DNA from: Stropharia rugosoannulata
Lineage: Eukaryota; Basidiomycota; Agaricomycetes; Agaricales; Strophariaceae
Direction of reading: 5' to 3'
Assembly: GCA_028532985.1 (NCBI GenBank)
Contig: JANCIK010000011.1
Location: 992,001-1,056,000 of the forward strand
DNA length: 64,000 bases
Positions 1 through 64,000 of the stretch are shown in pieces (positions within the stretch are counted from its first letter, which is position 1; the number at the start of each line of letters is the position of its first letter). The notes under the pieces were generated by a model. The model had not been told where the DNA came from. It did not search any database and worked only from the letters and a program-made list of their open reading frames with translations. Made by a program: the position numbers and the translations under genes.

Positions 1-1192
1 TGCTGGACCATCGGGTTCCAAGTGTTCAGCATCGCCGACCAGCCTTGTAGATCAGCAGACACCAAAGAAGGCAAGGTTGTACTCAATCTCCCCCTTTCCA
101 TCTCCGCACAAGAATCAGGTATGTTAATCTACCACTAAATACATATGCTAACATATACTATCTGCTTCATAGGAGACCTTGGTGTTTACTCCACCAGCTG
201 ATGTTACCAATGCAGTTGGGCTGCTATCTGGTGATCCAGTAGCATTAGCCCCGGAATCGGAAGTGCAATCCATCGCACTTTGTACGGCGCCCCAAGGCAA
301 CTGTGATAACAGTGTTGATAACAACATGTTCACGGATATCGGCCCTACTAGCAGTGCTATAGAGTACTAGCAGAAGGTGAGTTTCATTGCATTCATTGTA
401 TCTGTTTTCCGTATCACTCAAAAAAGTAGTAGGCCCGGACTCTGTTTTTGATGAGCAGCGTCCATCGACAGCTATAGCTGCTGATAACTTGCCCCTAGTT
501 GCAGCCTCTGAGCCCCCAACTGTAACCGCTGAGCTGCTGGGCGTAGCTCCCGAGCCTTTTATGCTCATAAACCCATTGCATGTATACTTCATTTCACACT
601 GCCGGTCAATAGCTCATTTGCCTACAGGACTGCCGTGTTTGGTCCAGAGCAGGCTCTGTCTGGTCGGATCGATGCTCTAAACGCTAAAGCAGAGAAGAAA
701 AACAAGCCCAAGGGCAAGAAGAAAGGAGGGCGAAGGAAGGCCATAAAGGGTGCGCAACATACTCTCAATAGGCCTCGCTAACAGGTATACTTTTCAGAGA
801 ATGACCTACCTACCAGCGGCGCTGGCTCTTCTAACGTGGGTAACGCCCTTCCAAATGAAACTGAAACAGGCTCAACATCATCGGCACCCTCACTCAAACG
901 GGTCACTGGGTCCAAGTCTGCTAAGTATGTATAGCATATAAAGAGCTGCTGTATCTAACATTATGCTTCTAGAAATCTCTTTTACATCGACTACTTAACT
1001 ACACATGAACCACTCAGCATCGAAGCCTTTGAAGGCTTGTGGAAGACACTGTCCAAAGAAGAAGTCAAGGTATGTTTTACTATTTATGTCGTGCTAGTCT
1101 AACTCTCTTTCTAGAAATGGACAGCAGCCGGAAAGGCGTCACGCTATGTACTCGAGCCTGTCAACGATGACGCAGCTGGCATGGATACTTAG
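1..1192 (+). pseudogene. 3' part of an uncharacterised intron-rich gene, probably decayed
   Basis: I do not recognise the family. A coherent low-complexity protein can be followed through several exons: 2-118, intron 119-172, exon from 173, then coding stretches near 435-581, 629-748, 797-917, 973-1069 and 1117-1192, ending in a TAG at 1190-1192. The middle carries a lysine-rich run (KAEKKNKPKGKKKGGRRKA, about 694-745). The last two exons read like a small folded domain (YIDYLTTHEPLSIEAFEGLW, then KWTAAGKASRYV). The last intron, 1070-1116, is canonical. Against an intact gene, the exon from 173 meets an in-frame TAG at 368-370 just before a good donor, and the next junctions do not keep frame. 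It is either decayed or I have misplaced introns. The gene begins before the window. Confidence 0.4.
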
Positions 1193-2893
1193 GTGAGTAC
1201 CATTTGTGTACTATATCCCCCGAGACTGATGGCCGACGGTTACATTAGGCCCTGCCTTGTATACCACAATCGAACAGAATGCTTCTGGTTTTGTTTCGTT
1301 TTGAGACTGCTCTGCGCTTATACGTGGACTGTACTTATATTTCTGGGGTGCTCTCGACAAAAATGCTTCGACTGTCTGCTCTGGCTTGGAATGCTTCTCT
1401 GCTCTTGTTTGTCTGGACTCTACAAGGACTCTGGCCACTGTACTCACTCTTCTACTGGACTTTCTGTACTTCTACGGGTTTTTGGCTTATGGAGGGAATA
1501 GAGCGGGGCCCGGGGAATGGGCGCTTATAACGGAATAGATGGGAATGGGTGGGAATGGGTTGGTGCATTGGGATTCATTAGATGGGAATAGGTATAATTA
1601 GACGATTGGATTGTATTGGGTTTGAATAGATTCCAATATATCCATGTTTTATATGGACAGTAAAAGAAACCAATAGATCTCTTTAAGTGCTCATTAGAAA
1701 TGAATAGATATTCTTATTGCCGTCTATTACTCATAATTTTGAGAGCTATGGATTTCAATAAATGTATACAGATATGAATATGTTTTTGATCTATTCAAAC
1801 CTAGGTATGGCTCATTTTTTAAAAGAAATCTATACCTATAGATTATAATGTGTTTCTATAGGTTTCAATGAGGTCGATTCTCACTGGGCTTCAAGCTTCA
1901 AGCTTCAAGCCACACGTCGCCCGCTCGGCAGTGGACACTGGTGGGCGGCGTGTCTCATTCATGATTCGTTCTCCGTACTTCTGTCCTTTCCGCACCATGA
2001 ACTTAAGGTCTGTCCCCTCCCCCTCCCTCTGTTCCGCTCCCCGTCCTGCATGCAGCATGCTGCATGGAGCCCGCACCGACCGTACCCCGGACCCCGGAGC
2101 GCCTTCCTCGGTCTGCCCCAGGGGCACGCGTCCCGCCCTTCCTCTTCCTTACACGCCCGTCATCCGATCGGGTGTACCTCCGCCTTATGTTGTGCGCCCC
2201 ACTTGAAGCTGGTGGATGGCGCACTTAAGTCCGTCGCACGGCGCGCGGCGCACGTTTCTCCCTTCATTGTGTGATGTACGCTACGCTGCTCTACTTCCCT
2301 CACACGCGCGGCGCGTCCCCGATCCACCCGCTCCAGCGCTGGCGCACGCATTTAAGGATTCGACGTTCACCAGTCACCATCTCGCACCTGCGTTGCCTCG
2401 CTACCTATCCTGTGTCCGTTCCTGTGTTTGTTCCCTCTCCTGTTCCCTTTTCCGTGCACGAAAGCCCCCGCGTGTCTTGTATCATTCGTCTTATGCGCAC
2501 GCATACACGCACGCCCGCCCCCATGTCCACATATGTATGCGCTTCGGCAGTTCCTCCCTTCCCCCCTTTCCCCTCCCCGCCGTCCACCGTCCGCCCATCC
2601 GCTTCATATCTTGCGCAAGAGATCACCCGTACTCCCACTGTCTGTTCATCTCGCAGCGCTGTGTCAAGGGCAGTTCAATGAATGTATGCCCCCGGAATGC
2701 CTAGCGGGGCGTGAGATGTGGAGGCGGGGTGGGTTAAGGGGGGATAGGATAGGGTTGGTGGGAGTTGGGGGGCGGGTAGGTGGGAATAGAGGCTTGGCCA
2801 TGTATAGCTTGTGGGAAAGGGAGAGGGAGAGTGAGCGCGGGCAAATTTGGACGAATGGGTTGTTAAGGGTGCGCGGGGGAGGGCATGGGGTGG
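1193..2893. other. gene-free stretch before the inverted-repeat element
   Basis: No credible gene. It holds G-rich near-repeats of GGGAATGGGT around 1539-1562, an AT-rich part to about 1870, a triple CAAGCTT-type repeat near 1889-1910, and then a C/T-rich part (1950-2680) whose long open frames are a composition effect. The last 200 bases turn G-rich. Confidence 0.6.
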
Positions 2894-2898
2894 ACCAG

Positions 2899-2969
2899 CT
2901 ATGGTGAGTTATTTGCACCATATTCTCACGCGCCCCCCCGGACTGATCTGAGTGCCCGCCCCCCAACTC
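2899..2969 (+). repeat. left terminal inverted repeat
   Basis: Matches the reverse complement of 3601-3671 at 70 of 71 positions (a G here against A on the other arm, just before the C7 run). Similarity stops abruptly after CCCCCCAACTC. Confidence 0.9.
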
Positions 2970-3600
2970 GGCAAGCCAGACCACTTTCCATCGTGCTCTA
3001 CTTTGCAAGGATCACTTAATTACACAAGCATACTCACATTTCTAACCCTCTTCGTGAAATTCTCAATGAAATTATATGTATTCGCTCAACATTCACTCGA
3101 TTTTCACTGCCATCATTCCGAGCTTGATGAATTCCCACGCCTGATTTCCCCCCCGACATTCAAGTTTGCCCGCCCCGACTCAGAGCAACAAATTTGAATA
3201 TGTGGTTTCAATGTCATATAAGTGTATATAGATAAGGGATAACCTAGTTATATGTATTTTACTTGAAACAAATCAATGATAATAAGCAGAATGACCAGGA
3301 CAATTTTCTGATGCTGCAACAACAAGCAAGTTTATACAGAATTTACAGAGAATATAGCGTCTTCCTCACTTGATTCCAACAGTATATGTATTATATGTAT
3401 TATTTATGTATAATACACTTAAAAGTACTCCAGAATCTAGGCAGAAATCGGATTATATGTTGTGACTGCCTTACATCAATAATTTGAAATTAGACAGTAA
3501 AAAATGCTACAAAATACATTTAGAGTCGATATTATCCAACACTTACACAATAGGAACCATTTTAAGCAATTATCTGCCGACCCATAAGTTAAGGCCCTCT

Positions 3601-3671
3601 GAGTTGGGGGGCGGGCACTCAGATCAGTCCGGGGGGGTGCGTGAGAATATGGTGCAAATAACTCACCATAG
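3601..3671 (-). repeat. right terminal inverted repeat
   Basis: Inverted partner of 2899-2969. Followed directly by ACCAG, the same five bases that precede the left repeat. Confidence 0.9.
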
Positions 3672-3676
3672 ACCAG

Positions 3677-6065
3677 CCAGGTCCAGGTGTCACGGGCGGC
3701 AATGGCATGGATACGCGGGGTACGGGGGTACGGGCAGAGGTACAGGCATGGGTACGAGAACGGACAGAGAAACAGACATGGGCGCTGGGCGCTCCGGGAA
3801 AAGCTGAAGCGCTGAAGACCTGCGAGGCGCAACGTGCGAGTCCAGGGGATTGGGCACGCGCAAGCCCGGACCGTGAATGTACCTGTATGGATCCGGAGTC
3901 TACGTAGAGGAGAGTTTGGTTACTGTGGGCCCAAGTTCGTCCCGTGCCGCCTGTACCCATTGCTACGGCTCAGGCGCTCAAGAACTCACGCGCACGCCTC
4001 CGGCATGTGAATGCACTGCTGGGGGGGGGGGGACGTTGGACAATAGGCGACGGGGGCATCACGGGCTCGGGCCTGCCCGCCTGAAGACTGCTTCAGCGCA
4101 GATGTTCCATTCCATCTCGACACCTTGGCTTGGGAAGGCATATTAAGCTGGACAATTGTAGGACCCATCACTGAACACTCACGTACCACGCACCATGCAC
4201 AACCCCCGGCGGCGGCGGTGGTCAGGGTACGTACTATCAATTGTAGCGCTGTAAGCGTGGAATGTAAGAACGACCACGGCGGCGTTGTTGTTGGTATGTT
4301 TAACGCGCCGCGTAGCGTCCGGGCACCTTCGGATACCACTCTATACTTCTTCAGAAAGTAGTAAGTATGTAGATTGTATCAGAGATCAAAGTCAACTTCA
4401 TCACAACGTTGACGCACCCCACGCGCCCCATGGATCTCGTCGCGCCATTCGTGGTAGCGCCCTCCTAACGTCTGCTTTCCCGTTCCCCGTCCCCCCTCCA
4501 AACTCCGACTTCTCGTTCACTCCCCGCCGTCCTCGTCTATTATACCCCTGACACGCCGTGGGTCTACGTAGTACGCAGCGCGGATGACTATGATTACAGG
4601 TGGTGAATTTCCTATATCGTCTGCGGTTAGATAGTGTTTATTGTATATTCTGCATTTGATCCAGACGACTTTCGAGCATGTTGTAGATCCGTTAACGCTT
4701 TAATACTACGTATTGATTATCAATATGTTCATGTCCTGTTCATGTCCGTATTCAAAGATCATATGTAGTAGCTCTAGATATCTGACCTTCGTTGCGGCGT
4801 ATGTAGTTGGCAAGTAATATATATTATAGTAGTAATCAATCGGACGACGTATAGTCTTCCCTTTCCAAATGCGATGTGCTCACTGCTGACATCCGTGGGA
4901 ACGCGCCTTGGTCGCTTGATTTTGATATCGTCAAGGAGCACAAAGACGGCTACGGCTACTACGGCGCTGCGAGCCAAGTCAGAGCGGAGCCACGGTGCAT
5001 CGTGGGCATGGCATAAATGAGTTAAAGTGAGAGGTCCTAGCCAAGTGCGGCTCAATCGCAAACAAAAGAACGGGACGATTCAAGTACAAGGAAGGACTGG
5101 GGAGGACTCAGAACGCCCGACGAGCCGCGGCACGGCGGCGGAGTACGAACCGAACTCGGACTTAACCGGGCCCGTGAGGTCTCACCGTGTCACCGGCATT
5201 GACGGCATGGACACATTGGCTATGTGGCCGAGAAGCAGTAGACGTTGACGTTGAACGTTGAACACTAAACGTCGATTCTTGGGTGCATGCTTTGCTTCTA
5301 TGTATCCCTCAGTCCAATCAGCGCATTTGATGCATGATGCCCTGGGGCTCTCCTAAGTACATATAATGTACCCTAAGTATAGTTCAAATTCGAAGAAAAT
5401 ATACGATTATGTAGGACACCCCTGACTCAAGCTGGTATAAGTCTATCGACCCTGCACCTCCCTGCACCTCCCTGCAGTACATCTCTTGTAACTTTCTATT
5501 TCAAGATCCCCACACCGACACAGTTCGGGGATCACCACGCGCTTAGCATAATCGAACTTTTGTTCGGATATTACTGTGGCTGCACGGCTCTCGCCAACTT
5601 CTAAAGACTTCTGAAGATAATTAATACTTCATTACAGGGTTTTCAAGTGGAAGTCTCTGGTTATTGTCCCATATGAACATATCCCTTCGGAACTGTAAGC
5701 CGTCTGTAACTAGACCACAGGCGCTAAAAAAAGCGCAACGACGTATACTGTTTAACGTTTAAGGTATGTACTACGCACGCAGCAAATAGTGAGCATGAGC
5801 CTTTTAGTGTGACGGCCATATATTGCGTTAGCAATAGCATATATACTCGTCCCTTCGGGTAAGTTAATCAATGAAAATGACTCGGGTGCTGTTCGCTTCT
5901 GTCCCGAGGTACGCACGCGACCACGACCAAGTCTGGGCAAACTACTCTCCTCACCATCTCAGTCTCAAGCTTCTAGTGCAACCGCATGCTGACAATTTTG
6001 ATGCGCAATATTACCATTGCCGTGGTTTGATTTGATTACAGACTCCACAGTGGAAGTTTCTTTGG
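3677..6065. other. gene-free stretch
   Basis: No gene supported. It contains a 12-G run at 4021-4032, a short repeat of CCTGCACCTC near 5451-5476, and open frames up to about 120 codons without family pattern or splice context. GC-rich to about 4560, then AT-richer. Confidence 0.55.
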
Positions 6066-6073
6066 TATATATA
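6066..6073 (+). promoter_or_regulatory. TATA-like box of the M35 protease gene
   Basis: TATATATA lies 92 bases before the protease start codon, in a pyrimidine-rich leader typical of fungal promoters. Inferred from position only. Confidence 0.5.
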
Positions 6074-6164
6074 CCGCGATGCTGCATTGTGTAGAGCCAT
6101 CAAGAGTTTGTTGCTCTTGTACTTACATTCTTCTACCTACCTTTTATCCTCTCTTTACTTCGCA

Positions 6165-7510
6165 ATGCGTACCCAGCTGCTCGTAGGGCTCGTCTCACTG
6201 GCGACGTCAGTCGCCGCTCTGCAGCAACTATCCGTTAAAGTCACAGGTATGTAGTACACTCTTTCCAAGCTCTATCGCGTCTGACTACACAATTCGTATA
6301 CCAGGACCGAGCACGATAACCACCCCAGGCGACTTCATCCTAGACACCATCATCACGAACACAGGCGACGAGCCCCTGAGTATCCTGAACGACCCCAACG
6401 GCGCGCTGAGCGACCTCCCCACGGACAAATTCAACATCGCAGACCCGTCTGGGGCCGCGCCGTCCTTCCACGGAGTCAGAGCCAAATACGTCCCCGCCAC
6501 CGCGGTCCTGCGCGGTGCGTACACTACGCTTGCGCCTCAGCAGTCCGCGACGATACGCCATGACCGTAAGCCCTCCACCCACCTTCTCATTCTCATTATC
6601 GTTCTCACCCTTACACACGTTTACCTCAACCGCCCTCGCGATAACAGTGTCAAGCACATACGCGTTCACCAACACGCACGACGCGACGTACACCATCGCC
6701 GCACGGCACGCGTTTACAGTGGTCAACACCGACGGGAGCACCGCATCGCTCGTCGCAGCCGAGTCGGTGGTGCACTCCGCTCTTGTGTCCGGGAACCTAG
6801 CCAGACGCGCTCGTTACCCCCCACCGCCTCCTCCCCCACCTCCACCTCCGGCACGCAAGTCACTCCGCCGCCGGGCGCAATACACGGGGTGCTCGTCCGA
6901 CCAACAGAGCGTAATCGCAGGCGCTATATCCGAAGCGACGACGTACGCGCAGAACGGGCAGCAATACGTCACAGACAATTCGTCTGACTCGTCGGGGGAA
7001 CGGTTCACGACGTGGTTCGGCACCGGTGACACTGGCAGGGCCGATGTTTCTGCGCACCTCCTCAAAATCAGCAGCAACGACTTTGACAGCTTCACGTACG
7101 ACTGTAGTACCTGTCAAGACGCAGGCGTGTTTGCTTATGTCTATCCCGACCAGTACGTTTTTGGCTTTTCTTATTTTTATTTTTAGATCGTTGGTTAATG
7201 ATTTGCTATACTGCGAATAGGTTCGGGCAGATCTACCTGTGCCCTGAATTCTGGAACGCGCCTCCGACTGGGACGGACTCGCAGGTACGTGGTGTTGTTC
7301 AGATATTCAAGGAAGTGATACTCACACTCAGGTCGTTAGGGAGGCACGATCGTCCACGAAGCCAGTCACTTCTTGGCTAACGGAGGTACCAAGGACTACG
7401 CGTACGGCCAACCTGCCTGCCAGACGCTCGCCATTGATGAGCCTGACAAAGCGGTCAATAACGCGGATTCCTATGAGTACTTCGTCGAGAATAACCCGGC
7501 TCTCGATTAA
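6165..7510 (+). CDS. secreted M35 peptidyl-Lys metalloendopeptidase (deuterolysin family)
   Basis: Zinc endopeptidase of the aspzincin family, related to Grifola-type peptidyl-Lys metallopeptidases. Exons: 6165-6246, 6305-6565, 6648-7152, 7221-7284, 7340-7510; 360 residues, all junctions in frame. Residues 1-18 ([18 protein letters not shown]) form a signal peptide. The propeptide is followed by a basic cleavage zone around 167-190. The mature domain carries the zinc motif HEASH (310-314), then GTKDYAYG with the third ligand Asp323, and the family ending NNADSYEYF. Cys pairs near TYDCSTC and CPEF fit the family. Odd: eleven consecutive prolines (172-182) sit in the processing region between dibasic sites. 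The catalytic exon is joined through an acceptor TTAG at 7336-7339, chosen because it restores GGTIVHE. Likely role: extracellular protein degradation. Confidence 0.92.
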
Positions 7511-9020
7511 ATCCCAGTTCTCGATTCGGTGATAACTAGAAGTGTGGTACTATACGCTTGGGGATGATCAAGGGATGTTATAGATTTTGTGTCCGTATAT
7601 CTAAACAAGCTAGTATTGTAATACAGTCTTTTATCTTCTATTCTGCCATGGGCCCTGAATATTATCGATAAGAACGCTCGAGTAAGGTTGGCGCAGCATG
7701 GGGTCAGGGCTGAGCGCTGAGCGCTGATGGAGAGACTGTCCGGTGTACCTAAGAGTCTTACTACTCATGCACCGGCCTTACGACCTTCTGCGGCAACTCG
7801 AGAGCATGCTTTCTCGTGTCTACATCCAATTACCAGTACTTATGTGCCAGTGCGTGTAGCATACACATTCAAAGCTAGTCCCTCAGAGTCATTAATGATT
7901 CAGCAGCGGTGCACTGTTCTATTTCATGAACAGCACAGAGATTCAAATGCTGCACATATACCACTTGGAGTTGAGTTTCAAAAAACTTCCGGACCCGGGC
8001 CAGCCATGATCACACTTCACTTCCACTTCCACTGCTTCGCACAATGACCGTATGCAAACGCAAACGCGAGACACAATACGTACTCGGAAACAATCAGAAA
8101 CCCCTCACTGCTGGCTTCATGTATGCAAGCAGAGAGCATGTGCGCGGGAGGCAGTGAAGTGAAAAGGTGGGGCGGGCAATTGGCAAATGACAGGCCCTTA
8201 CCTCACCCAACTGACTCGGAACGGTCGTTGTGCTCGTCGCATGCGTCCCTCACCACCGCCGCATTGTTTGGGTAGAGGTTGCCAGAGGGGAGACGAGAAA
8301 AGGTGATTGAATAAGTGGAAGAAGAATGGTTTAAGGGTCGAGGACGGAGATGAGTGCCATCGAGCGACGTTAAGGTCAGTGTGAACTTTGAAAGGGCACT
8401 CACTGGGCTCGAATATACTGTACAACGCGTACTGAGCAGCTGCTTTGTCAGCACTCTCGCGGGCGGCGCGCACTCGAAGATATTCGAGCACCTCCACATA
8501 GCAATATTCTGCAGATTAGCGTCACGTCGCGTTGCTTAGCTGGAAACGTTGTAGCATCTTTAAAATATGAGTTGCATATGAGTCCTATTTAGAACTCATT
8601 TCAGCACCGTTACTTCTTACCTTTCATTAGTGGACTTGTAATAATTGCAGCAAAGAGCCGTAGGGAATGCCAATTTTAGAGGACGCAGCTTCGGTCAAGT
8701 CTCTGTTGACTTGAGCTTCACAAATCTCATTGGCCAGATTATTACTATCTATTTAGTATAGTTCATGCCCTCGGATTCCAGTTTGCAAAAAGTAAGGGTT
8801 GAATATGTGGGTTGAATACTTATGCCGGCCCATTCCAGTACAAAGAAAAAAACCAGCGGTTCCCTTACGCAACAGTGCTTGAAAAGTGCGAATTAACAGT
8901 CCATTATTCATAGCAGACCCCGTTCCAGCACTTATGCAAAAGTTTGAGAGGGTGAATAAATGGCAATCTAATCTACACAGAAGGCCGCATATATTATTAA
9001 ATTTCGTCCGACATCGGAAG
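7511..9020. other. gene-free stretch
   Basis: I see no gene. GC-rich open frames at 8198-8540 overlap each other on both strands and lack splice sites or a recognisable pattern. The part from 8560 on is AT-rich and contains only the 3' flank of the minus-strand oxygenase gene. Confidence 0.55.
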
Positions 9021-9977
9021 CTAGTCGTAGAACACAAGCGCACGCAACTCAATTGACTGGCGCGCAGGGGAGCCCTCAGGAGTTGACGGATCCTCAAAGC
9101 CTGTGTGCGGTGTAAACACCGCAACACTTCCGTCCTGGATGGAATCAAAGCTTTAAAAAACTATTCAGATAATTACTAACATGTACATGACACCAACCAC
9201 TCACCATTTAATCAACACGAGTTCGTCCGGGGTCATTCCCCGTAGGTACTTCCACTTATGGTTTGGGTTATACTTGACACCGAACGTCTCTCCCTCTCGA
9301 TGCGGAAATATGAGCTTGACTGTAAAGAGGTCATCTTTGCTGACCGAGCGGTTGTCGCACAGAGCCAGAGGCCAGTCGTACGCCGCGTTCTCAATTGGCC
9401 GCCATAGGTTAATAATCTGGAACCTCTTTTTAAGGAGCTCCGGAACCTCGTCTGCAGGCATATGGCGATGGACGCGAGCGATAGATGCAGGTGTCGTTTG
9501 ATCAACGTGTACACCGGATACAGGTTGCCGTTTCTTCTCGTCAGTCGACACTTCCCCCGTGCGGCGGCGGACAGCTGTTGAATTGCGCTTACTGAGCGAG
9601 ATTCGGGGTTTACGTTAAACATCAACGTGCTTACTGTGGTCAAAGATCTCTACCCGACTCACGCCTGTCGCGTTCTTGATCAACTCGACGCTCTCTGGGT
9701 AGTACTGGCTGCGGATTATCTCATCGTCTGCGAAAGCCTTGGAAATTAGTCCCGTCTTGTGTTTGTAGAAGCCGAACCCCGTCGTGTCGAGTGAGACAGT
9801 GTCTTCTTTTCCGCGGACATTCTCGATCACGATCCCTTCTTTGTCCTCCCTTGTAACATTATTTGCATCTGGTGATGTAGGCGGAAGGTGGGTGTATGCA
9901 AAGGCTTGTACGCCGTTCGGAGGTGGAATGCTGTACTTGAGGGTGGCCGTAGTGAAACCTTGGTCTGCTCCAGACAT
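9021..9977 (-). CDS. AsaB/CmcJ-like oxygenase (GA4-desaturase-type family)
   Basis: Exons on the minus strand: 9635-9977, 9205-9574, 9021-9150; 280 residues, in frame. The sequence follows the fungal hydroxylase/desaturase family that includes AsaB and 7-alpha-cephem-methoxylase-like proteins, often found in secondary metabolism. Visible marks: IFDHTVRRRTGE across the first junction, VHVDQT (His137, Asp139), QIINLWRPI, PLALCDNRS, YNPNHKWKYL, then CFDS and FTPHTGF (His253) and a C-terminal IELRALVFYD. The H-x-D plus distal His suggests a non-haem Fe(II)/2-oxoglutarate-type centre; this is inferred from the family. For the first intron I chose the acceptor CAACAG at 9575-9580 because it gives DHTVRRR; an earlier AG breaks frame. 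No secondary-metabolite core enzyme is adjacent. Substrate unknown. Confidence 0.88.
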
Positions 9978-10061
9978 TTTAAGGAATTAAAGTGGCAGGA
10001 TTGGAGATGAGGATGTAAAAGTTTGCTTGTGACTTATAGACAGCATTGGCAAGTATGCGTC

Positions 10062-10068
10062 CTTTATA
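10062..10068 (-). promoter_or_regulatory. TATA-like box of the oxygenase gene
   Basis: Read on the minus strand this is TATAAAGG, about 85 bases upstream of the start codon at 9977. Positional inference only. Confidence 0.45.
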
Positions 10069-11727
10069 TCTTAAATTTCCAGCCTGCTTACACTATCGTT
10101 AGACTTTACGTGACGATCTCAAGCGGATACTTTGTCTGCGAGTTGCAACGGAGTATTTGTAACGTTTAACGTTAGAGTATATTTAGAACACATTTCTGCG
10201 TTCTTATTTCGTCTCCTTTTACAAGCAAATATATTTTGATACAGTTACTCCTTGGTTTCTTCCAGTACTGCGCCTGGACCCTGCCAATGACTTGGACCTG
10301 TATTCGTGTATCAAGAGTACGACCGACCTAACAAATTTTTCCGATTTTGTTCTTCAGGATATAACATATCGGTCTTCCCATTTTTAGTAAGGCCGAGCAC
10401 CGTTTACTACTCGTGCATGTCAAATGAAGAAATATACCATACCGATGACGCATTGTTTCTTTACTTGAGTCTTTCCTGAAGAACACCGCCATTCAATTTG
10501 CTTCTGAGTGGAATGACTAAATGTTACGCCATATTGTCTCAAATGCAACTATGAAGACTCATTTCATTACATATAGATTGAGAACCCTCCCAGTCATGTC
10601 CCTGGGAATTCCCTTGTTTAGAGCCTGCACCGCCCGTCTTTCTTCACTGGATAAGTACTTGGGCATTGCTTGTTGTTAAATGACAATTTTTTCGGGAAAT
10701 TGTAGCCAGCTCTTAGTAAGTTCCGAGATCTGAGGACCCCAGTTAGTAGTGATAAATATTAGACTGAACGCAGTGAGATCTTGATTTCATTATGTGTCTT
10801 AATTTCGCTATGTGGTTGGTAATCAGGCTACCATAAAGGGAACAGCGTATGCAAAAGACTGTAGTTCTCCAGCTTTGCGATCCATTAGTCTTCCGTGCAT
10901 GCAAATGCAGGATTAGTGCAAGTACTATGGACCGCCCTTTTTGCTGCGGGGTGCGATGGGATGCGCGGCAAGACATTATGTTCTAATGTAGATATCTACC
11001 TGACATGACACGTCACGGACAGCCACAACACAGTGGGATGGAATGGAATGGACTATTGGAAATGGTAAATGTTTGCGTGCACACCCACAGCTTATTTACT
11101 TCTGTGCTGTGGGCCCACGGATTGGGTGACCGAGGCAGCGAGGAGGCGGCATGATTGTGGATGGTTTTGGGGATTGGCACTTCCGGGGATATTGATAGGG
11201 CCCCTGAGCAAGGTTTAAAAATGTTTAAACGCCAGAGGCTATTAACCGTTCAAGCTTCAAGGTCAGGTTGACCTTGGATCAACCTTGGATCAACTCTGTC
11301 AAATGTGTGAAACGTTAAATAACCGGCCATCATGAAAAGGGGCATATGCGGCGTACATACATACATAATCGCCGATCCTTAATAAGAACTTCCTTGTATT
11401 TTTGTAAACTCAGTATAAGAATACACATTAAAATTTATCTATAGCTCTAATACATTGATCTGGTCATAGGGTTACTCATACAAGATGCATTACCGGTGAC
11501 TATTAGTAAGGCAAAATAATATTCCATTCCCATCGTATCATATAAACCAATGGTCTGTCTACAATCTACTATTTCACTCTTCCTGGGCCATTGTACACTA
11601 CCGTCCCTATAGTCGGCAAGTGATAGCACTCTGAATATCACAGACGACAAGTTATGCATTCATGAACTAAATAGCTTATATGAATTTAGCTCTGCCTGTG
11701 CTGACTCTTATATTAGTCACAGGAAGC
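10069..11727. other. gene-free stretch
   Basis: AT-rich, no open frame with a family pattern on either strand. It holds a GGAATGGAAT stretch near 11037 and a short TACA repeat near 11355. Confidence 0.55.
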
Positions 11728-12825
11728 ATGGGTCCGACAACGATATACCTAGTATCAGGAGCAAACAGGGGAATAGGTATATCCGTCTAGTCAGTCTATC
11801 AGCACGACTGTATTTATGCATTTATCGTGGCTCTCTCTCCACGCCTACTCTATAGGGCTTGCATTTGTCACTCAGATTCTGTCCGCTCATCCTACAGCAT
11901 ATGTATACGCAGGTGCACGTAATCCAGACTCTGCAACGGAGCTGCACAAGCTACATGCACTTCATGCGGATCGCATGGCCATTGTTAAGCTTGTCTCAGC
12001 AGACAGTGCAGGAAACGCGGCTGTAGCGCAGCAGATTGGGCAGGCACATGGACGGGTGGACACTGTTATAGCCAACGCAGGCAAGTCTTTGATGATTCCA
12101 CATTTCTTACCTCGTAATGCATGCAGGTATAAACTCTGCTTTCGACCCTGTCGACAAAATCAACCCTGATGCGGTGGATGAACACTTTCACGTATGAGGC
12201 TAATTCTGAGGTGTATTTAATATCTTCGATGTTCTAACCGATTATGCGACTCTCTCCAGGTAAACGTCACAGGAACTATTGTTTTATTTCAGGCAGTCGT
12301 GCACCTGCTGAAGAAGAGTACTTCGCCGAGATTCATTCCAATCAGTAGCTCAGCAGGACGCATTGGCGGTGAAATTGTGCAGTTGAACTTGAACATTGTT
12401 GCATATGGCTCCTCAAAGGCCGCATTGAACTGGGCTACCCGGAAGATCCACTTCGAGAATGAATGGCTGGGTACGTCGTCTCTAGCTTGTCCTTCTATAT
12501 ACTATAGATTATCCTCACACTGGATATTATATAGTCACCTTCCCTGTATGTCCCGGTCCTGTCAAGACGGATATGTGTGAGTACAGCGTAGACTTAACCA
12601 TAAATTATTGAACAGAAATGAATGTTTTCTGGGTGTGTTATTCTAGTCACTGCTACTGTACAGAACGACGTCAATGGGGTCTTTCCATTCCACGACGACG
12701 GGGACAACGTTACAGCGACCCCCGACACTGCTGCTACCAGCCTGCTGGGCATTATTGATAATTCCACACGGGAGAAAGAGGGCGGTCGATTCATTTATAT
12801 TTCAGGGGAGATTTTGGAATGGTAG
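11728..12825 (+). CDS. short-chain dehydrogenase/reductase
   Basis: NAD(P)-dependent SDR resembling the fungal norsolorinic-acid-ketoreductase-like group. Exons: 11728-11776, 11856-12080, 12127-12191, 12260-12470, 12535-12576, 12647-12825; 256 residues, in frame. Marks: cofactor loop SGANRGIG (10-17), IANAG with Asn90-Ala-Gly92, the serine cluster PISSSAG, and the active-site pair Tyr162-x3-Lys166 in AYGSSKAAL. CPGPVKTDM follows, as usual. The C-terminus ends GGRFIYISGEILEW. The second intron (12081-12126) has a GC donor, AG|GCAAGT, with a normal acceptor; this is needed to form the NAG motif. Short exons and short introns fit basidiomycete genes. Substrate unknown; the neighbouring oxygenase lies 1.75 kb upstream on the other strand, so a shared pathway is only a guess. 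Confidence 0.9.
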
Positions 12826-14444
12826 ACCGTGGAACGTATTTTAACTATGACTGGATTCAATGTAAACGGTTTTATGCTCTTAGCATGCTACCTATACGGC
12901 TTGAAGACAGCTGTACAGCTTGTTCGGTGCTTAATAGTTGCTGATGGATATGGCATATGGCATACGCTTATACGACACAGCCCCGCTGAGACTGCAGCAA
13001 GATCTACGCCTCCCACTTGTAGATGTAGCCTTGTCCTCCGGTGCCTCCATCTGCGTCATGTAGATTTTCCGTTTGTCGGAGTACCCAGTCCTGCGCATTG
13101 TACGCGCGGCATCCGCCCCGGACCTCCCGACAATGCTCCCGGCTACCTCACACTGTGCAAACTTTCACCTCGGCCCCGTGAGGCACTGCAAGGTTGCTGC
13201 CTCGACCCTCCACAGCCCCCGCTCCTCCAAGATCTCGCCGATACCTCGCCCGCTCTCCTGGTTGGACGCACTCGAGCCGTTTTATGAACACTTCCCGCCT
13301 TGCGGAGCTGTTATTCGCGTTGAAAAATGGCCGGCAATCATGTACACGAGTATACTAGTCGAGTAAGCTTCCTCGCCTCACTTTCGCGATTTTCTCCCCA
13401 CCCGTCATGTATTACTCCCCACATCCGCGCGTCCCTGAGCTGCGCTTTCAAACATTCACGCATCTCGCGTCCGCGCTCACTGGCTACCCATGCCCTGCGA
13501 TGCAGCACGCGCCTGATTTAGCCATCCTTGCGAATCATAGTCATTCCAGCGCCTGCCGCAAGGATGGCAATGAGATACCGAAGGGAAGGGCTGCGGCAAG
13601 AAATGGTTAGGAGCAGAGGACAGGGAAGTGGAGGGCGGGAGAGGACACGGATAAGTCCGGGATTGCGGCGGAGGACCGGGGAAGTCAGGCCGGTCTCTGC
13701 CGCCCTGGTGTGCAAGGGCGATGACGGGCCCGGGGACATGGATGGGGATGTAAGATTGATTTTGTTTGTGTAAGAGCGAGCGACGACTGGTGGGGTCGTC
13801 TTGAGGGTAGTTCAAGGCAGAGAAATAAGAGAATAAATGATCGACTAATGTAGAGTGAATTTGACGAGGTAAGGCTCTATAGACTTATTGCAACTGAGCT
13901 GTGGATGGTAAAACGAAGGTGGGTCGTAAATTAACTGCCTAGCTACATGTACACGGAGTCCTTTTATACTGTAAAAGCATGTATATATAAATAAAATATA
14001 GAACTTCTCCTAACTCCTGAGGACCAACCGAGTTCTCTCCAGAATATTCTTGCCATGATGCCCGATACCCAAAGATATTTCTTCGATTGACCTATACCAA
14101 ATGGATCTTTTCTGCGCGCACGCAAATAGCGTACCTTACAGGGACAACAGTTTGTAGGTGCGGGTCATGGTAGGGCACAACAGAGCCGGGCGGCGGCGGG
14201 CCGTGGTGCTAAGGCAGGAAAGTCCGCGAAGATATGGGGACGCTGGGACAAAGCTAGGCACGGACCACCGTGACTGGGGACATCTCAAATGAACGGGCGA
14301 CGCCCAAAAGTATGACACGACATAGTAAAGTATCTTTGAGTCTCAAATACGGTGGTAACTTTAACCAATACTATATGCAGACAAGTACATACGGCACCAA
14401 AGTTCCAGTAGTAGGATGAGGTAAACTCTGACACAAGTAAACAA
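12826..14444. other. gene-free stretch
   Basis: GC-rich open frames between 12829 and 13815 exist on both strands but lack consistent splice sites, domain pattern or codon preference, so I leave them uncalled. The last 600 bases are AT-rich without open frames. Confidence 0.5.
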
Positions 14445-15011
14445 TTAGAAAGATGTCACTTTATATGCAACATATAGAAACAGGCCTCCTCTTCCTCTGT
14501 TGATATTGGCAGTCATCCTGTGGTATTCAGCAGGTGGTTCAAGGACACTAGATGACGAGTTCACCAGCGCAACAGTGTAAACCCTTTTCTTCGAGTTTAT
14601 GTCATAGGATGGAACCAAGTACCGGTGCCCCTCGCCATCTCTTGGTACGGATAGATCCTTGTAGGCGCTATCAGCGTTGTCTTGGATGAGGACGTTGAGG
14701 TCTGAGACCGCGTCAATTGGATCAGTTGTCCAGCTTGTTAAAACCCATATGTATAGCTGCCTGTTCAGATGATAAATGAGACCTTTGGTCAGAAGCCTAT
14801 CATAATGATTATATGTCACGGAAATAAATACCCTGTATAATAAAAGAAGCCGTCGTTTATGTTGTTCGAACCCCCGTGGACTTCTTGTATAGCATTGGTG
14901 GGCTCATCACCAGGTTCTGTAGCGTATACAACCTGTTAAGACGATAAGACATGGGATGTTAGTAACAGTGGATGGTAGGAAACGCACATCTATTTTGGAA
15001 AGGTAGTACAT
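14445..15011 (-). CDS. small uncharacterised protein, beta-prism-like pattern
   Basis: Minus-strand exons: 14988-15011, 14832-14932, 14445-14760; 146 residues, in frame. No signal peptide or membrane segment. I recognise no named family. The sequence shows a repeated pattern of an Asn-Gly turn followed by an aromatic strand: NINDGFFYYTGQLYIWVLTSW near the N-terminus and ANINRGRGGLFLYVAYK at the C-terminus, with a dispersed middle strand pair (DAVSDLNVLIQDNADSAYKDL, HRYLVPSYDI). This recalls the beta-prism fold of MABP-type domains, where DLN-Gly turns precede strands. Function unknown; a carbohydrate- or membrane-binding role would be speculation. The first exon is only eight codons, and the start is the first ATG in that frame. 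Confidence 0.62.
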
Positions 15012-18000
15012 AGTGTCTTCTTCTTCTCTTTGGCTGTGAACAGGTGGAACTGCTGTAAGGCTGGCTGTCGGTTGAATGTAAGATCAGCCGCTTCAAGTTT
15101 TATAGTTCATTTAACTGGACATGTGATATAAAGAAAATAGATTCCAGTGCGTTAATGACTTTCACCTCTGGAATATGGAATGTCAAAATTGCTTCCGCAT
15201 GTGTAATGCAGTCCAAAGGAGAGATAGCACCTCAGCTCGTCCTTCCTTAGCACAAAAAGTCTCAATTATACCATATCAGAAAGCTGAATCTGTCGGAAGG
15301 TTAAGTTCGATGCAGTGGCGCACGACCCCGCAGAGCATCCAATTATGAATCAAAATCGACATGTGAAGGGAAGAAGTATTCCTGTAGATACAAAATTTGA
15401 AGTTATATTACTCCTACTACGTTCAGGAGTCGTAAAGAAAAGAATAGATATACACTAAACCGATTAACAGACGTGTACACAATGGCACTGACTGGGACAA
15501 TACCACGCAATACTTCCTGTTGACAGTGTGTCGACGGAGTCATTCAATTTGTCCGCACGGTGCAGGAATGAGCCGGTCACTCCCACGTACCTTCAGCTTA
15601 TGGACCCAATTGTGCACAGGGGTCTCTGTGTGTGGACAAAGAGGAATTTTCTGTCGGATACATCGGGAAACGAATTTAAGAAACAGAATAATATTTATTG
15701 CGCTTCAACATTGACAGCTCCAATAAAAATGGTTATAAGTTAGGACTATTTGAATACCTAAGACAATGGACATGGGATAATTATTCGATGTGAATATGGC
15801 AGAGGTTAACCCAGGCCTTAGTTCTTCCTGGGCACAAGAAAACAACGAAAGTAGTATTACTATGGAGTGAGTGAACACAGCATGTCTGTCTTATCTTTAT
15901 GTCAGCCGCATGCACTAAGGCAAAAAAAGCGCTTTCATTTACAAGTACACTGATGAGCCGCGCCCATCTACGGCCACGGAATCCGTCACGCACAAGTCCG
16001 TGTTCCCACGTCGCACAGCCACCATGCCACAATCCGACTTGCATCGCACTCGGAACAACTATATCCCGCCTGCATTTCAAGCATTTTTCATTACATTACT
16101 CATTAATTCTAGGTCTTTCCTTGCCCCTTTACTTACTCAGCACCTACATTCTAGGATTACACTTATTCCGTAGGCTATGCTTTGATTTTACATATATAAA
16201 GCATGTACTTTATGTAGAAGAAAGGAAGATTTCGTTTCCCCTCGTCTTAGCGCCCTAGTTCTCGTCTCAGTTCTCGTTCTCGTCGTATACCTCGTCCAGG
16301 AGTGGTTCGAAGCTGACGCTGCAGCTTACACTCCCTCGTTCTCACGTCATTTCGTCTTGTTTGTGTTGTTTTGGGTTGGTTAGAAGCCGTGTGAAACCAC
16401 CTCGCACCTGTACGCGCTCATAGAGAGCTTCAGCGTATCAACACATAAACCGCTTTATAACTCTACAGTTGCTTATATCACCTTTGTTGGAAATAAGGAT
16501 GAATAAAGTTATATTATAGTAGAGATACATACAGTCTTTTATACCTACAGAAAAGTATCTACAATGTTCTACAAAGTTCATCTACATTGTAATTAATAAG
16601 TAGCTTACTAACTAATGAGTCATTACATTCCTTCGAGAGTAGACTGGAATGTTGGATTGCATTCTCCAATCCCAACAACCTTGCTCTGCTATATTCAATG
16701 TAATTAAAATTGTCCTATTGGCGTGTGATATATTGTCAATGGCTGCCTTCTACTGCACTCCATGTTATAAATAGGTTCACTGTACACAATGATGTGTGGG
16801 GTGTCTATGTTTTGCACAAAGGCTGCTTCAGAGTACGAGCAGGGACAGAGAGAGGGCGCACGAAGGAAAAGCAGACCAGAAGAAACGGTACATTGAGTCA
16901 TACTTGACAAAAACAAACAGTGGAGCATCAGCATGCCATGTGGGACTCGAACTGTTCTTCTGTACAGTGTAGGTAAAGTGCAGCGGTACAGCGAGTCAAG
17001 GAAATCGCCTCCTTGTTCAATTTCACTGGCTTTCCTCCGCAGTGTACCGCCACCGCATAATGCAGACGTGTAACGACGGCCCGCACCGCAAAGAACGGCT
17101 GTGCGGGCGCGTCAGTGCCCCGGGGAGGGCAAGGGAGCTGTCATTGAACACAACCATCTCCTGTGTGAATAGCGGCTCCGCGAGGTGGGAAGTCTACATG
17201 CAAAGAGAAGGAAGCCGGGAGAGCCGGCAAGTACTACCAAGTTCTACACAGGTGTGCATCGAATTGGTCTGACCTGTGGGAAAGGAAAGGCTTGCGAACA
17301 ATTTACATAAGCTAATGTATCCTGCAGGGATTTGGAGTACCCAAGCGCTCTTCCAGCGGTCGCTTCCTCGCGGTGAGCCTGACGGGCGCCGATTCAGTAC
17401 TTCTCGAGTCTCTCATCCTACGTTGTACTTCTGTGACATACTGGATAGGTCCATGTACTACGCAAAGAGCATGCCTACGGAAGACGTTGAAGGAGTGAAA
17501 ATTCAAATATCCACGACTTACCTCACCCGACGTCACGCACAATTGAATAGGGGAACATGGAAAGGTGATCAATCTGTAGGCTCTGTCGTCCTTTCCTTGT
17601 GTGTTGTACATCGAACATCTGTCAGGCTGCTGTTTCTGCGCCCCGCTGTATACCTAAAAGTCATGTTGCAGTCATACACCATTCCCGTCTGGTCCCGATA
17701 GTCCAAGTGGCCTTCCCATGCTCGCGAGTCTCCATGCTTTCTTCAACATGGTTGCAGCCCCCGCATACTTCTTCTCTAGCATTCACCTACTCATATCTTC
17801 CCAGTTATGTACCCTAATCCAGTACGCTGACATGTCCACTGTGCAGTTGTTGGGGCCGTGGAACCAGACTCAAGCTTCGGAGGTTTTCGAAGGTTGATCG
17901 AGATCTCAATTTCATGCCAGGAATGTTTGGGGAAGAACGAATGTGTGTGCTTAAGTTTATATGTGAAGCAAGTACTGAATTGAAAAAGTATTCCCAATTA

Positions 18001-18177
18001 TATTTTTTGAAAAGAATTGCCAAATAAAATCTGTTCTCTGCCGTCTATCTAGTCTCAAAACGACGATGACGAGGACTGGAAGGTCCATAACTGTACAAAT
18101 CAGGACTACTACTGCGTAATCTAGAGTAGAACTAGGGATATATCTATGGAAAGCAATGTAGTGTAGATCAATACTGT
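15012..18177. other. long gene-free stretch
   Basis: Three kilobases without a gene I can support. Open frames at 15781-16258 and 17042-17701 overlap on both strands and show no family pattern. Short CTCGTCT-type repeats lie at 16250-16300. A tRNA-like GGGACTCGAAC at 16939 does not fold into a T arm. Confidence 0.5.
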
Positions 18178-19448
18178 TTACGCCATTTTGGCTCCGTCCT
18201 CGCCAGTGTGGCCAAGATTATTCGATGAACTGTTCAGACTGTTTCCATTGGATGGAACGTGGCTGGGATGATGGTGAAACTGAAGTGTTGTTACGCGTCC
18301 GCTAACAGGGTCTTTCTTCAATATAGTAGCCTCAGACAGTGTAATCTGAGCCACCATAAGTGTCGGAGCAATTCCCTGAGAAACAATTTAAGCATTGAAA
18401 GGATCCTATTAAGTAGACAGGTGATGACTTACAGTCATGACCATACTAATAACGGATGCATATTCGCTTATTTCAAATGCTGTCACTCCGCTGCTCGTTG
18501 GCCATGCTGCAAGCGCCGCTAGAATCGCAAACAGTGCACCCGATACGGAGTACATCACGGCCGATTCGACCATAATTGCCGCTATATACTTGAATCGTTG
18601 CTTTCCTTGGACTTCACCTAATGCCAATATCCTTCGACATATGATGAAAGTTGCTGATATGTTGGTTGCAGCTGTGAAGGTGAGGAATACAACCAAAATA
18701 ATGTTGTACTGGGTTTCTGTTATGGGAGTCACATACCCGGGTTTGAAATCCGAAAGGCCTTGGAAAACAAGTGTAGTGATACAAAGACCTGTCTCATTAT
18801 TAGAGTGTATCAATCGCAAAAAGGTAACATCACATACAAATCTCGCATGTATAAAGGAATATGGGTAGGCACATCCATTTCAGAGAACCAGCCACCATGT
18901 GATTGCATCGCCAGAGCTGAGAATAATCAAAATAAGTGAGCAGGGCAGGCGTACGTGATTCTAAGAGCACCTACCAGTAATCCGTCTGCGATAACATATT
19001 GTATAAACTGAAGAATGCACACAGCCATAGTTATCACTGGTGCGCCATTTAATGCATACGCATAGGTTGATAGCCACGTTTCTCCATGGTCAATGAAGGT
19101 TAGTTTGGCTGACTGCCATTGCAATGCAGACCCTGCCAGAACCATAGAAAACAGTGCCGACAGCGCGAACAAAATCAACTTTTTCCTGTTTTTCTTTACG
19201 GTCACTGCAGAGAATCAGGAATACTATATATAAAAATGCTTCTGAGACATACAGTAGATGTAAATGGAAAGGAAGAAGATAATGGTGTATATTCCTAGAC
19301 ACATTGAGATTAGCATAATTATTAATTCTAATGTTTACCTTGTGTACCAACCTAAAAGAAACACCAATAAAAGGGTAGAGTTAAAGACCGCATTGTTGAA
19401 AGTCTTTAGATACTTGGGAGTGTTTTCACCGCGTCTGAAGACTGCCAT
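18178..19448 (-). CDS. multi-spanning membrane protein, paralog 1 of 3
   Basis: Minus-strand exons: 19352-19448, 19253-19294, 18975-19204, 18838-18916, 18433-18788, 18178-18375; 333 residues, in frame. It belongs to a large uncharacterised group of basidiomycete proteins with about seven membrane helices. Marks shared with its two neighbours: NSTLLLVFLLG in exon 1, GIYTIIFFLSIYIY in the 42-nt exon 2, IADGLL followed by LWRCNHMVAG across the exon 3/4 border, MVESAVMYSV in exon 5 and GIAPTLMVAQI opening the last exon, then a hydrophilic tail. The first intron uses donor GTTGGT, a weak one, chosen because the paralogs splice at the same phase after Gly. Ligand or function unknown; receptor-like topology is inference. 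Head-to-head with paralog 2, 2.2 kb away. Confidence 0.82.
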
Positions 19449-21604
19449 GAGGAATTGAGCGCTATTGAACTTGTAAATGAGCACAATATATAGAAGAGAA
19501 ATTTGTGTCTATTCAGGGCCAACATAGCTTGAACACAGCTGAAATCTCTGTTGGCGTTATATGTTTTGATACATCAAGTTCTCTGTGCAAAAAATCTCTT
19601 TCTACAATATACTTTTAGGTACAATGTGTGTACGATTGTGGTGATGGTGGGAAATACGGGCCAGTAAAAGTATAGTATACAGCAATTGAGAATGGCCAAA
19701 TATATAGTGTCTTGCGGAAGGACAGCAATATGCCAGATAAGCTTTGCATGAGCCAACCCCTGACATACAAATATAGCAATGTATGATAGGCACATGCGTT
19801 CGGGTCGATAGTATGATATACCGATATCAATGGATCCCCGACCATGCCCAGACATGCTGTGAGAGTGTTATCTGACATCCTCCTAACATCACGCATTAAA
19901 CGGCTGGCAGAAGATGGAGACTCAGAGGAATCCATAAGAAATTAATTCGTACAGCGAACTTTACCCGTATGTGGTACAACATCGAAAGAGCTTAGAGGAT
20001 GCCACGTATATACTTTCCCTGCTTACCTGACGAGCTTTCACATGCCACAGTGTCCGTGAGACGCTAAGCCCATTCCTGACATTTTGTATTGCTGTTTATA
20101 TGCACCTGATATATCTGGGACGTCACCCTACTGTCTCCTGCTGTCTATCCGAGCCTGCAAGTAGTAGTAGTAACACACAACTTTCTTTTCTTTGTGCTTG
20201 TATGCATGTTTAGTACAATTTTCAGTGGATGCGAACAACTTCAAGAGACACTGTGCCGCCCGGCAGCCTTGCCGGCTCAATGCCGCGAGTCAGTCACTCC
20301 GGCATCGTGGGAAGCCCCAAGACCTCCGCACTCAGATCAAACTCAGATTCAAATTTTCCTTTCGCACTGCCGACTCATGTCCATATATATAGACACCATA
20401 TTTCTCCCTCTCCGGAGTGCTTCCTACTCCTTTCTTTCGCATTATCGGACAATGGCAAGCACACGGAAGACGGAACTCGGAGCGGGACGTACTAAGTACC
20501 AGGAAGGGCCAGGAAGACGACTATACCACGGCAGTCTGTTGGGGAAAGAGTTCAAAACGTCCAAACGTTCAAAGGTAGGAAAACAGTGCGCGCTATCTCA
20601 GACAGCACTTTCAGCCATGTTCATGGTCAATTGCAAGGCTACTAGAACAAGACAAGGGTCTGCAGCGGCGAAGCTCTGGCTGCCTGTTAATATTTCTTAT
20701 CTTCTGTACTTATAGCTTGCCCGCGCACTTTCTTCCAGCCCCGCCACCCGCCCATCTTGTGTTAGGCATCGAACATTGCTTTCGTACGCAACTTACTCAC
20801 GAAAGTGTTACCGCGTATTTGTGCCTCCTGGTGTGCGAGTGCTGCCTAATACCCACGCACACTGCTCAAAAAACCCCTTTTCTCCAACTCCCAATGCCAC
20901 GTACCATCTCCTCACATCCCGCATCGTTGTCTCTGTATCACATCCGATTCCGAGCCATCTTGTGTTATGCTTCCTTGTCTTCCCACGGGGCTTCCCATGC
21001 ACTCGGTGTCTGTCCTGTTATGTTGACTCAAAACAGGAAGGCCCGATTCGGCAAAACCTCTCCCTTTCCCTTCCCATATGCCTCCGTGATCACTATCGCC
21101 ATCCAGACAACAAATAGCTCAAGTGATAGTAAGCCACAGTGCAAAAATAGAGAAATGTTCAAAAACGGCGCTGAGATCACTACTTTTCATGTACGAATGC
21201 CCAACATACGCTGCGATAGGAACGGCGAGCGTACATGCAAATTGTAATTGCCTGGACCCTCGATGAGTACCAGTACCAGCTTTCAACCATCTTTAGATGT
21301 ATTGTATAAACTATAGACTATGGCAGTTCTTCAACGTCCATACGGTCTTCTTTTGGTCTTCTGTCCTGCTCTGCACTGATACACTACATTCCCACGTGGA
21401 CACCGGTGCGTGCCAAGCAACACATGTTGAAAGGCATGGATTGGCAAACTGGCGCATTGTAGTGACGATCCCGGTAGTGTCGGCGAGAAATATGATTAGA
21501 ATATGATTATCGCAAAGATTCTTTGCAATGTATGAATAAGAGAAAGACATATAAAGCGTAGAAGCTGTATGTATTGCATACAAACCTCTACGTGATTCCT
21601 CGCA
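19449..21604. other. intergenic region between divergent membrane-protein genes
   Basis: No gene supported. Hydrophobic open frames at 19574-19935 (minus) could be leftovers of a similar membrane protein, but I find no motif to confirm it. 20190-21250 is C/T-rich with composition-driven open frames. Confidence 0.5.
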
Positions 21605-22897
21605 ATGGATAGTCCAGAAATTGTAGCAATCCAAGTAGCGATTATCGGGCCACAGTTGAACGGCACTATTTTGAATGCATGGCTGATGGGTGAGTCGTTA
21701 TAGACCATATCAACGCTGTTCCATTAATGCTTATCATCCGTGGTGAAGGTATTTATACTATTCTACTTGCTGGGACCATCTACGTCCATGGTGGGATTGC
21801 TATGTCATTCGAGTCCTTGATACATTTCTGAATCCTGAGTAACATGACCACAGCCACTCGGAACCGTACACCCAATATCATGGTTATTGTGTGCCTATCT
21901 GGCCTTTTCACCTCAAACTTTATCTATTGGGCTCTTCAGTGGACTATCACAAATCAAGCTTTTATTAACCACGGAGAATCACGAGATACGATATTTCAGT
22001 TCGCCACAACTAATACTATTGGGTATCAATTTGTTACAATCATAACATCCACCCTTCCATACCTGCTAGCTGACGCCTTACTGGTACGCATCACCCTAAA
22101 AAAAATTGAACAGTTTTAAATTTCTCTTTCTTCAGCTTTGGAGATGTTTCCATATGGTCAAAGGATCATTCAAGTGGCTGTTCATCCCCTACTTTCTATT
22201 TTTCTGCGAAATAGGTTAGAAACATGAAATCTCATCTGTAAAGTTAAGACACTAATATTGGAGATGAGACAGGAATCTGTGTTGTTTCCATCACGGTCTC
22301 ATGCATTTCTTCGATGCAGCAAAGCCAGAACCATATGGTTTCCCCACAAATCATTAAAATTGTTAATGGCACTAGCAGCACCGTTCCTTCCGTGACCGCC
22401 ACCACTTCATTGTCCGCAACATATATTATATGGAGGAAGGTGACCACATCCATGAAATATATCAATGAAGGGTCCAGCAATGTGAATATTGGCCGATTTA
22501 AATCCATTCTGCAAATACTAGTTCAGACCTCAGCTTTGTATTCTGTCGTTGTACTAGCCCAAGCTGCGCTCACGATTGCACTATCGGTCTCTTCTGGCAG
22601 CAATACTCTGCTTCAAGCCGCGACTTACTCTTTCAGTCTTACCACATTGGCAACGGTATTATTGCCTCCTGATATTTATTTGTGGGGGCTGATTTTATTC
22701 TTTTATGACAGGGCATAGCACCCACGCTCATGGTCGCACAAATAGCGCTTACGACAAATAGTCCGGCTATGCAATCTAACCCCACAAGCAATTTAACCAC
22801 TCTGAATTTCACAGAGCAGGAAGCAAAAACGCATGATTCGGAGCAAATGAGGCGGAGGTTTTCTTCGAGTTATACACATACTAGCAATAATGCCTAG
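21605..22897 (+). CDS. multi-spanning membrane protein, paralog 2 of 3
   Basis: Exons: 21605-21689, 21749-21790, 21854-22083, 22136-22214, 22273-22655, 22712-22897; 334 residues, in frame. Exons 2, 3 and 4 are 42, 230 and 79 nt, the same as in paralog 1, with the same intron phases. Marks: NGTILNAWLMG in exon 1, GIYTILLAGTIYVH in exon 2, LLADALL then LWRCFHMVKG across the 3/4 border, LVQTSALYSV in exon 5 and GIAPTLMVAQIAL opening exon 6. The C-terminal tail is polar and Ser/Thr/Asn-rich. For exon 3 I used the acceptor CACAG at 21849-21853; the nearer ATG at 21844 is inside the intron in this model. Convergent with paralog 3, only 141 bases apart. Function unknown. Confidence 0.84.
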
Positions 22898-23038
22898 ATG
22901 CTGTAAGTTTATAATTAACAGTAAACGTTATACATATCTAATGAAAGTGTGCATGAAGCAGGCGACAAGGTCAACTAGTAGTACTTGAAATTAAAATCTG
23001 TATGTAGTGCTAAACTAGCCATACATCACGGGTGTCGG

Positions 23039-24337
23039 CTAAACAGCAGAGTCATTTGCTGTGACAGTGCCTGCTCCCTGTGATTCACGGATTACAGTAG
23101 GAGGAACATTGAACTGCAGAGTAGTGTTTGCATGGACAGTCGACCTATTCTGATTTGACCCTATTACTGTTCCAAGGCTGAGCTGCGCTACTGTTAGCGT
23201 AGGGGCAATTCCCTGCGTTATATCAAGGTCAGTTGTTGGAGTCTGAATTCCTACCGAAGAAAGCCTACCGCTACAGCACGAAATATGGTATCCGAATATT
23301 CTTCCAGATTTTGTGAGGGATTTGAGCTCGGCGTAGTGGGCATTATAGACAAGAATACACCAATGCTGTAAAGAACAGCTGAAACAGAGTACAGCGTGGC
23401 TGATTCAACGATAATACTGATGAGTCTAGAATAACGACTCTGGCCGGAGATAATATGTTCTTTTGTGGTGGACAAGATACGCCAACATATCATGGACGAT
23501 GCAGCAATGCTAGTTAATGCAGTTATCAAGCTCAGTGTCCCATCTATTCCATTGATCTGCCGCACTAATGTCTCGTTCAAAAGTGACGGCTTGAAAGACA
23601 GTGCGTATAGAACAATCGATGGAATTGCAAGGCCTGAATAGATGTAGATATGTAGAAAACCTTTTCTTCAGTGTGTTTCTTGGTGTCAATACAGAGATGT
23701 ACTGACCAATCTGCACAAGCAAAAAAAAGCATAACGGGATTATGTGGCGGATGGACCTGCCATATACGTGATAACATCGCCATATCTGGTCCAGGTTTAA
23801 TTACACATCATGTCAGCTTCGGACTCATCCCTTTTACATATGCTTAACTCACAATAATCGTATCTGCAAGGATAGTACCAATGTACTGTAATGTGACGAC
23901 GGCAGTCAATTTGATGGCAGTAGATGTTGCACCCGAAACAAAGGCGAAGTCAAAAACTGTGTCCCTGCTTTGACCGTTTTGTATGAAGCTTGTACTGAGC
24001 AGATTCCACTCCAAAGCAAATGGTATGACTGTTACTAAGAATAAAGCCGTGATAGTGACCGTGATAAACCAGTTCCTTGATTTCTGTAACCCTTAAACAT
24101 ACTATCAGGAATTAGAGGCATTTGGACGGTAGTAAATATACATACCTTGCAGTACTATGGTGCTTATAAAAAGTGTCGTGTAAGTCCCTGTTTAATAAAT
24201 ATGCATTAGCATGACCGCCGCGCAAGCGTAGCATAAATGTGTATCTCACCAACAAGGAAGAAGGAAAGAATACTAGAGTTCAAGTACGAGCTCAGCAGCT
24301 GCTGCTCAAAGGACTCGAATTGATCTGAAGAAGACAT
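23039..24337 (-). CDS. multi-spanning membrane protein, paralog 3 of 3
   Basis: Minus-strand exons: 24250-24337, 24146-24187, 23853-24091, 23707-23785, 23269-23633, 23039-23212; 328 residues, in frame. Again a 42-nt second exon and a 79-nt fourth exon with unchanged phases; exon 3 is nine bases longer than in the other two. Marks: NSSILSFFLVG in exon 1, ILADTII then IWRCYHVYGR across the 3/4 border, IIVESATLYSV in exon 5 and GIAPTLTVAQLSL opening exon 6. Exon 4 contains an eight-T run that must be read correctly to reach the donor GTCAGT. Function unknown; same family as its neighbours, more distant from each than simple tandem copies would be. Confidence 0.83.
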
Positions 24338-25747
24338 AGACGGCGATTGTTCATCAAGTTGATCAGAGAGATGTATCCTTTTAATAGCTGCCCAGAAATC
24401 CTGCTCACCAAAATAACATGCTCATGACAGAGAGAAATATCAAACATTCGTATCAACAACATTCGAATACATCATTTCCGTGAATGATGGACTTACTCAC
24501 CACGGACCCGACGCAAATTAATAGCGCGACACTAAATCGGAATTGTGTATCAGTGACATTGACAGGGACTGTTACTATTTACGGTTAATCTCAGTCAGCC
24601 TCAAGGAACTAGAATCGTTGCCATAAAGCCTGTGCAAGTTCCTTAACTAAACTTAACAGGGTGAAACCTGCCTGTATAGTACATAGTAGCAACTACTCAT
24701 TTAATGCAAGTTTTACCTGGACGTTTCAACGCCTCTGAGCGCCACAGTGGGAATCGACACTATCACAAAAATTTTGGCAACAATTTTTGCTTTAACTTAC
24801 TCAAGCTGTGTCCGTCAGGCAGATGATGAACTTTGAACACTGAAGTACTGAGGTCTGAGGGATGGGACTTAGCGAAATGACCCCACTGGCAGTCGTGGCG
24901 GCGAGCACGTGGATCGAAGGGTCATCGACGTGCGCGCCCAAACCTCTCGATCGACTGACTGTTTCTTCCTTTCTTCCTTTCTTCCCGTCTACATTCTGCC
25001 CGCCACGTTTCGGTCGCCGTCTTGGCTTGTAGCTGGATCTGATTCTCACACCATAACTAGATGGCCCTTCCCCGACTGCAGACTTTTAAGTGCATACACC
25101 TCTCCTCTTCAAGATATCTGCTGGCTTCTTGCTGGCTTCACGTCGTCTTCCCTCTAACTTAACCGTCAAAACGGCCCCATACAGATTTGTCAGGATTTTT
25201 CTTTGAAACACGTCAAGTTATTTTCGACTTGCCTATGATTCCCTTGTTCCTCAAAGTTTTGTTTCTGACTCACGCTGCATTTGCATAGACTTCGTGCTGT
25301 TCCCGCGGTGTTCATATAGAAAGTTGGGAGCTAGATGTCCAACACGCGATCTATCCATGCTCTCTAATTCTGAAATTCATTGCAGTTACCATTCCTGAGA
25401 ATGTTTTCCAAGTCGACACATGAACTACCTTTCACAACTATCAACCAGTATCAACCTTTGAAGGAAGCTTTAAATGGCCTTGCAGACCAAGTTCAAACAA
25501 GGTTCCTTTTGATCTAGACATGCAATTTGCATTTGCAGCATAATGCAAGCATAATGATACTTATAGTTTGATTATGCCGAGGCTGGACCTCATGACGGCA
25601 ATAGCCGGTTTCAAGCCGGTTGGCAAGAGAAATTCGAGTCTCGCGCCTTTCTTTCGTTCTTCCATCTCCTGTCCCTCATCCGCCCACGTTCTTGTCGAGG
25701 CCCCTCTTGTCCAAGTCCTTCTTTCGAAACCACACTCTTTATTGACA
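24338..25747. other. intergenic region upstream of the LysM gene
   Basis: No gene supported. GC-rich open frames at 24801-25157 lie on opposite strands of the same DNA and match no family. 25560-25747 is the leader of the LysM gene. Confidence 0.5.
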
Positions 25748-26610
25748 ATGTTCACTCAATTCTTTGTCGCCGCCGTACTCGCCGTCTCCGCACACAGTAA
25801 GCCGGGCCATCGATAACAGCGTTCATGTTGATTGATCATTGCTGGTGAATTTAGGTGTGTCTGCAGCTTCGTGTAGCAGAAGCTATGTCGTGCAGGCGGG
25901 CGATTACTGTGACAAGATCTCACAGGCTCAGAATGTCTCGACGTGAGTACTTTCAATATAGCGGTTTAGTATTTACGCGTTTGCGCGAAAATTTTACTCG
26001 AGCATTGGCCTGACGTTCGTGGTTCTGATGCGCATTATTTCCTCGTCAGATACCAGCTTGCCGTTGTCAACCATAACACTGTCGATGCTTCGTGTAGCAA
26101 TCTGATTCCAGGCCAGTCCCTTTGCTTGGCCGAGACCGAAGAAGAGGACTGCACGACTACGTATATCGTTCGCTCAGGAGACACCTGCGGCGATATTGCA
26201 TCGAGGGCTGGATTGAACACCACTATTCTTTACCTCAACAACCCCCAGATTGACGAGTCTTGTTCCAACATCTACACTAACGAGGTTCGTTGAACTCAGA
26301 AAGTTTAATGTTAAATTTCATACTAATTTTATCAAAGGTTCTCTGCATCTCCCCCACCGTTCGTGCACCAGCCATCCCAGCCGGCGGTGTCTCTGTCACC
26401 GCAGTCAGCACCACACTGTTCGTGGCCCCTACTTCCACCCATGTAGCGTCCACCACGCCCGCCGCTGCCCCTGCCAAGACCACTGCCGCTCCCGCCGCTG
26501 CGCCCTCTTCGAGTGACGAGGAATGCGATGGAGACGACGGAGACGACGACGAGGACTGTGACGAAGACGACGGTGATGACGAGGACCTCCCCTTCTGTGA
26601 CGAGCTCTAA
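25748..26610 (+). CDS. secreted protein with two LysM domains and a hyperacidic tail
   Basis: Exons: 25748-25796, 25855-25942, 26050-26284, 26338-26610; 214 residues, in frame. A short signal peptide (MFTQFFVAAVLAVSAHS) is followed by LysM 1 (about 26-72, YVVQAGDYCDKIS) and LysM 2 (about 83-128, YIVRSGDTCGDIA, ending NEVLCI). Both carry paired cysteines as in fungal LysM proteins. LysM domains bind chitin or other N-acetylglucosamine polymers; in fungi such proteins shield hyphal chitin or act in the cell wall. After an Ala/Thr/Pro-rich linker the C-terminus (about 183-214) is almost all Asp and Glu with three Cys (DGDDGDDDEDCDEDDGDDED). That tail is unusual and could bind metal or calcium; no GPI signal follows. 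Start chosen at the only ATG giving a signal peptide. Confidence 0.9.
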
Positions 26611-27477
26611 ATCGGCGATGTTACCCCGTACCCCCCCGCCAAGCCAACTTTGCCTATATCCTCGTTTCATAATGACCCGCTTATTATCTTGGAACCCCCC
26701 ATCCTACTCCCCGCCATCTTTCTTCTCTCTTTCTCTGTGATCACTGTTGGATTCATTAAATTGATGTCGAGTAGGTCAACCTGTTGATCCCTCAAGCCAC
26801 TCCTCTTTTGCTCAGAAACACATCATCCTTGCTGCTGCTCTCAGCGTCATCTCTCTGTACGGTGTTCCAGGCGACCCGCAAATACCTTTATTCTACTCTT
26901 GGCCCCGCTCCTTAGCATGCTCTGGACGGTCCTGGCGACCGACAATGTGGCGGCATAGTTTTCATTATAGATATGTATGTTGTAGCACGTTAATTGAACG
27001 GTCGCTGCTCGTATACAAGCACTCATCCGTTGGGCGGACAAAGCCAGCTAAACCCCTTGTTCCGAACAATCGAGGTATGTCAGTCTGATGTGTTGACGTG
27101 GGAGTCGTTGTTGGGAAGATAGTTGCTGTTGATATCTAAGGCGGATATAGGGTATAAGTAAGGGTACGTTGAGCAAAATTGACTTCAGCAGCGTGAAATT
27201 CTGATTACTCTGAAGCTATCGTTTTGCTGCGTGTCTGAAGTCTTAAGTCCTAAATCTTGTCTGCTTCACATGTATCTTACAGGTCAACGGGAGCCTTGTG
27301 AGTAGCTGAATGTAGCTAATTAAAGCTCATGTCAATGTTAAACGTTCAAAGTCGGGAATGAAGCGTTCTTGCGGCATGGCGCGGGCTTACTACCTGGTGA
27401 TTGACTCCCCTCCCCTGCGTCCAAGACCTTCCCCCCTCCGACGAAAGATTCTGGTGTGAAGAGCCCGCTGAAGACAT
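26611..27477. other. intergenic region
   Basis: 3' flank of the LysM gene, then AT-rich sequence without supported genes. Confidence 0.5.
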
Positions 27478-29303
27478 ATGGCTGATGCGCCAAAATTAGG
27501 CCCGCTAGTCATACAGTTTTCTCGAGCTTTCTTGACCATAGTCGGCCCGATATTTACTCTTACATTTCTTGCCGTCATTTGCAGTTCTGTCTCAGCCACC
27601 TCTGCACCATTCAACCACCTCTCCAAGCTACACGATTTGTATAGTAAGCAAATCAGCATCCCGCCACTAACCAACAACCAAATTCTCGCTGGATATAATG
27701 CTATATGCTCAACGGCTAGCTCTGCAGAAGGAAGTCCAACAATAACTCTTGACATAGCGAACATCACTGCCGCTTCAATAGCCGTACAGGTATGCGATGG
27801 GAGTTAGTTTCTCGTGGCATCTCTTACCATCCACCACCAGAAGCAGTTTCAAAACGTAGGTGCTCAATATCAATTGTCGTTGATCGACAGCCAGAAACTC
27901 GACGGATCTGTTGTATTCAGCCCTCAATGGTCGAGCTTCACGCAGGTTTGCAACGAACATGATTGGCGTAGTGCACACTGATTTACGAAATGTTAAGCAA
28001 TGGACCAATATACTGTGGCCTCGCGAGATACAGTGACCGACACAGCCGCTACTATCAAGGAGTTCATCAACGTCATAATGACAAATGTCGTCAACTTTGC
28101 TACTACCAACCAGTTGGCAACAGCTATTGAACTTCTACAGGCATTCGAAGGAGTGAGTGACGTTTTGTAAAGGTATCTGCGGGAGATAACGCCCGATAAC
28201 GTCTTTAGGAAGCGGAGATGCCCCAGACAAATGCACAAACTACGGCTGCTAACTTTGCAAACCTTGACCAAGATCTGATTAATTTCAGCACCATGAAGTT
28301 TGCGCAGTTTGTCGACGCTACTAATGCCAGCGACACGTCGGAGATAACGAACCTCAGCGGCCAGATCTCAACTCTGCAAGCCGATATTTCACAGTAAGCG
28401 TTGACTTCTCATGCTTATTATCCACCGCTTAAGGGTTATTTCAGACTCAATCAAGTGATGGTATCCCTTTCGGTAATTCTAGGAATTGCTCCTTTGTCTA
28501 TAGACGGCGTAGGGTTGGCATTCCCTGAATTCACATCTTTGCTTGTCGTAAGTTCCACATACGATCATCAATCAGGTATAGTATCCTATGGCGTCGAATG
28601 GCGTTTTGTAAAGCTGCTGCGTTCTTGGCAGTTTCTGTCCCAGACAGTGTTGCGCTTGGAGTAGTAGTGACCGAAATCTTAGGTATGACGCTGATTTAAA
28701 AGCACGATTCTGCCTTTTCACCTTAATCATAGATGATCGCTCCAAAATCAATTCTTTGTAAAAGGAAATCTCATCTCTCGAGTCTCAGCTACAAAAGATT
28801 TCATTTCTTTAGCAGAGTCAACAATTACACTTATTCAAAATTCTACTATACCCAACATGGGAGCTCAGTGGGTTCACTAATATTTGGCAGGCTGTAACTA
28901 TGGATTGTTAAACATCCATCGAATACTTGAACAGCACCATCAACGAAGATCCTGTCACGCGCAAGTAAGAAAACTCTGAATGCAACTGAATTGACGATAT
29001 CTAAACTCGTTGTATAGCCTCTTATTTTCTGGTCCACGCTTGAGCAAGTTTCATGTATCTACGAGCAAATGATTCCTGCTTTGCAGGAGGTAAGGTTTTT
29101 TTGATAATTTTTTTTAACCGCTCTGAACTGTATGATCTCTTTCAAAGTATGCAACTGGTATCCAAACATCAGGTATTCCTCCACCATCCGAGTCCGAAGT
29201 TGCTGGATTTACGCCGCTGAATGCATCTGATCGTGACAATTTCCATGCCAAGGTCCAGTCGACGGTTCAAAAGGCTCAGAAGTCCGTAGTATTCTTGGAG
29301 TAA
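27478..29303 (+). pseudogene. decayed gene for a helical membrane-associated protein
   Basis: A single degenerate gene can be followed along the plus strand. Exon 1 (27478-27789, 104 codons) begins with a hydrophobic segment (FLTIVGPIFTLTFLAVICSS). Helical, polar segments follow (27841-27945, about 28000-28150, 28209-28396), then a strongly hydrophobic hairpin (MVSLSVILGIAPLS near 28457, AFLAVSVPDSVALG near 28620), then further helical segments ending at a TAA at 29301-29303. This long-helix, hydrophobic-hairpin, long-helix order recalls alpha-helical pore-forming proteins and is only a tentative likeness. Breaks: the exon 2/3 junction does not keep frame, and the part after 28730 contains several in-frame stops (near 28812, 28908 and 28966, the last possibly intronic). 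I regard it as non-functional in this copy. Confidence 0.5.
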
Positions 29304-29789
29304 TTTTTATTGTACTTTACTTGGGCTTCCTATATACAAGTTTCTATAGCGTGCCGAGTCGGTTTGTTTTTACAGAACTTTCAATAGATTGTTGGATCAA
29401 CTACATCATCATGGCTAGCTTAATAGTATTTCTTAATGTGGTAACTACTAAACTTCTTAATCCCTCCAAAATCCCTCCAAAATCAGCAACAAGTGAGTTT
29501 AGATATGATCTTGTGTAGCTTAAGTTTACGACTACTAACTCGCAAGCAACTCACAAGTTGACAGTAACTGGTCTAAGAATAAGTACTAGACTGGCGGTTA
29601 CGTAAGGTTAAGCCAAAATATGTCATCTAAGTCTTACTCAACCGGCAGCTTCATCTCCGTTGCATCCCCGTTCAGTGCATTCTTGAAACTTGTCAAGAGC
29701 AACCCAATGCAACTATCTTCTGTCGTGCACACTCCCCTGTATGCTACTTAATTCTCTGACCATCATCAACGTTAACGCGCTAGTGACCC
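29304..29789. other. intergenic region
   Basis: AT-rich leader before the APH-fold gene; includes a short duplicated ATCCCTCCAAA (29459-29481). No gene supported. Confidence 0.5.
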
Positions 29790-31259
29790 ATGAAACATCG
29801 ACTTCTTCACAAAGCACAGGTGTTTCCTCAAAATTGGAGTCATGACATTCCATTAGATTTATCCATAACGGAGAGAATCATTGGGGACGACTACGACATA
29901 GAGGACTTCAACAACGCTATCGAATCTTTGAACACTGTTGACATCAGGGCACTTTTCTATGGATGTATGCACGCTGTTGGGTCTCACTCAATTCCACGAA
30001 TCGCATACCAGCGCGGCGGAAGTCTTCATGCAGTCTTTATGCTACAGTTCCCAGACGGGCTGAAGATCGCTGCGAAAATTCCATGGAGTCACCGTATGCC
30101 AAACTACCGGTACATCCTATCCACAGCTGCCACCATGACCATGGTACGGTGCTACGCCAAGATTCCCGCACCCGAAGTGTACGCCTGGAATGACGACGAA
30201 CACAACCCAGTTGGAGCACCATATATGCTACTCGAATGGATTGAAGGTCCAGAGCCATGGCAGAAGTGGTATGCTTTGGAACAAGACGAACGCGTGGGAT
30301 TACTGGAAGAGTTGGCAATGTATCATGCCCGCTTCGCGAAGAAACTGCCTTTCCAGGGCATCGGGAACATATATTTCTCTGACTCTCTAACCGAAGTGGA
30401 ACCAGACTTTTCCTCTGCCTCAAGCTACTGCTTGGGTCCGCTCACTCACGGGCCTATTAGTATGGTACACAGGGAAAACATCGACCTTATCGCTGAACCT
30501 TCGCTTCGGGGTCTTTGGTACAAGCTCTGGAAACGGGAAATGGACATGATACTGGGTACCTACGGTCAGGACAGGACAACAATTATAGCGAGAGAAGATC
30601 ACCCTAGCGGGATGTTTGACCAACCGTACACCCTGGGGCAGTTTCTCGACCTATCCGCCGCCCTTCTCGCACTCATTAATGGCTGCATATTAGACCCAGG
30701 GTCGAATGACGAATACATCAGCTCGAGTTTTGTTAACACAGACTATGCATTCAGGAACATCAAGCTGAATCCGGATAGTCTGAAGATTCAGGCTTTCATT
30801 GATTGGGACGACACGTATGTTCTCCCATTCTTGTTGTGCAGTAGATATCCGGAAGATATTTGCTGTACGGACGGTGCGGACGACAGTTGGTATGTCATGA
30901 CGGGTGGGTTTGCCTTTTTGCCGCCCGACGAGGCTGTGGCTGAGTGTCCAGTGCGAAACACCACTTACACAAACCAAGATGATGATGATACTAGCGATGT
31001 CAACGGGGAGGATTATTCAGAATGTGATCATTGTTCGCGATTGACCGCCACAAATCTTCGTCGCCAATACGAGACTCTCATTTCCAAATATGATACTCGC
31101 TTCAAGCAACAGAATTTCTGGAAAATGCGGGAAGAACCTCTGAAAATACAGCATATCGTTCTTAAAGGGTGGACTGAATGGGTTTGTAGGGAAGAATGGG
31201 TCGTACGGCGTGCGAAAGAGCTCGATCCGCACCTTGTCCAGTGTCAGGACTGTTCATGA
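29790..31259 (+). CDS. APH-fold (aminoglycoside phosphotransferase-like) protein, intronless
   Basis: One uninterrupted frame of 489 codons. The kinase-like fold is visible: Gly-rich strand IAYQRGGSLHAVFMLQFPDG (71-90), Lys96 in LKIAAKIPW, hinge YMLLEWIEGPEPW (145-157), catalytic-loop equivalent VNTDYAFRN (315-323) and the metal-binding FIDWDDT (336-342). The usual HxDxxxxN of this family is here N-T-D: the His is replaced by Asn316, while Asp318 and Asn323 remain. Such proteins are numerous in basidiomycetes, mostly without known substrate. Absence of introns in an intron-rich neighbourhood is notable and common for this expanded family. A Cys-rich patch (ECDHCSR, about 411) near the C-terminus is unusual. 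Weak or altered kinase activity is inferred. Confidence 0.85.
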   Translation: MKHRLLHKAQVFPQNWSHDIPLDLSITERIIGDDYDIEDFNNAIESLNTVDIRALFYGCMHAVGSHSIPRIAYQRGGSLHAVFMLQFPDGLKIAAKIPWSHRMPNYRYILSTAATMTMVRCYAKIPAPEVYAWNDDEHNPVGAPYMLLEWIEGPEPWQKWYALEQDERVGLLEELAMYHARFAKKLPFQGIGNIYFSDSLTEVEPDFSSASSYCLGPLTHGPISMVHRENIDLIAEPSLRGLWYKLWKREMDMILGTYGQDRTTIIAREDHPSGMFDQPYTLGQFLDLSAALLALINGCILDPGSNDEYISSSFVNTDYAFRNIKLNPDSLKIQAFIDWDDTYVLPFLLCSRYPEDICCTDGADDSWYVMTGGFAFLPPDEAVAECPVRNTTYTNQDDDDTSDVNGEDYSECDHCSRLTATNLRRQYETLISKYDTRFKQQNFWKMREEPLKIQHIVLKGWTEWVCREEWVVRRAKELDPHLVQCQDCS

Positions 31260-31687
31260 ATTCAGAAAATAATATACATAATATGCCCTCTTCTCGGACC
31301 TAAGTATGAGTTCCCGGAGTCCGGAGGAAATAAGTACCGCATCAAGTAGTCAGGCCTAGGTAATGGTGAATAAGAAACAATCCGGAATTTTATTACTTCA
31401 TCCAACGCGAAGGCGCTCCTTATCCAGCCTCGTATCCTTTCGATTAGTTAAGGGGGTCGAAGAAGGACCTGGAGAAGAGCAACTGTAATAATTATAGAAT
31501 GGTTTAACTGTTAGGGTTAGATACATCCGAGTGCCGCAGGAGTAGGGTATAATAGATGTATATCTGATCTGAAAAGAAAATTAAACAATATCACCACGAA
31601 CAAAGGAAGGATGCAGCTTACCGAAAAGTTTGCGAAAAGTCCAAGTAATAATTTCTGACAACAACGAAATCCCAGCCAATCGCAAAG
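31260..31687. other. intergenic region
   Basis: Between convergent 3' ends. No gene; a chance GTTAGGGTTAGA at about 31512 is not a telomere array. Confidence 0.5.
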
Positions 31688-32994
31688 TTATCTGCCCTGA
31701 CTCTCCGCATAGTCGCGTTTGCTCTGAACGACCCTGTTCACTTCAATCTCCACAACCGGTGGTATACAGCTTGCCGAGTCTGCCTCGAAAAGACCAAGAA
31801 CATCACATTGGGTGCTTTGTATAGTGTCGCTTGGTACATTGAAGGACTTCGTCGGCTCGTTGGACTCTAGCGGGCTCGAGTGAGTAACACCCATCCTAGG
31901 CATCTCAAGCTTGATAGGGGCAGAAAATGCTTCTGACATTCGACGCTCCTTTTCGACCCTCTTGTTGGCTCGTAAGACGCGGCCAAGTGTAATGTTTGCA
32001 CACACAAGATAAACAACGACCGGAATAAGGCGAAAGGAGCCGCTTGACCGCCTGGCTACGAAGAACCATACGGTCATACCCAAACTCAGGATCGTTGTCA
32101 GGCTATGAATAGAAGAAATATTAGGAAAATCTAAAAATAACATTTGTCAAAACAACTGATGTCAAACGTACATATAGAAGATGTAATGCTCCATTGTTGG
32201 TGGTCTGGTCAGGGTAAGCATAGAGCTCTTGCGATGATTGTACCGCTCCTGAGATGAAAGGTTCTCCCGGTCGTTCAGTGTAGGCAGACGAGCTGCAATC
32301 GTAAGAATGATAAGCATTACGGCGTGATATGCGCATAACAAAATAAACGCCGCTCCAGTGTAGTCCTTTACAGATTCCTGACATGCACGAGACTGCGACA
32401 GCTGAGGTGGATTGGCTCCAGAGACGCCGAACGGGAATATAATGTTTCCGCCCACGACGAGAGTGCAGCACGAAAGTGCCGTGATTACTACCCATCGCTG
32501 CTTGTCCATCAGAAGCGCCATGTGGAGTGTGGACAGGAAGAGTGTGGCAAATAGAGAGACGACATAAAATGCGGCCAATGTATGATCCAGTATGGAGCAT
32601 ATATTGCTGGGTGTAGCTGTAGTTAGTTAATCGATCAGTCCTGCTCATATACAAAGAAAAAATGGCGCACTAATATATATCACCTTGGTCAATGCGTAAA
32701 GGAAGGTCATAGTCCTGGATGGATTCTATTTGTCAGGTAAAATGGATAGCATTGGTAGATCACTTCTTACCTGGAAAGGAGGTATAAAAACGTTTTGATA
32801 CAGAAATCAGACACGAGTAGCTCATAGTCGCATTTAATGTGGCTCGCCACGTCCCATATCAGAACCTAGCTAGCGTTTCAGTCTTGCAACTTAAACGAGT
32901 GAGGCTGCATACGTACGCTGAGTGCTCCAACATGAAAATAAATAACCAACGCCGAAGAGGTAATTAGCATGCTTTCCTGGAGGATGGTGTCCAT
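31688..32994 (-). CDS. multi-spanning membrane protein, DUF6533-like
   Basis: Minus-strand exons: 32917-32994, 32771-32865, 32653-32714, 32172-32616, 31688-32102; 364 residues, in frame. The N-terminus (SALVIYFHVGALSVLIWDV, then FLYLLSRTMTFLYALTK) follows the pattern of the DUF6533 region found at the start of many basidiomycete seven-helix proteins: helix, YD-type loop, IW, then a segment ending in an Arg and a hydrophobic helix. Further helices lie in exon 4 (SLFATLFLSTLHMALL, VVITALSCCTLVVGG, ILLCAYHAVMLIILTI) and at the start of exon 5, followed by a long soluble tail of about 100 residues. The third intron (32617-32652) is only 36 nt; it is needed to keep frame and is the weakest point. 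Function unknown. Confidence 0.68.
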
Positions 32995-34339
32995 TTTTAT
33001 CGGAGAAGACGTCAAGGAGGGAAAGAACTGAGGTCCGTGAGGAATGGACTAGATAGGCCCTGGAGTGTGGTTACTCCTCTTGAAATATTCAGCGTTCACA
33101 AGAACATTGGCCACGCGGCCAGTGTCAAAGAGGAGGTAGGGACTCGCTCTGGCGGAGACTATGCCAGTCGGGACAGGGAGGGAAGCAACAAGACAGCCGG
33201 CCACTCCAAGCTTATGAATCGGGAACATTAACCGTCTTTGGTATTCCTCGTAAATCACAGATCAGAAGGAAGAATGATTTGATGGTATCCTTCGGTAAGA
33301 TATGAATGTAGTGTGAGTCGGCGCCTATGAAGTACGAATTTATCATTTCCCAAGGGGCACGGATCCAATGCGATGCTAGAGGATTATGACGAAGCGTTAT
33401 ACCGACGTGCCATGTCTCATTATTGACTGACACAGGCATTTACAACAAAGAGCTTTGAGGATATGTGAACCTGATTGCATCCTGAAGAACGTGACAACAT
33501 TCTCTAGGAACGACGACGCATTGTCGATGGGAAGCAAGTAGGAAGGAGTGCACATGTACTCTATAGGTGACATCTTAGCGGTAAAACATGCGCAACTGAA
33601 TTATTGATGGAAACGCACCGTAGACCGACAAAAGGATTTGACCGGACTGACAAACTACTATAAGGGTGTTCTATAGCATAGTACATCTGCCATAACCAAA
33701 ATTGAACCTGTTTCAACCGCCGTTTTAAGTCTGATAAGACACAGCTTAGAATGACTAGAGAAATGTAGGGGGCTATCCTTGATGACAGATGTCAGCATCT
33801 TAGTAGATCGAATAAGACATCGAGACATGCGTATAACCAGTGATCACAGTGGCTCCAATTGAATTCTCTCGATGTTTGTCAGATGATGTTTACCCGGGGT
33901 AACCCAAGTGAACGAAACCTGAAATGAAGACGCTAAAAGTATTATTATAAGATTGTGGCAGAACGTTGGAAGACGAACAGAAAACCGGGTCGCCCGTTAC
34001 ATGATACTTAGTGCAACTAAACTTTCCCCCGATTACCATACTTACATTTAGCTCGTTTGAGAGCAGAAGGCAGAAATTCGTATGAAATCATTGTTAAATC
34101 GGAGAACAACATACTTTGGCTCTATAAACTGAGCAGCTAGAGGCAACTAGGTGACAATGAAGCTAGACCTAAATAAGTGTACCTATACTTAGAGTGAGTG
34201 GATCAAATCTATTTCGAAGAGGGGTACTTCATGAGGACCATCTGGGAAAATCTGCGCATATCGGCTCTGTTCAGATGTAAGTATGAAAAATAGCAGGTTC
34301 GTCAGTAGCAAATGTTTCAGTATTACATAGCGATACATA
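32995..34339. other. gene-free stretch
   Basis: AT-rich, almost no open frame beyond 60 codons after 33440. Nothing recognised. Confidence 0.55.
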
Positions 34340-34815
34340 CACATCCATAAGTATATGCTTCAAGGTTTCATTCGGTGGTACATTGATTAAGGTTTGCTGA
34401 CGCGTTACACCCTATATATCTGTATAAACCAACTGGATAAGAGCGCGTCAGCCAACTTCCCACTTGGTCCTGTACATCACGACCTGATTGAGTCGAGTAT
34501 TTTGATAGATGCTGATTGACCATGTCTACTACGTTGACTAGTCAACAAAGGCACGGAAGGCCCCTAGAAGTGTGGCGTAGAGACCAATCTTCCTATGCAG
34601 AGTGTTAGCATTAAGGGCTCTAGGAAACACGATGATGGGACGACGGCGGAACCGTTTGGATGGATTCGAGCGGTCGGTGCCTCAAGTAAAATCACTGACT
34701 ACACGTCGAAGCTGTGCCCTGTTCAGCCTTACATGCGCATATATGCACACCAGACTGCTCACCAGAAGGATGTATTGGCTGGGAAGGCTAGGAGAAGAAA
34801 AAAAAGTGCCCACCT
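34340..34815 (-). pseudogene. diverged duplicate of the YIF1 3' end and its flank
   Basis: 34570-34815 resembles the last two exons of the neighbouring YIF1 gene (35190-35435). Matching blocks include GCATTAAGGGCTCTAG against GCATCAAGGCCTCTAG, GACGACGGCGGAACC against GACGACGACGAGCTG, GAAGCTGTGCCCTG against GAAGCTGTACCATG, and GCTCACCAGAAGGATGT against GCTCACCAGAAAGAATG. Further out, 34380-34550 resembles 35040-35165 (for example TATCTGTATAAAC in both). The copy has no usable frame. It is a tandem, diverged remnant of the tail of the gene plus downstream DNA, about 650 bases away in the same orientation. Confidence 0.7.
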
Positions 34816-35181
34816 AAAGTCCTCTGTTCGGTGAACTAACCTTTGACTCGGTCGAAAATAGCAAACACCCACTGTACCTAGCTAGGTGTAGTAAAATATG
34901 AGATCGATGGATTAGTTAGTGGTTAAATTGAACTTTCGAGTATGCATGCATACCTATTGACTGAACAACATAGATTGGCACATGAGCAATAACTCTGACC
35001 TATCAAAGGCAGGATTTGGAGAGACACGTGTTTTAGGCGATGGTACTTTGATGAAGGCTTGTAATTCCGTTACGCCAGGTTATACCGTTTATCTGTATAA
35101 ACAGGTAAACGCTAATTTTGATGACCATTGTATTGACTACTCAAACAGGCATGGAAGATCCTACAAGTTCAAGGTAGATAG
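34816..35181. other. downstream flank of YIF1
   Basis: Contains a plus-strand open frame (34982-35185, 67 codons) of unknown meaning; part of it (35040-35165) has a diverged counterpart at 34380-34550, so it was copied together with the YIF1 tail. Not called as a gene. Confidence 0.45.
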
Positions 35182-36457
35182 TTAAATACGAACCAACCAT
35201 CCCATGTAGAATATTTGCATCAAGGCCTCTAGAAACAGGAACACAATCCGACGACGACGAGCTGCTTGCGTAACAGTACCAGTCGCGTGGGTTGGAGCAG
35301 TTGATGCATCAGGCAAGATAACCGCGCGCAGGGACCGAAGCTGTACCATGCTCAGTGTTACAAACGTAAACGTAAATTCCATATGAGACAGCTCACCAGA
35401 AAGAATGCATTGGCTGCGAAAGCATACAAAAAAATAAGCGTCCACAAAAACCCTTTAAGCCCCAAAAATCCTGCCGTAAGGGTAAAAATAATCCTAAGCG
35501 GAGCTGTAAGCCATGATCAAGAACATAACGTGACACCATACCCAACAAACTTGTATCCACCATAAGCCATAAGTTCAACCATTTGCCCGGTCCCCGAAAT
35601 GTTGAGAATATAACACCCAAGCTTCACGAAAGCAAAGTCGAGCAACACGACAGCTGTCGCACGCGATGCCGATTCTCCAAGTACGAGAGGGGAGAAATGT
35701 TCAGCAATACCTGAATGTAGGGTGCTTAGAAGAATATAGGTGAAGATAGCCATAACTACGCCAAATTTAGTCCACAACGAATACGGTCATGCATTGAGGG
35801 ATCACCTGGAATGTAAAGATCGGGACTGTTTAGATCTTCTCTCGGTGGCAAATACTCGCCTTGTCCGCGCGGTCGACGGAAATACGATTTGTGCATCCAT
35901 GGAAATAATAGTAGACGCAGCTTATTGATTACATACGAATTAGAGACGTTGAAGTACGTCTTGATGTTATTCGCGGGTATAATAGTTCCAAACTATGCTC
36001 TGTTAACTAAAGGCAGGTAGTCAACGCGTGGAACACATACATTTCGTTGCACATATTCCTGGCCAGCAGCGACTGCGCTGTGACCTAGCTGCATTCCAAG
36101 CTGCGCCGTTGCACCATCCAAACCCCACGCTGTAAAATCCGGTCCTGGAATTTGTGGTCCTGTGCGTTGATGTGGGTGTTGCGGTTGCATTGGTTGGTGC
36201 ATATCCACGTCAGCCTGATAAGGTTGCATGGGTTGTTGCTGTACGTGTTGAAAAGGCGAAGTGTACGCTGGCACATGGGTGGAATATGCTTGCGTTGGCT
36301 GGGAACGTTGATTAGCGGGCCCCGGAGCTGGCGATGACGAAAATCGCTGATAGCCCTGCGGGGACGCTGGTGTTGACGGCGGCTCCGGAATGTATGCTGG
36401 GTGTGTTGGCACTGGGTGTCTCAAAGGCGGAGGAGAATGAGAGTTGAACTGGGACAT
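35182..36457 (-). CDS. YIF1: YIF1 family Golgi membrane protein
   Basis: Minus-strand exons: 36041-36457, 35806-35992, 35542-35755, 35397-35493, 35182-35340; 357 residues, in frame. YIF1 works with YIP1 in ER-to-Golgi vesicle traffic and sits in the membrane by its C-terminal helices. The N-terminal 104 residues are Pro/Gln/His-rich and disordered. The conserved core starts with AWGLDGATAQLGMQLGHSAV (about 110-129), then AAGQEYVQRN, the loop KTYFNVSNSYVINKLRLLLF, PWMHKS, LPPREDLNSPDLYIP, the helix MAIFTYILLSTLHSG, AYGGYKFVG, and FAANAFFLLRSLRAVILP near the end. The intron 35494-35541 was placed so that KFVG runs into IIFTLTAGF, as in the family; a nearer acceptor also exists. Only the tail of this gene is duplicated at 34570-34815. 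Confidence 0.93.
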
Positions 36458-37656
36458 TTCAAGAAATAAGTGGAGAATATTTTAAGTGGCGTGCCTCGTA
36501 GATGATGTATGAGCAGCTTGTGAGCTTGTTGTGAGCTGCGCGACGTGGAGGTCAATCTCGTGTAAATGCAACACGTACAAATAGCCTTCAAGTATCTTGC
36601 TCGGTAATATCCGTGCAATATCTTGTTTCTCGAATTATAACTTGATCCTAACCAATCCTAGACTCTGTAGACCAACACTGGCGGATTCAAGGCGGGTTAG
36701 TCGCAACATAGTCAACTCCAGTCTCCAGTTCACCTGCAAGTCTCGTGAGTCTTGAACTTGTTATTTGCTTAATACTTATTATGCGTTCTAAGAAAATTCG
36801 GAATAGTTGGAAAAGGCAGTTTACAATTTTAGTTGGAGTTCCCAGTCACAGACCCTCTCGATCTGATCCTGCCGGCGATGTCAACTCGGGCATGAAAAAC
36901 GAGTGAAAAATCTGAATCCCCCCTCCAAGTTGGCAGCGTGAAGAGTTGGTGACGATGCTTGGAAGAGGCTGCCCTCAGGTATCTGAAGGTATATCATGCC
37001 ATTAGCTGTATTTATTACAAAGTTCGCGAATCGGTGTCCAAAGGTGTCCACCTGGAAAACCAAACTGTGACTGGGACGAAGTTTTAGATGAATCTGGAGA
37101 ACCCGAATTCGTTGTTCGCGATCAGGCCTCAGGATCGTCGCGCGTTTACAATTACCTCGCGTATTATGGTCATAGCTTCCCAAATCATAAGATAATTCTG
37201 GCCCACAGTCACAGACAAAAAGGGTATGTGTCAGTACGATAAGTATGTATACATGCTATTAAGGCCGCGTCTGCCTCTAGTCCGACGGCAGTATGTTGAG
37301 GTAGATGCAGGAGGAGCAACTTAGGATGAAATTTTGAAGAAGCAAAACGAGGTGATCAAGTCCTACGCTATAGGAGATTGTCTATGATCAGATTTGCAAG
37401 AGCACTCATATATGCTTTCTCTTGAATTCCGACTTATCATATGATTGTGCGGTCCTGTGGAATGGGTGGTAGTAGATTGCTGCATGGTAGAGTTGACAGG
37501 AGGTGACTTTTATGAAGGAACAGTGAGAGTTGGAAAATCTATTGCAAAATTCTACTCACTGATGCAAAAACGATTGCGCTGTTAGCAGAATTCGGGGTGG
37601 TAAGAGGTGTTGCTATTGCTGCGGCTGGGTTAGTATGCTCACGTATAATGGTTCTT
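36458..37656. other. intergenic region upstream of YIF1
   Basis: YIF1 promoter side, then sequence without a supported gene. A minus-strand open frame at 36881-37183 (100 codons) shows no family pattern or splice support. Confidence 0.5.
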
Positions 37657-38940
37657 TCACTTACGATTAGCCCGGTCCCCGGGGCAGTTCGCAGGGAATT
37701 GCAAAGAATCCGTCACAACAATATGTGATTGAGATGAGTATAGTCTATCCCGGGTTAGGAGAGTGAAAAGCATAGTCAACGTATACACTCGACCGAGGAA
37801 GAACCCAAAACAAGCGGATACTACATTCCTTGTCAGAGGGATTTCAAACGGAGGCATGGTTACTTACAATTTCCATAAGGACTGGTTGAATAAGCTATGA
37901 TGGTAGCAATTGCCACCGCTGACGTCGCTGAGCCTGTCAGTATCGCTATGGCGCACAAGCGCCTAATTAATCTATGGACGATTGGGTTAGTATTTGTGAA
38001 TGATTGATGACAAATTCGGACTGACGATCTGGTATGCAGATTGAACGTTGGGGTTGACAGTAGCTTGCATAACAGAGCAGCAGTAATAGCGAGGTCGGCA
38101 GCAACAGTGGTCCCCAGGCTGGCCCTGTACGAATAACTCAGACAGGGTTAAAGTATGCTCAAAGGGAATTCTGACTTGTATGCAATTGCAACCGTGTCGT
38201 GGTCGTTGCTTATGTTGAAGTGTGCTTTTGCAGTCATTCCACCGAGAAAAACGTTCGCCACAAACTTTAGAAGGATCACCAGAACAGTTGAGATGCAGAT
38301 GTTGAGTTCGGGGGGACATAACTCGCCGATGACACCATCAAAGTGAAGATAATTCCAACGATAATATAATTAGAGGATCTGGAACCCAAGTGTTAGTAGG
38401 TGAACGTGCACAGTGGTAATGTCACTCACAACCGATAATACCGGTAAACCATAAAACATTGAACGATGAATTCTGTTAATGCTCCGCATATAATCCACAC
38501 CACAATTGTCCAATGGTCGACTACGGGACCGTCATATCCAGCTTCAAAAGTAGTGAATGCGTTATAATGTGATGATAATGTGCTCTACCTACAGCAACTC
38601 TTTAAAACAATCTGAAAAAATGAGCATACCGGTAAGTGAAAGGAATCAAGTTGGCGGGTCATCAACGTACAATAAATGCATTCGCAGACGAGGCGAACGA
38701 CCCGACCGTATCAACTGCTACACTGAGAGCTACGGCCCCACTGATGATCCTTAGGTCCCGCCTTGACCTCTCAGAGGCGAAATAGAAATAGCACCCCAGG
38801 AGCTCTATTCCGTAGAGCATGAGGTTGATGTACGTTCCTATAAGCTTTGATCTAGGCGAAACATTATTAGTAGCCACAGGTACAGATCTCCAATGAACAT
38901 ACATGTATCTCAGTTTGATGTCAAAATCAGGAGCCGACAT
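37657..38940 (-). CDS. multi-spanning membrane protein, DUF6534-like
   Basis: Minus-strand exons: 38903-38940, 38671-38851, 38593-38611, 38430-38541, 38336-38378, 38176-38264, 38026-38124, 37868-37971, 37657-37820; 282 residues, every junction in frame. It follows the DUF6534 pattern: KLIGTYINLMLYGIELLGCY as first helix, DHWTIVVWIICGALTEFIVQ, the R-Y-Y-R turn, SLGTTVAADLAITAALL, then the diagnostic block HTRSLIRRLCAIAILTGSAT and FFLGRVYTLTML near the C-terminus. Exon 3 is only 19 nt and is the least certain piece. A longer in-frame start at 39048 exists; I chose MSAPDFDIK because family members have short N-termini. Function unknown; these proteins are abundant in mushrooms. Confidence 0.76.
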
Positions 38941-40035
38941 GACTGCGACTGTCGTGGTTGCCGTGGTCAGACCCGAAAGCCCAACAAGGAAAAGGTCTCT
39001 GAAACTTAGTTGGAGATCGACAAGCTGCGTAATCACTTCCATGATCACGGAAGTATATAGGCCAGATGGTGACAGCCTTCAGGTGACAGGAGGCTTGAAT
39101 GGCTTCGGGCAATGCTCATCGATGATGTATGGTGATGGTGTACTTGTAGGATACGGTGATGACAGATTCTTGTCCATTTATAGTGATGGACGTGATATGC
39201 GCCCATATACTTACATCGTCTCTTTCTCCCAATTTCGGATGGTCCCTGGGACCATCCACTCTGTATGGACAGAGGCATGTTTCCTTTTTCCAAAAAAAAT
39301 AAAAATAAAATAAACTTTCTAAATTATGCAAATTAATGGGAAAGGTTAGTGCCGCAGTGCAGTCTAAGTGTGACACCGCGGAAACCTCGAAAATCTTCAC
39401 AAAACCTCGCATAATCTCAATGTGGGATTTTTTTGGGTTGCTCCTTCCCCAAAGTTGGGGGAGAAGAGCTCTCTAATTTCACATCGCAGAACAACTTACC
39501 AAGACTAATGAACATAAAACTGTAGCAAGACCGCGCTGGTGACATTGTTAATATTGTATTTATCTTGTTTATCCCTTAGTATATTAAATTCTAATGTTGG
39601 TAAGATACCAGGCTGCAGATCCAAGTCTTAAAAGGAATACATCTTGTGTAAATCAATTTGAAGAAACTTGCAGTCGCCGCACCGAGAATGAATGAATCCG
39701 CCCCTTATCAGAGAGGATTCAACAGCGGTCAATTGAAGGTGCAGTTGATTTTGCCCTGATATTTTCAACTCAAGGCAGTGCTAACACCGCACCATGCGCG
39801 GCAAAATCACCTGGCCCAAATCTATTGACAATAATGAAATTCTACGGCCCTACACACGCACTCTAAACAACTATCCTCCTATTATATACATTAGGCAAGC
39901 CACGATACGTGGAAGCGAAGAGGTGACTACTATGAGTCGGGTAATATAAGATACATTGTTCATATCGTCCATCTTACCCGCACGGGATGAGTTGTGCGAG
40001 TCTAGCGTCCATATTTATTGTTGTCTCCTACGTTA
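38941..40035. other. intergenic region
   Basis: No gene supported. A GC-rich imperfect hairpin lies at about 39439-39470 (CTTCCCCAA, two bases, TTGGGGGAG as core), with AT-rich DNA around it. Confidence 0.5.
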
Positions 40036-40745
40036 TCATAGTCTAGGAGCAGGCACATTTTCGGTGCCAGGGATTGATAACTGGGACGGGGCAGCGCTGC
40101 GGGTAGTGACAGTGTGGTATCGGGCCATCTCGTTTTCCTTCTTCTCGTATCCGCACTTCTTATAGAATGCTGCAACATCCGGTAAGAATGATGAAACGGT
40201 CGTATGCAACAGGTGATTACGTACGTATATTCTCGTCGCTGCAGTTCAAGATGGTCTTGTAGCAGCCCGTCTTCTCACTGATCGCCGTTAGCGCCTGGAT
40301 GACACGTAGACCGAGCTTGCGTCCCTGCATGCTTTTGTCCACAGCAATATCCTCGATGTGGCCCACACGGCCGAGGTTTCGGGTGAATTTCTGCTCCATG
40401 AATATCGAGCCCACGCCCACAATACGGTCTGTCTCACGCGAGACAATAACAACAGTGAAGTATGTGTTGGGGCACGAGCGGAGCGTCTCGAAGGCTTGGT
40501 GGTACTGTTCATCCGTGAGGTCAGGGGTAGATGTAAGGACTGAGAGGACTGAGAGATGAGAGCGAGAGCGGTCGGATTTCGCAAGGGGCCTCATCTAAAA
40601 TTGGTTTGTACGTCAGTTGGGCCGCATAGCACGAAAGAACAAGGCGTACGTGGAGGTCGGCACCAAGCTGTGATTTGACGTCTGCGGGAATCAGGCTAGG
40701 AGAGAAGAGAAGGTCGAGTTCCGAGTCGGGAGTGAATGAAGGCAT
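40036..40745 (-). CDS. GNA1: glucosamine-6-phosphate N-acetyltransferase (GNA1-like)
   Basis: Minus-strand exons: 40650-40745, 40225-40594, 40036-40169; 199 residues, in frame. A GNAT-fold enzyme that acetylates glucosamine-6-phosphate from acetyl-CoA, a step to UDP-GlcNAc and chitin, in the cytosol. Marks: N-terminal LLFSPSLIP, MRPLAKSD, the strand IVGVGSIFMEQKF, GRVGHIEDIAVDKSMQGRKL with the acetyl-CoA loop Q-G-R-K-L-G, and CSDENI joined to PFYKKCGYEKKENEMARYH across the last intron, matching the family's NVPFYEKCGF. The C-terminus is about 25 residues longer than the fold needs. The last intron's donor (GTACGT at 40219-40224) was chosen because it produces the family Pro-Phe-Tyr. Confidence 0.9.
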
Positions 40746-41518
40746 TGTAAGTCGTAAAAAACCGAGAATGAGTCTATGGAGCAGGAGGTTGGTGGTGGTG
40801 GTTGACAGGAGGCTACCGTTGCCCGAATTGGGTATTTATTTAGTTGTAGCACTGCCACAGGGCGCTGAAACTCCTCCACTGACGCCGAGCGCCCCACCGC
40901 GGTAAGCGATGGCTAAGCACAAGCGACCGCTAAGCTGAGAGGCTGTTTTCGCATTGCTTTAAGCTCGTTCATAATTCTCTCCGACTGCGTACACAAAGGT
41001 TGCACAAAGGTCAGCAAACACCAAATGGACAACTTGTGGTTGGTTTGAGGTAATTCCCAAATAGTCTAAGTCTATCCCACATGGAATAATCAACAATATG
41101 TAACTTACTCACGCCACTAGTCCCTCTCAATGGAATGTTGACCAGGAGACGATTGTGAGAGACTTCGAGAAGAGTTAATTATAACATCATCAAGTCAAAT
41201 TGACAGGCACTTCTCGGAGGATATGTGGCCGAGCATAAACATACAAGATCTTGTTGAATTAGAAAATAAGCGATGATATGAACCAAATAATAGAATTGTA
41301 TGGCAAAGACCTCGAATTACTAGCCAGCTCGCGCGGGCAGCCCCAGTTTAAATGCAAAAAAAAAAAAAAAAGATTTATAGATGATTCAGAAAAAGAAAAG
41401 AAAGAACATAAAATCCCGTGCTGTGCATATAGACGTCTAGGGATGTAATAAATACGTATAAATTGTCTTCTAGATGCAATCTCCCAGGACATGTAAATGG
41501 GTATCAGAAGTGGTAGTC
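40746..41518. other. intergenic region
   Basis: Promoter side of the GNA1-like gene and 3' flank of the FSP1-like gene. Contains a run of 16 A at 41356-41371. No gene. Confidence 0.55.
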
Positions 41519-42870
41519 TCAGGCCATTCCCAAAGACTTCTTCGCCATGTCCACCATCAGCGTTTTCGACTTGAGCGTGGCCGACAGCCAGTTTCCGACC
41601 ACGATTCCCCAGAGTATACCAAAGTAACCGGTACCACCGTTCTAACGGGTCAATGGTCAATTATTGACCAGTAAATAATGCAAAATATGGTCAACTAACC
41701 TTGCCATTTGTCACGATGATCATTTCCGCGGAGCCCTTGTACAGTGTCAACGCTTTCTTGTTGAGACCCAACAGTGACAAGACATTTTGTGCAATGACAG
41801 CTGCATGGTTAGGCGCCTTCGCGGCTTGTTTCTGCTCGTCCCATTCGATAGCATCGCCGCCGGCGAATATCCGTGGGTGGCCGACGACTTGGAGAGTGGG
41901 GGTGACCTTCAGGGCGCCAGAAGAGGATAATGCACCAGTCAGCGATTCTGCGAACTTGGTATTGGGGCGCGCGCCCCGTGCAGACACCTAGCTTGTTTGA
42001 GAAATGGGAAGACTAAATGGGGATATTTGACGTACCACAAGGTCAGCTGGGATAGACTTGCCGTGACGCGTGGTGATAGAACCATTGTTTATGGTCATGT
42101 CGTCCACGTAGTCCCCAAGTACGAGGTTGATGTCACGCGCCTGATATTGCTTCGCCGTATAACTCCTGTAGCTATCTTTGTATGCTTTGTTCAACACCTG
42201 AGAGGGACCATGAACGATGGTGACATTTTTGCTCTGGTATGGAAGACATCAGCAATGCATTCAGATTGTGGCAGGTAGAGAAACATACCCCTCCGAGATC
42301 CTTGATCTCTCCGGCGAGTTCTGTTATTCGATCAAGGTCAGGGCTCAGCAGTAAAAGAAAATAAACCAAGAATTAAAACTCGCCTAGACCAACCGCCCCC
42401 GCTCCGACGATGACAATATTTTGGGCTTCCGCAAAGCGACTTCTCCAAGAATTGACGGCGTCCGAAATCTCTGCCTTGGTTCCGCTTGGCAGCGCAAATG
42501 GCCCGTCCCATATCGAGCCAGGTGCCAGGACCAGGGCGGAGTATTCAACCTTCTCGCCGTTATCGAGCACCAAATATCCGCCTTGATTTTCTTGCTCGAC
42601 AATCGAGGTCACAGAGCCTATTATTAATTTTTTGTTGCCCGTGTTGTATTTACTTTCTGTCAGGGGCATGAAGACCGAGTCTTCGAGCTTCCCGTCTGTG
42701 GTGACGACCATGCGGATCGATGCTGGGAGATATGTGAAGTACGGCCTGTCGGTGACAAGGACAAGGTCGTGGGTTTTCGCGTCCAGTTTAGCAGAGAGGG
42801 CGTTCCAAGTGTTGAGCCCGACGCATCCACCTCCAACGATGACGACATTATGTTTGTTAGAAGAAGGCAT
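41519..42870 (-). CDS. AIFM2/FSP1-like FAD-dependent NAD(P)H oxidoreductase
   Basis: Minus-strand exons: 42384-42870, 42289-42320, 42036-42233, 41700-41987, 41519-41641; 375 residues, in frame. Pyridine-nucleotide-disulphide-oxidoreductase fold: FAD-binding VIVGGGCVGL (10-19), SALVLAPGS, second nucleotide site IVIVGAGAVGLELAGE (152-167), KNVTIVHGP, ADLVVVSARGARPNT, and the FAD end HPRIFAGGDAIEW. This fits the AIFM2/FSP1-like (AMID) group, which reduces quinones with NAD(P)H; some members are mitochondrial or lipid-droplet associated. No membrane anchor or targeting peptide is obvious. The first intron has a GC donor (AG|GCGAGT, 42321-42383); it is required to make GAVGLELAGE. The promoter directly abuts the 10.3-kb tandem repeat. 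Confidence 0.91.
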
Positions 42871-42932
42871 GGTGAATGAGAGTTATAGAAAGGGAATAGG
42901 ACGAACGTTATTGCTTATATGAGAGACGCGCA

Positions 42933-42940
42933 TATTTATA
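42933..42940 (-). promoter_or_regulatory. TATA-like box of the FSP1-like gene at the repeat border
   Basis: Read on the minus strand this is TATAAATA, about 63 bases before the start codon at 42870. The surrounding 40 bases resemble the junction between repeat units (53232-53275), where the TATA-like core is altered. Confidence 0.5.
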
Positions 42941-42998
42941 TGGCCAAGGCGACATCTGGCCAACATTGAGGTTAAATTAAGTTTGGCACTCCTCGCGT

Positions 42999-43267
42999 AG
43001 ATCGCGCTCGCAGCTGACAAATTCAGGTGCAAATTCTGCGGGAAACGTTTCGATGCAGCAATGACTCAGCACTTCTATGACATTCGTTTCCTTCTGCGGA
43101 AGGACTTTGGCATTGAATCAACATTGAATGTAACGTGTTCTGACAAGTCTTCATGTACTCTATCTCCTCGAGGCGTGTCGACATTCCTACGTTTACCATT
43201 ACTAAGTCTTTCTGTATTTTTAGTTTTTACAAAGCCAACCCTTCGTAAATGGCAAGTATTGGACTAA
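42999..43267 (+). other. open fragment with a Cys-x2-Cys zinc-finger-like start
   Basis: An open stretch without its own ATG at the left end. It begins KFRCKFCGKRFDAAMTQHF: two Cys spaced as in a C2H2 finger and one His at the expected distance, but no second His follows. It could be a gene remnant at the start of each unit. Same frame at 53314-53582 and 63647-63915. No function assigned. Confidence 0.3.
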
Positions 43268-43895
43268 TAACACTTGAAGTAATGCTTCCAGACAAATGTG
43301 TCCGCCGTAACTATTCAGTAGCTCGTAAGCGAAGATGTTGACTCTTCTCAGTGGGTCGCCTCTAAGACTCAGACTGGTGCTACATGTCAGTTTGGCGTAC
43401 AAGTTATTACAAACTAGTTCAATCAAAGCCACCCGTAAGAATAAGTTCGCACAGATCTTCCAACCAGTTATACTCCGTAAAATATTAACGTAGTAGATCT
43501 CAAGTAGTTGATCATGTAACCAGTAAAGCCTTGAGCTTGACCTCCCCAAACCTTCCTCTGAAAATTAGTGATTTATTACCCTATCGGTATTGTTACTCAG
43601 CGTATACTATTATCCACTAGACTCGCGACCATACCCTATGCGTACAAAGGAGATGCCGAGTGGCATCACTGAGTTTCAAATCGGCTGCAACCTTGGTAAC
43701 TATTGGTTCATTCCGATTATTGCTTTCCCATATCCTACTACTAATTTTCGGACTTGTATAACGAGTTTGCTGTCTATGTAGTGCCGTCGGAGTTGTTATT
43801 TTGAGCGTCCGCAAGCCAATATTTTCAACTTCTCACGCAACTCTTGCATTCTTTCGAAAACATCCGCTCTTCAATCAGTGCAACTAACAGCAGGA

Positions 43896-44802
43896 ATGGA
43901 TCCACCAACAACAGCTAGTGACGTTTTCGACACTAGTACGGACACCTGCAATCAACGAGGTCAACGATACACCCCAAATATCCCAGCAGAGATTTGGATT
44001 ACCATCATCCAAGAGGCGATATGCTTCCCTCGACACATTCTTTATCCTGATATGCTAGGATTAACAGTAGGGCTACCTTCCTCGATTATTCTAAGAGACC
44101 AACGTCAATCAGTGAAAAAATCTATGGTATGTACATCAATCTTTTGCCCGGTGCCTGGCGCTCAAGAATATGTAGGCAACAAGGAGCCATCTCTGCAGAG
44201 TAAACAAGTCGTGGCATATCTGGACAGCGCCTTTTCTTTATGAGTACATTATTCTTGAAAAGAATATGCAACCATCTACTGCTCTGGAACTGATGGCACG
44301 AGCGCGGGCCTCTCTGGCGTCCTGTGCGTCACCTCCAGCACTTGGCTCAGCAACGCAGCGGTTGGATGTCAACACATATATATCCAAAGACATGGACCAT
44401 GATAAATTTTTTAACGACCTTGCTGATTTGCTATCTCACCTAACCAGCCTTCGGGTCCTGACTTTTTCTCTTAGCAAGACGTTTCGTGAAAACCCAAGGC
44501 TACCTGCAGTTGTTGTTGAATCACTCAAGTGTCACAAGTCGCTCAAAGTGTTGCACTGGTACACGTACCCCTACTTTCCAATAGTGGATGTGCCCCAGTT
44601 CTTAACAGACTACTCCAGCCTCGAATCCATAAACACGTTCACAGCGCTACCTTCAGACTCTCAGGTAATAGATGGAAGTCTTGATTCACTAAAAGTGATT
44701 CATGTGCATGAAAGAGGCTTTGGAGATAGGATACAAGCGACACAGCCTCGGGTATGGAACAGATGCTACACTACTCGGCTGTCATTGCTTGGCATCATCT
44801 AA
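43896..44802 (+). CDS. F-box domain protein (repeat copy 1)
   Basis: Exons 43896-44126 and 44176-44802 with a 49-nt intron; 285 residues. The F-box begins in exon 1 (NIPAEIWITIIQEAICFPR) and is completed across the intron by LCRVNKSWHIWTAPFLYEYI, the pattern of basidiomycete F-box proteins (start P-E-I-W, later V-x-K-S-W then P-x-L-Y-E). A leucine-rich part follows (LSHLTSLRVLTFSL, SLKVLHW, SSLESI, LDSLKVIHV). Such proteins recruit targets to SCF ubiquitin ligases through SKP1. Start: first ATG in frame. The family is usually longer, so further exons may lie after 44750, where a GTATGG could be a donor. The gene is near the left end of the unit and is disrupted in copy 2. Confidence 0.75.
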
Positions 44803-45128
44803 CCCGTGTATGGCAAGAAAACTGCCAAAAAAGGGTTAGATCGTTGAAAATCACTCAAGTTTTACACTCTTTCCTGCTGCGTACCGACAGCACTTCTCCC
44901 CGCCCGAAGGCCAGGTATTTGTGTGAAAAAGAACGGAAGCACGTACCTCCTGTTTGAGCATGGATACCGAGAACGGCTAACTGGGGCTGTAGGACGGCTG
45001 ACTTCGGGAACCACAGTACGTGCTCTGGCAGGTGCCACTTCTTGTGTTGACGTGCGTGCAGTGCTGTGGTCTGCGTCAGTTCAGAAGCATGCATACACTG
45101 TGAATGTTACTCACAAGTGCTATGGCTC

Positions 45129-45248
45129 ATGAAGACAAGGGGGTGCAGGTCGTAGTCCTGGCATGATACAGGTAAGTGTCAAGTCTCATAACCATGATTC
45201 ATGAAGACAAGGGGGTGCGAGTCGTAGTGCTGGCATGACACAAGTAAG
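45129..45248 (+). repeat. short direct repeat of about 48 bp, two copies
   Basis: ATGAAGACAAGGGGGTGC followed by a conserved GTCGTAGT.CTGGCATGA.AC segment occurs at 45129-45178 and again at 45201-45248. Both end in AGGTAAG or AAGTAAG. Present also in copy 2 at 55457-55576. Confidence 0.8.
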
Positions 45249-45539
45249 AATCAGGTCAGAGTTCCCGCTCAACTAACAAGATTCAGACTCAGTCCTCTGC
45301 GGGACCCACGCTCAAAAATCACACCATTCTCGTAGCGCGGATATTACATATATTTCACATTCTGTCTACGGAGAATGAATGGTGTTTGTTGTTTTACTAA
45401 AATATACTATGAATGAAATAGAAGGTGGATACGCATGAGTTTGGGCACGGCAAGTCATTTACAGGGCATCCATACATCAAATTTGGTTGACAGTACATCA
45501 TACACACTTGTACAACATATGGGATGGATAGTGACGTGG

Positions 45540-47280
45540 CTTGAAACTCACCTGCGTCGTCGCTACTATCTTTGCACGTTACTTCACCCTCCCTAGACCT
45601 CGAACCCTGGCCATTGCAAATGGTCTCGACTGTCTCTGAAACACGCAGCTGGGAGGCATTTGCGGGAAGGCAATATGTCGTTTTGGGGTGAGGAATTGCT
45701 GTGAACCACTACGAGAGAGAAATACCGCGGACACGAGGGAAAAATGGTGGGCTACGTGACTTGCTGTGAAAGACTAGACTAGAGAGAGAAATGCTGTGGG
45801 CATGGGGGAGAAAAAGGTGGGTTACATTTATGCCTGTGTCTGAGCACAGAAAGCTATTTGCGGGTCGTACATACATTCAATTTGGTCGAGAGAGTCCGTA
45901 CAGTATAAGGAAGAGGGTAAGCAAGAAGACAGCAGGTGTGCAACTCACCCGCGTCATCACAGGTCCACCAACAAAACCTTTACTGTTTCAGCTTGCGCTG
46001 TGCTCGCTGCAGGCGTTGACATTAACTGATGGGCGTCACAAATCGTCTTGAATGTTGTAGTTTCTCTCCTGAAGCGCGCGCGGCGGGGATGGGTTTGCGG
46101 GAAGGTGATATGTCGTTTCGGGACACGGGGGTTAATTACACCACTGTTTCATGCGCCCATTCGGGCTGTACATAGTGTAAGTAAGAAAAAATGAGATGAG
46201 CAGTTGTTATGTACGCACCTGTGATATTGAGGCGCACTAGCGCTGCTGTTTCCTCACAAAACTGTCTCTTGCGGGTATTGTAAACTGTACGACGCTCCAT
46301 AGCTCGTATCTCTATGTTGTGCTGCTGGAGAGTGTTCTCCGGACACTGATAAACTGTGTTGGGCAGGCTGGGCGGACTATACACATTGTAAGTAGAAACG
46401 AGAAGGCAGCAGTAATGCGCACACCTGTAGCGCTGCTCCTCCTTCGCAAACTTGGCTTATATTTATTGAGCAATTATGCCGCTCGCCGCGGGTGCATTCG
46501 TCTTGGGAGGCTGTTTTTGGGGCGTCGATATATAGTGTTTGGACTTGAACATTGTCCCAGGAGCGCGTTTCTACCGAAATGAAAGTGGATAAGTACAGTA
46601 ACTAATAGAAATTGGATGTGTGGCTTACATGGGTCGCTGCAGCGCTGGCACGCTGCTAAACGGATTCGTCCTGGGAAGGGCGTTTGCGGGGCGTCGATAC
46701 ATAGCGTCGGGACCTGGGCACGTTGCACGTTTCAGGTCTAGAGCGAAGGCTGTAAGCAGAAATGGTGTATAGAGCTGTTACAATATACCTGGGTTATCAC
46801 AGCGCTAGCACGGTGCTCCTCGCATAATTGAAGTCCTTTAACAACGGCAGCCCCTTCCTCTCTCCAAAAAACGCTCACTCGCCACAGGGCCCCGTCTTCC
46901 TAATGCTTCGACATTGACATACATCTTGAAACGTGTCAGGAAAACCGTGTGCCAACGCATTAGGGACTGCACATCGTTTCTGGGGCGAATATGACTACAG
47001 AGGAATGGTATTAAGCAAATAATACATAGAACATGTACACTTATAGCTTGCCTAGGTCCTAGCGAAGACACAGCTCGCCGTGAAGGTCCTCCGTTTGCAA
47101 GGGTCGCGCTCGCTGCAGGGCATAAGCCCTTGAAGCCAGGTGCCTGTTTATACGTCTTGCACATTGTTCCAGGTGTAGATATTTCAATTAGCCGCTGAAC
47201 AGTGTCTTCGGGTGTCGAAAAACTGTGATTTCATGCAGTGTGTCATCCAAGAGCGTGCGTGCGTCCAAGGGCAGGTGTCC
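45540..47280 (-). other. array of exon-plus-intron-like modules, minus strand (copy 1)
   Basis: On the minus strand at least five blocks of about 120-210 bases are each closed by a donor-like GTRNGY and followed by a 40-60 base AT-rich spacer ending in YAG or YRG. Block ends lie near 46795, 46628, 46425, 46220 and 45950. Blocks share internal motifs: CGACGCCCC with CCAAGACGA or CCCAGGACGA in two, and block ends such as GGAGCAGCGCTACAG and GAACAGCAGCGCTAG. Translations of neighbouring blocks are similar in places (TLYIDAPKTASQDE and TLCIDAPQTPFPG), but frames are not conserved throughout. It looks like a tandemly amplified exon, now decayed or fast-evolving. Copy 2 of the unit has the same array at 55868-57610. 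No family recognised. Confidence 0.4.
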
Positions 47281-47663
47281 ACGGCTGAGACAGCACATGA
47301 GTTAGTAACATAGTATTCAGCAGAATATACACGACGTACCGGGTCTTTATACAATCCAGTCAACATCTGGATGGCGTGAGGTGGCAACGGCAAGAGGCAA
47401 GAGTTGCATCGGCTAGTACGTAAAATGTTAGCACCGGCATACTCCCTCACTCCGCTGCACAGGAACGCGACCGCGCGCCGCACCTCCGGGATGCTGGACT
47501 GCTGGACTATTCCCCCATCCCATGGGTATCGATTAATACATATATGATCCCCTTTTGGGAAACGTCGGGGTTGTGCAAGGTCAAGACGAGACACTGATCG
47601 GACGGAATATGCCTCCCAAGAGTGTGCGTCTTGTATCTTTGCACCACAGCCGCTCCCCTGCCA

Positions 47664-47681
47664 GTCATTTAATTAAATGAC
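47664..47681. repeat. perfect 18-bp AT-rich palindrome
   Basis: GTCATTTAATTAAATGAC reads the same on both strands. It lies between the minus-strand module array and AT-rich unit DNA; repeated in copy 2 at 57993-58010. Role unknown. Confidence 0.7.
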
Positions 47682-48359
47682 CCACAGTATACAAGGAACA
47701 TGCATACTCTATACTGGTGATGAAATCCATAAACTGAATCTCATGTAACGCTCACACTACTGAGATGTGCATTGGGCGTCATATATGCCACGGTATACAC
47801 CCTCCCGGGCCATATGTGCAGTTACACATATTCGAGACCATTTAATAATCTCAGACTGTACTAATGTATCCTATATACCGTGCGGAGTCTACCAGATATT
47901 GTGTGAATTACAAAATCTCTGCAGTGCTCGTTAGTTTTGCATACGCCTGCATCGACTACCGAGGGTCAAGAACATTATGAAATCCATTGCTGAGAACCAT
48001 ACAAAATGTGTTAATCATTCTTCATCTGCAATTTGTACATCATTATGTAGACTAGGTATCACTCTGAAATGAGTGTAATAGGACGGTGAAATGGCAGGCA
48101 CTAGTACTCACATTGTTGAAACACGGCGTATCAAAGCTACGTTCCCTCGACGTACAAATCTGCCCAAATCGGCGATTAATTTACTCTAGAACCGTTCTAA
48201 ATGTATTATGTAAGATGTCCGTATAGCCGCCAAGCCTTGCTAATAGCTAGCGTCAGCGGTCTCTAAAGTGTTGGAAGAAGTACAGGAAGAGTACAGGGTT
48301 TCTACATACATTCCACTTCAATTCTAAGACGTGTACGGTAAATATGACATACTATCATT
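47682..48359. other. AT-rich spacer inside the repeat unit
   Basis: No open frame or motif that I can support; the same holds for 58011-58690 in copy 2. Confidence 0.5.
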
Positions 48360-48720
48360 GAGTATATATGTCATAGATGTCATATGAGCGCGTGAACTTG
48401 TGCGCATGCGTGCGGTACTTGCGCTGCTGTCTTGATGGACTTTGTGGCACGGTTTTCAGTGGTTCTCGAGGTACAATAAGTTCGTTTCATGCAGTTTAAA
48501 GACATATATATAATCTGTATACCAATTACAATATGTCAGGTACATATTTTGATGATAATTCAAGCTCAAAGCTTCTCTGAATTGCCAGTAACGCTCATAC
48601 CACGACACCCTCCTTAACACATTCTGGCATGACTTTACACAAAAGGGCTTGATTTCTCGGCTCCCAAATACGCTGGATCAGGGTCCTATTGAGCTATATT
48701 TGGTGTGGGAGTTGCACTAG
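48360..48720 (-). pseudogene. degenerate relative of the following F-box-like frame
   Basis: Similar in order and wording to 48850-49180: GCGTGCGGTACTTGCGC against GCGTGCGGCTCTTGCGC, GATGGACTTTGTGGCAC against GATGCACTTTGCGGTAC, and CACAAAAGGGCTTGATTTCT against CACAAAAGGGCCCCACTTTT. No usable frame remains. It is an older tandem copy within the unit. Confidence 0.5.
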
Positions 48721-48832
48721 GAGCAGGAGCTAGCAGTAGCCATGGTATATAGAAGATGTGTGCGGAATGCACAGGGAGCCGTGCAGTGCGATTTGCACGA
48801 TTTACGCAATTATACGGAATTATTGACCTCTT

Positions 48833-49195
48833 TTATGTTGTATCACGACTATACATGTTGGGATAAGTGAGAACGCTCCAGTGCGTTTGCGTGCGGCTCT
48901 TGCGCCAGTTCTCGAGTCGTTTGATGCACTTTGCGGTACAGCATGCAGCACATCGCCTCGCATATTTCACCGTTATTTCCTTAATTATACCACACTTCCC
49001 GTATACTAGATAAGCCCATTGTACTTGTGTATAATCTGCAACACGCGCAATTGTCAGGAAGCCGTCGCGCATTGGACACGGTATCCATCCCCACCTGTTC
49101 CTCCACTTCGCGTTCTCGTGTAATCTTGCACAAAAGGGCCCCACTTTTCGGCAATCTAATCCGGCTAATATGCTAATGATATCATGTGCTGGCAT
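48833..49195 (-). CDS. F-box-like/zinc-ribbon protein fragment (copy 1)
   Basis: An open frame of 120 codons. The layout matches the middle of a common basidiomycete F-box type: a short N-terminal helix after the F-box, a W-R-x-R stretch (KWRNRWGWIPCP), QVQWAYLVYGKCG in place of the usual QYA-L-x-F-G-x-C, and a Cys-rich ending YARRCAACCTAKCIKRLE. The family's first Cys pair is incomplete here. No upstream F-box exon was found. In copy 2 an extra A (near 59463) breaks this frame, giving two overlapping pieces (59163-59402 and 59311-59526). Function not assigned beyond the likeness. Confidence 0.45.
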   Translation of the reverse strand: MPAHDIISILAGLDCRKVGPFCARLHENAKWRNRWGWIPCPMRDGFLTIARVADYTQVQWAYLVYGKCGIIKEITVKYARRCAACCTAKCIKRLENWRKSRTQTHWSVLTYPNMYSRDTT

Positions 49196-52019
49196 GTCGC
49201 AGAGCTTCGCGACCGAGCAACTAGCTCTAGATTCGAAGATACGCGCAAGCAGACGCAGGGCGGGTTATCTATCCTGCGCGCTATAGCACTGTAAGTCATT
49301 TATATATTTATTAACAAACTCATAGTAATAATGTTGGTCAGATGGTCACTGTTGGCAGGTATGAAAGATCGGACATATGTATCTCGGACTCGGATAACAA
49401 GAGTGCGTGCGCACCCTGCCCGCATCCCCGTTCCGAATGTTCTGTGCAATACTTCAGACTTTACGGACTTTTTCCGTGTAGCACTACCGCCGCTGACCAT
49501 TACGTACCGGCTACCAGTCAGATGCCCACTAGTCCAACTGTTGTCAGTTAGTTTCGGGCATACGAAGAGTGCAATGAATATACGCCCTCGGTCCAGGCAT
49601 GTATGCTGAAACCGCACACGCACGTACATTCCTACTCAATTACTAGGAATATCTCAATGAAGTGACCCTTTGTAGACTGAGAATTTGTTATGCAGCATCT
49701 ATGAGATGTGCTGCATACTGGACTTGTACAATATAGCTGACAACGCTGTTGCTAAACCAGAAAACGTGCTTGGGGAATATTATGGATTATTACAGGCATA
49801 GACACTCAGTAAAGTAGTCACACAGCAGACTGCGCAGAACTACAGTGCTGGTGATGAATACAATGATTTATTCATAGAATCCGATCTGAAATCGACGCGC
49901 AGAGGAGGAGGGACCATGGAGCCGGCTCTCGCTTAGTTGGACACATTACGCCCAGGACCCTGCACTCACACTTTTGGTCCGCTCCTTCATCATAGCTCTA
50001 TTTGGTACGTATCCGTATGTACACCTGCTCTACAAAATGTATATAAGCCGGTTAGCTAACTTGACCATTCTTCAGTTCCCTCCTCTCCTCTCTCTTCTCA
50101 GCTTCTCTTTGCCTCCCGCCTCTAGACGGCGTTCTCGCACTGGCTGAGATCTGTCCTGCACTGGCACGCTGCGGCTGGCAGCGACAAGCTCAGTGAGTAC
50201 GGACATATCTCAGTGCAACTGCGTGATGCTGATGTGTTACCTAGAGCATGACAACGGTTCGTGATGACCACGAGCCAACACCACGCTGGGCCTCAAAGAC
50301 GGACATGTCAGCCAGCGGACACGTCAGAATCTGACCTACCTGGAACGTATCGCGGGTTCGCAGCACGCGCCATCACTATGTCGATTCGTGTTCCAAGCAC
50401 CCGGCCGTTTGTTACGAGGTGAGTACAGTGCGACTTATTGAACCGGACTGTCCTGACCGAACCAGTGCAATTGGGTTGTTTTCGAAGGTACGCAGGTAGG
50501 GCGCCAGGCGCTGCAGTGAGCGTACGCAACTTGCCAGCGCGTCAAGGGCGGATCGGACATGCTTCACGCAGGACAGTGAGACGAAAGTAAGTGGTCCGTA
50601 TCAATATATACAACTGAACTGACTTGCCCTTCTTGCAGAACTGTTTTATTACCTTGCTAGGACATGCGGACGAGGCCAAGAACCCAAACAAACCGCGCCA
50701 CGTCGTTTGCAGTACACGATGCATCGCGCAGCAGAGGATCTGGCACGACTAGCAGGCCATACGGCGATCGCGTGCCAGTCAGAACTGAACATTCCGCTGT
50801 TGTTGGAAGCGTACGCGAGCCAAGTCATGCACAGGGCGAATGGCCTTGCCCACTGAGACGCCTAGAACATCTGCTGTGAGTCGAGCTTCAATGATGTTTA
50901 AATTGTGAGCACTTACATACCTCTTTTATGCAGCCTCTCGTTGTCGTGCATGGCAAATGCTGCAACACGAGCGCTATGATGCTGGGTATCCACCCAGGGC
51001 CCATTAGCACGCTGGGTATGCGAGGCGCACGTCCAGGAGCATGCGCAAGCTAACTTATGACCTCTCGGTCATGGAAGGGCAGTGGCAAAGTTCACTGTAA
51101 GTCGTACTTACTCCATTTCTGCCCTTAATTGACATTGAAGGCCGCTGCAGCGCGAGCACATGCTGATGTCGATGTGCTGGTAAGTAAGTCCTGTATATAA
51201 TCCGTATCTGTAGCTAACATACCTTTGACATAGCCCATTCATTGCGCTGCATGGCGGTAGTAAGAACTTACCTATTGAATAGGCTCTCGTTGGTGTATGT
51301 CTCTGCCGTGACATGCGCCGTGCACAATGGTGCATTGAACTCACTATGGAACAGTCCCGCTGCATGCACAGAGCAATTTCGCGTCTGCCCGAACACTGCA
51401 GCAGTGGCGGGATTCTTCTCGCGGATACTATGCCCTGTGAGTGATAACAGCGCGCGTTATAAACAGTAAACCTTACGTCCATAATCCCAGAAGACGCCGC
51501 AATCACGTTCCTGCGTGAGAGGAACACGACGTTTTCGACGCAGCATGACGGCAGACGAATGGGATACAGCAAATTGCTGTCCAGTGTACGCCGCCTGCGA
51601 GCTCGATGACAACGACATGCATCGCTCTGCCCGCCTCTGCGAAAGCCAAGGGTAAGTAAAATCTTATTATCATGTACATTGTATACTCTATCTAACATAC
51701 CTTGCTACTCTAGCATGGGGCGGAGCAGACAGCGGTGGTTGCGAGTTCCGAGTGTGCGGATGTGGGTCATGCAGTAAGTACCCAGGGCACTGTGTTACAC
51801 GGTGAGCAAGAAAAACACCTCGCCTTGGTGCTCCACGCCCGTGCCGTGCATGGTCCGCGCGATTGATGGTGCGTATAGAACCTTCTCTGAATCAAGTTCC
51901 TGAGTGACAGGAGCATGACATTGTCGAGAAGGTTGCTGCAGCATGTGTCTATCGCTCATCTGGCAGACAGATGGATAGGGCGCGGGGCATGCGCGCTGTC
52001 CTGTATCGCAGCATGCAAA

Positions 52020-52340
52020 GACCGGCACCTTGAGGTTCGGGCTGCATTGGTAGTGGCGCGCTGATTGCGAGTGCGGACTGCACAAAGGTGGGTTGCGCAG
52101 GCATGAGCGCCGCCTTACTCTGGGCACGCTCAACACTGCGCCAGGAAATACCCGCTCCTCGTTTGCGCGTCGCCTGTTCCGTGAGCAGTGGTGGCGCAGG
52201 ATTGATGGCGCGCGCGGAACGCGCTAAGCACGGTGGTTCTTGTGCGCGGCTACTGTCTGTGATCACGGGTAAGCACAAGTAACAGGCCGCGCTAACCTGC
52301 GCTCGTCCAGTGAGCTTCGGCTGCGCAGGATCAATGCCAT
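52020..52340 (+). repeat. internal 0.35-kb duplication, first arm (copy 1)
   Basis: Starts GACCGGCACCTTGAGGTTCG and ends GGATCAATGCCAT; repeated with about 10-15 percent differences at 52375-52701. In copy 2 at 62351-62671. Confidence 0.85.
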
Positions 52341-52374
52341 CCTTATGGTAGCAGACGAACTGGCCGACTGCGAA

Positions 52375-52701
52375 GACTGGCACCTTGAGGTTTCGGCTGC
52401 ATTGGCATTGGCGGCGCAGCGCGCTGATTGCAAGTCCAACTGCGCAAAGGTGGGTCACGCAGGCATGACTGCCGCCAAGTTACTCTGGGTACATTCAACA
52501 CTGTGCAAGAGAATACCCGCTCCTGCTTGCGCCCCGCCTGTTTCGTGGTGGCGCGCAATCGATAGCGCGCGGAACAACGCGCTAAACACGGCGGTTCTTG
52601 TGCGCGGCTGTTCTCCGTGATCACGGGTAAGCACAAGCGTACAGGCTGCGCCGCGACGTGCGCACGTCTAGTGAGCTTCGGCTACGCGGGATTAATGCCA
52701 T
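52375..52701 (+). repeat. internal 0.35-kb duplication, second arm (copy 1)
   Basis: Starts GACTGGCACCTTGAGGTTTC and ends GGATTAATGCCAT. Both arms contain GTGATCACGGGTAAGCACAAG. In copy 2 at 62706-63035. Confidence 0.85.
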
Positions 52702-52860
52702 GCGCATTGGCCTTGAGTCGTCTGTCCCCTGCGCCGCGCACGCCGTACTTGCCCGTGCAAACGGTTCTGTAGAATTACATGTACTTGTTAATGCAGATCA
52801 TAATGCGACGTACCCTGAATTACCGTCCTTGAGGTGGACCGGCGTGTGAGCGCGGGTCGC

Positions 52861-53231
52861 GGAAACACTTCCGCAACGGAGGCGTCGCGCGGGCAGCGGA
52901 ACTCACGGGACAGATTCGCGTGCACCGTACCCGCCTCGCGACGGTTCGGTCTTGCTGCGGACGTGACATTTGTCTGAATCCTTGCGGCGCTGCGACGCGC
53001 AACGGCATCAGATGGGCAGGAGCGGCGGCGGCGCTGTGTGAGGCCAAGAAAGGGACGACGGGACACGGCGCGTGGGACGGTGTCAAGTGAGGGGATGGGA
53101 TACGAGGGGAAGACCTCGGGAGAGGCAACAGGCGGCGTGTGCGGGAGGCGATGGGAGGCATGCACGAGATGTGCGGGAGGGGCAAAGAGACTCGAGGCAA
53201 CAGACGTGCAGAGTGGAGAGCAGGCAGTGCC
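52861..53231. other. GC-rich end of the repeat unit, C/T-rich on the minus strand
   Basis: Promoter-like composition reading leftward: long pyrimidine tracts on the minus strand followed at 53232-53275 by a segment resembling the FSP1-like promoter. Long open frames here (52788-53270 minus) are not supported by any pattern. Confidence 0.4.
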
Positions 53232-54223
53232 TATATGAGAGAGGTGTGTGTTTATGCGGCCAGTCGACATCTGGCCAACATTGAGGTTAAATTAAATCTG
53301 GCACTCCTCGCGTAGATCGCGCTCGCAGCTGACAAATTCAGGTGCAAATTCTGCGGGAAACGTTTCGATGCAGCAATGACTCAGCACTTCTATGACATTC
53401 GTTTCCTTCTGCGGAAGGACTTTGGCATTGAATCAACATTGAATGTAACGTGTTCTGACAAGTCTTCATGTACTCTATCTCCTCGAGGCGTGTCGACATT
53501 CCTACGTTTACCATTACTAAGTCTTTCTGTATTTTTAGTTTTTACAAAGCCAACCCTTCGTAAATGGCAAGTATTGGACTAATAACACTTGAAGTAATGC
53601 TTCCAGACAAATGTGTCCGCCGTAACTATTCAGTAGCTCGTAAGCGAAGATGTTGACTCTTCTCAGTGGGTCGCCTCTAAGACTCAGACTGGTGCTACAT
53701 GTCAGTTTGGCGTACAAGTTATTACAAACTAGTTCAATCAAAGCCACCCGTAAGAATAAGTTAGCACAGATCTTCCAACCAGTTATACTCCGTAAAATAT
53801 TAACGTAGTAGATCTCAAGTAGTTGATCATGTAACCAGTAAAGCCTTGAGCTTGACCTCTCCAAACCTTCCTCTTAAAATTAGTGATTTATTACCCTATC
53901 GGTATTGTTACTCAGCGTATATTATCCACTAGACTCGCGACCATACCCTATGCGGTTTGCTAGTCATGCGTACAAAGGAGATGCCGAGTGGCATCACTGA
54001 GTTTCAAATCGGCTGCAACCTTGGTAACTATTGGTTCATTCCGATTATTGCTTTCCCATATCCTACTACTAATTTTCGGACTTGTATAACGAGTTTGCTG
54101 TCTATTTAGTGCCGTCGGAGTTGTTATTTTGAGCGTCCGCAAGCCAATATTTTCAACTTCTCACGCAACTCTTGCATTCTTTCGAAAACATCCGCTCTTC
54201 AATCAGTGCAACTAACAGCAGGA

Positions 54224-55129
54224 ATGGATCCACCAACAACAGCTAGTGACGTTTTCGACACTAGTACGGACACCTGCAATCAACCAGGTCAACGATACAC
54301 CCCAAATATCCCAGCAGAGATTTGGATTATCATCATCCAAGAGGCGATATGCTTCCCTCGACACATTCTTTATCCTGATATGCTAGGATTAACAGTAGGG
54401 CTACCTTCCTCGATTATTCTAAGAGACCAACGTCAATCAGTGAAAAAATCTATGGTATGTACATCAATCTTTTGCCCGGTGCCTGGCGCTCAAGAATATG
54501 TAGGCAACAAGGAGCCATCTCTGCAGAGTAAACAAGTCGTGGCATATCTGGACAGCGCCTTTTCTTTATGAGTACATTATTCTTGAAAAGAATATGCAAC
54601 CATCTACTGCTCTGGAACTGATGGCACGAGCGCGGGCCTCTCTGGCGTCCTGTGCGTCACCTCCAGCACTTGGCTCAGCAACGCAGCGGTTGGATGTCAA
54701 CACATATATATCCAAAGACATGGACCATGATAAATTTTTTAACGACCTTGCTGATTTGCTATCTCACCTAACCAGCCTTCGGGTCCTGACTTTTTCTCTT
54801 AGCAAGACGTTTCGTGAAAACCAAGGCTACCTGCAGTTGTTGTTGAATCACTCAAGTGTCACAAGTCGCTCAAAGTGTTGCACTGGTACACGTACCCCTA
54901 CTTTCCAATAGTGGATGTGCCCCAGTTCTTAACAGACTACTCCAGCCTCGAATCCATAAACACGTTCACAGCGCTACCTTCAGACTCTCAGGTAATAGAT
55001 GGAAGTCTTGATTCACTAAAAGTGATTCATGTGCATGAAAGAGGCTTTGGAGATAGGATACAAGCGACACAGCCTCGGGTATGGAACAGATGCTACACTA
55101 CTCGGCTGTCATTGCTTGGCATCATCTAA
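54224..55129 (+). pseudogene. F-box gene (repeat copy 2), frameshifted
   Basis: Same gene as 43896-44802 with the intron at 54455-54503. One C is missing in the run near 54821 (ACCAAGG where copy 1 has ACCCAAGG), which shifts the frame in the leucine-rich part. Two amino-acid changes lie in exon 1 (Arg to Pro before the F-box, Thr to Ile in it). A homopolymer sequencing error could explain the frameshift. Confidence 0.72.
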
Positions 55130-58100
55130 CCCGTGTATGGCAAGAAAACTGCCAAAAAAGGGTTAGATCGTTGAAAATCACTCAAGTTTTACACTCTTTC
55201 CTGCTGCGTACCGACAGCACTTCTCCCCGCCCGAAGGCCAGGTATTTGTGTGAAAAAGAACGGAAGCACGTACCTCCTGTTTGAGCATGGATACCGAGAA
55301 CGGCTAACTGGGGCTGTAGGACGGCTGACTTCGGGAACCACAGTACGTGCTCTGGCAGGTGCCACTTCTTGTGTTGACGTGCGTGCAGTGCTGTGGTCTG
55401 CGTCAGTTCAGAAGCATGCATACACTGTGAATGTTACTCACAAGTGCTATGGCTCATGAAGACAAGGGGGTGCAGGTCGTAGTCCTGGCATGATACAGGT
55501 AAGTGTCAAGTCTCATAACCATGATTCATGAAGACAAGGGGGTGCGAGTCGTAGTGCTGGCATGACACAAGTAAGAATCAGGTCAGAGTTCCCGCTCAAC
55601 TAACAAGATTCAGACTCAGTCCTCTGCGGGACCCACGCTCAAAAATCACACCATTCTCGTAGCGCGGATATTACATATATTTCACATTCTGTCTACGGAG
55701 AATGAATGGTGTTTGTTGTTTTACTAAAATATACTATGAATGAAATAGAAGGTGGATACGCATGAGTTTGGGCACGGCAAGTCATTTACAGGGCATCCAT
55801 ACATCAAATTTGGTTGACAGTACATCATACACACTTGTACAACATATGGGATGGATAGTGACGTGGCTTGAAACTCACCTGCGTCGTCGCTACTATCTTT
55901 GCACGTTACTTCACCCTCCCTAGACCTCGAACCCTGGCCATTGCAAATGGTCTCGACTGTCTCTGAAACACGCAGCTGGGAGGCATTTGCGGGAAGGCAA
56001 TATGTCGTTTTGGGGTGAGGAATTGCTGTGAACCACTACGAGAGAGAAATACCGCGGACACGAGGGAAAAAATGGTGGGCTACGTGACTTGCTGTGAAAG
56101 ACTAGACTAGAGAGAGAAATGCTGTGGGCATGGGGGAGAAAAAGGTGGGTTACATTTATGCCTGTGTCTGAGCACAGAAAGCTATTTGCGGGTCGTACAT
56201 ACATTCAATTTGGTCGAGAGAGTCCGTACAGTATAAGGAAGAGGGTAAGCAAGAAGACAGCAGGTGTGCAACTCACCCGCGTCATCACAGGTCCACCAAC
56301 AAAACCTTTACTGTTTCAGCTTGCGCTGTGCTCGCTGCAGGCGTTGACATTAACTGATGGGCGTCACAAATCGTCTTGAATGTTGTAGTTTCTCTCCTGA
56401 AGCGCGCGCGGCGGGGATGGGTTTGCGGGAAGGTGATATGTCGTTTCGGGACACGGGGGTTAATTACACCACTGTTTCATGCGCCCATTCGGGCTGTACA
56501 TAGTGTAAGTAAGAAAAAATGAGATGAGCAGTTGTTATGTACGCACCTGTGATATTGAGGCGCACTAGCGCTGCTGTTTCCTCACAAAACTGTCTCTTGC
56601 GGGTATTGTAAACTGTACGACGCTCCATAGCTCGTATCTCTATGTTGTGCTGCTGGAGAGTGTTCTCCGGACACTGATAAACTGTGTTGGGCAGGCTGGG
56701 CGGACTATACACATTGTAAGTAGAAACGAGAAGGCAGCAGTAATGCGCACACCTGTAGCGCTGCTCCTCCTTCGCAAACTTGGCTTATATTTATTGAGCA
56801 ATTATGCCGCTCGCCGCGGGTGCATTCGTCTTGGGAGGCTGTTTTTGGGGCGTCGATATATAGTGTTTGGACTTGAACATTGTCCCAGGAGCGCGTTTCT
56901 ACCGAAATGAAAGTGGATAAGTACAGTAACTAATAGAAATTGGATGTGTGGCTTACATGGGTCGCTGCAGCGCTGGCACGCTGCTAAACGGATTCGTCCT
57001 GGGAAGGGCGTTTGCGGGGCGTCGATACATAGCGTCGGGACCTGGGCACGTTGCACGTTTCAGGTCTAGAGCGAAGGCTGTAAGCAGAAATGGTGTATAG
57101 AGCTGTTACAATATACCTGGGTTATCACAGCGCTAGCACGGTGCTCCTCGCATAATTGAAGTCCTTTAACAACGGCAGCCCCTTCCTCTCTCCAAAAAAC
57201 GCTCACTCGCCACAGGGCCCCGTCTTCCTAATGCTTCGACATTGACATACATCTTGAAACGTGTCAGGAAAACCGTGTGCCAACGCATTAGGGACTGCAC
57301 ATCGTTTCTGGGGCGAATATGACTACAGAGGAATGGTATTAAGCAAATAATACATAGAACATGTACACTTATAGCTTGCCTAGGTCCTAGCGAAGACACA
57401 GCTCGCCGTGAAGGTCCTCCGTTTGCAAGGGGTCGCGCTCGCTGCAGGGCATAAGCCCTTGAAGCCAGGTGCCTGTTTATACGTCTTGCACATTGTTCCA
57501 GGTGTAGATATTTCAATTAGCCGCTGAACAGTGTCTTCGGGTGTCGAAAAACTGTGATTTCATGCAGTGTGTCATCCAAGAGCGTGCGTGCGTCCAAGGG
57601 CAGGTGTCCACGGCTGAGACAGCACATGAGTTAGTAACATAGTATTCAGCAGAATATACACGACGTACCGGGTCTTTATACAATCCAGTCAACATCTGGA
57701 TGGCGTGAGGTGGCAACGGCAAGAGGCAAGAGTTGCATCGGCTAGTACGTAAAATGTTAGCACCGGCATACTCCCTCACTCCGCTGCACAGGAACGCGAC
57801 CGCGCGCCGCACCTCCGGGATGCTGGACTGCTGGACTATTCCCCCATCCCATGGGTATCGATTAATACATATATGATCCCCTTTTGGGAAACGTCGGGGT
57901 TGTGCAAGGTCAAGACGAGACACTGATCGGACGGAATATGCCTCCCAAGAGTGTGCGTCTTGTATCTTTGCACCACAGCCGCTCCCCTGCCAGTCATTTA
58001 ATTAAATGACCCACAGTATACAAGGAACATGCATACTCTATACTGGTGATGAAATCCATAAACTGAATCTCATGTAACGCTCACACTACTGAGATGTGCA

Positions 58101-59162
58101 TTGGGCGTCATATATGCCACGGTATACACCCTCCCGGGCCATATGTGCAGTTACACATATTCGAGACCATTTAATAATCTCAGACTGTACTAATGTATCC
58201 TATATACCGTGCGGAGTCTACCAGATATTGTGTGAATTACAAAATCTCTGCAGTGCTCGTTAGTTTTGCATACGCCTGCATCGACTACCGAGGGTCAAGA
58301 ACATTATGAAATCCATTGCTGAGAACCATACAAAATGTGTTAATCATTCTTCATCTGCAATTTGTACATCATTATGTAGACTAGGTATCACTCTGAAATG
58401 AGTGTAATAGGACGGTGAAATGGCAGGCACTAGTACTCACATTGTTGAAACACGGCGTATCAAAGCTACGTTCCCCTCGACGTACAAATCTGCCCAAATC
58501 GGCGATTAATTTACTCTAGAACCGTTCTAAATGTATTATGTAAGATGTCCGTATAGCCGCCAAGCCTTGCTAATAGCTAGCGTCAGCGGTCTCTAAAGTG
58601 TTGGAAGAAGTACAGGAAGAGTACAGGGTTTCTACATACATTCCACTTCAATTCTAAGACGTGTACGGTAAATATGACATACTATCATTGAGTATATATG
58701 TCATAGATGTCATATGAGCGCGTGAACTTGTGCGCATGCGTGCGGTACTTGCGCTGCTGTCTTGATGGACTTTGTGGCACGGTTTTCAGTGGTTCTCGAG
58801 GTACAATAAGTTCGTTTCATGCAGTTTAAAGACATATATATAATCTGTATACCAATTACAATATGTCAGGTACATATTTTGATGATAATTCAAGCTCAAA
58901 GCTTCTCTGAATTGCCAGTAACGCTCATACCACGACACCCTCCTTAACACATTCTGGCATGACTTTACACAAAAGGGCTTGATTTCTCGGCTCCCAAATA
59001 CGCTGGATCAGGGTCCTATTGAGCTATATTTGGTGTGGGAGTTGCACTAGGAGCAGGAGCTAGCAGTAGCCATGGTATATAGAAGATGTGTGCGGAATGC
59101 ACAGGGAGCCGTGCAGTGCGATTTGCACGATTTACGCAATTATACGGAATTATTGACCTCTT

Positions 59163-59526
59163 TTATGTTGTATCACGACTATACATGTTGGGATAAGTGA
59201 GAACGCTCCAGTGCGTTTGCGTGCGGCTCTTGCGCCAGTTCTCGAGTCGTTTGATGCACTTTGCGGTACAGCATGCAGCACATCGCCTCGCATATTTCAC
59301 CGTTATTTCCTTAATTATACCACACTTCCCGTATACTAGATAAGCCCATTGTACTTGTGTATAATCTGCAACACGCGCAATTGTCAGGAAGCCGTCGCGC
59401 ATTGGACACGGTATCCATCCCCACCTGTTCCTCCACTTCGCGTTCTCGTGTAATCTTGCACAAAAAGGGCCCCACTTTTCGGCAATCTAATCCGGCTAAT
59501 ATGCTAATGATATCATGTGCTGGCAT
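59163..59526 (-). pseudogene. F-box-like fragment (copy 2), frameshifted
   Basis: Same sequence as 48833-49195 except for five instead of four A at 59462-59466, which shifts the frame after GPF near the N-terminus. Possibly a homopolymer error. Confidence 0.45.
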
Positions 59527-62500
59527 GTCGCAGAGCTTCGCGACCGAGCAACTAGCTCTAGATTCGAAGATACGCGCAAGCAGACGCAGGGCGGGTTATC
59601 TATCCTGCGCGCTATAGCACTGTAAGTCATTTATATATTTATTAACAAACTCATAGTAATAATGTTGGTCAGATGGTCACTGTTGGCAGGTATGAAAGAT
59701 CGGACATATGTATCTCGGACTCGGATAACAAGAGTGCGTGCGCACCCTGCCCGCATCCCCGTTCCGAATGTTCTGTGCAATACTTCAGACTTTACGGACT
59801 TTTTCCGTGTAGCACTACCGCCGCTGACCATTACGTACCGGCTACCAGTCAGATGCCCACTAGTCCAACTGTTGTCAGTTAGTTTCGGGCATACGAAGAG
59901 TGCAATGAATATACGCCCTCGGTCCAGGCATGTATGCTGAAACCGCACACGCACGTACATTCCTACTCAATTACTAGGAATATCTCAATGAAGTGACCCT
60001 TTGTAGACTGAGAATTTGTTATGCAGCATCTATGAGATGTGCTGCATACTGGACTTGTACAATATAGCTGACAACGCTGTTGCTAAACCAGAAAACGTGC
60101 TTGGGGAATATTATGGATTATTACAGGCATAGACACTCAGTAAAGTAGTCACACAGCAGACTGCGCAGAACTACAGTGCTGGTGATGAATACAATGATTT
60201 ATTCATAGAATCCGATCTGAAATCGACGCGCAGAGGAGGAGGGACCATGGAGCCGGCTCTCGCTTAGTTGGACACATTACGCCCAGGACCCTGCACTCAC
60301 ACTTTTGGTCCGCTCCTTCATCATAGCTCTATTTGGTACGTATCCGTATGTACACCTGCTCTACAAAATGTATATAAGCCGGTTAGCTAACTTGACCATT
60401 CTTCAGTTCCCTCCTCTCCTCTCTCTTCTCAGCTTCTCTTTGCCTCCCGCCTCTAGACGGCGTTCTCGCACTGGCTGAGATCTGTCCTGCACTGGCACGC
60501 TGCGGCTGGCAGCGACAAGCTCAGTGAGTACGGACATATCTCAGTGCAACTGCGTGATGCTGATGTGTTACCTAGAGCATGACAACGGTTCGTGATGACC
60601 ACGAGCCAACACCACGCTGGGCCTCAAAGACGGACATGTCAGCCAGCGGACACGTCAGAATCTGACCTACCTGGAACGTATCGCGGGTTCGCAGCACGCG
60701 CCATCACTATGTCGATTCGTGTTCCAAGCACCCGGCCGTTTGTTACGAGGTGAGTACAGTGCGACTTATTGAACCGGACTGTCCTGACCGAACCAGTGCA
60801 ATTGGGTTGTTTTCGAAGGTACGCAGGTAGGGCGCCAGGCGCTGCAGTGAGCGTACGCAACTTGCCAGCGCGTCAAGGGCGGATCGGACATGCTTCACGC
60901 AGGACAGTGAGACGAAAGTAAGTGGTCCGTATCAATATATACAACTGAACTGACTTGCCCTTCTTGCAGAACTGTTTTATTACCTTGCTAGGACATGCGG
61001 ACGAGGCCAAGAACCCAAACAAACCGCGCCACGTCGTTTGCAGTACACGATGCATCGCGCAGCAGAGGATCTGGCACGACTAGCAGGCCATACGGCGATC
61101 GCGTGCCAGTCAGAACTGAACATTCCGCTGTTGTTGGAAGCGTACGCGAGCCAAGTCATGCACAGGGCGAATGGCCTTGCCCACTGAGACGCCTAGAACA
61201 TCTGCTGTGAGTCGAGCTTCAATGATGTTTAAATTGTGAGCACTTACATACCTCTTTTATGCAGCCTCTCGTTGTCGTGCATGGCAAATGCTGCAACACG
61301 AGCGCTATGATGCTGGGTATCCACCCAGGGCCCATTAGCACGCTGGGTATGCGAGGCGCACGTCCAGGAGCATGCGCAAGCTAACTTATGACCTCTCGGT
61401 CATGGAAGGGCAGTGGCAAAGTTCACTGTAAGTCGTACTTACTCCATTTCTGCCCTTAATTGACATTGAAGGCCGCTGCAGCGCGAGCACATGCTGATGT
61501 CGATGTGCTGGTAAGTAAGTCCTGTATATAATCCGTATCTGTAGCTAACATACCTTTGACATAGCCCATTCATTGCGCTGCATGGCGGTAGTAAGAACTT
61601 ACCTATTGAATAGGCTCTCGTTGGTGTATGTCTCTGCCGTGACATGCGCCGTGCACAATGGTGCATTGAACTCACTATGGAACAGTCCCGCTGCATGCAC
61701 AGAGCAATTTCGCGTCTGCCCGAACACTGCAGCAGTGGCGGGATTCTTCTCGCGGATACTATGCCCTGTGAGTGATAACAGCGCGCGTTATAAACAGTAA
61801 ACCTTACGTCCATAATCCCAGAAGACGCCGCAATCACGTTCCTGCGTGAGAGGAACACGACGTTTTCGACGCAGCATGACGGCAGACGAATGGGATACAG
61901 CAAATTGCTGTCCAGTGTACGCCGCCTGCGAGCTCGATGACAACGACATGCATCGCTCTGCCCGCCTCTGCGAAAGCCAAGGGTAAGTAAAATCTTATTA
62001 TCATGTACATTGTATACTCTATCTAACATACCTTGCTACTCTAGCATGGGGCGGAGCAGACAGCGGTGGTTGCGAGTTCCGAGTGTGCGGATGTGGGTCA
62101 TGCAGTAAGTACCCAGGGCACTGTGTTACACGGTGAGCAAGAAAAACACCTCGCCTTGGTGCTCCACGCCCGTGCCGTGCATGGTCCGCGCGATTGATGG
62201 TGCGTATAGAACCTTCTCTGAATCAAGTTCCTGAGTGACAGGAGCATGACATTGTCGAGAAGGTTGCTGCAGCATGTGTCTATCGCTCATCTGGCAGACA
62301 GATGGATAGGGCGCGGGGCATGCGCGCTGTCCTGTATCGCAGCATGCAAAGACCGGCACCTTGAGGTTCGGGCTGCATTGGTAGTGGCGCGCTGATTGCG
62401 AGTGCGGACTGCACAAAGGTGGGTTGCGCAGGCATGAGCGCCGCCTTACTCTGGGCACGCTCAACACTGCGCCAGGAAATACCCGCTCCTCGTTTGCGCG

Positions 62501-63599
62501 TCGCCTGTTCCGTGAGCAGTGGTGGCGCAGGATTGATGGCGCGCGCGGAACGCGCTAAGCACGGTGGTTCTTGTGCGCGGCTACTGTCTGTGATCACGGG
62601 TAAGCACAAGTAACAGGCCGCGCTAACCTGCGCTCGTCCAGTGAGCTTCGGCTGCGCAGGATCAATGCCATCCTTATGGTAGCAGACGAACTGGCCGACT
62701 GCGAAGACTGGCACCTTGAGGTTTCGGCTGCATTGGCATTGGCGGCGCAGCGCGCTGATTGCAAGTCCAACTGCGCAAAGGTGGGTCACGCAGGCATGAC
62801 TGCCGCCAAGTTACTCTGGGTACATTCAACACTGTGCAAGAGAATACCCGCTCCCTGCTTGCGCCCCGCCTGTTTCGTGGTGGCGCGCAATCGATAGCGC
62901 GCGCGGAACAACGCGCTAAACACGGCGGTTCTTGTGCGCGGCTGTTCTCCGTGATCACGGGTAAGCACAAGCGTACAGGCTGCGCCGCGACGTGCGCACG
63001 TCTAGTGAGCTTCGGCTACGCGGGATTAATGCCATGCGCATTGGCCTTGAGTCGTCTGTCCCCTGCGCCGCGCACGCCGTACTTGCCCGTGCAAACGGTT
63101 CTGTAGAATTACATGTACTTGTTAATGCAGATCATAATGCGACGTACCCTGAATTACCGTCCTTGAGGTGGACCGGCGTGTGAGCGCGGGTCGCGGAAAC
63201 ACTTCCGCAACGGAGGCGTCGCGCGGGCAGCGGAACTCACGGGACAGATTCGCGTGCACCGTACCCGCCTCGCGACGGTTCGGTCTTGCTGCGGACGTGA
63301 CATTTGTCTGAATCCTTGCGGCGCTGCGACGCGCAACGGCATCAGATGGGCAGGAGCGGCGGCGGCGCTGTGTGAGGCCAAGAAAGGGACGACGGGACAC
63401 GGCGCGTGGGACGGTGTCAAGTGAGGGATGGGATACGAGGGGAAGACCTCGGGAGAGGCAACAGGCGGCGTGTGCGGGAGGCGATGGGAGGCATGCACGA
63501 GATGTGCGGGAGGGGCAAAGAGACTCGAGGCAACAGACGTGCAGAGTGGAGAGCAGGCAGTGCCTATATGAGAGAGGTGTGTGTTTATGCGGCCAGTCG

Positions 63600-64000
63600 A
63601 CATCTGGCCAACATTGAGGTTAAATTAAATCTGGCACTCCTCGCGTAGATCGCGCTCGCAGCTGACAAATTCAGGTGCAAATTCTGCGGGAAACGTTTCG
63701 ATGCAGCAATGACTCAGCACTTCTATGACATTCGTTTCCTTCTGCGGAAGGACTTTGGCATTGAATCAACATTGAATGTAACGTGTTCTGACAAGTCTTC
63801 ATGTACTCTATCTCCTCGAGGCGTGTCGACATTCCTACGTTTACCATTACTAAGTCTTTCTGTATTTTTAGTTTTTACAAAGCCAACCCTTCGTAAATGG
63901 CAAGTATTGGACTAATAACACTTGAAGTAATGCTTCCAGACAAATGTGTCCGCCGTAACTATTCAGTAGCTCGTAAGCGAAGATGTTGACTCTTCTCAGT
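63600..64000. repeat. 10.3-kb tandem repeat, start of copy 3
   Basis: The first 401 bp of a third unit, identical in what I compared to copy 2, including two bases where copies 2 and 3 differ from copy 1 (TTAAATCTGG against TTAAGTTTGG). The unit continues beyond the window. Confidence 0.95.

What the first reader, a model, noticed from the sequence alone, without database searches (positions are those of the whole stretch)
42952..64000. A 10.3-kb head-to-tail tandem repeat of non-rDNA sequence
Two full units and the start of a third share nearly every base. The unit is the size of an rDNA repeat but contains no rRNA. It carries F-box genes and unfamiliar spliced-looking module arrays on both strands. 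Large tandem arrays of a genic unit like this are uncommon in fungal genomes outside rDNA; the array may be much longer than the window. It could be a recent segmental amplification, a subtelomeric element, or an undescribed large repeat family.
Basis: seen in the sequence. Interest (0 to 1): 0.9.

Follow-up and report, generated by a model that had tools for sequence, protein, structure and literature searches.

The report
Genome-wide family of noncoding tandem arrays
The 10.3-kb repeat is real and is one member of an apparently undescribed family of long noncoding DNA elements that sits at many places in this fungal genome, often as small tandem arrays in which each element alternates with a duplicated piece of the neighbouring host gene.

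Summary
The tandem repeat is real: 99.57% identity over 10,779 columns. All 17 substitutions lie in the first R segment; the 8.47-kb body shows none. The array ends 11.75 kb past the window: 3 copies, not a long array.

It is not an isolated amplification. The unit is R + E. R (1.86 kb) is local host DNA with a truncated gene; E (8.47 kb) is an element. A 17-base E motif (at most 1 mismatch) occurs at 31 sites in 12 loci, reversed control 0; with weaker matches about 17 loci, at least 7 of them tandem. Between loci long stretches of E are 57-70% alike and R is unrelated. In 9 of 9 loci followed to both ends, R copies outnumber E copies by one. First-R differences crowd at the outer edge: a homologous-recombination footprint.

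E shows no consistent coding signal. It has a conserved ~2-kb core with a TATA motif, divergent spliced-looking exons with conserved splice sites, and a ~160-bp box predicted to fold, with covariation; no Rfam match. Best reading: a noncoding element family amplified through R recombination; how it reaches new loci and what the RNA does are unknown. The F-box call has no Pfam support.

The parts
42912..44757 (+). R1: first flanking direct repeat; local host DNA with the upstream side and 5' part of an F-box-like (by eye) gene, cut off by the element
43782..44802 (+). truncated host gene: two overlapping open frames (43782-44243 and 44176-44802, the second running a short way into E); the longer version (367-aa open frame) is formed by the last R plus the right flank outside the window (contig 1067170-1068270)
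   Evidence: no Pfam hit for two frames; one homologue at 45% identity, 99% coverage
44758..53227 (+). E1: the element, copy 1 (8470 bp)
44789..44949 (-). box: ~160-bp most conserved part of E; predicted hairpins on the minus strand with an invariant GCC-UUCG-GGC hairpin; a 5' splice-site-like sequence at its right edge (present in 7 of 9 aligned boxes, absent in the two C1b copies)
44894..44912 (+). 19-base motif TTCTCCCCGCCCGAAGGCC
   Evidence: 2 in window, 0 expected; family-wide
45064..47700 (-). left-hand spliced-looking exon modules of E1 (predicted introns e.g. 47339-47285, 46218-46166, 45114-45064)
   Evidence: coordinates converted by me
48041..50101 (.). core of E1: conserved noncoding blocks shared by six loci
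50040..50048 (+). TATATAAGC motif at the start of the right-hand exon region; TATATAA in 5 of 6 loci, ATATAA in the sixth
50193..52800 (+). right-hand spliced-looking exon modules of E1 (predicted introns e.g. 50193-50244, 50419-50465), with an internal 78% repeat 52014-52340 / 52369-52701
   Evidence: coordinates converted by me
53228..55084 (+). R2: internal flanking repeat with the truncated host gene
55085..63560 (+). E2: element copy 2 (8476 bp), 0 substitutions from E1
55116..55276 (-). box of E2
60371..60379 (+). TATATAAGC motif of E2
63561..64000 (+). R3, first 440 bp; the array continues beyond the window to contig 1067751 (R3-E3-R4)

Best explanation
The window holds one array of a dispersed family of long (7.4-10.5 kb at five measured loci; R copies 24 kb apart at a sixth, C3b), apparently noncoding elements, here called E. 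SHOWN: E occurs at many loci; each locus that could be followed has the form R-E-R or (R-E)n-R, where R is that locus's own host DNA (1.1-2.4 kb at five measured loci); internal units are nearly uniform while the outer edge of the first R, and in C11, C12 and C1 that of the last R, keep separate sequence. INFERRED: E once entered each locus together with a duplication of R, either as a circular E+R molecule joined by a single crossover in R or by break repair that copied R again; after that, crossovers between the flanking R copies add, remove and homogenise units, so the array is kept uniform while the outermost host sequence, including the longer version of the neighbouring gene at the C11 and C3a right ends, is preserved. 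INFERRED: E is transcribed both ways from the conserved core, giving long multi-exon spliced RNAs; the leftward RNA passes through the folded box and runs up to, or into, the host-gene piece. Such loci are most likely either selfish noncoding repeats that exploit recombination, or multi-copy genes for a structured noncoding RNA.
For: Dispersal: 31 sites of the 17-base motif at <=1 mismatch, 0 in the reversed control; further loci. R = E + 1 in 9 of 9 loci followed to both ends: C11 4/3, C12 6/5, C3a 4/3, C1 5/4, C13 2/1 (read directly); C7 5/4, C4 4/3, C1b 3/2, C3b 2/1 (only 135 bp of R compared, 100% identical) from the places of search matches. Recombination footprint: first R against an internal R, substitutions by tenths of R from the outer edge: C11 11,0,1,2,1,2,0,0,0,0; C12 4,5,7,0...; C1 11,15,5,8,2,0...; C13 11,0... 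(against its only other R); C3a 14,14,1,0,0,0,0,0,0,3. Last R differs only at the opposite edge in C11 (8), C12 (2 plus 17 gap columns) and C1 (5 substitutions; 2 gap columns elsewhere). Host gene crosses the right end: C11 367-aa open frame, C3a adenosine-kinase-like gene. Not coding by comparison: 16-31% of short indels are multiples of 3 and mismatches show no 3-base spacing in 4 alignments; 12 of the 25 E frames of 140 aa or more listed were scanned with Pfam and none reaches a curated cut-off. Splicing: strong predicted introns keep both splice sites in the aligned locus 19 of 39 times, weak ones 39 of 196, p = 3.8e-4. Box fold on nine boxes: 88% of cells paired, covariation score 0.179, 0 of 500 shuffles as high.
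Against: Transcription is not shown; no RNA data. How E reached new loci is not shown; no empty allele or circle was seen. In 6 of 12 strand tests the longest spliced open frame exceeded all 10 shuffles (C11-, C3a-, C1+, C1-, C3b+, C3b-; the last is gypsy-pol-like by eye, with a sub-cut-off Tf2-1-like SH3 hit, E 0.014), so an unrecognised protein cannot be excluded; one search covered mainly left and core parts, had no positive control, and 13 of the 25 frames were not scanned. C3a's last R differs along its whole length (66 substitutions), unlike the simple edge pattern, and its first R has 3 at the inner edge. The edge pattern fits both unequal crossover and circle integration. Two C1b boxes lack the splice-like site. 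In one search two of five measures (pairs with double change, further pair types) are unexceptional, the structure was drawn on one member, and the more diverged C4 and C7 boxes were left out of that alignment.
Confidence: 0.55

Rival explanations
1. Ordinary recent segmental tandem duplication of one locus, with no special element; uniformity is simply youth.
For: Zero substitutions among internal E copies at C11 and C12; units carry host gene pieces.
Against: The same E with the same order (box, left exons, core, right exons) is at many loci with unrelated R; R = E + 1 at 9 of 9 loci, whereas a simple tandem duplication of a single-copy segment gives equal numbers; first R differs from internal R by up to 41 substitutions at C1, crowded at the outer edge, so the R duplication looks older than the uniformity.
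Confidence: 0.1
2. False duplication by the assembler.
For: E copies at C11 and C12 have no substitution, and the indels printed for two C11 pairs and one C12 pair are homopolymer or short-repeat changes typical of noisy reads; reads were not available.
Against: One C3a E copy differs from the other two by 197 substitutions, C1b segments are 88-98% alike, C4 copies 97-98%, C7 segments 92-100%; first and last R differ from internal R in a locus-specific way. An artefact would not pick the same element at seven loci.
Confidence: 0.05
3. A tandemly expanded long-terminal-repeat retrotransposon or large retrotransposon derivative (LARD), with R as the LTR.
For: E flanked by kb-sized direct repeats; noncoding interior; unequal crossover between LTRs is known to make such arrays (recalled).
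Against: At six loci compared, no cross-locus match (E <= 1e-6) starts in R; R holds pieces of different host genes and runs unbroken into the host flank on both sides; R ends at five loci follow no common TG...CA rule; no pol domain above cut-off in the 12 E frames scanned.
Confidence: 0.07
4. A homing-type element: the R fragment is a homology arm, and E is copied into E-free alleles by recombination, as WHO elements do at the yeast FBA1 gene.
For: Gene fragments alternate with elements and a longer gene stands at one end; the first R (host-like outer part, array-like inner part) resembles the chimeric FBA1 described in PMC7282813 (one section read).
Against: No endonuclease domain found in the 12 of 25 E frames scanned, no homologue for one of them; no E-free allele available.
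Confidence: 0.15

Closest known systems
Macrosatellites such as human DXZ4 and D4Z4
   Same: Kilobase-sized tandem units; DXZ4 not obviously protein coding, D4Z4 transcribed in both directions (titles and abstract starts in a search listing; otherwise recalled)
   Different: Here one element family occupies many loci with 1-5 units each, alternating with locus-specific host-gene pieces; I know of no counterpart of the folded box
WHO elements at FBA1 in Torulaspora/Lachancea (PMC7282813; abstract, outline and one section read)
   Same: Tandem cluster of element plus fragment of the target gene, with one full gene at the end and chimeric gene copies
   Different: WHO elements encode an endonuclease; E has no recognised protein; each E locus has a different neighbouring gene
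Large retrotransposon derivatives (LARDs) and tandem LTR arrays (recalled)
   Same: Long noncoding interior between kb-sized direct repeats
   Different: The repeats are host DNA, different at each locus
Tandem RNA-gene arrays such as RNU2, 5S or spliced-leader RNA genes (recalled)
   Same: Small structured RNA candidate in a much longer, homogenised tandem unit
   Different: Box matches no Rfam family; arrays are small, many and diverged from each other; box looks intron-like

Membership tests
rDNA or other known RNA-gene array | contains a known structural RNA gene | tested here: not met
   Rfam gathering on the window 0 hits; E-value mode on one unit 0 hits; six other loci 1 hit, E 1.4, below gathering score; no tRNA at 42900-64000
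LTR retrotransposon / LARD | flanking direct repeats belong to the element and are shared between copies at different loci | tested here: not met
   six loci compared pairwise: no match starting in R; R holds different host genes
LTR retrotransposon / LARD | TG...CA ends and 4-6 bp target duplication | tested here: inconclusive
   junctions printed for 5 loci show no common ends; no formal target-duplication search was run
WHO homing element | encodes an intein-like zinc-finger endonuclease | tested here: not met
   12 of 25 E frames of 140 aa or more scanned with Pfam, none above cut-off; no homologue for one frame
WHO homing element | target-gene fragment beside each element and one full gene at the cluster end | tested here: met
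   C11 and C3a shown directly; C7 and C4 carry UBP-like and AMP-binding gene pieces in R, right flank not fetched
WHO homing element | element-driven gain in crosses | not testable with these tools
   needs living strains
Macrosatellite | kb-sized units in head-to-tail tandem, homogenised within the array | tested here: met
Macrosatellite | transcribed, usually in both directions | not testable with these tools
   no RNA data; splice-site conservation only
Helitron | Rep/helicase protein, TC...CTRR ends, 3' hairpin | not tested
   considered only; right end of E is variable between loci

The most novel reading that the evidence does not exclude
E is a protein-free homing or amplifying element: a noncoding DNA element whose working parts are a divergently transcribed, spliced and folded RNA plus a captured piece of the local host gene used as a homology arm, by which it enters and multiplies at many host genes while leaving a full copy of each gene at the array's end.
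Probability: 0.12. Interest if true: 0.95.

Novelty: categorically new. Interest (0 to 1): 0.78.

Why it matters
A large noncoding element family that alternates with duplicated host-gene pieces at many loci, with the same R = E + 1 rule, does not fit any standard transposon class that I could test. If it moves, it would show how a long element without an evident protein can enter and amplify at unrelated genes; if it is a host RNA-gene family, it adds a structured spliced RNA with no Rfam relative, carried in many homogenised arrays. It also matters for genome annotation: at C11 and C3a it makes several truncated copies of one host gene that look like a gene family. The predictions are simple to test with long reads, RNA sequencing and strain comparison.

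Tried and rejected
rRNA, tRNA and Rfam RNAs: none; one glutamine-II riboswitch hit in L023 at E 1.4, below its gathering score, taken as chance. Viral origin: the 19-base motif has 0 exact matches in IMG/VR contigs; that collection is not suited to fungi and the scan proves little. Coding capacity: longest spliced frames against shuffles (mixed result, told under evidence against), one E frame against 5.8 billion proteins (59 candidates, none at E <= 10), 12 of 25 long E frames against Pfam (none above cut-off; sub-cut-off hits TSLP 0.04 and polysaccharide lyase 0.061 in a C3a frame, SH3_Tf2-1 0.014 in a C3b frame), mismatch periodicity (none). A first, stricter intron scan found 3-8 introns per strand against 0.9-1.6 in shuffles and was not used further. 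Telomerase-RNA template idea (recalled): CUAACCC on the box minus strand is intact in only 5 of 9 rows; dropped. Shared right end of E: only C12/C3a and a weak C11/C12 match. Organism naming: the F-box-like protein has one homologue at 45% with no name; a white-rot basidiomycete is my inference from a class II peroxidase-like gene, not established. Papers: of 8 searches, six looked for such arrays (listings only) and two for known comparisons; none listed such arrays in fungi. Only open-licence papers are held, so absence in print is not shown. Repeat libraries (Dfam, Repbase) and other fungal genomes could not be searched.
Full report
OBSERVATION. Window 42912-53667 repeats at 53228-64000 with 99.573% identity over 10,779 columns. 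In the terms used here the window holds R1 (42912-44757), E1 (44758-53227), R2 (53228-55084), E2 (55085-63560) and the start of R3. All 17 substitutions fall in R1 against R2; E1 and E2 differ by none. The remaining differences are homopolymer or short-repeat length changes, as expected from noisy reads. A genome search places the window on contig 11 at 992001-1056000 of a 47.97-Mb assembly in 20 contigs; one more E and one more R follow, and the array ends at 1067751.

A FAMILY, NOT A LOCUS. Eight kb of the unit used as a query found the other units and diverged relatives on five other contigs, several of them in tandem. A 24-base invariant string of E has 25 places at up to 3 mismatches and none for the reversed control; its first 17 bases have 31 places at up to 1 mismatch, reversed control none. 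These 31 fall in 12 loci: C1 at 0.51 Mb, here C1b (2); C1 at 4.46-4.51 Mb, C1c (2); C1 at 4.67-4.71 Mb (4); C3 at 0.26 Mb, C3a (3); C3 at 4.10 Mb, C3b (1); C4 at 3.69-3.71 Mb (3); C5 at 0.22 Mb (1); C6 at 3.59-3.61 Mb (2); C7 at 1.31-1.34 Mb (4); C11 (3); C12 at 0.80-0.84 Mb (5); C13 at 0.19 Mb (1). Further, weaker loci: C6 3.05 Mb, C10 3.08 Mb, C12 1.27 Mb, C10 0.18 Mb and C15 0.13 Mb (box, core). That makes about 17. Fragments similar to the C3b core or to parts of the C1b unit are also scattered on C7 between 2.13 and 2.63 Mb. The search tool says its counts are lower bounds. Tandem copies are shown at seven loci (C11, C12, C3a, C1 4.67, C1b, C4, C7); at C1c and C6 3.59 the two sites are 51 and 21 kb apart and their arrangement was not resolved.

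THE R-E-R RULE. In the nine loci that could be followed to both ends, copies of R exceed copies of E by one. Five were read directly: C11 4/3, C12 6/5, C3a 4/3, C1 5/4, C13 2/1. Four rest on the places of search matches: C7 5/4, C4 4/3, C1b 3/2, C3b 2/1 with 135 bp of R compared. In the five read loci R runs on into the left flank in the first copy and into the right flank in the last copy; faint extra similarity of the left flank to the unit exists at C12 (502 columns, 95%) and C1 (350 columns, 76%), so R once reached further left there. Cross-locus similarity lies in E; R is not shared among the six loci compared. R carries a piece of a different host gene at each locus: adenosine-kinase-like (PfkB, E 4e-37), perilipin-like (3.2e-5, below its cut-off), class II peroxidase (6.2e-12 and 2e-14), ubiquitin hydrolase (4.3e-5, just under its cut-off), AMP-binding enzyme (4.8e-25). 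At C11 the gene is F-box-like by eye only, without Pfam support. At C11 and C3a a longer version of the gene is formed by the last R together with the right flank; the right flanks of C7 and C4 were not fetched.

RECOMBINATION FOOTPRINT. Comparing the first R with an internal R, substitutions crowd at the outer edge: C11 11 of 17, C12 16 of 16, C3a 28 of 32, C1 39 of 41 and C13 11 of 11 lie in the outer 10, 30, 20, 40 and 10% (for C13 the only other R was used). The last R differs from internal R only at the opposite edge in C11 (8), C12 (2 and 17 gap columns) and C1 (5 substitutions; 2 gap columns elsewhere); C3a's last R differs along its whole length (66). E copies: 0 substitutions in all 3 pairs at C11 and all 10 at C12, 0-3 in 6 pairs at C1, 1 between two C3a copies but 197 between each of these and the third. 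So units are homogenised by crossover or conversion, or were amplified recently, and the outermost sequence escapes. The same picture would follow from single-crossover integration of a circle carrying E and R. I cannot tell these apart.

WHAT E IS. Across six loci E has a fixed order: box, left exon region, core, right exon region. The box of six loci has 86% mean column identity. Its left end is nearly fixed, 27-75 bases before the string TTGGCAT at the five loci with a read R junction; the right end is not conserved apart from C12/C3a and a weak C11/C12 match. The core (window 48041-50101) holds many short conserved blocks and, at its right edge, TATATAA in 5 of 6 loci and ATATAA in the sixth. 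Predicted introns are short with good donor, branch and acceptor sites on the left (minus) and right (plus) sides. Strong predictions keep both splice sites in the aligned relative 19 of 39 times, weak ones 39 of 196 (p = 3.8e-4; thresholds were mine, sites are not independent, and three locus pairs were used). A hairpin-like exon end, GGAGGAGCAGCG...CAG before GTACGT-like donors, recurs at C11, C12, C3a, C1 and C13, not at C3b.

THE BOX AS RNA. On the minus strand of nine boxes from eight loci a four-helix fold has 88.0% of 225 cells paired (shuffles 84.0), 12 cells with double changes (shuffles 5.4) and covariation 0.179 (shuffles 0.110), with 0 of 500 shuffles as high on these three; on two other measures, pairs with double change (95 of 500) and further pair types (193 of 500), it is not exceptional. 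Slid versions score lower. The fold was drawn on one member. Helix 1, capped by UUCG, hardly varies and so neither supports nor opposes pairing. The C4 and C7 boxes were left out of this alignment; there the same motif sits in a longer stem by eye. A 5' splice-like GGT[AG][ACG]GT stands at the box edge in 7 of 9 rows, absent in the two C1b rows. Rfam has nothing like it.

CODING OR NOT. Four alignments of E between loci show no 3-base rhythm and 16-31% of short indels in multiples of three (no positive control, right-hand region mostly not covered). One E frame found no protein relative; 12 of the 25 frames of 140 aa or more were scanned with Pfam and none reached a cut-off. Against this, the longest spliced frame beat all ten shuffles in 6 of 12 strand tests, one of them gypsy-pol-like; I saw no correspondence of these frames between loci but did not align them systematically. 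I read E as noncoding, at about 85%.

MECHANISM AND STANDING. Shown: dispersal, R-E-R, near-uniform internal units, conserved noncoding parts. Inferred: crossovers between R copies expand and contract arrays; E entered each locus with duplication of R; the core drives divergent spliced RNAs. Unknown: what carries E to new loci and whether the RNA is used by the host. The nearest relatives in kind are macrosatellites, and WHO homing clusters, which also alternate element and gene fragment; membership in WHO fails because no endonuclease was found in what was scanned, and membership among LTR elements fails because R is not the element's own. I rate the kind as new because no class that I tested joins all its features, while granting that an undescribed non-autonomous mobile element is a real possibility and that repeat libraries could not be consulted.

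Noticed in passing
G000 contig C7, about 2.126-2.630 Mb: About a dozen scattered places similar to the C3b core or to parts of the C1b unit, on both strands, not in close tandem; may be a repeat-rich or recombination-poor region.
   Followed up: no
L030 (contig C3 4100001-4110000): The C3b element has a gypsy-pol-like frame (by eye; sub-cut-off Pfam hit) beside it, and a second copy of 135 bp of its R lies 24 kb away at 100% identity, so it is probably an element enlarged by later insertion.
   Followed up: partly
window 2899-2969 and 3601-3671: A 71-bp inverted repeat with 98.6% identity and a gap of about 630 bp, unrelated to the array.
   Followed up: no
L012-L016 (contig C12 0.80-0.84 Mb) and flanks: A tubulin frame (Pfam E 2.4e-14) lies within 0.8 kb of the start of the C12 array, and part of R resembles sequence on both flanks at 55-65%, perhaps a local family of small genes.
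   Followed up: partly
L028-L029 (contig C13 178255-192561): A class II peroxidase gene end is part of the R repeat of the single-unit C13 locus; the E there is 10.5 kb, with an extra segment of about 2.4 kb within the core compared with C11.
   Followed up: no
C11, C12 and C1 arrays: In the four copy pairs printed the differences are homopolymer or short-repeat lengths, plus one two-base substitution at C1, suggesting residual long-read errors in the assembly.
   Followed up: partly
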